A stretch of DNA of 41,377 nucleotides, taken from Magnetococcales bacterium (GTDB lineage: Bacteria; Pseudomonadota; Magnetococcia; Magnetococcales; Magnetaquicoccaceae). Under the pieces are notes generated by a model, which saw only the letters and a program-made list of their open reading frames with translations, did not search any database and was not told where the DNA came from. The DNA lies in contig JADFZD010000002.1 in assembly GCA_015232705.1 (NCBI GenBank), positions 1 through 41,377 of the forward strand. The letters are read 5' to 3'. Positions 1 through 41,377 of this stretch are shown here, piece after piece. Within the stretch, counting starts at the first letter, position 1; each line of letters begins with the position of its first letter. The position numbers and the translations under genes were made by a program.

Positions 1-157
1 GATATAAACATGATCTGTATTTATGGTTACCTTTCAATTGATGAATAAATTGTTAAATAATATCGTCATATTTTTTGTTATTTTTTGATGATCTGGGTAA
101 GTTTCATGAGCGGCGTGTTGGCTTTTACGCATTATCAACAATAAAGGGAGATGTACG

Positions 158-1045
158 ATGGCAGGGGAAACCATGATGTTCAAGTTGAGCGGAGCTGCTC
201 AGGCTGCCCAAGTGCCCATGCTCGCGGGTAAGTCCTATACGGTAGGCAGCACCGTGGCAACGGGAGATGGCTTGGCGAACTGGATCTTTTTGAATCCGGT
301 GGCTGGCAATGGCGCCAATAGCGGCATGGTGGCCCTGAAATTGGAAGGCGCCCGCCAGACGGGTCAACTCTCCGCCCTGGTCGGCAAGACTGTCACCGTG
401 GGCAAGTCGCCGGTCGGCGCGACTGCTGCCGGCAAATGGTTGATTCTGCATCCGGGCATCTCCGGCACGGCTGCCAAGGGGGGGCTGGCCGGTCTGGCCA
501 TGCAGCCCATGGGATTTGAAGTCGAAGGCACGGCTGCCAAGGGCGCGGCCTCCGGCAAGGGCGCGGCCACCGGCAAGGGTGCTTTGATCTGCAAGGGCGC
601 CGGGAGTGGTGGCAAAGGCGCTGCGGCGGCTGCGGGTGGCAAGGGCGCCATGGCCGGCAAGGGTGCCGCGGCCTGCAAAGTGGGTACAGCCGCTGCGGGC
701 AATGAAACGATGGCCGTTGCCGCCGGATCCACGCTTGGGACGGGTGGCTCCATTGCCACCGGGACCACCAACACCATGGCGGGCGGATCGGCGCTGACCG
801 GTTCGGCGACCCTCTCCGGTGGAGCCAAGACCGCCGCCAGTGCTGCGAGCGCTGCCGGTGTCAAGGGCGCTGCCACGGGCGGGACCATCTGGACCGGTTC
901 CGGCACCAGTCTGGGACTCGGCCTGGGGCTGGGCGCCTGGGGACCGATTTTGCTGGTCGGCGCCCTGGCCGCAGTCGGTGTCGGCATCTACAGCTACATG
1001 AAACGTTCGCAGGAAGATGGCGAACTGGAAGACGCGCTCAGCTGA
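158..1045 (+). CDS. mamD: MamD-like magnetosome membrane protein (Gly/Ala/Lys repeat region, C-terminal LG-rich TM segment)
   Basis: 295 aa; KGAA(S/T)GKGAA-type repeats and C-terminal GLGLGLGAWGPILLVGALAAVGVGIYSYMKR resemble the MamD/Mms6 LG-rich segment; AAAGGGAG RBS upstream; heads a mam cluster. Confidence 0.8.
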   Translation: MAGETMMFKLSGAAQAAQVPMLAGKSYTVGSTVATGDGLANWIFLNPVAGNGANSGMVALKLEGARQTGQLSALVGKTVTVGKSPVGATAAGKWLILHPGISGTAAKGGLAGLAMQPMGFEVEGTAAKGAASGKGAATGKGALICKGAGSGGKGAAAAAGGKGAMAGKGAAACKVGTAAAGNETMAVAAGSTLGTGGSIATGTTNTMAGGSALTGSATLSGGAKTAASAASAAGVKGAATGGTIWTGSGTSLGLGLGLGAWGPILLVGALAAVGVGIYSYMKRSQEDGELEDALS

Positions 1046-1158
1046 TCGGGCGCGCTTTCGAGACTCTTGTTCGGTTCCGCCTGCCGGTTGGCCAACTCCG
1101 GTTTGCCAGTCGGCGGGCGGATCTTTATTGACCCCGTTTTGAACGACCGCGTCCAACC

Positions 1159-1473
1159 ATGAAAAATCGTTTGCTGGCCGGATTCAGCTATTTGGGCGTT
1201 TTGTGTCTGGTCCCATTGCTGGTGGAGTCGAAAGATTCGTTTGTGGTGTTTCACGCCAGACAGGGCTTGGTGCTCTGGGTCTGGACAGTGCTCTCCTACT
1301 TTGCCATGCACCTGCCCGGACTGGGGCCCTATCTGTTCAGCACCTCGACCGTGCTGGTGCTGTTCTTGAGCATGTTCGGCCTGTTTTCCGTCGTGATGAA
1401 TCAACGCTGGCGCATCCCGGTCATCGCCTCGCTTGCGGGATTGCCTGCTGAACAGCCGCAGAAAGCCGCATGA
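1159..1473 (+). CDS. MamF/MmsF-like magnetosome membrane protein (DUF4870-like)
   Basis: 104 aa; AGFSYLGVLCLVPLLVESKDSFVVFHARQGLVLW signature shared with the second MamF-like ORF at 8166-8486. Confidence 0.8.
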   Translation: MKNRLLAGFSYLGVLCLVPLLVESKDSFVVFHARQGLVLWVWTVLSYFAMHLPGLGPYLFSTSTVLVLFLSMFGLFSVVMNQRWRIPVIASLAGLPAEQPQKAA

Positions 1474-2807
1474 GCATGGCCGCAGAGTCGAACAACAGCG
1501 CGGGCAGGGCTGCCAATGCCCCCATGGTGGAGGATCTGCAGGGCTATCATCACAACGCTCTGTATCTCATCGTAGCCATTGTCATGATTTTCTTGACCAT
1601 GGTGCTGGCCCTGCAACCGCTCTATTTGAGCCGTGTGCTGGGACTGGCGCGCGAGAACGCCGGGTTCGTGAATGCCAACATCCAGGCCATTACGGAGTTG
1701 GTAGATCTGCTCTTTGTCGGGTATCTCGGCTACATTTCCGACCGGATTGGCCGCATACCTCTGATTGTTTATGGCTTTTTACTGGCAGGAATCACGGCGC
1801 TCCTGGCCCCGTTTGATCAGGAAGTTGGCGCCCTGCTCGGATTGAATGCCCTGGTGATCTTTTATGTGGTCCGGGTGCTGATGTCGCTCGGGGGCACGCT
1901 TATCTGGCCACAGATCGCCACGCTTACGGGAGATTACACCCGTCAGGAGGATCGACCGCTCCTGCTGGCCAACGTCGGTTTCATGATGGCCTTTGGGGTG
2001 ACGATCGTCTACGCGGTCTTCATGCAACTGCCCGAACAGATCGGCGTCACTATGACCATGTGGCTGGCTGGTCTGTTCGCGCTGGCGGGTGCGTGGCTGG
2101 CCCGGAAACTCCTGGTGGAGACGATGCAGCCCAAGATGGTGGACCGCAGCTTTCCCTTCAAGGATGTGTGGTCACTGGTCAAGCAGGAGCAGGGGTTGCG
2201 GTTGAGTTTTCTCTCGGCCTTCACGGCCCGCAACGACATGGTGCTCGTCGGCTTGTTCCTGATGACCTGGTTCGTCTATTTCGCAGATCTGCTGGAGAAG
2301 ACCAGCCATGAACAGGCTGCATCACGCGCCGGGCTGGTCATCGGTCTGTTGGGGCTGGTGGTGCTGATTTCCATTCCGGTCTGGGGGCGGGTCACCGCAC
2401 GGATCGGACGCATCTCCGCCATCGTTATCGGTCTGTTGATCTCCGGCATCGGTTTTGCGGCGATGGGGTTGATATTAAACCCCTTCTCCTGGTGGATCTT
2501 CCTGCCGGTCACCATCATCGGCATCGGACAGGCCGGCTGCGTGTTGGTCCCTCAGACCCTGGCGCTGGATCTGGCCCCGGAAGAGATCCGCGGTTCGGTG
2601 CTCGGCGTATTCAACACGGTCGGATGCTTTGGGGTGATTTTTTTCCTGCAGGTCGGCGGACTGCTGTTCGATTGGCTCGGTCCGACCGTGCCGTTCATAT
2701 TCATGGGGATCGTCAATCTGGCGCTCTTCGCCTATGCGTTGACCCTTATGAAGGTGGCCCGGGAAGGGCCGAAACTGGCTGAAAATTTGGATCTCTCCTC
2801 CATCTAA
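1470..2807 (+). CDS. mamH: MamH, MFS-type magnetosome transporter
   Basis: 445 aa, about 12 hydrophobic segments; ALQPLYLSRVLG...GYLGYISDRIGRIPLIVYG; upstream of mamI-mamE; paralogous to the N-terminal part of MamZ at 30594. Confidence 0.88.
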   Translation: MSMAAESNNSAGRAANAPMVEDLQGYHHNALYLIVAIVMIFLTMVLALQPLYLSRVLGLARENAGFVNANIQAITELVDLLFVGYLGYISDRIGRIPLIVYGFLLAGITALLAPFDQEVGALLGLNALVIFYVVRVLMSLGGTLIWPQIATLTGDYTRQEDRPLLLANVGFMMAFGVTIVYAVFMQLPEQIGVTMTMWLAGLFALAGAWLARKLLVETMQPKMVDRSFPFKDVWSLVKQEQGLRLSFLSAFTARNDMVLVGLFLMTWFVYFADLLEKTSHEQAASRAGLVIGLLGLVVLISIPVWGRVTARIGRISAIVIGLLISGIGFAAMGLILNPFSWWIFLPVTIIGIGQAGCVLVPQTLALDLAPEEIRGSVLGVFNTVGCFGVIFFLQVGGLLFDWLGPTVPFIFMGIVNLALFAYALTLMKVAREGPKLAENLDLSSI

Positions 2808-2830
2808 ATTCATCAAAGGGATGGCTTGTA

Positions 2831-3055
2831 ATGCCTAAAATCGTATTTGGATTGATTGCCATGGCGCTTGGCCTGTGGGGCGTCTCGACTTGGTGGTGGT
2901 CGATCGTCGAACTGCTGCGGGGGCTGGTGCCCATGGCGTTGTTGATTCTCGGCATCGTGTCGTTGGGGGCCGGGGTCACGAAGATCAAAAAGGAGCAGCC
3001 CACGACCCCAGTGGATGCGGAACTGTCCGAGACCTCCTCCCAATCCGACGAGTAG
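2831..3055 (+). CDS. mamI: MamI, small magnetosome membrane protein
   Basis: 74 aa with two TM segments (IVFGLIAMALGLWGVSTWWWSIVELLRGLVPMALLILGIVSLGAGVTKI) between mamH and mamE. Confidence 0.87.
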   Translation: MPKIVFGLIAMALGLWGVSTWWWSIVELLRGLVPMALLILGIVSLGAGVTKIKKEQPTTPVDAELSETSSQSDE

Positions 3056-3061
3056 AACGCT

Positions 3062-5221
3062 ATGTTTTCCAGCAAAAGCGTCGAATGTGGCCTCCAATAC
3101 AGGAAATATCTTTATATCCTGGGGGCGATGGCCCTCCTGGGCCTGATTGGAAGCTACTGGTATTTGAACTATTTCCTCGATGAGATCGGCATCGACTCGG
3201 AGAAGGCGATCGCGTTGACGCGCGACATGGGCCGCAAAGGGGTCCATGCGATCACCGATCTGCCCGGAACCCCGGTACAGAGCGCGCAAGCCGTCATGGC
3301 GCAAGGTCAAGCCGCAGGGATGGTGTGGCCGCAGTCCCTCTTCCAGAATCCAGCGCCTCTGCCGACGGATCAGGAGTCCTTTTCCACCGTGGTGCGCTCC
3401 ATTCTGCCGAGCGTGGTGAACGTCAGCACGCAGAACCGCAGTCTGACCATGCCCAACACCATGCCGATGTCCACCCCGGCGGTGCCTCCGCAGCCCAACG
3501 CCGCGCAACCGGCCAACATGGCGGCACCAGCCGGTACCGACGGACTGAAATTTGCCAGCCCCTTCTCCGGCGTGGCCATGGAGAGCATCGGTTCCGGGGT
3601 GATCGTGTCGGCGGATGGTTACATAGTCAGCAATTTCCATGTGGTCGAAAACTCCCAGAACGTCTTCGTGACCGTCTTCGGTCCTTATGGGATGCAGCGC
3701 TATCCCGCCGATGTGATCCGCCTGGATCCCACCCGCGATCTGGTGTTGCTCAAGATCAACGTGCCGATTCCCCTGCAACCGGCGCCACTCGGCAACAGCG
3801 ATCTGCTGGCTGTCGGCGAGCCGGTGATCACCGTAGGGTGTCCCTTCGGCCTGGATCAGACCGTGAGCAAAGGGATCATATCCGGCGCCCGCAAGGCGGT
3901 CACCATCGAAGGGACGATCCACAAGGATCTGATCCAGACCGATGCTGCCATCAACCAGGGCAACTCCGGCGGACCGCTCGTCTCCCGCTACGGCTACGTG
4001 ATTGGCATCAACACCGCCATCTATTCGCCGACTCAGGCCTTTTCCGGCGTGGGTTTCTCGGTGCCGGTGAACAGCGTCAAGGAGTTCGTTGCCGAAGTGA
4101 TCTCCATCCCGGAGGTGACGCCCGCCATGACCCAGCCGGGTTGGCTCACGCAGACGCAGGGACGCCAGGTGGCCGCCACCCGTACCGGACCGCCGGCGAT
4201 TCCCCTCAATGCGGTAGCCCCGCATGGGGACCGCGGCGCGTGCGAGAATTGCCATGTGATCCTGCGCAACGGCCAACCGATCAACCAGACGGTCGGCAAC
4301 GGTGCCGCCGCACCTGGCGGAGCCAATGGCATCAACGTCTCGCTGAATCCCCAGAAACCCGGCACTGTCGGCAGTGGCGCGGCCAATTCGGTCGGAATCA
4401 CGGGTACGGTGCCCGGCGCGGCGAATCCCCCTGGAGCAACGGGCGTACCGGAAACCACGAATGCAGTCGGGTCGGCCAATCCTCCCGCTCCGTCGGCCAG
4501 TGTGGTTTCCATGATCCTGGGTGCGGAGTTCAGAACGTTGGACGACACCCTGGTCAAACGGTTCCAACCCCCCTATTCGACCGGCGTGTTTCTCCAGAGC
4601 ATGCAGCCCGGTTCTCTGGCCGAAACCGGTGGCCTGCAAAACGGCGACATCCTCTTCAAGGTGAATGGTCGTTGGGTTCGCAATCCAGATGAGTTGCAGC
4701 AACGGTTGCAGGAGATCCCGCTCGGCGACAAGGCGCGCTTCTCACTGGTGCGCAAGCGGCAGCGCATGGAGGTGATCCTGACCATGAATCCGCAGCCGGT
4801 CAATGTGGTGCCACAGGCCATGGTGGTTGATCCGGCCCAGGCACCGGTTACGTCTGCGGCGCAGCCGATTGATACAGCCAAAGGCGCGCCAAAAACCAAG
4901 ACCAAGACCAAAGCCGGTCAGCCCAAGCCGCCCACGGAGTTCGAGTGGTTCGGCATGGAGTTGCAGCCGATTCAAAAGAACGCTGCGGCCAAGAACCCCG
5001 CACTCAAGAACAAACAGGGGGCCGTGGTCCAGGAGGTTGACCCCGGCTTGCAGGCCGAAATGGCTGGCATGCGCGCCAACGACATCGTGGTGGCGATCAA
5101 CGGCAGCCCGGTTGGCAGCAATGCGGAGTTGGACCAGGCGATCAAGGCCAATGCCACGGCAAAGACGATTCTTCTTGATGTGGAACGTGACGGTAAAAGA
5201 ATGTTCGTAACATTGCAATGA
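3062..5221 (+). CDS. mamE: MamE, HtrA/DegP-like serine protease with PDZ domains and one CXXCH magnetochrome
   Basis: 719 aa; SNFHVV, DLVLLKI and TDAAINQGNSGGPL catalytic motifs intact; ACENCH haem motif at 4241-4255; two C-terminal PDZ-like regions. Confidence 0.92.
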   Translation: MFSSKSVECGLQYRKYLYILGAMALLGLIGSYWYLNYFLDEIGIDSEKAIALTRDMGRKGVHAITDLPGTPVQSAQAVMAQGQAAGMVWPQSLFQNPAPLPTDQESFSTVVRSILPSVVNVSTQNRSLTMPNTMPMSTPAVPPQPNAAQPANMAAPAGTDGLKFASPFSGVAMESIGSGVIVSADGYIVSNFHVVENSQNVFVTVFGPYGMQRYPADVIRLDPTRDLVLLKINVPIPLQPAPLGNSDLLAVGEPVITVGCPFGLDQTVSKGIISGARKAVTIEGTIHKDLIQTDAAINQGNSGGPLVSRYGYVIGINTAIYSPTQAFSGVGFSVPVNSVKEFVAEVISIPEVTPAMTQPGWLTQTQGRQVAATRTGPPAIPLNAVAPHGDRGACENCHVILRNGQPINQTVGNGAAAPGGANGINVSLNPQKPGTVGSGAANSVGITGTVPGAANPPGATGVPETTNAVGSANPPAPSASVVSMILGAEFRTLDDTLVKRFQPPYSTGVFLQSMQPGSLAETGGLQNGDILFKVNGRWVRNPDELQQRLQEIPLGDKARFSLVRKRQRMEVILTMNPQPVNVVPQAMVVDPAQAPVTSAAQPIDTAKGAPKTKTKTKAGQPKPPTEFEWFGMELQPIQKNAAAKNPALKNKQGAVVQEVDPGLQAEMAGMRANDIVVAINGSPVGSNAELDQAIKANATAKTILLDVERDGKRMFVTLQ

Positions 5222-5276
5222 CAGCAATGATCCTCATTATCGCCAATGAATAACGGCTGACAGGAGAAACAGCGCG

Positions 5277-6998
5277 ATGGAAAAAATCAAAGACGGACTT
5301 GGAAGTGACAAGAAAAATGCCAAGCCACAATCCATTGGTGACAAATCCGTGGGTGCTGATCCGGTGAGTACCGAAGACGCGGCAGCTACCCAGATGGATG
5401 CTGTTTTGCAGCGTCAGATCGACGATAAGTTGAAGGGTAAGCAGAACGGGAAGCCCCAATCGTCCAACAAGATGTTGTCCGCAACGGAGCTGAAATCAGC
5501 CGCAGATTCCAATCTGGTTTTGAAGCTTGGGGAAGCCGCTGCGGCCAAGCCATCCGAACAACCTGCCCAGCCCGAGAGTGCCGCGACCGGGGATGTGGCA
5601 GAGGTCGAGACGCCTGCGGCGGCTGCCGAACCGACTCCCGCTGCCGAAGCGGCTCCCGCTGCCGAACCGACTCCCGCTGCCGAAGCAGCTCCCGCTGCCG
5701 AAGCGGCTCCCGCTGCCGAAGCGGCTCCCGCTGCCGAAGCGGCTCCCGCAATCGAGGTGACAGAACAACCGGAAGCGGTTGTTCAATTTGCAGAGCCTGC
5801 CAAGCTGGAAGAGTCGGCTGAGGTAGCGGTTGCCACGGAGGTCGGCACCATGCCTCCGGAAGAGAAACCGGCCAATCCGATTGCCGAGAAGATGGCCGAG
5901 ATGTCCGGGCTGGCGGATCACTTCACCGATTTGGCGCGCGCACCGGTGCAGGCTGCCGCTGTCGAGGCCAAACCGGACGAGGAGAGCCCGAAGGTCGATC
6001 TGCACATGACGAAAAAGGATCCCTATGTGGCCGCTGCCGAGAAGGAGCGGGTCCTGAAGATGATCCGGGATGCCGCCTCCAAACGCATGGAGGAAGGATT
6101 TGATCTGCGTGCCACGTTGAAGGCCAGGATGGGGCTGCATGAGGAGGCACCAGCCACGACCGAGGCCCCTGCCGAGGCTGAAGCCCCTGTTGCGCTCGAT
6201 GTGGCTGAGGAGAAACCGGCCTCCGGTTTCACGATCCAGGAAGATGTTATCACAATCGCGGTGCCTGAGAGTGCCGCGACCACCGGGGAGACCACTCCCC
6301 AGGCCACTGAAGCGGGGCCGGAAACGGTTCAGGCCGAGGTCACACCGCCTGTGGCTGAACCCAAGCCCGCAGCTGTCGAAAGTGCGCCACCGGTGCAACC
6401 TGGTATTTTGTTGCCTCCTTCGATGAAGGCACCGAGCGGGGGCCGGATGAAGATGGATCCTCTGCCGTCGCCGAGCCAGGCCCGGTTGACCGAAGCCTTC
6501 CTGCGCCAGTTGAAGGGGCACGAGCCCTTGCCAGAGGAGTTGGAGATCAAGCGGACACGACCGAAGAGTGCCGATGCCGAAGCGCCGCAATCCGAGGCCG
6601 AGGAGGCGTCGGCAGCCAAACGGGCACGACGTGTCGGACGTCGTGTGACCGAGGATGGTTCCATCGAAGTGCCGGTGGAAGCGCTGGGAACCGGGCTCTT
6701 CAATGCCCTGGGTGACATGGTGGGCGCGGTGGTCGAGGGAAGTGTCGCGGCGGCGATCAAGGTACAGACCACCGTGACTGGTGAAGCGCCGGTGGAAGAG
6801 GCTCCGGGTCCGAAGCTTTCTGGAACTGATCGTGCCGCCCAGCGCATTGCCAAGGGGGTCAAGGAGGCAGGTGGCGGCGTTGCAGAGATCGTTGTTGGCG
6901 CGGGGAATATCGTGATCGGTGCGGTTGGCATCGTGACCATGCCGGTGCTTGGGGCCCTTGGTTCGGTATTCCAGGCGTTCAAACCCGCCAAAAAATAA
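5277..6998 (+). CDS. Acidic Ala/Pro/Glu-repeat protein in the mamJ position (MamJ-like candidate)
   Basis: 573 aa; AAPAAE repeats, acidic composition, Gly-rich hydrophobic C-terminus (GAGNIVIGAVGIVTMPVLGALGSVF); sits between mamE and mamK. Confidence 0.6.
   Translation: MEKIKDGLGSDKKNAKPQSIGDKSVGADPVSTEDAAATQMDAVLQRQIDDKLKGKQNGKPQSSNKMLSATELKSAADSNLVLKLGEAAAAKPSEQPAQPESAATGDVAEVETPAAAAEPTPAAEAAPAAEPTPAAEAAPAAEAAPAAEAAPAAEAAPAIEVTEQPEAVVQFAEPAKLEESAEVAVATEVGTMPPEEKPANPIAEKMAEMSGLADHFTDLARAPVQAAAVEAKPDEESPKVDLHMTKKDPYVAAAEKERVLKMIRDAASKRMEEGFDLRATLKARMGLHEEAPATTEAPAEAEAPVALDVAEEKPASGFTIQEDVITIAVPESAATTGETTPQATEAGPETVQAEVTPPVAEPKPAAVESAPPVQPGILLPPSMKAPSGGRMKMDPLPSPSQARLTEAFLRQLKGHEPLPEELEIKRTRPKSADAEAPQSEAEEASAAKRARRVGRRVTEDGSIEVPVEALGTGLFNALGDMVGAVVEGSVAAAIKVQTTVTGEAPVEEAPGPKLSGTDRAAQRIAKGVKEAGGGVAEIVVGAGNIVIGAVGIVTMPVLGALGSVFQAFKPAKK
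5625..5750 (+). repeat. Seven tandem copies of an 18-bp unit (GCCGAAGCGGCTCCCGCT and variants) inside the mamJ-position gene
   Basis: Counted in sequence: units begin at 5625, 5643, 5661, 5679, 5697, 5715, 5733; encode AE(A/P)(A/T)PA. Confidence 0.9.
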
Positions 6999-7078
6999 TC
7001 GGGGTATCGGCAGTTCGTATCTTCATGGAGCAAATAGGACGATTCCATTTACATCCACGCCGAAGGGATAGAAAGACC

Positions 7079-8113
7079 ATGCAAAAAAACGATCGCAGTC
7101 CACTTTTGCTCGGCATCGACCTGGGGACCTCCAGGACAATGATCATGTCCAATCGGGGGGACAAAGCAACGGTGCGTTCCGTTGTCGGCTATCCCAAGGA
7201 CATCATTGGCGTCAAGTTGATGCATCAATCGCACATGATTGGTGAAGAGGCAGTCAAGCGGCAATCCTATCTGAACATCCACTTCCCTTTGGAGGACGGT
7301 GTACTCAAGGATGCCAACGATCAGGCCACGGAAGCGGCCAAGTTGTTGATCAAGCACGCCATCCACCTCATGCAACCCCAGCCGGGCGAAAAGATCTACG
7401 GCGTTCTGGGCGTTCCGGCGCGCGCTTCGCTGTTCAACAAGAATCAACTCTTGAAGATCACCCACGAGCTTCTGGATCTCTCCATGGTGGTCTCCGAGCC
7501 CTTCATGGCCGCTTATGCCATCGATCAGTTGAACAACGCAATCATCATCGACATCGGCGGCGGCACGACCGACATCTGCGCCATGATGGGGACGATTCCG
7601 GGGGTCAACGAGCAGGTGACGGTGCTCAAGGCCGGAAATTACATTGATCTGGTTTTGGAAAATTTGATCCGCGAAAACCATCCGCATGTGCAGATGACCA
7701 ACAACCTGGCGCGCAAGATCAAGGAACAGTATGCCTTTGTCGGCACGCCCCAGGAGGAGATCGTTGTCAACATGCGCATTGCCGGCAAACCGGTGTCGAT
7801 CAACCTGACACGGGAGATACGCACCGCCTGCGAGTCGATCGTCAGCGAAATCGTGGAGCATCTGCAGGCATTGATCAGCGTTTTCGATCCCGAGGATCAG
7901 GAAGAGGCGTTGCAGAACATCTATCTCACCGGTGGCGGCTCCAAGATTCGCGGCCTGGAGGAGATGATCGTCGCGATGATGAAGGATTACGGTACGGTGC
8001 AGGTTCAGCAGGTGCCGGATCCGGATTACTGCGGCGTGATCGGCGCCTTGAAACTGGCAATGGAGTTGCCGCCCCAGTACTGGGATCAGGTTGGACATGT
8101 AGCCTCCGCGTAA
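7079..8113 (+). CDS. mamK: MamK, actin-like cytoskeletal protein
   Basis: LLGIDLGTSRTMIMSNRGDKATVRSVVGYPKD, IIDIGGGTTDICAM and YLTGGGSKIRGLEEM actin/Hsp70-fold motifs; internal ATG at 7079 preferred over ORF start 7025. Confidence 0.93.
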   Translation: MQKNDRSPLLLGIDLGTSRTMIMSNRGDKATVRSVVGYPKDIIGVKLMHQSHMIGEEAVKRQSYLNIHFPLEDGVLKDANDQATEAAKLLIKHAIHLMQPQPGEKIYGVLGVPARASLFNKNQLLKITHELLDLSMVVSEPFMAAYAIDQLNNAIIIDIGGGTTDICAMMGTIPGVNEQVTVLKAGNYIDLVLENLIRENHPHVQMTNNLARKIKEQYAFVGTPQEEIVVNMRIAGKPVSINLTREIRTACESIVSEIVEHLQALISVFDPEDQEEALQNIYLTGGGSKIRGLEEMIVAMMKDYGTVQVQQVPDPDYCGVIGALKLAMELPPQYWDQVGHVASA

Positions 8114-8165
8114 TGCAGCCGTACCGACCATGCGCGCCCACCTTCAGACGGATGGAGAGTTGAAA

Positions 8166-8486
8166 ATGACATCGACATTGACCATGTCACGCAGCCTGAC
8201 CACCAGGATGCTGGCCGCCATGAGCTATCTGGGGATCCTCTCTCTGGTGCCGCTGGTGGTGAACCGGGACGATCCCTACGTCCGTTTTCACGCCCGCCAG
8301 GGGATCGTGTTGTGGATGTGGGAAGTTTTGGCCATCTACAGCCTGGTATTCCCAGGACTTGGACGCGTTTTTTTCGGCACTTCGAGCCTGTTGTGTTTCA
8401 TCTTTTCCGTGATCGGACTGATTTCGGTCTTCACGGGTCGGGCCTGGAAGCTGCCATTGATCGGCAATTGGGCAGAAAATATCTGA
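8166..8486 (+). CDS. mamF: MamF, magnetosome membrane protein
   Basis: MLAAMSYLGILSLVPLVVNRDDPYVRFHARQGIVLWMWEVL; follows mamK; ATG 8166 with GGAGAG upstream. Confidence 0.85.
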   Translation: MTSTLTMSRSLTTRMLAAMSYLGILSLVPLVVNRDDPYVRFHARQGIVLWMWEVLAIYSLVFPGLGRVFFGTSSLLCFIFSVIGLISVFTGRAWKLPLIGNWAENI

Positions 8487-8494
8487 AATCAGAG

Positions 8495-8764
8495 ATGAAG
8501 GTGGGACAGCTACAACGCACACCGCAAAGAGACAAGGAAGGCCGGTCACGGGCCTTCTTGTCTCTTTTGTTGGCCATTCTGCTGTTGATTTTTGCTTCCC
8601 AGAACATGCATGCGGTGCAGATCCGGCTGATTGTGGGGCCGCCATTCGATCTGCCTCTGATTCTGATCATCTCCGGGGCATTCATTGCCGGATTTCTTTT
8701 GTCGACGGTCAACCATCTGGCACGCAAGGTTATGCGCATCCGCCGCAGGGATGAGAAATCATGA
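8495..8764 (+). CDS. mamL: MamL, small magnetosome membrane protein
   Basis: 89 aa; AFLSLLLAILLLIFASQNMHAVQIRLI...LILIISGAFIAGFLLSTV...RKVMRIRRR two-TM basic-tail architecture; overlaps mamM start; start codon uncertain because of the hairpin at 8526-8567. Confidence 0.8.
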   Translation: MKVGQLQRTPQRDKEGRSRAFLSLLLAILLLIFASQNMHAVQIRLIVGPPFDLPLILIISGAFIAGFLLSTVNHLARKVMRIRRRDEKS

Positions 8765-9747
8765 GTTACCCGCAATGCCTGATCTGCCACAAAACCGTGG
8801 GATGGACGGGTCTGGTCGTCAACATCGGCCTGTCGTTGCTGAAGCTGTTCGTCGGTTTCATCTCCGGTTCGCAGGCGCTGATGATCGATGCGCTCTATTC
8901 GGCCAAGGATGTCTTGACCTCATTCATCATTCTTCTCGGGCTGAAATATTCCAAAAAACCGATCGATGAAGAGCATCAATTCGGTCATGGCAAGGCGGAG
9001 TTCCTGTTTTCACTGATTGTAGGTCTGTCGATGATCATCATCACCGGGATGTTCATCTATTTTGAGGCCGACAAGCTCTTCTCCGGTGCCGGGATGACCC
9101 ACAAGGCCCCGCACATGATCGCGCTCTGGACCGCGCTGTTCGTGGTCGGTGCCAACATCTACATGTGGTATTACACCCGCTGCGTGGCCCAGCAGGTCAA
9201 CAGTCCGATTGTGGCCATACTCTCGGAACATCAGAAATCGGATGCCATCTCGTCCATGGCCGTGGCTTTGGGCATCATCGGCTCGCACTATCTGAACATG
9301 CCCTGGTTGGATACGCTTGTGGCCGTCGGCGAGTGTCTGGATCTGTTCCATCTGGGCGTCAAGATCTCCTGGGAAGCGTTGCAGGGATTGATGGATGTCG
9401 CCGCACCTCAGGAGACCATTCAGAGGGTGCAGGAGCTGACGAAATCCGTCGCCGGCGTAAAGAGTGTGGAGAGTGTGATGACCCGCCGGGTTGGCCAGGA
9501 TATCTGGGTCACGCTGGTGGTTGGCATCGATCCCGAGTTGACAATCGAGCGCGGCAAGGAGATCAGTCTCTGGGTTGAGGAGCGGCTGGTGAATGCCATT
9601 CCGCATCTCGGCGAGGTGAGTGTCCATTTCAAATCGGCCAGCGGCACTCTTCCGGAGTTGCAGCAGATGGAGGATGAATTTGCCGAAATGCGCCACAAAT
9701 TCGCCAAACGAGTCGAAACAGAAGCGCCCGACCTTGGGGTGGTGTGA
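8761..9747 (+). CDS. mamM: MamM, cation diffusion facilitator family
   Basis: 328 aa; CDF motifs LMIDALYSAKDVLTS, HQFGHGKAEF, HQKSDAISS; between mamL and mamN. Confidence 0.93.
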   Translation: MSYPQCLICHKTVGWTGLVVNIGLSLLKLFVGFISGSQALMIDALYSAKDVLTSFIILLGLKYSKKPIDEEHQFGHGKAEFLFSLIVGLSMIIITGMFIYFEADKLFSGAGMTHKAPHMIALWTALFVVGANIYMWYYTRCVAQQVNSPIVAILSEHQKSDAISSMAVALGIIGSHYLNMPWLDTLVAVGECLDLFHLGVKISWEALQGLMDVAAPQETIQRVQELTKSVAGVKSVESVMTRRVGQDIWVTLVVGIDPELTIERGKEISLWVEERLVNAIPHLGEVSVHFKSASGTLPELQQMEDEFAEMRHKFAKRVETEAPDLGVV

Positions 9748-9750
9748 TTC

Positions 9751-11091
9751 ATGGAGAGTTTCCGGATCGTTCTGATGCTTTCTCTGTTTGTGGCGATCTT
9801 CATCCTGGTGCAGACCGACCGGGTGGAGCGTGGTCAAGCCATGCTTGGCGGAGCGATTCTTTTTCTTGTGCTTGGATGGATATTTGATTTCTATATTTTT
9901 CAGGAGGCGTTCCAGGCCATCTATTTTGACAGCCTGGCCCTGTTGTTCGGCATGTCGTTGATCTCAAACGTGCTTTATCGGTCCGGCATCTTTCATGACC
10001 TGGCTTTCAAGGCCGTGCGTTTTTCACAGGGGAACCGGCTGCTGATTCTGACCCTGTTGATCCTCTCCACCTATGCGTCTTCGCTATGTTTCAACAATCT
10101 GTCGGTCATGATGATCGTTTTGCCTTTGACACTGGTGATCTGCCAGTCGCTTGTCATGCCTGCGGCCCCCTTGGTAGCCGCGGAGTTGATCGCTTCCAAT
10201 CTCGGAGGTGCCTCCACGCTGGTGGGTGATTTCCCCAACATGATCATCGGGTCGGTCGCGCGGCTTCATTTCGATGATTTCATTGGCGGCATGATGGTGC
10301 CGTGTCTGGTGCTTCTGGCCGCGCTGCTGCTTCAGTTCCAACGGTATGCCACCGCGAACGCCGCCTCCAAGCGTTTGGATCTGGAGGCCATTCATCAGGC
10401 TTTGGCCAAACTCTCCCCGCAGCACGCCTCTGCCGGACGGATCTTTGTGGATCCCTATCTCTTCAAAGTGGGCGGATGGGCCTTTACCCTCTCCCTGCTG
10501 GGATTTTTCTTGGCCAAGCCGCTCGGCATCCTGCCTGCCATGATCTCGGTGCTGGCCGGTGTTGCCATGCTGTTGTGGGGCAGGATTCCAAAGGAGTCTC
10601 TTTTTGCCGCAATGAGCGGCGGGGATCTGTTGTTCTTTCTCGGGCTGTTCGTCATGGTCGGCGGGTTGCAGGCCGCCGGGGCTTTGGAGCTGTTCCGCGC
10701 GCTCATCGTGACGCTGGGCGGCAGCCAGAGCACGACCACGCTGGTGGTTCTGATGTGGCTGGCCGGTATCGTGACGCCGCTTTTCAATGCCGGGCCCACG
10801 ACAGCCTTGTTGATCCCGGTGGTCCAGGAGATGAGTCGCGACTTTTCGGGAGACGCCATCTGGTGGGCGCTCTCCCTGGGGGTCTTGGCCGGTTCGTCGG
10901 CCACCCTGTCCGGAGCCACGGCAGGACCGGTCGTGGCCAGTACCATGGCCAGGTATGCCCGGGAACATCCGCGTGATCGGGCCATGGCTGGCGATGTCTT
11001 GGATTTTCAGGGCTATCTGCACTGGGGGGTTCCGATCGCCCTGCTGTTTTTGATGATCTCCACGCTCTATATCACGCTCGTGGCCGCGTGA
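9751..11091 (+). CDS. mamN: MamN, ArsB/NhaD/CitMHS-like ion transporter
   Basis: 446 aa polytopic; LLFGMSLISNVLYRSGIF, NNLSVMMIVLP, NAGPTTALLIPV; position between mamM and mamO. Confidence 0.9.
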   Translation: MESFRIVLMLSLFVAIFILVQTDRVERGQAMLGGAILFLVLGWIFDFYIFQEAFQAIYFDSLALLFGMSLISNVLYRSGIFHDLAFKAVRFSQGNRLLILTLLILSTYASSLCFNNLSVMMIVLPLTLVICQSLVMPAAPLVAAELIASNLGGASTLVGDFPNMIIGSVARLHFDDFIGGMMVPCLVLLAALLLQFQRYATANAASKRLDLEAIHQALAKLSPQHASAGRIFVDPYLFKVGGWAFTLSLLGFFLAKPLGILPAMISVLAGVAMLLWGRIPKESLFAAMSGGDLLFFLGLFVMVGGLQAAGALELFRALIVTLGGSQSTTTLVVLMWLAGIVTPLFNAGPTTALLIPVVQEMSRDFSGDAIWWALSLGVLAGSSATLSGATAGPVVASTMARYAREHPRDRAMAGDVLDFQGYLHWGVPIALLFLMISTLYITLVAA

Positions 11092-11124
11092 TGGGGCCGA
11101 TGGGTCGGATGTGATTTCAAGGTT

Positions 11125-13104
11125 TTGATTTTTCAGGACACCGCGATGAGAGTGTACAGGCATCTGCCCCATATTCCGCCGTTCTGCCGTCAGGCGTGGA
11201 GAGTCCCCGCCATTGTGCTGATCCTACTGTTCATCGGCACGTTCGCCTGGGGGATTCATCTGGTGCGGGATCATGCGGACCAGTTGGGATTGGGCATGCT
11301 GAACATGACGCCAGCGGCAACCGCCGATGTCAATGCCCAGGGGGTGGCACTGACGCAACCCGTGGCACAGACCATCAATCCCATCCGCGTGGCCATGGTG
11401 AACATTGCCGGCATTCGCAAGGCGGTCAATGGTCAAGAGGGCAATTATGTCAGCACCGGCTCCGGGGTGATCATCAATCCCAAAGGCTATGTGGTCACGG
11501 CGCAGCATCTGTTGCAGGATCTGGCGGAGATTCAGGTCCGGGTACAGACCCCGTTCGGCCCGCGGCAGTATCCGGCCAAAATCGTCAAGGTGCTGCCCCA
11601 GCATGATCTGGCGCTGATCAAGATCGTCTCCCAGGATATTTTCCCCTATCTGGCGCTCGAACAGACCCCGGTGTTGCAGGTGGGCGATTCGGTGCAGGCG
11701 TGGGGGGATCCTTTGGGTACCGAGCCGATCCAGCGGGTCGGCACCTTGGCCAAGATGGATCTGACCGAACCGGTGCAGATCAAGGGCACCCCTTTGACCC
11801 ACCTGATGCTGACCGATGCGGTGTTCAACTGGGCGCAGAACGGTGGTCCTCTGGTGAACAGCAGCGGCTATCTGGTTGGGATCAATCTGGCGGTTGAGGA
11901 TGGTTCGGGTCGGATTTTCGGCTATGCGATTCCGACGACGGTACTCGTGACCCACTTCCAGGAGGTGGTCACCTTTGTCCACAAGAGTTCGCCTGTCTCT
12001 GCCGCGAATCCGATTGGCGAACCCCTCTTTTCTGCCCCGCAACCCGCGGCCTCAACGCCTCAGGCACGGACGCCGCGCACTGCGGACCTCTGGTGGCAAA
12101 AGGTGCAGGGTCTGCTGGGCATCGACCTCGGCAAGCATGTGGCCTTGACCCCGCCGACCGATTCGGTCGGCGCGGTGCGTGATCCGGTGCACAAGACCGG
12201 ATGGTTGATCCTTGGCTATACGCCTGGGAATTTCCTGGGTTTGCTGCTGCTCGGATTTGTCTCCGGGATCAGCGGCGGCATGATGACCATGGGTGGCGGC
12301 ATCATCAAGGTGACCGGTTTGATGTGGTTTTTTGGCTATGGACTGCTGCTGGTGCGTCCGGTGGCCTACCTGACCAACATCTTCATGTACGGCGCTGCCA
12401 TGCTGCGCTATCAGCGCCAGGGGCTTTTGAAATTCGACCAGTGCCGCCCGCTGATCCCCTGGGCCATGGCTGGCATGGTGCTCGGTTATTTCATCGGCAA
12501 TGTCATGAGCAAGACAGCCATTCAGTGGTTGTTGGGGGGCTTTGCCCTGCTGCTCGGCATCAAGATGCTCGTCGAGATCACCGAATACCGGGTGAGCAGC
12601 GATCAGAAACGGCGCTCCATGGATGAGGATCTCTCGCCTTCCGGAAAGGATCCAGCATGGCTGATCTGGTTGCAGCGCTATTTCGGCAACCGGATCGAGG
12701 ATGATCTGCCTCCCCCAGAATGGCGGAACGCCAAGGCTCGACATGGCATGCTGGGCCTGCCGATGGGCATCATCAGCGGTATTCTCGGCATTACCGGCGG
12801 AGTGATCGAGGTGCCCCTGCAACGTTACATCGCGCGCATGCCCCTGCGTACCGCCATTGCCAACAGTGCCACGCTGGTCTTTTTCGCCTCGATCGTCGGC
12901 TCCATGGTGGCCTTGTGGCATGGGGTGAACACCGGCTCGTTCGAGGTGCACACCCCGGTGATCATGGCCTTGATCCTGACGCCGGGGGCCTTTGTGGGTG
13001 GCATGGTCGGAGCGTGGTTGACCTCGGTCATCCCCTTGAACGTTTTGCGCTGGATCTACGCGGTGCTCATGTTCATCATTGCGATAAGGATGTTTATGTC
13101 ATGA
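11125..13104 (+). CDS. mamO: MamO, trypsin-like domain fused to TauE/SafE-like membrane domain
   Basis: 659 aa; [15 protein letters not shown] and [14 protein letters not shown] in protease-like part; [19 protein letters not shown] and [17 protein letters not shown] TauE-like motifs. Confidence 0.92.
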
Positions 13105-13964
13105 AGCTGAAGCTGGATGCAGCCTCGCTGGTCACGATCTGTTTCATCCTGGTTATCGGACTGGTGATTTTCGCGCTTCTGGCCGATCCCAATGCCAAAG
13201 GAAAGCCGAATGCGACGGTGGAGGTGGCGGTAGTCGGAACGCCCGGCGGACGCATGGCCGCTGTGGCACCCGTGGCACCCGTCACACCCGTGGCGCGCAC
13301 GACGCAACCGACGACTCCGGCGATGAATCCGCTCCCCGTTACGCCTGCGCCCCTGGTGGCGCCCATGACACCGCCAGCTGCGACGGTCATCGGCAAAGGA
13401 GGCGTGGATACGGGACTCAAGCCCTTTATGAATCCCAAGGCCAAGCTTTCGGAGGGGCATTGGAAGGGGTTGGAGGCTCTGCCCCTGTCGATTGAATTGA
13501 AGAAAAAACTGAAACTCCCCATGGAGTTGGAAGGGTTGCTGATCGATGAGGTGACCCTGAACGCCGCCGAGGCTGGACTGCTGGCCGGTGATGTGCTGGT
13601 GGCCGTGAACGGCAAGCCGGTGCGTACCCTGGAGGATCTGGTCACGGAGAGTCGGCGGGTGCAGATGGCCAAATCGGCCTCGATGCTGATCTATCGCAAG
13701 GGGAAGATGCAGCAGTTCATGCTGGTTGCCAAGAACAATCTGGGCTTTGCCCAGGTGGAGACCGCGCCGATGATCCTGCCCGGCGAGATCATGCCGCATC
13801 CCTATCGAGGTCCGTGCACCCAGTGTCACGCCATCGGCACGACGGGACACATTGTCCCGGATCCGGATGGCATCATACTGCCGCCGCCGCCCATCCGGGC
13901 GAACGCGGTCGCCCCCCACAAGGATCGGGGGCCTTGTCAGGCTTGTCACACCATCATCCGTTGA
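13101..13964 (+). CDS. mamP: MamP, PDZ plus double magnetochrome c-type cytochrome
   Basis: 287 aa from ATG 13101; PDZ-like segment, two haem motifs CTQCH (13815-13829) and CQACH (13935-13949). Confidence 0.92.
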
Positions 13965-13983
13965 ACTAAAGGATTTGACCTCC

Positions 13984-14646
13984 ATGAGCAATACGCGTTC
14001 CCCTGTCAATATGTTGGATGAGATCAAACTGCTCTCGTATACCTCTCTGGGGGTCGTGCAACGCATGGCCGTCAGCGCGATCGAGGCCTTCAATCGCACC
14101 TTTACGGTGGATGACGAGATGCGCGCCCGGTTTTATCGGGAGCGCGGTGTCGAGCACACCAAACACGGGCGCTATTGGCAGGCCTTGCCCCTTTTGGAGC
14201 AGGTGATCCGGCAGGTGCCCAAGGATCAGGAGGCTTTGTTTCATTTGGGGTACTGCTACTTGAAGACCGAGCAGACCCGTGAAGGAATCCTGATGTTGGA
14301 GAAGGCGCGCGAACTGGATCCAGCCAGCTCGCGGGTGAATTCGATTCTCGGCATGGCCTACATACAGGCCAAGGAGTACAAAAAGGCTGTGGAGGTGTTG
14401 CAGGCCGGGCTCGCCAAGACGCCGAACAATTTCAACATGCACTACCGTCTCGGATTGGCCCTGGATCATCTGGGCGAATACGATGGTGCCATCGAGGCTT
14501 TCCAGAGTGCCCTGGCCATTCGTCCCAACGAGATGAAGGTGTATCAATCGATCGGTTTCGTGTTGGATCAGCAGGGCAAGCATGACGAGGCCGTGGTCTT
14601 TTTCAAGAAGACCTCGGAGATCAAAGAGGGGATTCAGGACGGTTGA
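13984..14646 (+). CDS. mamA: MamA, TPR protein
   Basis: 220 aa from ATG 13984; successive TPR units (GRYWQALPLLEQVIRQVPKDQEALFHLGYCYLKT...). Confidence 0.9.
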   Translation: MSNTRSPVNMLDEIKLLSYTSLGVVQRMAVSAIEAFNRTFTVDDEMRARFYRERGVEHTKHGRYWQALPLLEQVIRQVPKDQEALFHLGYCYLKTEQTREGILMLEKARELDPASSRVNSILGMAYIQAKEYKKAVEVLQAGLAKTPNNFNMHYRLGLALDHLGEYDGAIEAFQSALAIRPNEMKVYQSIGFVLDQQGKHDEAVVFFKKTSEIKEGIQDG

Positions 14647-14733
14647 TCAAACGCTGTGCTCTTTTTTCATGAAGATCACGGATGGCAAGTGAGCAATTCA
14701 GGACGGTTGAACAACGGTTGGGTGTGACTTTTC

Positions 14734-15747
14734 ATGGCGGACAAACGCGAACCGATGGACGAGATGGATGACCTCGGTCTGGAGATGACCAGCAGCGAGC
14801 GCATGCAGCGCATGCGCAAGCTGATGCGTCAACTCTACCAGGAGGAAGAGGTCACGCCGGTCGTCGAACTGCCACCGATCCGATCCAAGTCATTGGTGTT
14901 GGGTTTCAGCATCGGTGCGATTCTCTTTTTGGTGGTGACAACCTTTTATAACTTCAACCGGTTTGTCGCCGCCGAAGAGCAGGTATTGTCGGCGCGCGGG
15001 CACATCCACGATGCCCTGCAACGGCGCTCCAATCTGTTTGGCAATCTGGTCAATCTGACCTTGAACCACGCCATGCTGGAACAGGAGGTGTTCCGTTATG
15101 TTTCGGACGGTCGCCTGGGGATGATGGGCAAGGGGAGTTCGGGCACGGGTTCGGCAACAAACTCGGGCAATGGCAAGGTCAATGACAAGGTCAATGACAA
15201 AGTCAATGACCTTGTCATTGGCCAGGGCGATGCCCAGAACACTCATCCGGCCACGCCTGGGGTGTCGCTCCCGTCCGGGTCAACGGCGGCTGAGGCGATT
15301 GCGCGACTGTTCGGTTTGGTGGAGCAGTATCCGGACATCAAGACCTCGACCACCTATCAGCAGTTGATGGACAAACTGGTGGATATCGAGAATCTCATCA
15401 GTCAACGTCGTGATGAGTACAACACCGATGTCAAGTCCTACAACACCCTGATCACCACCTTTCCCTGGTCGATCATGGCGAAAATCATGGGGTTCCAGAG
15501 ATATGCCTACTTCAGCGCCACGCCTGGTCCGGACAACATGGACATGGATCTGGATTCCAGGAAGTTCATGCGCCTGATTCCGGAGGGCGAGTTGAACACG
15601 TCGCATGGCAAAGAGCATCCGAAGGCTGCGACTTCGCATGCTCCTGAGGCCGTGTCGCCTCCACCCAAGTTCGATCCGGATGCCGCGGCAATCGGACCCC
15701 GGCCCGACACGGGCAAAGCAGCGCCAGGACAAGATCCGGCGCGGTAG
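14734..15747 (+). CDS. mamQ: MamQ, LemA-like magnetosome protein
   Basis: 337 aa; N-terminal TM, LemA-like helical segment (RRDEYNTDVKSYNTLITTFPWSIMAKIMGFQRYAYF); between mamA and mamB. Confidence 0.9.
   Translation: MADKREPMDEMDDLGLEMTSSERMQRMRKLMRQLYQEEEVTPVVELPPIRSKSLVLGFSIGAILFLVVTTFYNFNRFVAAEEQVLSARGHIHDALQRRSNLFGNLVNLTLNHAMLEQEVFRYVSDGRLGMMGKGSSGTGSATNSGNGKVNDKVNDKVNDLVIGQGDAQNTHPATPGVSLPSGSTAAEAIARLFGLVEQYPDIKTSTTYQQLMDKLVDIENLISQRRDEYNTDVKSYNTLITTFPWSIMAKIMGFQRYAYFSATPGPDNMDMDLDSRKFMRLIPEGELNTSHGKEHPKAATSHAPEAVSPPPKFDPDAAAIGPRPDTGKAAPGQDPAR
15180..15220. repeat. Inverted repeat, 19-bp arms with one mismatch and 3-nt loop, inside mamQ
   Basis: CAATGACAAGGTCAATGAC (15180-15198) / GTCAATGACCTTGTCATTG (15202-15220); contains direct repeats encoding VNDKVNDKVND. 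Confidence 0.85.
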
Positions 15748-15804
15748 TCTGGTGATGACGATGGATGAATGTGACCCTTTTACCGATCCAAGGCAAACGC
15801 GCCC

Positions 15805-16692
15805 ATGAAGTATCCGCACTGTATACACTGCCGTGATCATGTGACCTGGTATTCGATCTGGTTCAACGTCTTCATGGTCACCTACAAGATCATCATGTCG
15901 CTGGTGACCAACTGCGCGGCGTTGATGGCGGACGCCTTCCACTCCATGGCCGACCTTTTGGCCAGCGTCTTCACGCTGTTCAGCCTGCGCCTCTCCGACC
16001 GTCCGGCAGACGACAAGTTCGCCTACGGCTATGGAAAGATCCAGCACATCTCGTCTGGCATCGTCGGCTTGATTCTGGTGATCGGTTCGATCTTCATCAT
16101 GGTGGATGCGCTGTTGAGCATCATCAACAACACCTTTGCCACCCCGGATCGCATGTCCCTGGTTGCGGCGGTGGTCTCGACGATCGGCAATGAGCTGATG
16201 TTTCAATATCAACGCTGCGTGGCGGTCGAGAACAACAGCCCGGCGATCATGGCCAATGCCTGGGACAACCGCTCCGATGCCTTCTCCTCGGTGGGCATGG
16301 TGGTGGGGCTGTTCTTTGCCACGGTGCTGGATTTTCCGGTGGCCGATCCTCTGGCCGCGATCATCCTGTCGATTCTGGTGATCAAGATCGGCATCGAGTT
16401 GATCATCGAGGCGGTGGATAACCTGATGGACGCCTCGCCGGATGTCGAGGAACTGGAGGGGATCTACAAGATCATTCGCGCCTTTCCGCGCATTGAGGGG
16501 ATCAACTATCTGCGTGCGCGGAGTCTGGGCGAATCGCTCTACATCGAGGCCGATCTGCGGGTGGACAAGGATTTGAAGGTGTTCGAGGGTGATCTGATTC
16601 TGGCGGCGTTGACCGATAAGTTGCGACTCAATGTGGAGAATGTCGGCAGCATGCAGTTCTATCTGACCCCGGATGTCCGGGACGCGGCTTGA
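15805..16692 (+). CDS. mamB: MamB, cation diffusion facilitator family
   Basis: 295 aa; LMADAFHSMADLLASV, FAYGYGKIQH, NRSDAFSSVGMV CDF motifs; N-terminal CXXC (CIHC). Confidence 0.93.
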   Translation: MKYPHCIHCRDHVTWYSIWFNVFMVTYKIIMSLVTNCAALMADAFHSMADLLASVFTLFSLRLSDRPADDKFAYGYGKIQHISSGIVGLILVIGSIFIMVDALLSIINNTFATPDRMSLVAAVVSTIGNELMFQYQRCVAVENNSPAIMANAWDNRSDAFSSVGMVVGLFFATVLDFPVADPLAAIILSILVIKIGIELIIEAVDNLMDASPDVEELEGIYKIIRAFPRIEGINYLRARSLGESLYIEADLRVDKDLKVFEGDLILAALTDKLRLNVENVGSMQFYLTPDVRDAA

Positions 16693-16705
16693 CAGGGGGG
16701 AGCGG

Positions 16706-17275
16706 ATGAGACGTTCCATGGGGTTGGCGGAGTGGATTATGGTTGCGGGCGTCGTGGTGGTGCTGCTCATTGTGGTGGCCGCGCTGTTGCCGGAGCGTCT
16801 CTGGGAGCGCAAGGCAGCCGCGCAACCACTGGTGATGGGTCAGGCGGGAACCAATGCCATGTTTCGTCCGGGTGATCAGCAGGCGTTGCGCATGATCCCG
16901 GTGGCCGCACCCCGCACCCCGCCGGATGGCGGGGGTGGCGTCGCCGGTCTTGTGCAGTTGCAACAGGCCCCCACCGTCACCTTCAGCGGCAAGGTGCAGC
17001 AGGTTTCGGAGCAGCCGCAGAGCGACGGGCAGTTGCATCTGTGGCTGACCGCCACCAATGGCGCGGAGTCGCGAATTTCCGTGGGGCCGGGCTGGTTTTT
17101 GAAGTATCTCGGCTGCCCTCTGGCGCACGATGTGGTGGTGGATGGCGCCGGATTCTCCTATGAGAAAGTGGGCGTGACTCCTCTGATCTATGCCAAGCGG
17201 ATCCGCATCAACGGCAAGGTCTGTCAGTTGCGTAATGACGAGGGGTTTGCCCTCTGGTCCAACAAGCTGCGGTAG
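16706..17275 (+). CDS. mamS: MamS, magnetosome protein
   Basis: 189 aa; N-terminal TM plus domain FSGKVQQV...ISVGPGWFLKYLGCPL...RIRINGKVCQLRNDEGFALW; homologous segment in the MamX ORF at 29755. Confidence 0.87.
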   Translation: MRRSMGLAEWIMVAGVVVVLLIVVAALLPERLWERKAAAQPLVMGQAGTNAMFRPGDQQALRMIPVAAPRTPPDGGGGVAGLVQLQQAPTVTFSGKVQQVSEQPQSDGQLHLWLTATNGAESRISVGPGWFLKYLGCPLAHDVVVDGAGFSYEKVGVTPLIYAKRIRINGKVCQLRNDEGFALWSNKLR

Positions 17276-17282
17276 CAAGGCG

Positions 17283-17795
17283 ATGATGAGCGGTTTGCCC
17301 TTCAACTCACCCGGCATCAAGGCGGCCATGGCGGTCATTGCGCTGATCGTTGTGGTCGGCCTGGGCCTGTGGGGTCTGGGTGGCTGGGGACGGATTGCCA
17401 ACACCCTGACGGGCGAGGCGACCGGACAGGTGCAGGGCGAGGTGTTCGGTTCGATCCCCAAGCCGACGCAACCCTCCCTGCAGGAACCGGTGATGGCATT
17501 GGTGAAACCGCCCTCCGGTTCGTTGCAGCGCATGCTGGTCAAGCGCATCCCGACCATCGCCCCCGGGGCGAGCATGCCGCATCCCAGCTGGGGCCCCTGC
17601 ACCAACTGCCATCTGATCCGTGGTGGCGCGCCGCCGGGCAGTCAGCCGGCCACGCCGGTGGCCAAGGTGTGGGAGCAGGTGTCGGCCTACTACAAGGTGG
17701 GACCGCCGATCATGCCGAATTCGACCCGTCCGCATCCGCCATCGGGTCGCTGCATCAAATGTCACGATATTTTGGTGTACGTACAAACCAGATAA
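17283..17795 (+). CDS. mamT: MamT, double magnetochrome c-type cytochrome
   Basis: 170 aa; N-terminal TM, CTNCH (17598-17612) and CIKCH (17751-17765). Confidence 0.9.
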   Translation: MMSGLPFNSPGIKAAMAVIALIVVVGLGLWGLGGWGRIANTLTGEATGQVQGEVFGSIPKPTQPSLQEPVMALVKPPSGSLQRMLVKRIPTIAPGASMPHPSWGPCTNCHLIRGGAPPGSQPATPVAKVWEQVSAYYKVGPPIMPNSTRPHPPSGRCIKCHDILVYVQTR

Positions 17796-17815
17796 CGCCT
17801 TGAGGAGCGATCGTT

Positions 17816-18721
17816 ATGGCTCAGAAAGATGTTTCCGACGATGCCGGTCTGCAAAATCGCATCACCCTGTTGGAAGATCTGTTGAAAAAGGTGGTGGAGG
17901 TGCATCTTTCCACGGCGGTGCATGTCAAGAGCCTGGATGAGAAGCTCAATCGTATCGAGATCTCTGCAGACACCATCACCGGTTTCATGCGACGCATGGA
18001 GGGGGTGTCCGACGGTGCGGTTCCGGCGGATGGCCGGATTGCCGCCGAGGTGCAGCAGGGCGTTGGTGAGGTGCTCAAGGAGGTGGCCGAACTCAAGGCC
18101 TCCTTGCAGCATTTGTTGGAAAGGACTGATCAGGCGCATCTGACGGCCTCTGCCCCGGTGGTGGAGAGGCTCGACGTTTTGTCCCAGGTGCCGGAGATGT
18201 TCGACAAATTCCAAAATCAGCAGAGCACCATCCTGCAAACGCTGGAAAAACGCATCGATCCGCGTCTGATGATCTATTTGAAGCCTTTGATCGAGATGCT
18301 GGAAGAGGAAGGGCGTCAGGCCGAGGAGATGAAGAACAACGCCTTGAAGGAGTTGAACGAGCTTTTGACCGGTCAGCGGACCGGCTCGGATCGGGAGATC
18401 TCCGAGATGTTGCAGCATGTGAGCACGGAGATGGAGAAGTGCCAGGCCGCCTTCGAGCGCACCCAGCAGGCGTTGCAGATCGTGGTGACGCCGTTCCAGA
18501 ACGTGGGGCGTCTGTTCCGCAACAATCTGGAGATCATCGTGCAGGCGCATGACCTGATGGCGCAACTGCATGAAGACTTCCCCAACTTCCTGGAAGAGAT
18601 GCGCCGCATGCAGCTCTCGCATGCCCAGCAGATGGATCGTCTGCGTCAGGAGGAGCTGATGAAGCATATGGCGTATCACGAGCAGCTCAAAATGTTGGGG
18701 ATTGCCACACCGCAGGGATAG
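17816..18721 (+). CDS. Uncharacterised soluble coiled-coil protein downstream of mamT
   Basis: 301 aa, helical Glu/Leu/Gln-rich composition, no recognised domain; 20 bp after mamT. Confidence 0.75.
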   Translation: MAQKDVSDDAGLQNRITLLEDLLKKVVEVHLSTAVHVKSLDEKLNRIEISADTITGFMRRMEGVSDGAVPADGRIAAEVQQGVGEVLKEVAELKASLQHLLERTDQAHLTASAPVVERLDVLSQVPEMFDKFQNQQSTILQTLEKRIDPRLMIYLKPLIEMLEEEGRQAEEMKNNALKELNELLTGQRTGSDREISEMLQHVSTEMEKCQAAFERTQQALQIVVTPFQNVGRLFRNNLEIIVQAHDLMAQLHEDFPNFLEEMRRMQLSHAQQMDRLRQEELMKHMAYHEQLKMLGIATPQG

Positions 18722-18775
18722 TTCGGTTGCGCTGGCGACTCGTGGACGTCATGAGATCAAGCGTGGGAGGCGGAT

Positions 18776-19369
18776 ATGTTGCAATTGATTCCTTATGGCG
18801 TGGCTGTACTGCTGGGCGGCATGCTCGGCAAGAAATTGGGCCCGGCCATCTTGAGCGAGCAGATGGGCGACCGTCCCAAAGACGCGCTGCTCGAACGGGC
18901 GTCGATCTCCCTGATCGAGATTGTCGGTGAACGGCTGATTCAGGAAGAGTCGATCATTCTGGCCACAGAGGATGTGCCACTGGACAACCGCCACGGCAAC
19001 AAGGTGCTCACCAGCGAGCACGAGTTCGTGCGCTCCGCCGAGATCAGCTTTGCCGTGGAGCGCAGCCTGGAGCGGGGCAATCAGGTGCGCTCCTCCGTGT
19101 TGCGCCTGGTGGATGGTCTGGTGGAAAAGGAGCTGAAAAAGGCTCTGCACATTGAATTCGGCACCCAGGTGACCCGTCGGGTCAAGATCCATTTTTCCAC
19201 CGAACCGGGCCAGATGGTGCGCTATCGGCTGGTGTGGAAGCAGACCTCACGGCGCGGACTCTACTATGTCAACGTCGGCACCGACCGGCATGTCATCCCT
19301 TATGTTGTTACCTTTGGCCTGTTCCACTCGGTCGAAAGTCTCCGGGAAAGCGACCATGCACCTGCCTGA
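18776..19369 (+). CDS. Uncharacterised protein with short N-terminal hydrophobic segment
   Basis: 197 aa; LIPYGVAVLLGGMLGKKLGPAIL then soluble domain; collinear with flanking genes. Confidence 0.7.
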   Translation: MLQLIPYGVAVLLGGMLGKKLGPAILSEQMGDRPKDALLERASISLIEIVGERLIQEESIILATEDVPLDNRHGNKVLTSEHEFVRSAEISFAVERSLERGNQVRSSVLRLVDGLVEKELKKALHIEFGTQVTRRVKIHFSTEPGQMVRYRLVWKQTSRRGLYYVNVGTDRHVIPYVVTFGLFHSVESLRESDHAPA

Positions 19370-22300
19370 ATCCAGCCCCCTCATCCTGGCCAAGTCGCGT
19401 CCGGATGAGCCGGATTCGCTCAATCAAGCGGTTTGCGCCCGATTTGCCGAATTTCTGTTCGAGATCGGGATGCATCCGCTGATCATTTTCGCCCTCGACG
19501 GTTCAATCATCCATTTCAACCATCAGGCGGAGTTGCTGTTCGTCACCACGGCCCGCAACCAGATCGGTCACAATATCCTCAATCTGATCGCCACGAAGGA
19601 GCGTCCAGCCTTCCTGGAGGCGATGCAGAGTGTTTACCATCAGGCCAGCGTTGTCCCGACACACAAGAGCGTCAAAAAGATCCGTACCACAGGGCAGGAT
19701 TTACGTGAGAACGCCCTGGAACTGGAAGTCAGTCTTCTGAGCATTATCAAAGGTTTGCAAGGATTCGTGGCCGCCTCGCTGACCGACATTTCTGAGCTGA
19801 AATACTCCTACACAGTCCTGTCAAACACCCTCGCCCTGGCAGAAGAGCGGCTTACCAGAGAACAGAAGGAGTTGCAACTGGCCAAACGGGCCGAACTCAA
19901 TGCCACCCTCTCGTTGCGCACTCAGCAGACCATCAACAAGTTGCTGCACATCTCGCTGGAGTCGGGTCAGTTGCACGAAAAGTTGCAGCGGGCACTCGAA
20001 AAGATCAGCAGCTTGTCGCTGATCACATCGCAGGACAGCAGCCTGGCGCTCTATCTGTACGATGAGACCACACCCAGTTTCAACCTGGTGGCCCAGCTTC
20101 CCCCAAGAACAGATATGCTTGCGGTGTGGTCCTGTCCCAATGCCTCCATGGAATGCACCACCTGCCTGATCGCGCTGCAGGAATTCAATAGGGAGATGGA
20201 TGTGTGCGGCGCGGGTCTGCACGGCAAGATCGATTTTTGCCAGCCGTTCCACTCGGATTCCCAACTGCTCGGGGCGATGCGGCTGATCTTCTCGGAAAAA
20301 GACGTGTTCTCGGTGTTTGAACATTCGATTTTTGCCTCGATCGGCAAGGTGCTGTCCTACATCATCATCCGCGCCCGCATCGATCAGGCGTTGCAGGAGT
20401 CGCAGGAGCGGGCCGAGGCGGCCAATCGCGCCAAAAGTGAATTCCTGGCCAACATGAGCCACGAGATCCGCAGTCCCCTTAACGCGATCATCGGCATGAC
20501 CGATCTGGTGTTAAGCACCCCACTGTCGCGCGAGGAGATGCTCGTCAACCTGGAGATCGTGCGCTCCTCGTCGCACGCCCTGCTGGATCTGATCAACGGC
20601 ATTCTCGATCTCTCCAAGATCGAGGCTGGACATTTCCAGTTGGAGTCCCTCACGTTCGACCTGCTGGGTCAACTGGAAGGGGCGTGCGAGATGCTGGCGA
20701 TCAAGGCGCATCAGAAGGGGTTGAGCCTTTACACCCACATTCCCCCGGATCTGCCCCGCTCCCTGACCGGCGATCCCCTGCGTTTGAAGCAGATCATCAT
20801 CAATCTGATCAACAACGCCATCAAGTTCACCAGTGCCGGGGAGATCGTGTTGACGGTCGAACCGGTCGCCGGGCACGATGCAACCGGCGATCCGCAACAG
20901 TATCTGCATTTTTCCGTCAGCGATACCGGGATCGGCATCCCCGAAGAGATGCAGCGGAAGATCTTTCAGAGTTTTGTTCAGGCCGATGGTTCGATTGCCC
21001 GCAAATTCGGCGGAACCGGACTGGGACTGACCATCTCGCGCCATCTGGTGGAAATGATGGGCGGGGACCTGCTGGTGGAAAGCCAGGAGGGTCAAGGCAG
21101 TCGTTTTCATTTCACCATTCCGTTTGGCTCGGGCCAGGACTCCGAACCACCCGAACCCTGGATGAAGCAGCGGTGTGACACGCCGGGGGACAGCGCCCAT
21201 TTCTCACTGACCGGGAGACGAATTCTTCTGGCGGACTCCCACCCGACAGGCGCGAAGATCGTCGGCCAACTGCTGCGTTTTCACGGTGCCCAGGTCACCA
21301 CCGTCGAGAGTCGTGAAGCCTTCGAGGCGGCGTTGGAGCAACAAATCCTCACGCCCTTCGATCTGCTGATCGTCGACGAGACGATCGTGCCTGGGTGCGA
21401 CTGTCTGGCACGCGCCCCTTACGAGTTCTACCAGGCCCGCATCATCGTGATGATTTCCTCGCACCTGACCTCCAGAAATTTTAAGCTGGAAGGGGAGTTG
21501 CGGAAGGTGGTGATTTTCAAGAAACCGATCCGCCAGTTCTTTCTGCTCAAAAAGATTCAACGGCTTCTCCACCCCTCCACGGACGCCAACCCGGAAGAGG
21601 AGTCCGGGACCAGCGCTGTCGTGCTGCCCAAGGCCAGCCAACCTCTGGAGATCCTCCTCGTCGAGGATCTGCCCGCCAACCAGAAACTCGCCCAGGATAT
21701 TCTCACCCTGCAGGGACACCGGGTGACCCTCGCCAATAACGGTGTCGAGGCTCTGGAGATCCTCAAAAAGGGGGCGCCTGTGGACCTGATTCTCATGGAT
21801 CTGCAAATGCCGATCATGGATGGCTTCGAGACCACACACCGCATCCGCAGCGGCGATCCGGCCGAAGTCGGCAACCCCCAGGTGCCGATCGTCGCGGTTT
21901 CCGCCATGGTGATGATGAACGAAAAGTTCAAGTGCTACGAGATCGGCATGAACGGCTTTCTGCTCAAACCCTATCAGACGCACGAATTGGTGGAAGCGGT
22001 TGCCGGATATTCCAAAATCAAAAAGCAGACCACGCGCAAGGCCCCGGTCGGCGAGATCGTCCTGAGTGCCGTGGAGACCGACGAGGAGACGTTGCGGCGC
22101 TTCAAACAGACCTTCGTCGTCGAGGTTGCCGATCATCTGCGCCAGTTGAATCAATCGCTGCTGCGCACCGATCTGGGAAGTGTGGTCCGGGAGGGCAACT
22201 GGTTGCGCACCATGGCCGGTTATATCGGTGCCAATCGTCTGGCCTCGCACGCGATCCGCTTGACCGGCCAGGCGGAAATGGAAGCCTGGGAAGATGCCCT

Positions 22301-22373
22301 GACCATGGTTCCGAACCTGGAACAGTATGTGGAAGCCCTGGTTCAACACCTTACCCACGAGAGAGTAGCATGA
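19356..22373 (+). CDS. Hybrid sensor histidine kinase: PAS - GAF-like - HisKA - HATPase_c - REC - REC - degenerate Hpt
   Basis: [20 protein letters not shown]-box; [34 protein letters not shown] lid; receiver motifs [10 protein letters not shown] and [14 protein letters not shown]-terminal Hpt-like [16 protein letters not shown]. Confidence 0.9.
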
Positions 22374-22792
22374 AAATCCTGATTGCCGATGACGAGTTGA
22401 ACAACCGCAAACTGCTGCGCGACTATCTGAAGAGTTTTGCCCATTGTGACATGGTGAGCGATGGCAAAGCGGCCCTGGAACTGTTCACCGCCGACATGGA
22501 AGATGGCGAACCGTATGACCTGGTGTTGCTGGACATCATGATGCCGGTCATGGATGGTCAAAAGGGCTTGGCGCGCATTCGCGCTACGGAAAAACGCCTC
22601 ACCGAAAACAAGGAGGGTTACAAGGAGACCCCAATCATCATGGTGACCGGCATGGACTCCTCGTTGCAGGCGATGCAGGCCTATTTCAAGGGTGGCTGTT
22701 CCGACTATCTCACCAAACCGGTCACCCGCCCGGCACTGTTGGAGAAGTTGCGCAAGTTCAATCTGATTGCCGAAGGCGAAGGGGAGGATTGA
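22370..22792 (+). CDS. CheY-like single-domain response regulator
   Basis: 140 aa; ILIADDE, LVLLDIMMPVMDG, MVTGM, LTKPV; ATGA overlap with kinase stop. Confidence 0.92.
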   Translation: MKILIADDELNNRKLLRDYLKSFAHCDMVSDGKAALELFTADMEDGEPYDLVLLDIMMPVMDGQKGLARIRATEKRLTENKEGYKETPIIMVTGMDSSLQAMQAYFKGGCSDYLTKPVTRPALLEKLRKFNLIAEGEGED

Positions 22793-22794
22793 CC

Positions 22795-23727
22795 ATGTCC
22801 GCCTCAATGCATGCCCGAAGAAAACAGGACCGGGTCTTCAGTGGGCAACCCATGGAACTGGATGGCGTGCTGGGAAATGCCCTGGATGTCAGTGACATCG
22901 CGGTGTTTCTGGTCTTTCCGATCCGACAGTCGTTCGAAGTGGGTCACAAGGGGCTGTTGAAATTCTCCTTGAAGAATCAAGACATCGAAGAGTGGGTGTC
23001 GGTGGCGCGCGTCACCCCTTCGGGGGTCTCCCTGGTCTCCCTGGAGACGCCAAGCAACTTGAGCAAACTGTGCGCCTCCTCGCGCAGCGGCATCAAATAT
23101 GTGCAGCACACCGAGGAAGAGAGCACCATCTGGTTGCGGGGCGAGTTGTCGGCCGACTTCTGGGACGAGTTCGCCCAGATCTATCGCGAGCTTCCACCGC
23201 GTTGGCGCTATCGGCTCCACTTCCAGAACGTCACGGGGGTGACCCCTTCGGGCGTGGCCATGCTGCTGCATCTGGAGGCGCACAATCAGGGCAGCGGGGA
23301 TGACATCCAGATCTTTAATTGCAGCAAGGAGATTCTGGATGCCCTGTCGCCTCTGAACGTGCCCGGTATCGGCATCACCCTGCACGGTGTTGATTTGCAA
23401 GGGGATGATGCGCATCGATTCGAGGTGGAGACGATTCGTGAAATGGGTCAACCGACCACGGTCAAGATTCGTGTCGCCCGGATGTTCGATTACAACTGTC
23501 GCAACGAGTTTGCCAAGCTCTATCGCTATCGTGGCCGGAATACCCACTACATCCTCGATTTTCAGAATACGGTGCATCTCGGCAAGGCGGCCTTCGGCAC
23601 CATGTTGTTGCTGAACCAGCACAACCGTGAAAAGCAGGGGGAACCGATCCGGATGATCCACTGCAGCCCGTACATCAAAGGTCTGTTGCATCAAATGAAA
23701 TTTGAGCATTTTTTCGAGATTGAATGA
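22795..23727 (+). CDS. Protein with N-terminal PilZ-like segment and two STAS-like (anti-anti-sigma) segments
   Basis: STIWLRGELSADFWDEFAQIYRELPPRWRYRLHFQNVTGVTPSGVAMLLHL and TVKIRVARMFDYNCRNEFAKLYRYRGRNTHYILDFQNTVHLGKAAFGTMLLL are internally similar STAS-type units. Confidence 0.7.
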   Translation: MSASMHARRKQDRVFSGQPMELDGVLGNALDVSDIAVFLVFPIRQSFEVGHKGLLKFSLKNQDIEEWVSVARVTPSGVSLVSLETPSNLSKLCASSRSGIKYVQHTEEESTIWLRGELSADFWDEFAQIYRELPPRWRYRLHFQNVTGVTPSGVAMLLHLEAHNQGSGDDIQIFNCSKEILDALSPLNVPGIGITLHGVDLQGDDAHRFEVETIREMGQPTTVKIRVARMFDYNCRNEFAKLYRYRGRNTHYILDFQNTVHLGKAAFGTMLLLNQHNREKQGEPIRMIHCSPYIKGLLHQMKFEHFFEIE

Positions 23728-25850
23728 ATCGTTCCGCTCGCTTGGTTCCGGGGGTCGTCATGCTTGATGAGAATAATTCCCAGTTGAAGCTGTTTGTCGA
23801 GGAGTCCCGGAACCGGGTGCAGCTCTGTCTGGATGATTTCGACACCCTGGCGCAGAGTGGACCGGAAATACGGGCCGCTGCCTTTGAACGGTTGCTGCGC
23901 ACCACGCGCGGCATCGGCGGTTCTGCCCGGTTTCACGCCCTGACGCAGGTTGTCCGTTTGTGTCAATCCCTGGAGTCCTTTCTGGGCCGCTTTCGTGCCC
24001 ATCTGCTGAATGCACGCCCCGAGTTCATCTCGGTGGTCGTGTTGGCAATGAAGAAGCTCAGTCAATTGCTCGACAATCCGCTGCTCACGCCCCCCCTCTC
24101 CATTGATCCGGAGATTCTCGCCATCCAGTCCATGCTCGCCGCCCATGCCGATCCGCCGGAGTTCAATCTCGCCGATTATCCGCAGGCGCTGGCCATGGCC
24201 GTGCGCCAGGGGCTCGACTTCTACTCCATTCACATGCCTCTGGGTGGCGCTCCGGAGGCGAATCGTCAGCAGTTCTTGCAAATCAAGACCGCCGTCGAAG
24301 CAGTGGCCACCCTCGTTGCCGCCAAACCGGATCTGGGCAGTCGCTTCGAGTGGCGGGATGATCTGCCCGGTGGCATGGTGCGCCTGTTGTTGAGCACGGT
24401 CCTGCCCGGCGAGATCCTCCACGGATTGATTCAGTTGCCGCAGGAGCAGATTGTCCGGTTGGAGATTCCGGAGGCGCTCTCGCAAGCCGTAAACGCCGAG
24501 ATCGAGCGGCAGGCGCGGGCGGAGGCCGAGGAGCGGACCAGGCTCGCAGCGCCGGTCGAGGAGGATGCGCTGGCCGAGACGCAACTTGGCGAGGTGGAAG
24601 AGCAAGTTCGCCTGAGCGAGGCGGGCGCAAATTCTCATACGGATCCTCTGGAAGATACACAACTGGGTGAGGCCGAAGCCCGGGCTCGCCAGGCGCATAT
24701 CGAGGAGATGCGGCGTCAGGAGGCGTTGCAGGAGGAGCAACGCCGCAAGGCGGCCTACGACGCGGCAGAGCGGGAGCGTCTGGAACAGGCACGCCGCCAG
24801 GACGAGGAGCGGCAACGTCAGGAGGCCGCCGCACAAGCTGAGGCACGCAACCGGCAGGCTGCACAACGTGCACAACGGCGACGCTGGATCTATGGCGGAT
24901 TGGCCGCTGCCGGCGTGCTGGTTGTCGTGGCTCATCAAACCGGGATCGTGTCGCTGCCCGGAGAGGAGAACAGGCTCTCTTCGACCATCCAGATCTCCAA
25001 GGAGTTGCGCAGCCAGAGTGCTCCAAACACCAACGAGAGTGCAACCGTCAAACCGGCGCCCGTGATCGCGCCTCCCCCTGCCAGCAAGCCCGCTGTCGTG
25101 TCGGCTGCCGGGCAGTCCTCTGCCGCGCCTCCGCCGGTGGTCAAGCCACCCGAGCCGACGTTGCCCAAAGAGCCGCCTGCCGCGGCTCCGCCGGTGGTCA
25201 AGCCACCCGAACCGGCGTTGCTTAAAGAAACGCCTGCCGTCCCGCCGTCTGCGTCGACGGAGAGTCGCCAGGGTGAGCCAACCCCATTCTCACCGTTGAT
25301 GAAAGAGCAGAACAATCTGCCCGATGTGGATGTCAAAGCAGAGGAACAGGCCAGCCGCTCTGCCGCGCCGCCGCTTCCCGTCAAGCCGGAACTCCCAGCA
25401 GAGCCAACATCCTGGCAGAGCGCCTTCGCGCGCCACGATACACCCATGGTTCGGCTGACCAAGGAGTCTTACGAGAGCTTCAAACCCGCCAAGAATACCA
25501 AACACGGCAGCATGCGTGTGCGGCGCACCCCGGATGGCGACCTGCTCTTCTCCATTGCCGACATGATGGGCCATACGGCCATGCGCCAGAAGGAGAGGTT
25601 CCAGCTGACGCCGGAGTCGATGACCGAGTTGCGTCTGGTGTTTCAGGTGGAGCGCGGTCACGCCTACATGTTCGCGTTGGATCGCGACGGTGAAACGGTC
25701 ATCCCGAAGGAATTCTGGAGCGAGTTCTCCAAGGTCAGCAAAAAGGCGGTCAGTGTCAGCCGGGTGATGAAGGAGAGTCCGGAGGGGGTGCATTTGAAGG
25801 ATTTGACCGCGTTGACCATGTCCTACATTCTGAGAACCACTGCACCATGA
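23724..25850 (+). CDS. Single-TM protein with CheA-P1/Hpt-like N-terminus, coiled coil, Pro/Ala-rich linker and unknown C-terminal domain
   Basis: 708 aa; FERLLRTTRGIGGSARFHALTQVVRLCQSLESFL resembles Hpt helix; ERRRQ-rich coil, TM WIYGGLAAAGVLVVVAHQTG; start overlaps preceding stop. Confidence 0.7.
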   Translation: MNRSARLVPGVVMLDENNSQLKLFVEESRNRVQLCLDDFDTLAQSGPEIRAAAFERLLRTTRGIGGSARFHALTQVVRLCQSLESFLGRFRAHLLNARPEFISVVVLAMKKLSQLLDNPLLTPPLSIDPEILAIQSMLAAHADPPEFNLADYPQALAMAVRQGLDFYSIHMPLGGAPEANRQQFLQIKTAVEAVATLVAAKPDLGSRFEWRDDLPGGMVRLLLSTVLPGEILHGLIQLPQEQIVRLEIPEALSQAVNAEIERQARAEAEERTRLAAPVEEDALAETQLGEVEEQVRLSEAGANSHTDPLEDTQLGEAEARARQAHIEEMRRQEALQEEQRRKAAYDAAERERLEQARRQDEERQRQEAAAQAEARNRQAAQRAQRRRWIYGGLAAAGVLVVVAHQTGIVSLPGEENRLSSTIQISKELRSQSAPNTNESATVKPAPVIAPPPASKPAVVSAAGQSSAAPPPVVKPPEPTLPKEPPAAAPPVVKPPEPALLKETPAVPPSASTESRQGEPTPFSPLMKEQNNLPDVDVKAEEQASRSAAPPLPVKPELPAEPTSWQSAFARHDTPMVRLTKESYESFKPAKNTKHGSMRVRRTPDGDLLFSIADMMGHTAMRQKERFQLTPESMTELRLVFQVERGHAYMFALDRDGETVIPKEFWSEFSKVSKKAVSVSRVMKESPEGVHLKDLTALTMSYILRTTAP
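25121..25234 (+). repeat. Two tandem 57-bp units in proline-rich linker coding sequence
   Basis: Encodes AAPPVVKPPEPTLPKEPPA / AAPPVVKPPEPALLKETPA; boundaries 25121-25177 and 25178-25234. Confidence 0.8.
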
Positions 25851-25860
25851 GGCCAAACGC

Positions 25861-26688
25861 ATGAAAACCATCGATTTTGGTATTGCCCGCATCGCCCATG
25901 TCGTCTGGGAGTCGGAGCTGGAAGAGCTGGTCCAGCAGCGTCGCAAGACGGTGCATCTGACCAGTCACGAAGATTGCGAACTGGGTCTGTGGCTGCATGG
26001 CGAGGGGATCCGCGAACTGTACCATCTCTCCCCAATTCGTCAACTGGTCGAGATCCACGAACGGTTTCATCGCGCTGCCTTGCATCTGTTGTCGATCTAC
26101 GCCACAGGTACGCCGGAGCAGATCGAACACGAAATGCATCTGGTACGTTCACTCAGCCGGGACATCGTCTACTTCATCACCGAGGCCGAACTCGATTATC
26201 TGGAACACAAGCCGCTGGAGGATTTCTCGACCCATCCGTTCAAGACGATGATCCATCGTCTGTTCAATATCCACATTCCGGGTCATGAAGATACCAAACC
26301 ATACGGCATCCTGGAGGTCAGTCACGCGCGCCTGATGCACCTGCGCTGGTCCAGGCAACTGCTGAAGGCGTTTCAGCACTGGGGCCGGGATGCGGTGCTG
26401 GAACCGTCCGAGGCCTGTTTTGTCGGCATCTGGGTCCGGGATGTCGGCAATCGCAACGGGCAGCACGAGGCGTTGATTCGCACACTGGATGACAAGCATC
26501 AACGCTTCCATCAGCGTGCCGAAGAGACGATCCGGCTGTTGCGCCGCAAAAATTTTCGCAGATCCGAAGAGGCTTACCAGGAGGTGGTATTGCTCGGGCG
26601 GGAGGTGCTGTATCTGTTGACGCGTATCGAAATGGCGTTCCTGCAATCCGGAGAGGTGACCAAACCGGTCAATCTGTTCGGGCATTGA
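25861..26688 (+). CDS. Tandem CZB (chemoreceptor zinc-binding-like) domain protein
   Basis: Two units each with H..W, C-x-x-G-x-W and HxxxH: IAHVVW/CELGLWL/IHERFH and LMHLRW/CFVGIWV/KHQRFH. Confidence 0.78.
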   Translation: MKTIDFGIARIAHVVWESELEELVQQRRKTVHLTSHEDCELGLWLHGEGIRELYHLSPIRQLVEIHERFHRAALHLLSIYATGTPEQIEHEMHLVRSLSRDIVYFITEAELDYLEHKPLEDFSTHPFKTMIHRLFNIHIPGHEDTKPYGILEVSHARLMHLRWSRQLLKAFQHWGRDAVLEPSEACFVGIWVRDVGNRNGQHEALIRTLDDKHQRFHQRAEETIRLLRRKNFRRSEEAYQEVVLLGREVLYLLTRIEMAFLQSGEVTKPVNLFGH

Positions 26689-26749
26689 AGCCCGTGACCG
26701 CCTCCAAGGAGTCCAGAAAGCGGAACATGGCAGGATCCATCTTCGGGAG

Positions 26750-26788
26750 GGCGATACGGAAGCCGCGTGTGTCGGCTTCCGTATCGCC
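26750..26788. terminator. Perfect 16-bp inverted repeat between convergent genes, candidate bidirectional terminator
   Basis: GGCGATACGGAAGCCG - 7-nt loop - CGGCTTCCGTATCGCC between the CZB gene (+) and feoA (-); T tract weak. Confidence 0.7.
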
Positions 26789-26795
26789 TTGATTC

Positions 26796-27065
26796 TCAAA
26801 GCGAGGAGACCACGATGTTCCTGGCATCTTCATTCCGGATGGAGAGTCGATAACCGAGAATCGTATAAATGCGCGGATCCCCGAACGGCGCCTTGGTTTC
26901 CAGGGAGATCTCCTTGCCTCTCACCAGCCCCAGGGCCATGAGGCGCTTTTTGCAAAGATCATCGCCTTTGAGTGCCTCGATGCGGGCCGTGCTGCCAACC
27001 GGCAGTTTGTCGAGGGTCATGTCGAGGAGCTGTTCTGTCATCTCTTGGGAGGGTGAACGGGGCAT
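26796..27065 (-). CDS. feoA: FeoA-family ferrous iron transport protein
   Basis: 89 aa; LDKLPVGSTARIEALKGDDLCKKRLMALGLVRGKEISLETKAPFGDPRIYTILGYRLSIRNEDARNIVV. Confidence 0.9.
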   Translation of the reverse strand: MPRSPSQEMTEQLLDMTLDKLPVGSTARIEALKGDDLCKKRLMALGLVRGKEISLETKAPFGDPRIYTILGYRLSIRNEDARNIVVSSL

Positions 27066-27106
27066 TGGGTGTTCCTTCTAAAGCCAATGGATGTGTTTTA
27101 AGTTAA

Positions 27107-27121
27107 TGAGAAAGAGTATCA
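27107..27121. promoter_or_regulatory. Candidate Fur-box-like site between feoA and the hemerythrin gene
   Basis: TGAGAAAGAGTATCA matches 11 of the 14 defined positions of the 7-1-7 core TGATAATNATTATCA by eye, in an AT-rich divergent intergenic region. Confidence 0.35.
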
Positions 27122-27182
27122 TTTAATTTTCATGGTGTCAAGTATATTCCACGGTTTTGAGTAAAATTCTTTCGAGCTCTCC

Positions 27183-27917
27183 ATGTTAAAGATCATTTGC
27201 GCACAACAAGAGATCGAATTTGAGAAGAATCTCAAACTGGGAATTTCTGGCATCGATGAACAACATGAGCGATTGTTCATTCTCTGTCATGCCGTGATCC
27301 AATCAAACCATGCAAACGCCCTGCAGATCGAGGCGATACTGCTGGAGATCGAATCCTACATCTCGGAACATCTGGCCTATGAGGAGGAGATTCTGCATCG
27401 ATCAAGTCCGTTGATTCTGTTGCAGCATAAGCGATTGCATGACCAGTTCCGGAAACAATACGTTCAGCTCAACAGAAGATTGCTGTCGGTACGCGACGAT
27501 GTCGTGGCTTTGCAGAGTCTTGCCGTCGAAATCGCCACCTTGTTGCAGGAGTGGTTGTGCCAGCACATCATGAAGGTGGATCGGCAGCATCGAAGCCACT
27601 TTCTGGGCACGCATGGCGTCAAGTCGCGCGCTCCACGCATGAAGGTCCATGTGCGGGCCTTGTTGGAGATTTCCGGAGGTCGCGGTCTCACCGGTACGGT
27701 GGTGGATGTCAGCGATAGCGGCGCACTGCTTTTTTTCCAGGCGGTTCCGTCTTGGATCCAGGCTGGGGAAACCGCCCTGTTGCATATCATCCCTTTGGAG
27801 CAAAGCGACAGAATGCCATGCAAAATTGTTGCGGTTTCCAAGGATGATATTCGTATTGCCTTTTTGGAAAGAGAGCAGTGTGATCTGTATAGCGCCTTGG
27901 TCGCCTATCGAAAGTAG
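27183..27917 (+). CDS. Bacteriohemerythrin - PilZ domain fusion
   Basis: Hemerythrin motifs GIDEQHERLF, HLAYEEEILH, HKRLHDQF, HIMKVDRQH; C-terminal PilZ-like RAPRMKVHVRALLEIS...GTVVDVSDSGALLFF. Confidence 0.82.
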   Translation: MLKIICAQQEIEFEKNLKLGISGIDEQHERLFILCHAVIQSNHANALQIEAILLEIESYISEHLAYEEEILHRSSPLILLQHKRLHDQFRKQYVQLNRRLLSVRDDVVALQSLAVEIATLLQEWLCQHIMKVDRQHRSHFLGTHGVKSRAPRMKVHVRALLEISGGRGLTGTVVDVSDSGALLFFQAVPSWIQAGETALLHIIPLEQSDRMPCKIVAVSKDDIRIAFLEREQCDLYSALVAYRK

Positions 27918-28010
27918 TCATACGCATGGACCGGTGGCATCCGGGAAATTCCACTGGATGAAGAGTGACTTTCACGTCATTGTTGTTTCTAAGGAAGGAG
28001 TGTGACAACC

Positions 28011-28487
28011 ATGCATTTCACAAATCTGGCGGACGTGATCCGCGAAGCGATTCGGGAAACCGAAGCCGCTTTTTTCACCATGGATATCGGCATCAAGGCT
28101 GGTCCCGCAGTCACCACTTCAGCGCACGAACCCTATGTGCCACCCCAGGCGGATGTCACCGCGATCCTTGCTTTCAACGGCAGCATCGAGGGTGGTGTGC
28201 ATCTCTCCGCGCCATTCCATTCTGCCGTGGCGCTGGCGGCTGCCTTCTCCGGTGAGGAGATTTCAGACTTCAACGGAACCGCCAAGGATGCCATCGGCGA
28301 ATTGGCCAACATCATCGCCGGCGCGGTCAAGAGTCGCATCTGCGATGATCAGATCCAGTTGACCCCTCCGCGTGTCGTGGTCGGACGGGATCACTTGGTC
28401 GGCATCACCAAACGGCAAGCCAGCACAAAGTGCTACTTTAAAACCGACAGCGGACCGTTTCTGGTCGAGGTGTTTTTTTCACACTGA
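28011..28487 (+). CDS. CheX-like CheY-P phosphatase
   Basis: CheC/CheX signature DAIGELANIIAGAVKSRI...P; single-domain 158 aa protein. Confidence 0.8.
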   Translation: MHFTNLADVIREAIRETEAAFFTMDIGIKAGPAVTTSAHEPYVPPQADVTAILAFNGSIEGGVHLSAPFHSAVALAAAFSGEEISDFNGTAKDAIGELANIIAGAVKSRICDDQIQLTPPRVVVGRDHLVGITKRQASTKCYFKTDSGPFLVEVFFSH

Positions 28488-28889
28488 TTGTTTGAGCAGC
28501 ATGCGCAGATTTGCTCCTGCGACCAGCATGGCCAACCCGACAGGTCGCCTGCTGCTGGGCTGGATGGAGATGAATTCCTTGCTTTTCTCATCTCCTTCTA
28601 AAACCCGCACAGAGCAACCGGGGCGCACAACGTCTGCCTTGTGCGTCTCGCATAATGGGCAAAGCCGATTGGCAGTCCTGACCGATCGTCAGGGGGCAAC
28701 GCCTTGAGGCGCATCTGGCATCTACCAGCGAAGCACTCAGGTGATCATGGTGGACGGTGGGCGACCATAAACCCAATGCGAGAGAGAAGATCCTGACGGA
28801 TACGCTTCCCGTCCATTGTTTATCGCGATCCTGTATTGCACAATCTTTTTTCGTGTTCTTTTGAAGAGCAACCCTGCTGGAGTGGTGCC

Positions 28890-29717
28890 ATGGTTCACAA
28901 TCACGCCTCGTTTTCTGCAGCATCCTGTACGCGCTGTCATAGAAAACCCAAAAATCCTGACGAGGAGTGTATCGAAGCTTGCACCACGCCCGACGACAGA
29001 ACGCCCCTGCAGAAAAATCTGTTGTTCTGGTTGCTCGGCACGGTTGGATTGGCCATTATTTTGATTGTGCTGGCAATTTATCGATCCAGCAGCTTCTCGC
29101 CTCCCAACTCTCCAAGCCAAAACAACGCAAACCAGGCTTTTCCCGCCGCCTATGCCACCCCTGTAGCAGGACAAATTGCAATCGGACCCCTCACGCCGCA
29201 AGAGGCGCGTTCCATATTGTTCATGCGTGAAGAGGAAAAACTGGCGCGGGATGTCTATCAGGAGATGCATCGCCTGTGGGGTCTGTCGATGTTTGTGAGC
29301 ATCTCGCGTGCCGAACAGCGACATATGGATGCCGTAGGACAACTCATTCAGCGCTATGGACTCGCGGACCCGGCAGAACAAAATCGTCATGGCTTCTTTG
29401 TCGACCCACATCTGTCTCAGTTGTATCAGCAATTGATGCAACAAGGACAACGATCGGTGATCGATGCCTTGCGCGTAGGCGCCTTGATTGAGGAGGTGGA
29501 TATTCTTGACCTGGAAAATGCCATCAAGGAAACCAGCAAACAGGATATCATTCAGGTCTACTCCCTGATTCAGCGCGGATCATTCAATCATCTGCGTTCG
29601 TTTGCCCACGGCCTGGAATTGCAGGGCATAGCCTATGCTCCGGTCAAATTGTCCGCACAATCGTTAGATACGATTCTGCACAGTCCCATGGACACGGGTT
29701 TGTTCAGAAATCCGTAA
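28890..29717 (+). CDS. DUF2202 ferritin-like domain protein with N-terminal 4-Cys motif and TM segment
   Basis: EEEKLARDVYQEMHRLWG..SISRAEQRHMDAV..ALRVGALIEEVDILDLENAI..RGSFNHLRSF DUF2202 signature; N-terminal CTRCHRKPKNPDEECIEAC; TM LLFWLLGTVGLAIILIVLAIY; ATG 28890 preferred over TTG 28836. Confidence 0.8.
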   Translation: MVHNHASFSAASCTRCHRKPKNPDEECIEACTTPDDRTPLQKNLLFWLLGTVGLAIILIVLAIYRSSSFSPPNSPSQNNANQAFPAAYATPVAGQIAIGPLTPQEARSILFMREEEKLARDVYQEMHRLWGLSMFVSISRAEQRHMDAVGQLIQRYGLADPAEQNRHGFFVDPHLSQLYQQLMQQGQRSVIDALRVGALIEEVDILDLENAIKETSKQDIIQVYSLIQRGSFNHLRSFAHGLELQGIAYAPVKLSAQSLDTILHSPMDTGLFRNP

Positions 29718-29754
29718 CACATGGAAACCATAAAAAGGGTTCGGTTTTTCCATA

Positions 29755-30597
29755 ATGAAGCAGCTTCAGTGGCTTATGGCGGTCAGTATCGCCTTCAGTC
29801 TGGTACTGTTTTTTCTGTCAGTTTTTGCCGAAGACCCTTGGGAGGATCATGTTTACAATAAAGCGCCTCCCATCGCCGCTGGCATGCTGGCACCGCATCT
29901 GGATGGTCGGGAGCGCATGACCTGTTCCAGTTGCCATGAAATCATCGCCAACAATCCAAACAGTGGTATCGCCTCCACCCCTTCGCTGGTGGCTGGCACA
30001 CCCCCGGTTCCATCGCATGCGGATGGACGCGACCAGATGCCGTGCGCCAATTGCCATCGCATTCTGCCTGCCGACCAAACACCTGCGACCATGCCTGACG
30101 CCGCTGCTCCCGCCAAACCCGCCGCGGTGATGAGCGCCCCGCTTGAAATCGCGCAACCGGAAACCAACCGGATTCCCGTCCCGCAACATGTGGCCCTGCC
30201 GCAAACGTCGCAGCCACCCAAGACTCCGGCTGCGGCAGCCCTGGACCCGGAATGGCATGAACGGTTTATCCCCACCCGTTTTCAGGGAAAAATCGTGCGT
30301 ATTGTTGAGAATTCAGTGCAATCCGGTCGCATCAACACCCATATCCTGGTCTATGACGGCATCAATCAGGCCGCCTGGATCAACCTTGCCCCGGATTGGT
30401 ATCTCAACCAGCAAGGATGCCATATAGGCGTGGGGCTGTTTGTCAAAGGTACGGCCTTCAAGGAGACAGGATCCAAACAAGATGCCTTGCGCTACGCTCG
30501 CAGTTTTTCCGTCAATGGGCAGTCTTGCATGTTGCGTGACAAACATTTGCGTGGCGCCTGGACCCGAAACGATTGGCAGGGTAAGGACGAAGAATGA
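29755..30597 (+). CDS. mamX: MamX, double magnetochrome plus MamS-like domain
   Basis: 280 aa; CSSCH (29923-29937) and CANCH (30043-30057); C-terminal domain similar to MamS; directly followed by mamZ. Confidence 0.88.
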   Translation: MKQLQWLMAVSIAFSLVLFFLSVFAEDPWEDHVYNKAPPIAAGMLAPHLDGRERMTCSSCHEIIANNPNSGIASTPSLVAGTPPVPSHADGRDQMPCANCHRILPADQTPATMPDAAAPAKPAAVMSAPLEIAQPETNRIPVPQHVALPQTSQPPKTPAAAALDPEWHERFIPTRFQGKIVRIVENSVQSGRINTHILVYDGINQAAWINLAPDWYLNQQGCHIGVGLFVKGTAFKETGSKQDALRYARSFSVNGQSCMLRDKHLRGAWTRNDWQGKDEE

Positions 30598-32516
30598 CTA
30601 CCCTCTATGATTCGACCGTTCAACGAAATCCGACAGATCGAAACAACACCCTCTATCTGTTATCCAGCTTGAGCACACTGATTATTGCATTGGCGGTGGG
30701 GCTGCAACCCCTCTATCTGGATGATGCCTTGCGCATTCCTTATGAGGAGAGTGGTGTGATCAACGCCCACCTGGTGGTGGTCACCGAATTGATCAGTCTG
30801 GTTTTGATTGGGTATATCGAATTTATTCAAAAACGTGTCAGCAATGGTGTTCTGCTGTTTCTAGGATTTCTGCTGGCTGGCATTGGTGCCACCTTGGCCC
30901 CGTTGAGCCATGAAACCCATCGCGCTCTGGGTTTGAGTGGCTTGTTTTTTTATTATCTGATGCGCATTCTGATCTCGCTGGGCACCAATACGGCGCAATT
31001 GGAAATCTCCACGATCATTGGACGATTTTCCATTCTCCATCAAGCGCCGCAGGTGATGATCAACAAGATCATCATGTTGGTGCTGGGCAGTACGCTGATT
31101 TTCGCCATTCTTATGCAAATTCCGCATGACGCGGGCACCGTGTATTCGGTCATGATGATGATGGCGTTGATGGGGATTGCAGGAACATGGATGATCAAAC
31201 GGAAACTGCTGCCCCATCAGCAGGATCTGTCCATCGAACCCTCGCGTGGTGACGATGCCCTGAAATTCATTGCCCGTGATCCGCGCATGCAGTTGACCCT
31301 GGCTGCAGCCTTTTTTGTCCGGGCAGACCTGATTGTTCTCAGTCTGTTTCTCTCCATGTGGCACATCTCGATTGCCGATCTGGTCGGGGTGAGTCGCGTC
31401 TATGCCACTGCCCATGCGGCCTTATGGATTGGTCTGGTGGGGTTGGTAATCTTGATCGCCATTCCGTTCTGGAAGCAGTTCATGGCCTCCCACAGTCGGG
31501 TCACGGCCATTGGCATCAGTCTTTGCATCACCGGCCTTGGATTCATGCTGATGAGTCTGGTGGTCAATCCGTTTGGTTGGGCGCTTTCCGTGCCGTTGAT
31601 GATCATCGGGTTTGGCTCGGCGGGGAGTCTGACGGCACCCAAGGTCTTGACCCTCGAACTGTTTCCCGCGCATCTGTTGAGCGCCGTTCAGGGCATCTTT
31701 GCTCTTTCAGGCAGTCTGGGGGTGATTGTTCTGGTGCAGAGCGGTGGCTACTTTTTTGATGCCGTGGGCCCGCGATCTCCCTTTGTTTTGATTGGAACCG
31801 GCAATCTCTTGCTGATGCTGTACGCTGTTTGGCTGATTCACGGCAGGATGACCGAAAATGCCCAGCATGTTCTGCTCAAGCACGGAAGCAATCGCCTGGA
31901 TCTCAAACCGTTGATCTGGATGATCTCCCTGTTGCCGTTTCTGTGGCTGCTTGGTCGGGTCTTGCTCAGTGGTTATGTTCCAGGAAGTTCGGTTGGTCAG
32001 ATGCCGGTGGGCTTCATCAACCGTTATCTGGGGGATTGGGCGTTCAATTTTTTGTTGATCTCTCTTTCCTTGCGTCCAATCAGCGAGTTGACCGGCATCA
32101 AACAACTGGGACAGTACCGCCGGATGATCGGTTTGTATGCATTCTTTTACGCAAGCCTGCATGTTGTGACCTTCGTCTGGCTGGAATGGAACCTGAAATG
32201 GGGAGACATCCTTGCAGACTTTTATAAAAGAGAGTTCATCCTGCTCGGCGTGGCTGCCTTTTCCATGTTGATCGTTCTGTCGTTGACCTCCACCAACAAC
32301 GCCATCCGCAAACTGGGAGGCAAACGTTGGAAGCAGATCCATAAAATTACTTATATAATCAACATCCTGGTGGCCTTTCATTTCATCTTTGCGTCCACGC
32401 ACGACAATGGCGAGCCCTACGTGTATCTGATTCTGGTAGCCTTGCTGCTGTGGTACCGCTACCAACAATCCATCAGTCCCTCAAAACCGCTGCCGCAACG
32501 CACCTCTGGGTCGTAG
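30594..32516 (+). CDS. mamZ: MamZ, MFS domain fused to ferric-reductase-like transmembrane domain
   Basis: 640 aa; N-terminal MFS similar to MamH (GLQPLYLDDALRIPYEESGVINAHLVVVTELISLVLIGY); C-terminal FNFLLISLSLRPISELTG..LGQYRRMIGLYAFFYASLHVVTFVW..KRWKQIHKITYIINILVAFHFIF. Confidence 0.92.
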   Translation: MTTLYDSTVQRNPTDRNNTLYLLSSLSTLIIALAVGLQPLYLDDALRIPYEESGVINAHLVVVTELISLVLIGYIEFIQKRVSNGVLLFLGFLLAGIGATLAPLSHETHRALGLSGLFFYYLMRILISLGTNTAQLEISTIIGRFSILHQAPQVMINKIIMLVLGSTLIFAILMQIPHDAGTVYSVMMMMALMGIAGTWMIKRKLLPHQQDLSIEPSRGDDALKFIARDPRMQLTLAAAFFVRADLIVLSLFLSMWHISIADLVGVSRVYATAHAALWIGLVGLVILIAIPFWKQFMASHSRVTAIGISLCITGLGFMLMSLVVNPFGWALSVPLMIIGFGSAGSLTAPKVLTLELFPAHLLSAVQGIFALSGSLGVIVLVQSGGYFFDAVGPRSPFVLIGTGNLLLMLYAVWLIHGRMTENAQHVLLKHGSNRLDLKPLIWMISLLPFLWLLGRVLLSGYVPGSSVGQMPVGFINRYLGDWAFNFLLISLSLRPISELTGIKQLGQYRRMIGLYAFFYASLHVVTFVWLEWNLKWGDILADFYKREFILLGVAAFSMLIVLSLTSTNNAIRKLGGKRWKQIHKITYIINILVAFHFIFASTHDNGEPYVYLILVALLLWYRYQQSISPSKPLPQRTSGS

Positions 32517-32572
32517 GGCCTCTTCTCAATCAAGCCAGCCAGACGAATGCGCATACGAGATTGAGAAATGAA

Positions 32573-34066
32573 CCCAGATTGTCCATTAGGCAGTCTGCCC
32601 CACTGGCATGAAGGCGGGAAGGTTGGCTGCATTAGCCCATAGTCCGGTGAACCAGGCTCGTTTGCGGCGTGGGACGGAGAGCATAAGGAGTTGTTGTTCA
32701 CCACTTTTGCGCCACGATCCGCCGATGGCCAGGACCAAACCGTGCAGGGTGGACAGGGTGTGCTGCACCTTTGTCCGCATCACTGTTTGACGAAATAGGC
32801 TCATCAGGTTGTAGGCCAGCATGGCGAACCCCAACGCTGCCTCGGTGGCATAGAACTCATTGAGATTGAAGGCCTCCAGACCGAAGTCAGCCTTCAATTC
32901 CTTGATCCGATTCTCGCAATCGGCTCGCCCCCGATAGGTGCGCCACACCTCGACCATCGGCAGTTCGAGGGAGGTCACGAATGCCCCGTAGCGCCAACCT
33001 TGCGCATCTGGATCATCGCCGAACAATGAGAGCATCTTGCCCTGAGCCTCTTTGCGCTTGACCGATTGCCGTACTACAACCACACGGCGTGACTGCTGCC
33101 AGCTTTGAGCTTGATAAGTGATCTCGGTGAGTTCCAGTCCCGGAGCCAGCGCCCACCAACCCGTGGCTCGGTAAATCTCCCTCTGCAAAGGTCGGGTCAG
33201 GCGAGCTGCAATGATGTAGGCAATGCGCTTTTCTTCCAGCGTCAACAAGATCTTTTCATCAAAAAACCCGCTGTCGGCGCGTAACAACCCTACTGTCTTG
33301 TCACCCAGGTTGTGCAAGGTGGATTCGAGGAATGACAAGGTATTGTTGGCGCTGCTGGTATTGCTCGGACGCAACCAGAAGTTCGCCACCATTCGAGCCT
33401 CGGCGACAAAAGCAAATAAGGGATGATGGCTTGGCCGTCCCCGTCGTCCTGGATTGTAGCCACGGGCCGCGCCTTCTTGTTCGCCGTGGCGCGTGATGAC
33501 CGTGGAATCCAGATCCAGCGTCACCCGCTTGAGAGTGGTTATCCTATCGAAAAACCAACGATAAACAGACGCCTGCACCCGTTCATTGGTGAGCATGTCG
33601 AACCGCTCGAACAACCGAACAATGGCCTTATGACCCGCTACCCGATCCCAACCAAAAAGCCGGGTAAGCGTGTGGTCGAAACGAACCGTTTCGGCATGAA
33701 CAAAACGGGAAGCGCCACACCAGATCGCCACAATAAATTGTTCGATCAACTGAAGCGGCGGATAGCCCCGATTCGATCCCGGCGGCGGCAATTCCCACTT
33801 CTGGGCCGCTTCCCGGAAGCCCATGCTGTCCAGCATGCGTTTCAGAAGCGCCAGCCCACCCCAGGCCGTCACCTCACGGTCGCTGAAGACAACCGAAAAC
33901 CCCTCTCCAGAAAGTGGATATTGGCTCATCGCAGCATTATATCATGATGTTATATAATGATTTTTCATTAATGATATCCATTAGAGACCAACTCCTTTTT
34001 GCCCCTGCGGATGCACATCTCAGACGACGTCATTATCCAGCCTTTCCGGCTAATGGACAATCCGGG
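32573..34066 (-). mobile_element. IS1380-family insertion sequence, apparently complete, 1494 bp with 5-bp target duplication ATGAA
   Basis: Terminal inverted repeats CCCAGATTGTCCATTAGGCAG / CCCGGATTGTCCATTAGCCGG; ATGAA at 32568-32572 and 34067-34071. Confidence 0.88.
32586..33929 (-). CDS. IS1380-family transposase
   Basis: 447 aa; LDLDSTVITRHGEQEGAARGYNPGRRGRPSHHPLFAFV..LLRADSGFF..YRGRADCENRIKELKADFG. Confidence 0.88.
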   Translation of the reverse strand: MSQYPLSGEGFSVVFSDREVTAWGGLALLKRMLDSMGFREAAQKWELPPPGSNRGYPPLQLIEQFIVAIWCGASRFVHAETVRFDHTLTRLFGWDRVAGHKAIVRLFERFDMLTNERVQASVYRWFFDRITTLKRVTLDLDSTVITRHGEQEGAARGYNPGRRGRPSHHPLFAFVAEARMVANFWLRPSNTSSANNTLSFLESTLHNLGDKTVGLLRADSGFFDEKILLTLEEKRIAYIIAARLTRPLQREIYRATGWWALAPGLELTEITYQAQSWQQSRRVVVVRQSVKRKEAQGKMLSLFGDDPDAQGWRYGAFVTSLELPMVEVWRTYRGRADCENRIKELKADFGLEAFNLNEFYATEAALGFAMLAYNLMSLFRQTVMRTKVQHTLSTLHGLVLAIGGSWRKSGEQQLLMLSVPRRKRAWFTGLWANAANLPAFMPVGQTA

Positions 34067-34120
34067 ATGAATGGCGGGATCGATGGATGAAGAGACTTCA
34101 GGGACTGAACAGAAATTGGT

Positions 34121-34275
34121 ATGGTGTCCCCGGAATTATGGTGTAGAAATTGGTATGGTGTCCCCGGAATTACGGAATTCGGAATTATGGTGTAGAAATT
34201 GGTATGGTGTCCCCGGAATTACGGAATTAGGCAGGTATGGTGTCCCCGGAATTAGGCATGGTGTCCCCGGAATTA
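34121..34275 (+). repeat. Five interspersed copies of ATGGTGTCCCCGGAATTA
   Basis: Copies begin at 34121, 34155, 34204, 34237 and 34258; spacers vary. Confidence 0.9.
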
Positions 34276-34310
34276 GGCAACGACTTTCGGAGCGAACAGG
34301 AGTAAGAGAG

Positions 34311-34715
34311 ATGAAAACGACCATGAGCAAGGACGGCAGCACGATCATCGTCAGCATTCCCATGCAGATGAAAAAGCGCGGCGGACGGACGCTGATCATC
34401 GCGCCCACCGGCATGGGCGAGGAACCGCCGCCACGGGAGGAGACTCTGGCCAAACTGGTGGCCAGGGCGCACCATTGGTTGCGGCTGTTGGAGGAAAAGC
34501 GTTTTGCCTCCGTCCGGGAGTTGGCGGCCCACGAGAATCTCGACGCCTCCTACATCGCCAAGATCCTGCGCCTGACGCTGCTGGCGCTGGATATCATTGA
34601 GGCCATCCTGGACGGGCGGCAGCCGGACGTTCTGAGTTGGGCAGAGTTGAGAAAACCGTTTCCGATGCTGTGGGAGGAGCAGAGGGCGTTGTGGAAATTT
34701 CCGGCGGTGGGGTGA
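34311..34715 (+). CDS. Small HTH-like protein of the type found with site-specific recombinases
   Basis: 134 aa; REETLAKLVARAHHWLRLLEEKRFASVRELAAHENLDASYIAKILRLTLLALDIIEAILDGRQP; internal ATG 34311. Confidence 0.6.
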   Translation: MKTTMSKDGSTIIVSIPMQMKKRGGRTLIIAPTGMGEEPPPREETLAKLVARAHHWLRLLEEKRFASVRELAAHENLDASYIAKILRLTLLALDIIEAILDGRQPDVLSWAELRKPFPMLWEEQRALWKFPAVG

Positions 34716-34867
34716 TGCCGTGGCAGCCAGCGCCGGATATTCTGATTCCTTGAGTTATTAAAAAGGGCGAGGTATGGTCCAGGCAGGCATCAACCTCTCG
34801 CCCGGAAACCTTGCCATGGATACCCAACATGCCCTGACCTTGCAACAGATCGACACCATCAACTTAA

Positions 34868-35068
34868 GAGCCTGTCGCAGAATCGGGTCAAACCGTCTTA
34901 AATCTGGTAGAATGCCGTCATCGATACCCGTAGGACCAGGAGGCAGAGATGGCGGGATTTTTTCGTGAGCCGGACAGGCGTCAGATACACCTTTTGCCGG
35001 TGGACATGTTGGAGTGGGTGCCCGAAGATGATATTGCGCACCTGATTCTGGATGTCGTGGAGGGGATG
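34868..35068 (+). repeat. Direct repeat copy 1: left end of an IS1182-like element
   Basis: GAGCCTGTCGCAGAATCGGGTCAAACCGTCTTAAATCTGGTAGA... repeated at 35205-35400 with few differences and a small deletion. Confidence 0.85.
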
Positions 35069-35206
35069 GACCTGAGTCGCTTCAAAGCACGTTATCAAGT
35101 CGGAGGTGTGGGTGCTCCGGCGCTGTCTCCTGGGATGATGCTGGCGGTGCTGATCTACGGTTACAGCCATGGCTACACGTCGAGCCGGAAATTGGAACGA
35201 CTGTGA
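34949..35206 (+). pseudogene. Truncated IS1182-like transposase N-terminus
   Basis: MAGFFREPDRRQIHLLPVDMLEWVPEDDIAHLILDVVEGMDLSRFKARYQVGGVGAPALSPGMMLAVLIYGYSHGYTSSRKLERL then stop exactly where copy 2 begins. Confidence 0.75.
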
Positions 35207-35400
35207 GCCTGTCGCAGAATCGGGTCAAACCGTCTTAAATCTGGTAGAGTGCCGTCATCGATACCCGTAGGACCAGGTGGCAGAGATGGCGGGATTTTTT
35301 CGTAAGCAGGCGTCAGATACACCTTTTGCCGGTGGACATGTTGGAGTGGGTGCCCGAAGATGATATTGCGCACCTGATTCTGGATGTCGTGGAGGGGATG
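35205..35400 (+). repeat. Direct repeat copy 2 of the IS1182-like left end, interrupted by IS66
   Basis: Matches 34868-35068; ends at the GTAAGCG terminus of the IS66 element. Confidence 0.85.
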
Positions 35401-35487
35401 TAAGCGCCAATTCTTCCCCAGGGTTTCCGGCTGTTGCTGAATAAGGCAGCATACCCTCCAATGAAAACTTTTCTGGAGGGCAACAGT

Positions 35488-35931
35488 ATGGAAGCGAAAT
35501 CGAGGAGTAGCCGTCAGGGTCAGGCTTTTTGGTTGGGGCACATTGTGGCGTGCGAGCAGGCAGGCAAAGGGGTTGCGGCATACCTGCGAGAGCACGGGCT
35601 CAGTGAACAGAATTTTTACCGCTGGCGAAAGAAGCTGATGTTGAGCGGCGATTTGCCGGTGCAGGTTGCAGAACCGATGTTCCAGCGACTGGAGGTTTTG
35701 ACGTCTTCTGCGGTGCTGGAGGAGGAATCGTTTCCGGGTTGCAGGGCCGTCTTGACTGGTGAGCGAGCCCGAAGTCCCGATGCGGTGCAGGATATAATGA
35801 ACAATTGCCACATCCGACTGCCCAACGGGGCGACGTTGGAATTGAGCGGCTCATTATCGACCGGCTTGATCGGGCATGTGCTGCAAGTCGTCGGAGCAAT
35901 GCCGCTGATGGCGGAAAGGGTCGTACGATGA
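35488..35931 (+). CDS. IS66 accessory protein TnpA
   Basis: FWLGHIVACEQAGKGVAAYLREHGLSEQNFYRWRKKL HTH; internal ATG 35488. Confidence 0.82.
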   Translation: MEAKSRSSRQGQAFWLGHIVACEQAGKGVAAYLREHGLSEQNFYRWRKKLMLSGDLPVQVAEPMFQRLEVLTSSAVLEEESFPGCRAVLTGERARSPDAVQDIMNNCHIRLPNGATLELSGSLSTGLIGHVLQVVGAMPLMAERVVR

Positions 35932-36290
35932 TGCGCCCGGCCAATGACCTGGCCGAGGTCTATTTGTGCGTGCAGCCGGTGGACTTTCGCAAGGGGATGA
36001 TGTCACTGGCGGCATTGGTGGAGCGGGAGCTTGGCTTGAATCCCTTTGAAACTCGGCTGTTCGTCTTCACCAACCGCCATCGGAACCGGGTACGCATCCT
36101 GTACTGGGAGCGTAACGGATTCTGCCTTTGGCAGAAGCGGCTGGAAAAGGAGCGGTTTCACTGGCTTCGCACGGAGGAAGATCAGTCCTTGGCAGCCATC
36201 GGCGGACAGCAACTCAACTGGCTGCTGGACGGCTATGATATCACCCGGATGAAGCCTCACAAGGAGTTGAAATATTCAATCATTTCCTAG
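35928..36290 (+). CDS. tnpB: IS66 accessory protein TnpB
   Basis: VYLCVQPVDFRKGMMSLAALVERELGLNPFETRLFVFTNRHRNRVRILYWERNGFCLWQKRLEKERF. Confidence 0.93.
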   Translation: MMRPANDLAEVYLCVQPVDFRKGMMSLAALVERELGLNPFETRLFVFTNRHRNRVRILYWERNGFCLWQKRLEKERFHWLRTEEDQSLAAIGGQQLNWLLDGYDITRMKPHKELKYSIIS

Positions 36291-36324
36291 CAGTTAGGTC
36301 TGTTTTTTGGTATGATTTCCGTCC

Positions 36325-37959
36325 ATGGATACCACTTCAGACCAAGCCTTTCTGCCACTTTCCGACGATCCCGTCATGCTGCGGGAGACGGTGTTGTCGC
36401 TGCAATCAGAGATCCGGGAATTGGCTCTGGCCTGGGATGAATGGCAACAGCGGACGGAGTTGTTGACAGAGCAGTTGCGTTTGCTGCGGGCCAAAATTTT
36501 CGGTCGCTCCAGCGAGAAGAGGCCATCGTTCGAGCATCCCAGCCTGTTCAACGAGGCCGAGCAGGATGCGGATGGAAAAGAGGATGAAGCAACGGACACC
36601 GACAGAGACGACTCGACAACCGGACAGGAAGCCGAAGCGACAGCCATCACGGTGTCTGGTCATACCCGGAGTCCCAAGGGACGCAAGCCGTTGTCGCCTG
36701 ACCTGCCTCGGGAAGAGGTGATCCATGACCTGCCAGCGGATCAAAAGATCTGCGGACTGGATGGGCATGAGTTGATGGAAATTGGTCGAGAGATCAGCGA
36801 GCAGTTGGAAATCGTTCCTGCCCATGTGAAAGTGCTCCAGCACATTCGGATCAAGTATGGCTGTCCGCATTGCCGTCAGGGTGTGAAAATCGCACCGCCG
36901 CCACGGCGCCCGCTGCCCAAAGCCATGGCGTCGGCGAGCATGCTGGCCTACATCGCGGTTTCCAAATATGCTGACGCCCTGCCTTTGTATCGACAAGAGG
37001 GTATTTTCAAACGATACGGGTTGGATGTGAGTCGTACGACGTTGGCCAACTGGATGATTGGATCCGGCCAGATGGTACAGCCACTGATCAACTTGATGCA
37101 GGAACGAATGCTGGAATACGGTTACATCCGGATGGACGAAACCGCGCTCCAGGTGCTTGATGAGCCGGGCAAGGCAGCCACCAGTAAGTCCTACATGTGG
37201 GTACGTGTAGGAGGATCGCCGGCTGAACGGGTCATTTTGTTCAACTACGATGCCAGCCGTGGCGGTCAGGTACCCAAGGAACTTCTGCTGGATTATCAGG
37301 GATGGTTGCAGACAGATGGCTATGATGGCTATCTGGCCATTGGCGCCCAACCTGGCGTGGAACATCTCGGGTGTTGGGCTCATGTGCGCCGCAAGTTCGT
37401 GGAGGCGGTGACCGCTGCCGGGAAGGGAGGCAAGCATTCCAAGGCCCAGCAAGGAGTTGCTTGGATCGCCAAATTATACGCCATTGAAAAACGGATCCGT
37501 GGGCGAACACCCCAGGAACGGTTCGAGGTGCGAAAACGAGAGGTGCCGCCCATTTTCAAGGATATTCGGGCGTGGATGGATGCTCTTGTACCGAGAGTGC
37601 TACCCTCTTCATTGACTGGACAGGCTCTGGGTTACATGCAAGGCCAATGGGATCGTTTGATTCGGTATATTGAGGATGGGCGTCTGGAGATCGACAACAA
37701 TGGCGCGGAAAACGCCATCCGCCCCTTCGTGGTGGGTCGGAAGAACTGGCTGTTTTCGGACACCGTTCGTGGGGCCAAGTCGTCAGCCAACCTCTACAGC
37801 CTGATCGAGACGGCCAAGGCCAATGGCTTGGAGCCTTACGCTTATCTGTGCCACGTTTTCGATCACATCCCGACGGCTCAAACCCTGGAGGATTTCGAGG
37901 CGCTTTTGCCGTGGAAGTTTACACGGAACGTGCAGCCGGAAATCAAGGCTGCCTCGTGA
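36325..37959 (+). CDS. IS66 transposase TnpC
   Basis: 544 aa; LRAKIFGRSSEKR, MDETALQVLDEPGKAATSKSYMWVRVGG, LQTDGYDGYLAIG, LEIDNNGAENAIRPFVVGRKNWLFSDTVRGAKSSA. Confidence 0.95.
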   Translation: MDTTSDQAFLPLSDDPVMLRETVLSLQSEIRELALAWDEWQQRTELLTEQLRLLRAKIFGRSSEKRPSFEHPSLFNEAEQDADGKEDEATDTDRDDSTTGQEAEATAITVSGHTRSPKGRKPLSPDLPREEVIHDLPADQKICGLDGHELMEIGREISEQLEIVPAHVKVLQHIRIKYGCPHCRQGVKIAPPPRRPLPKAMASASMLAYIAVSKYADALPLYRQEGIFKRYGLDVSRTTLANWMIGSGQMVQPLINLMQERMLEYGYIRMDETALQVLDEPGKAATSKSYMWVRVGGSPAERVILFNYDASRGGQVPKELLLDYQGWLQTDGYDGYLAIGAQPGVEHLGCWAHVRRKFVEAVTAAGKGGKHSKAQQGVAWIAKLYAIEKRIRGRTPQERFEVRKREVPPIFKDIRAWMDALVPRVLPSSLTGQALGYMQGQWDRLIRYIEDGRLEIDNNGAENAIRPFVVGRKNWLFSDTVRGAKSSANLYSLIETAKANGLEPYAYLCHVFDHIPTAQTLEDFEALLPWKFTRNVQPEIKAAS

Positions 37960-37976
37960 CGTGGAGAAATGGGCGC

Positions 37977-38195
37977 TTACTTTGAAACCGAAAGAAATCC
38001 CCTGATCGTATGATTCTGCCATCCCGTCACTTCGGCGATCTGTGCGGCGGTGGCGCCCTCCGGGCGGTGCAGCATGCTGATCACCTGATTTTGTTTGGAA
38101 TTCCCCTGGCTGCGGCGCGGTTTGGTTTCGACCTTCGGTGGTTCCATGCCGATGGCCCGGTATCTCCATCCGCACTGCGGGCCGGGAGTTGGCAA
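37977..38195 (-). pseudogene. DUF3489-family protein, 3' end truncated by IS66
   Basis: SKQNQVISMLHRPEGATAAQIAEVTGWQNHTIRGFLSVSK; the stop codon is supplied by the IS66 terminal GTAAGCG. Confidence 0.75.
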
Positions 38196-38213
38196 AAATG
38201 GCCGATCAAGGTA

Positions 38214-40445
38214 TTATTTGATTGGTTGTGTATGTCGGCAAGTCGGGTATTGACTACAGCCGAGGAATCGATTGCCGGAGTTTCCTCCCTTCTTTTCTGT
38301 CCGCTCAACCAACTGACCCTTTTGACATTTTGGGCATACGGGACCAGAGGCGGTTTTGGTTGCAGGAGCGGAAGACGAGACGTTCCCCGGTGAGTCAGTC
38401 ATGGTTGCGGAGCAGTTGGGATAGGCGGAGCACCCCCAAAACCAACCGCGTTTGCTTTTTCTTCGGACCATTGGCTTGCCACAGTCCGGGCAAGGTCGTG
38501 AAGGGTCCGGGGCCGACGCTGACTGGGCATCCGACCCTCTCGCAGATGAACGTGCTCCCCCCTTGCCGGCAAGACTGGCGGCGGGCATGGTGGGGAGGCC
38601 ATGGAACGGGTTGATTCCCATCTCCTGCCGCTTCTTCACATTGCCGATCAGCCTATGCAGCCACAACTCGGATTTGTCCAGGAACTCATCCAGGGATCTG
38701 CTGCCGTTGGCAATGTCCTCCAAGAACTGCTCCCAGACGGCTGTCGTCGCCGGATCGGTCACGCTGTGAGGCAGGGCGTCGGCCAGCGCACGGCCTGCCG
38801 GCATGCTGACAAGGTTCTTTTTTCCTTCCTTCGCCAGCAAGCCCCGATTGATCAGAGTCTCTATTATGGATGCGCGGGTCGCCTCGGTCCCGATACCCGA
38901 CGTGTCCCGTAGAATCTTGCGCAACCTGGGGTCTTCGACCCGTTTGCCTACCGACTTCATCGCCTGAATCAGGGTGCCTTCCGTATAGCGATTGGGGGGG
39001 CTGGTTTGCTTGGCGTTCAACTCCGTCTTTTCAATACTGGCATCCTCCCCTGCCAGGACATGGGGGAGGCGCTGGTCATCCTCTCCTTCCTCGGCGTCCT
39101 TTTCCTCCTTTGGCTGACCCAGCACCTGTTTCCAGCCCAGGGCCTGCTCAACACGGCCTGATGCTCGGAAGGTCTCTGAACTGACCAGGGTATTGATGAC
39201 CGTGGCGTCGTATTCATGGGGTGGAAAGAACTGCGCCAGATAGTGGCGGCGGATCATGTCGTAGACGAGGAACTCCTCCCGGCTCAAATTCGCGACATTC
39301 ACATGGGCAGCAGTCGGGATGATGGCGTGGTGGGCCGTGATCTTCTTGTCGTTCCAGGCGCTGGAGCGGGATATTGGGTTGGCGGACTGGATCAACGGGG
39401 CAATCACGGGATCACTCTTTGCAACAGCTTGAAGAATCTTTGGGGCATCCTTGAACTGCTCAGTGGGTAAATGGCGGCAGTCCGTCCGGGGATAGGTCAC
39501 GGCCTTGTGCTTTTCGTAGAGGGACTGGGCGACTTCGAGCGTCCTTTTGGCACTCATGCTCCAACGGCGGGAGGCTTCCTGCTGAAGAGTGGAGAGTTCA
39601 AGCGGCAGGGGCGGAGGATCCTTCACCCGCTTGGTCTCCGCTTTGGTGACCTTACCGATCTGCCCTTGGACCTTCTGAACAACCGCCTCGGCGACCGTTC
39701 GATCCTGGCAACGTCCTTCATCATCTGCGTGCTGTTTCGGTGGGATCCACTTGGCCTTGAATGAGCCGTAGGCCACCCGGTGGAAGGCGATGACATCAAA
39801 GAAGTCGACCGGCTTGAATTTCTCGATCAGTCGGTCACGGTCCACCACCAATTTCAACGTGGGCGTTTGGACGCGGCCTACGCTCAGCACCCCGTCATAC
39901 CCGCCCTGACGACCGACAATTGTGTAGGCGCGGGTGAGGTTCATGCCGACCAGCCAATCGGCACGGGACCGCCCCAAACCGGCCTGGTACAGGGGTTCAG
40001 TTTTCTGCCCGGGCCAAAGGGATGCGAGAGCCTTGCGGATGCTTGCATCATCGAGCGCCGAGAGCCAGAGCCGGGAGACCTTTCCCCGGTAGCCGCAGCG
40101 TTCCAGGACTTCCCGCCCAATGGTCTCACCCTCCCGGTCGGCGTCGGTGGCAAGTACCACCTCCTGCACGCCCTTCAGTAACTCCTGGATGATTTTGAAC
40201 TGCTTCCCACCCTGCCGGGTCAACTCCAGCTTCCACTCTTCAGGGACCATGGGGAGTGTGTCCAAACGCCACTGCTTCCATTCCGGTTTGTAGCGATCCG
40301 GTTCGGTCATCTCCAACAGGTGGCCGATGCACCAAGTCACGCGAACTCCGGGCCCTTCGCCATATCCCTCACGCTGTGAGGTTGCCCCGAGGACTCGGCC
40401 AATGTCACGGCCTTGAGATGGTTTTTCGCACAAATACAGAATCAT
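38214..40445 (-). CDS. topB: DNA topoisomerase III (TopB-like)
   Basis: 743 aa; MILYLCEKPSQGRDIGRVLG, LATDADREGETIGREVLE, SVGRVQTPTLKLVVDRD, TYPRTDCRHLP; two C-terminal zinc-ribbon units. Confidence 0.94.
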   Translation of the reverse strand: MILYLCEKPSQGRDIGRVLGATSQREGYGEGPGVRVTWCIGHLLEMTEPDRYKPEWKQWRLDTLPMVPEEWKLELTRQGGKQFKIIQELLKGVQEVVLATDADREGETIGREVLERCGYRGKVSRLWLSALDDASIRKALASLWPGQKTEPLYQAGLGRSRADWLVGMNLTRAYTIVGRQGGYDGVLSVGRVQTPTLKLVVDRDRLIEKFKPVDFFDVIAFHRVAYGSFKAKWIPPKQHADDEGRCQDRTVAEAVVQKVQGQIGKVTKAETKRVKDPPPLPLELSTLQQEASRRWSMSAKRTLEVAQSLYEKHKAVTYPRTDCRHLPTEQFKDAPKILQAVAKSDPVIAPLIQSANPISRSSAWNDKKITAHHAIIPTAAHVNVANLSREEFLVYDMIRRHYLAQFFPPHEYDATVINTLVSSETFRASGRVEQALGWKQVLGQPKEEKDAEEGEDDQRLPHVLAGEDASIEKTELNAKQTSPPNRYTEGTLIQAMKSVGKRVEDPRLRKILRDTSGIGTEATRASIIETLINRGLLAKEGKKNLVSMPAGRALADALPHSVTDPATTAVWEQFLEDIANGSRSLDEFLDKSELWLHRLIGNVKKRQEMGINPFHGLPTMPAASLAGKGGARSSARGSDAQSASAPDPSRPCPDCGKPMVRRKSKRGWFWGCSAYPNCSATMTDSPGNVSSSAPATKTASGPVCPKCQKGQLVERTEKKGGNSGNRFLGCSQYPTCRHTQPIK

Positions 40446-40511
40446 GGCTGTGACCGCTTGTGTTTGCCAGTGGCTGAGAGGATAGCTCGTATCCGTTAAT
40501 CCATGCCCTGA

Positions 40512-41377
40512 TTAGCAGGTGTTGCTGGAGAGGCGGCTGTACAATGCCTGCCGGGTAATGCCCAGCAGAGCAGCGGCAACGCTTTTTTTTCCATCGGCGC
40601 GGCGGAGGGCTTCGCGGATGAGCAGTTCTTCGGCCTCTTTCAGGGTGGGAAAGCTGGACGAGGAGAACTGGATGGGGGCAGCCTCCTCGCCGGAGGGGGT
40701 GGCTGGGGAAGGGTGTCCGTTGCGTCCCGGTTGCAGGATGCGGAAACAGTTCAGCGACATCACATGGCCCTGGTGGCACGAAACGGCGTCGAAGACGATG
40801 GCCTTGAGTTCCCGCACATTGCCCGGGAAGGGATAAACCGCAAGATGGTCGAACAGGGCTTGCGGCGGAGTTGGGGTGGGACGATTGAGGGCGGAGGCGG
40901 CTTCTTCCAGAAAGTGAAGGGTCAGCAGTGGGATATCCTCCTTGCGTTCCCTCAAGGGTGGAATGTGAAGTTGATGAAACGAGAGGCGATAGTAAAGATC
41001 CCGACGCAGCAATCCCTTGGCCACCAGTTCGTTGGGATCCCGATGGGTGGCAGCGACAATGCGTACATCGGTGCGTACCGGATGGTCGGCGCCCAGGGGC
41101 AGGTATTGCTTCTCCTGTAGAAAACGCAACAGCTTGACCTGGCAGGCAGGGCCGATGTCACCGATTTCGTCGAGGAAAAGAGTGCCGCCAGCCGCTTGGG
41201 CGACCAGTCCTTTTCGGTCCTGGTCCGCCCCGGTGAAAGCCCCGCGCCGATGCCCGAACAGAGTGTCGGAAAGGATATGTTCGTCGAGGCCAGCCACATT
41301 CTCAGCGATGAAGGCGCCGGTACGACCGCTGGCCTGATGGCAGGCGCGGACGAACATCTCCTTGCCCACGCCCGTTT
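40512..41377 (-). CDS. Sigma-54-dependent transcriptional activator, 5' truncated by window edge
   Basis: GTGKE-type Walker A at window end, FGHRRGAFTGAD GAFTGA motif, GGTLFLDEIGD, YPFPGNVRELK, C-terminal Fis-type HTH. Confidence 0.93.
   Translation of the reverse strand, partial: TGVGKEMFVRACHQASGRTGAFIAENVAGLDEHILSDTLFGHRRGAFTGADQDRKGLVAQAAGGTLFLDEIGDIGPACQVKLLRFLQEKQYLPLGADHPVRTDVRIVAATHRDPNELVAKGLLRRDLYYRLSFHQLHIPPLRERKEDIPLLTLHFLEEAASALNRPTPTPPQALFDHLAVYPFPGNVRELKAIVFDAVSCHQGHVMSLNCFRILQPGRNGHPSPATPSGEEAAPIQFSSSSFPTLKEAEELLIREALRRADGKKSVAAALLGITRQALYSRLSSNTC

Follow-up and report, generated by a model that had tools for sequence, protein, structure and literature searches.

The window, by which the whole analysed stretch of 41,377 nucleotides is meant, corresponds to C222, one of the 382 contigs of a fragmented genome (2.05 Mb, 57.8% complete), and it was compared with a set of 48 genomes of its class. 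Along it lie genes for MamD, MamE, MamK, MamA, MamQ, MamB, MamS, MamT and MamX, as assigned with NCBIfam models, some of which matched below the cutoff. The named relatives retrieved by a scan of GTDB with g19, one of the genes described below, belong to Magnetococcales and are MAGs, Ca. Magnetaquicoccus inordinatus UR-1 among them, and the organism is therefore regarded as a magnetotactic coccus. Magnetosome genetics has mostly been worked out in Magnetospirillum, whose clusters differ.

In the first-pass annotation the interval between mamT and mamX was read as one continuous block of sensory genes. A signalling block does exist there, but its limits are narrower than first drawn: the conserved core comprises seven same-strand genes, g15 to g21, at 17816-26688 (Table 1). 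The short spacing and frequent overlaps reported downstream of mamT hold up to the CZB gene, the successive distances from mamT through g21 being 20, 54, -14, -4, -4, -4 and 10 bp, a spacing which suggests a single transcript from mamT to g21. The collinear run stops at 26688, because feoA is encoded on the minus strand and is set apart from the CZB gene by a strong hairpin; this hairpin is a probable bidirectional transcription end. A scan for sigma-70 promoters returned sites no commoner than in shuffled sequence. The genes feoA, hemerythrin-PilZ and CheX, formerly counted as members, are ruled out of the core by strand and distribution: G028 and G034 are the only genomes with the hemerythrin-PilZ gene directly behind g21, while the nearest relatives of CheX (75-80%) sit on contigs other than those carrying mamQ, and a CheX paralogue occurs on C324 of the window's genome. 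CheX is separated from mamX by a DUF2202 gene, which also precedes mamX in G029.

Table 1. Features of the mamT-mamX region and the reference gene mamB (positions are those of the window).
Feature	Position	Strand	Remarks
mamB	15805..16692	+	NCBIfam CDF_MamB 362 bits, over cutoff; reference gene of the inheritance test
mamT	17190..17795	+	NCBIfam MamT 207 bits (above cutoff); anchors the block upstream
g15	17816..18721	+	Soluble coiled-coil protein, 301 aa; orthologues directly after mamT in 18 genomes
g16	18776..19369	+	197 aa; conserved beta-rich domain (EEVPLDNRFGN..SEHEF motif) and a hydrophobic N-terminus
g17	19356..22373	+	Hybrid histidine kinase; Pfam HisKA-HATPase-REC(atypical)-REC-Hpt(no His)
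g18	22370..22792	+	Single-domain response regulator, complete acidic pocket; Pfam REC 1.7e-20
g19	22789..23727	+	PilZ-STAS-STAS; Pfam STAS_2, AlphaFold and Foldseek, alignment
g20	23724..25850	+	Pseudo-Hpt membrane protein; one predicted TM at about 391-411, Pro-rich linker
g21	25861..26688	+	Tandem CZB; Pfam CZB, 2 stretches
Hairpin	26751..26789		Strong inverted repeat between convergent g21 and feoA; -36.8 kcal/mol, z -5.5
feoA	26796..27065	-	Pfam FeoA 7.5e-20; outside the collinear block
Hemerythrin-PilZ	27183..27917	+	Lineage accessory; Pfam
CheX	28002..28487	+	Window-specific copy; Pfam
DUF2202 protein	28836..29717	+	Pfam 2.1e-63; start codon uncertain
mamX	29755..30597	+	Downstream anchor; NCBIfam MamX 328 bits, below cutoff of 400

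The domains previously read from the open reading frames were all recovered by Pfam (HisKA, HATPase, REC and Hpt; a single REC; STAS_2; a marginal Hpt; two CZB; FeoA; hemerythrin with PilZ; CheX). The gene list was thus right as to the kinase, receiver, STAS, Hpt-like and CZB proteins, but left g15 and g16 within the interval undescribed, and these prove to be magnetosome-cluster genes. The C-terminal half of g15 is very conserved in the alignment. The product of g16 occurs in 28 further genomes of the class, among them G037, which has the size of M. marinus MC-1, and in many clusters that lack the block; its domain 47-190 was modelled by AlphaFold with mostly high pLDDT, and the fold search was counted as giving no match (best PDB TM-scores ≤0.37). 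Profiles of g15 and g21 compared with the PDB gave nothing beyond designed coiled coils with poor E-values. The conservation of both g16 and g15 equals that of mamS and mamQ, and this, together with the operon-like continuity with mamT, would suit a block that steers magnetosome assembly (e.g. vesicle number or chain placement) through contacts with Mam proteins, without the motor described below. However, many clusters manage without g17-g21 and contacts with Mam proteins are not known, and such a role is considered improbable.

In the hybrid kinase g17 the HisKA, HATPase and second receiver domains are canonical and the first receiver is atypical; some orthologues have an extra N-terminal receiver. 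Phosphorelay residues are kept in the HisKA domain (phospho-His) and second receiver (Asp pocket) of g17, and in the Asp pocket of g18, the most conserved protein of the block, with orthologues 67-88% identical to the window copy. The phospho-accepting His is missing from the Hpt-like domains of both g17 and g20. For g20 the earlier label of a CheA-P1-like membrane protein is therefore borne out only as far as Hpt likeness goes (the Pfam match is marginal), since that His is absent from all orthologues but the most divergent, in G006; the C-terminal domain of g20 is conserved and has no recognised fold. Similarly, g19 does contain the two STAS domains first assigned to it, but also a PilZ domain missed both by that reading and by Pfam. 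Its AlphaFold model (mean pLDDT 87.5) was matched by Foldseek to c-di-GMP PilZ structures (8u0i, TMt 0.73; Alg44, BcsA, MapZ) and to STAS domains of the SpoIIAA/RsbV type. The PilZ motif RxxxR is found in nearly all orthologues, the second motif being degenerate, mostly DxNxxA versus D/NxSxxG. The Ser before Gly is kept in STAS1 and missing in STAS2, and neither a cognate RsbW-type kinase nor a PP2C phosphatase was found within the block by Pfam. The start codon of g19 is likely the ATG at 22795.

The tandem CZB protein g21 has two complete 3His-1Cys sites (H13, C39, H66, H70 and H160, C186, H213, H217), and all eight predicted zinc ligands (8/8) are invariant in 12 orthologues. CZB domains respond to zinc and redox state, and mediate redox taxis in Salmonella (PMC13370339). 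In relatives, a protein of the ODP di-iron oxygen-sensor family with a kinase, as well as a hemerythrin, are encoded beside the block, ODP being present in G029 and UR-1. Judged from these domains, the sensing of redox, metal or oxygen state proposed at first remains plausible; the coupling of that state to magnetosome formation or magnetotaxis, proposed with it, is conjectural.

Such sensors would be compatible with a branch of magneto-aerotaxis, in which g18, once phosphorylated, would act like CheY at the flagellar motor switch, with redox and oxygen state reported by the sensors, so as to tune swimming in compass-bearing cells. Besides the CZB precedent, g18 is a canonical CheY-like receiver, CheX adjoins the block in the window, ODP serves as a chemotaxis oxygen sensor in Treponema (PMC7666581), and the island-encoded Amb0994 affects the magnetic response of AMB-1 (PMC6056624). 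However, Pfam found none of the chemotaxis core (receptor, CheA, CheW) nor CheR or CheB within the block, the kinase is a HisKA hybrid, and CheX is an addition of the window only, with its closest kin outside magnetosome contigs; on balance this reading seems unlikely. No DNA-binding domain was recognised by Pfam in the block proteins either, and a role of the block as a transcriptional controller of the mam genes was put aside on that ground.

Behind mamT, the core is present, complete or partial, in 18 Magnetococcales genomes besides that of the window, which makes 19 block-bearing genomes in all. The g15-g20 set is found after mamT in 17 of these 18, mostly in the same order; the exceptions are G018 (rearranged and dispersed), G019 (split over two contigs), G006 (without g17 at the site) and G032 (truncated, g15-g17). 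The CZB gene follows in 12 genomes, sometimes behind inserted genes. Besides that of the window, 17 genomes of the class have a full-length g19, and mamQ is present in every class genome that has it. A scan of GTDB r220 (one genome per species, 84,980 species) for g19 returned 13 loci, all of them in Magnetococcales, the scan being based on peptide patterns from one query, so that very divergent relatives could escape it.

Block presence corresponds to a single split (100/100) in the MamB tree of 35 genomes, as against a mean of 11.9 changes when presence was shuffled. In the RecA tree, by contrast, it is scattered, with 7 changes, at least 4 of which are forced by strong branches, and a single block clade is rejected (p-AU 2e-33); since several RecA branches are long, only strongly supported splits were used. 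For example, the block is present in G044 but not in the other members of its genus, and it is missing from G023, G025 and G035, which belong to block-bearing genera. Errors in MAG binning could account for single mismatches of this kind, but not for the pattern. Moreover, the protein distances of g15, g18 and g19 track those of MamB (rho 0.88-0.90; 0.83 for mamS). Because of the single MamB split, the scattered RecA pattern and these distances, the block is considered to travel with the magnetosome cluster rather than with its host. No relative devoid of mam genes was found to carry the block, whether sought by the g19 scan, by co-presence with mamQ or on the MamB tree. Judging from synteny after mamT, the range of g19 and the trees, the core at 17816-26688 is the distal part of a mamAB-type operon in one magnetosome-cluster lineage of magnetotactic cocci. 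It is true that genomic islands carry unrelated genes, and that deletion of hemerythrin-like genes of the MSR-1 island gave no phenotype (PMC3197154); a passive hitch-hiker with no magnetosome role is nevertheless very improbable, as the core is kept across the clade together with MamB down to about 57% identity, with catalytic residues and metal ligands retained.

Sixteen of the 19 block-bearing genomes also harbour a Zorya-like ZorA-ZorB-ZorC trio. Fifteen of these contribute the ZorB proteins that form a clade of their own (support 100/99), restricted to block-bearing genomes and apart from the canonical group; the sixteenth is UR-1, which also has the trio. None of the 29 non-block genomes has a member of this clade (Fisher p 4e-10 for the association, a value that overstates independence, the genomes being related). 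Genes of the ZorB type share a contig with mamQ in 19 of 35 genomes versus about 0.7 expected, by a rough estimate from the lengths of contigs, and the ZorB distances follow those of MamB (rho 0.94; reached by 0 of 5000 permutations). The ion-channel Asp of ZorB is kept in 15/15 proteins of the clade. The trio directly follows g20 or g21 in G006, G027 and G033, and lies on the far side of mamD, at the opposite end of the cluster, in G028, G031, G030, G036, G015, G018, G022 and UR-1. In G028, whose MamB is 96% identical, ZorA starts about 0.5 kb past mamD, a spot that falls off the contig in the window. No match to ZorB or other Zorya genes was obtained in the window's own genome, a result of little weight in an assembly 57.8% complete, and the window's contig ends before the expected Zor position; from its relatives, the window's own cluster would be expected to include the trio. 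The shared inheritance of block and trio within one island may reflect linkage, genomes of one clade not being independent. This linked motor had been missed at first pass.

ZorA, ZorB and ZorC all match defence models strongly, and these clusters are known to undergo horizontal transfer (PMC6783814), so that trio and block might be seen as a defence or stress module guarding the island. Against this, no ZorD was found next to the trio where contigs extend past ZorC, the genes that follow there being feoB, CDF or mam genes, whereas two canonical Zorya loci of the same class (L160 and L161; in G036 and G029) carry ZorD; the trio is one lineage tracking MamB, and the sensor cassette is unlike known Zorya genes. 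A defence module is accordingly judged quite improbable. The trio's ZorA open frames measure about 1160-1630 aa versus about 780-800 in the canonical loci of the same class, and the ZorA tails of block genomes exceed the canonical ones by roughly 350-850 residues, enough, if helical, to reach further into the cell.

In the MC-1-size genome G037 (4,719,581 bp) and its relative G038, a giant ZorA-like protein (1718 aa in G037) is encoded directly after mamT. With the ZorA-like and ZorB-like proteins identified by PADLOC models, the order in these genomes is mamT, ZorA-like (MotA/ExbB), ZorB-like (MotB), g16 and a 1.4-kaa protein with C-terminal PilZ, and the channel acid of the ZorB-like protein is Glu instead of Asp. 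The g15 HMM matches the C-terminal tip of these ZorA-like tails (iE 3e-9 in G037, 1e-10 in G038). In a profile-profile comparison the tail tip was the best of 31 windows, with E 3e-4 and a probability of 39.5%, a weak match between two coiled coils; g15 as a part of the ZorA tail is only suggestive and was not adopted.

The explanation that accounts best for these observations, held tentatively and at somewhat less than an even chance, is that the mamT-linked cassette controls the ion-driven ZorA-ZorB(-ZorC) motor of the cluster at the protein level. The cassette would act on proteins rather than on genes. The hybrid kinase g17, which retains its catalytic residues, may charge the receiver g18, and g20 could provide a docking site at the membrane, because its Hpt lacks the usual phosphate-accepting residue. 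Judging from their domains, g19 would feed in the state of the second messenger (c-di-GMP), and g21 that of zinc or redox. The most likely target would be the ZorA-ZorB(-ZorC) complex of the same clusters; the PilZ, receiver and MotAB-like parts would then represent the control logic of flagellar stators applied to a motor with a long coiled-coil tail. The ZorA tail could reach or position magnetosomes, and g15, resembling the tail tip of the MC-1-type ZorA, may be an adaptor. The further proposition, that a ZorAB-type motor whose coiled-coil tail is giant, and which was either recruited from Zorya or is ancestral to it, moves, tethers or senses magnetosomes under control of the mamT-linked block, is speculative and rather less likely.

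The set of genes delineated here is a defined, lineage-specific group of candidates, co-inherited with crystal-forming genes, for magnetosome positioning or sensing in cocci, and a motor-like partner of a magnetosome cluster is unexpected. If the proposed control holds true, defence and an organelle would have a motor of the phage-defence type in common; should the model be wrong, the limits and membership of the block are still set and a missed trio is renamed.

Parts of this locus have been noticed before. In UR-1, Koziaeva et al. (2019) found "11 genes downstream of mamT", which were described only as "hypothetical and chemotaxis proteins", the gene immediately behind mamT being given as possibly phage-related. 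At a separate place, flanked by mamD-like and feoA1, they noted a trio annotated as EH-signature, MotB and apolipoprotein, for which Zorya was not named (PMC6783814). The locus is the same: contig RXIU01000008 (G020:C525) carries g15-g20 and g21 in order, and the possible phage-related gene occupies the place of g15. In contrast to the present analysis, that study gave no domain analysis, followed the distribution only to close relatives and, in its main text, did not link the trio to the genes downstream of mamT (PMC6783814). Signalling, chemotaxis and hemerythrin-like genes between mamAB and mamCXZ were reported for Magnetofaba australis IT-1 and MC-1 by Morillo et al. 2014 (PMC3934378); the MC-1-size genome shares g16 and the ZorAB-like genes with the block-type clusters, but g17-g21 are absent from the stretch read. 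No publication joining magnetosome and Zorya was found, the subscription literature lying mostly outside the search. Both the mamT-downstream block and the Zorya-like trio had been noted in earlier work, but unconnected.

Two known systems invite comparison. YcgR-like PilZ proteins are stator regulators, and here too the genes for a PilZ protein and a MotAB-like complex occur in one cluster; g19, however, has STAS-STAS in place of the YcgR-N domain. In Zorya, ZorA and ZorB assemble 5:2 into an ion-driven complex that has a tail in the cytoplasm and in which ZorB binds peptidoglycan (PMC11890865). While the trio differs from type I Zorya in having no adjacent ZorD, a longer ZorA and a separate clade, it shares with it a MotA-like ZorA with a coiled-coil tail, a ZorB with the channel Asp and an EH-signature ZorC.

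In the four magnetosome clusters L055, L062, L063 and L067 (L, locus), the signalling block is absent, and genes for a ZorA-like protein (482-2231 aa) and a ZorB-like protein are present between mamT and g16. At the magnetosome-linked loci carrying the whole trio, feoB, CDF or mam genes are found downstream, where the contig runs on beyond ZorC, in place of ZorD, the helicase-nuclease of defence Zorya. The C-terminal-PilZ proteins encoded 3' of g16, in clusters other than that of the window, reach ∼1350-1420 aa. The ODP family listed near the block is a di-iron oxygen sensor family.

Features of the window and of related loci
Feature	Coordinates	Strand	Location
Gene without Pfam match	window 5277-6998		mamE-mamK interval
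DDE transposase (DDE_Tnp_1_4)	window 32586-33929	-	shortly past mamZ
IS66 transposase	window 36325-37959	+	shortly past mamZ
Putative Topoisomerase-III-like ORF and sigma-54-activator-like fragment	window 38214-41369	-	right end
Large protein, C-terminal PilZ domain	L055:4687-8949; L063:4193-8458; L058:786-4826		downstream of g16
ZorA-like and ZorB-like genes	L055:10057-16143 (genome G037); L062; L063; L067		mamT-g16 interval
Zorya-like ZorA-ZorB-ZorC trio	L150:4119-12173 (genome G028); L151; L152; L153; L154; L155; L156; L157; L046:11723-17905; L053:4231-9986		within or adjoining magnetosome clusters
ODP-family gene, histidine kinase and hemerythrin or hemerythrin-PilZ gene	L036:4551-7540; L048:3477-5775, 7657-8112		close to block

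The CheX gene adjoining the magnetosome cluster (window 28002-28487) is one of two copies in this genome, the other (C324:7203-7676) being 77% identical. Separately, two full-length RecA genes occur in G020, the genome of Ca. Magnetaquicoccus inordinatus UR-1 (contigs C212 and C10), and in genome G023 (C1 and C52), reflecting either duplication or contamination.

The calls at 38214-41369 derive from sequence reading alone. As for the gene between mamE and mamK, its position corresponds to that of maq1 in UR-1, and it exhibits partial similarity (43-66%) to the UR-1 gene at that position.
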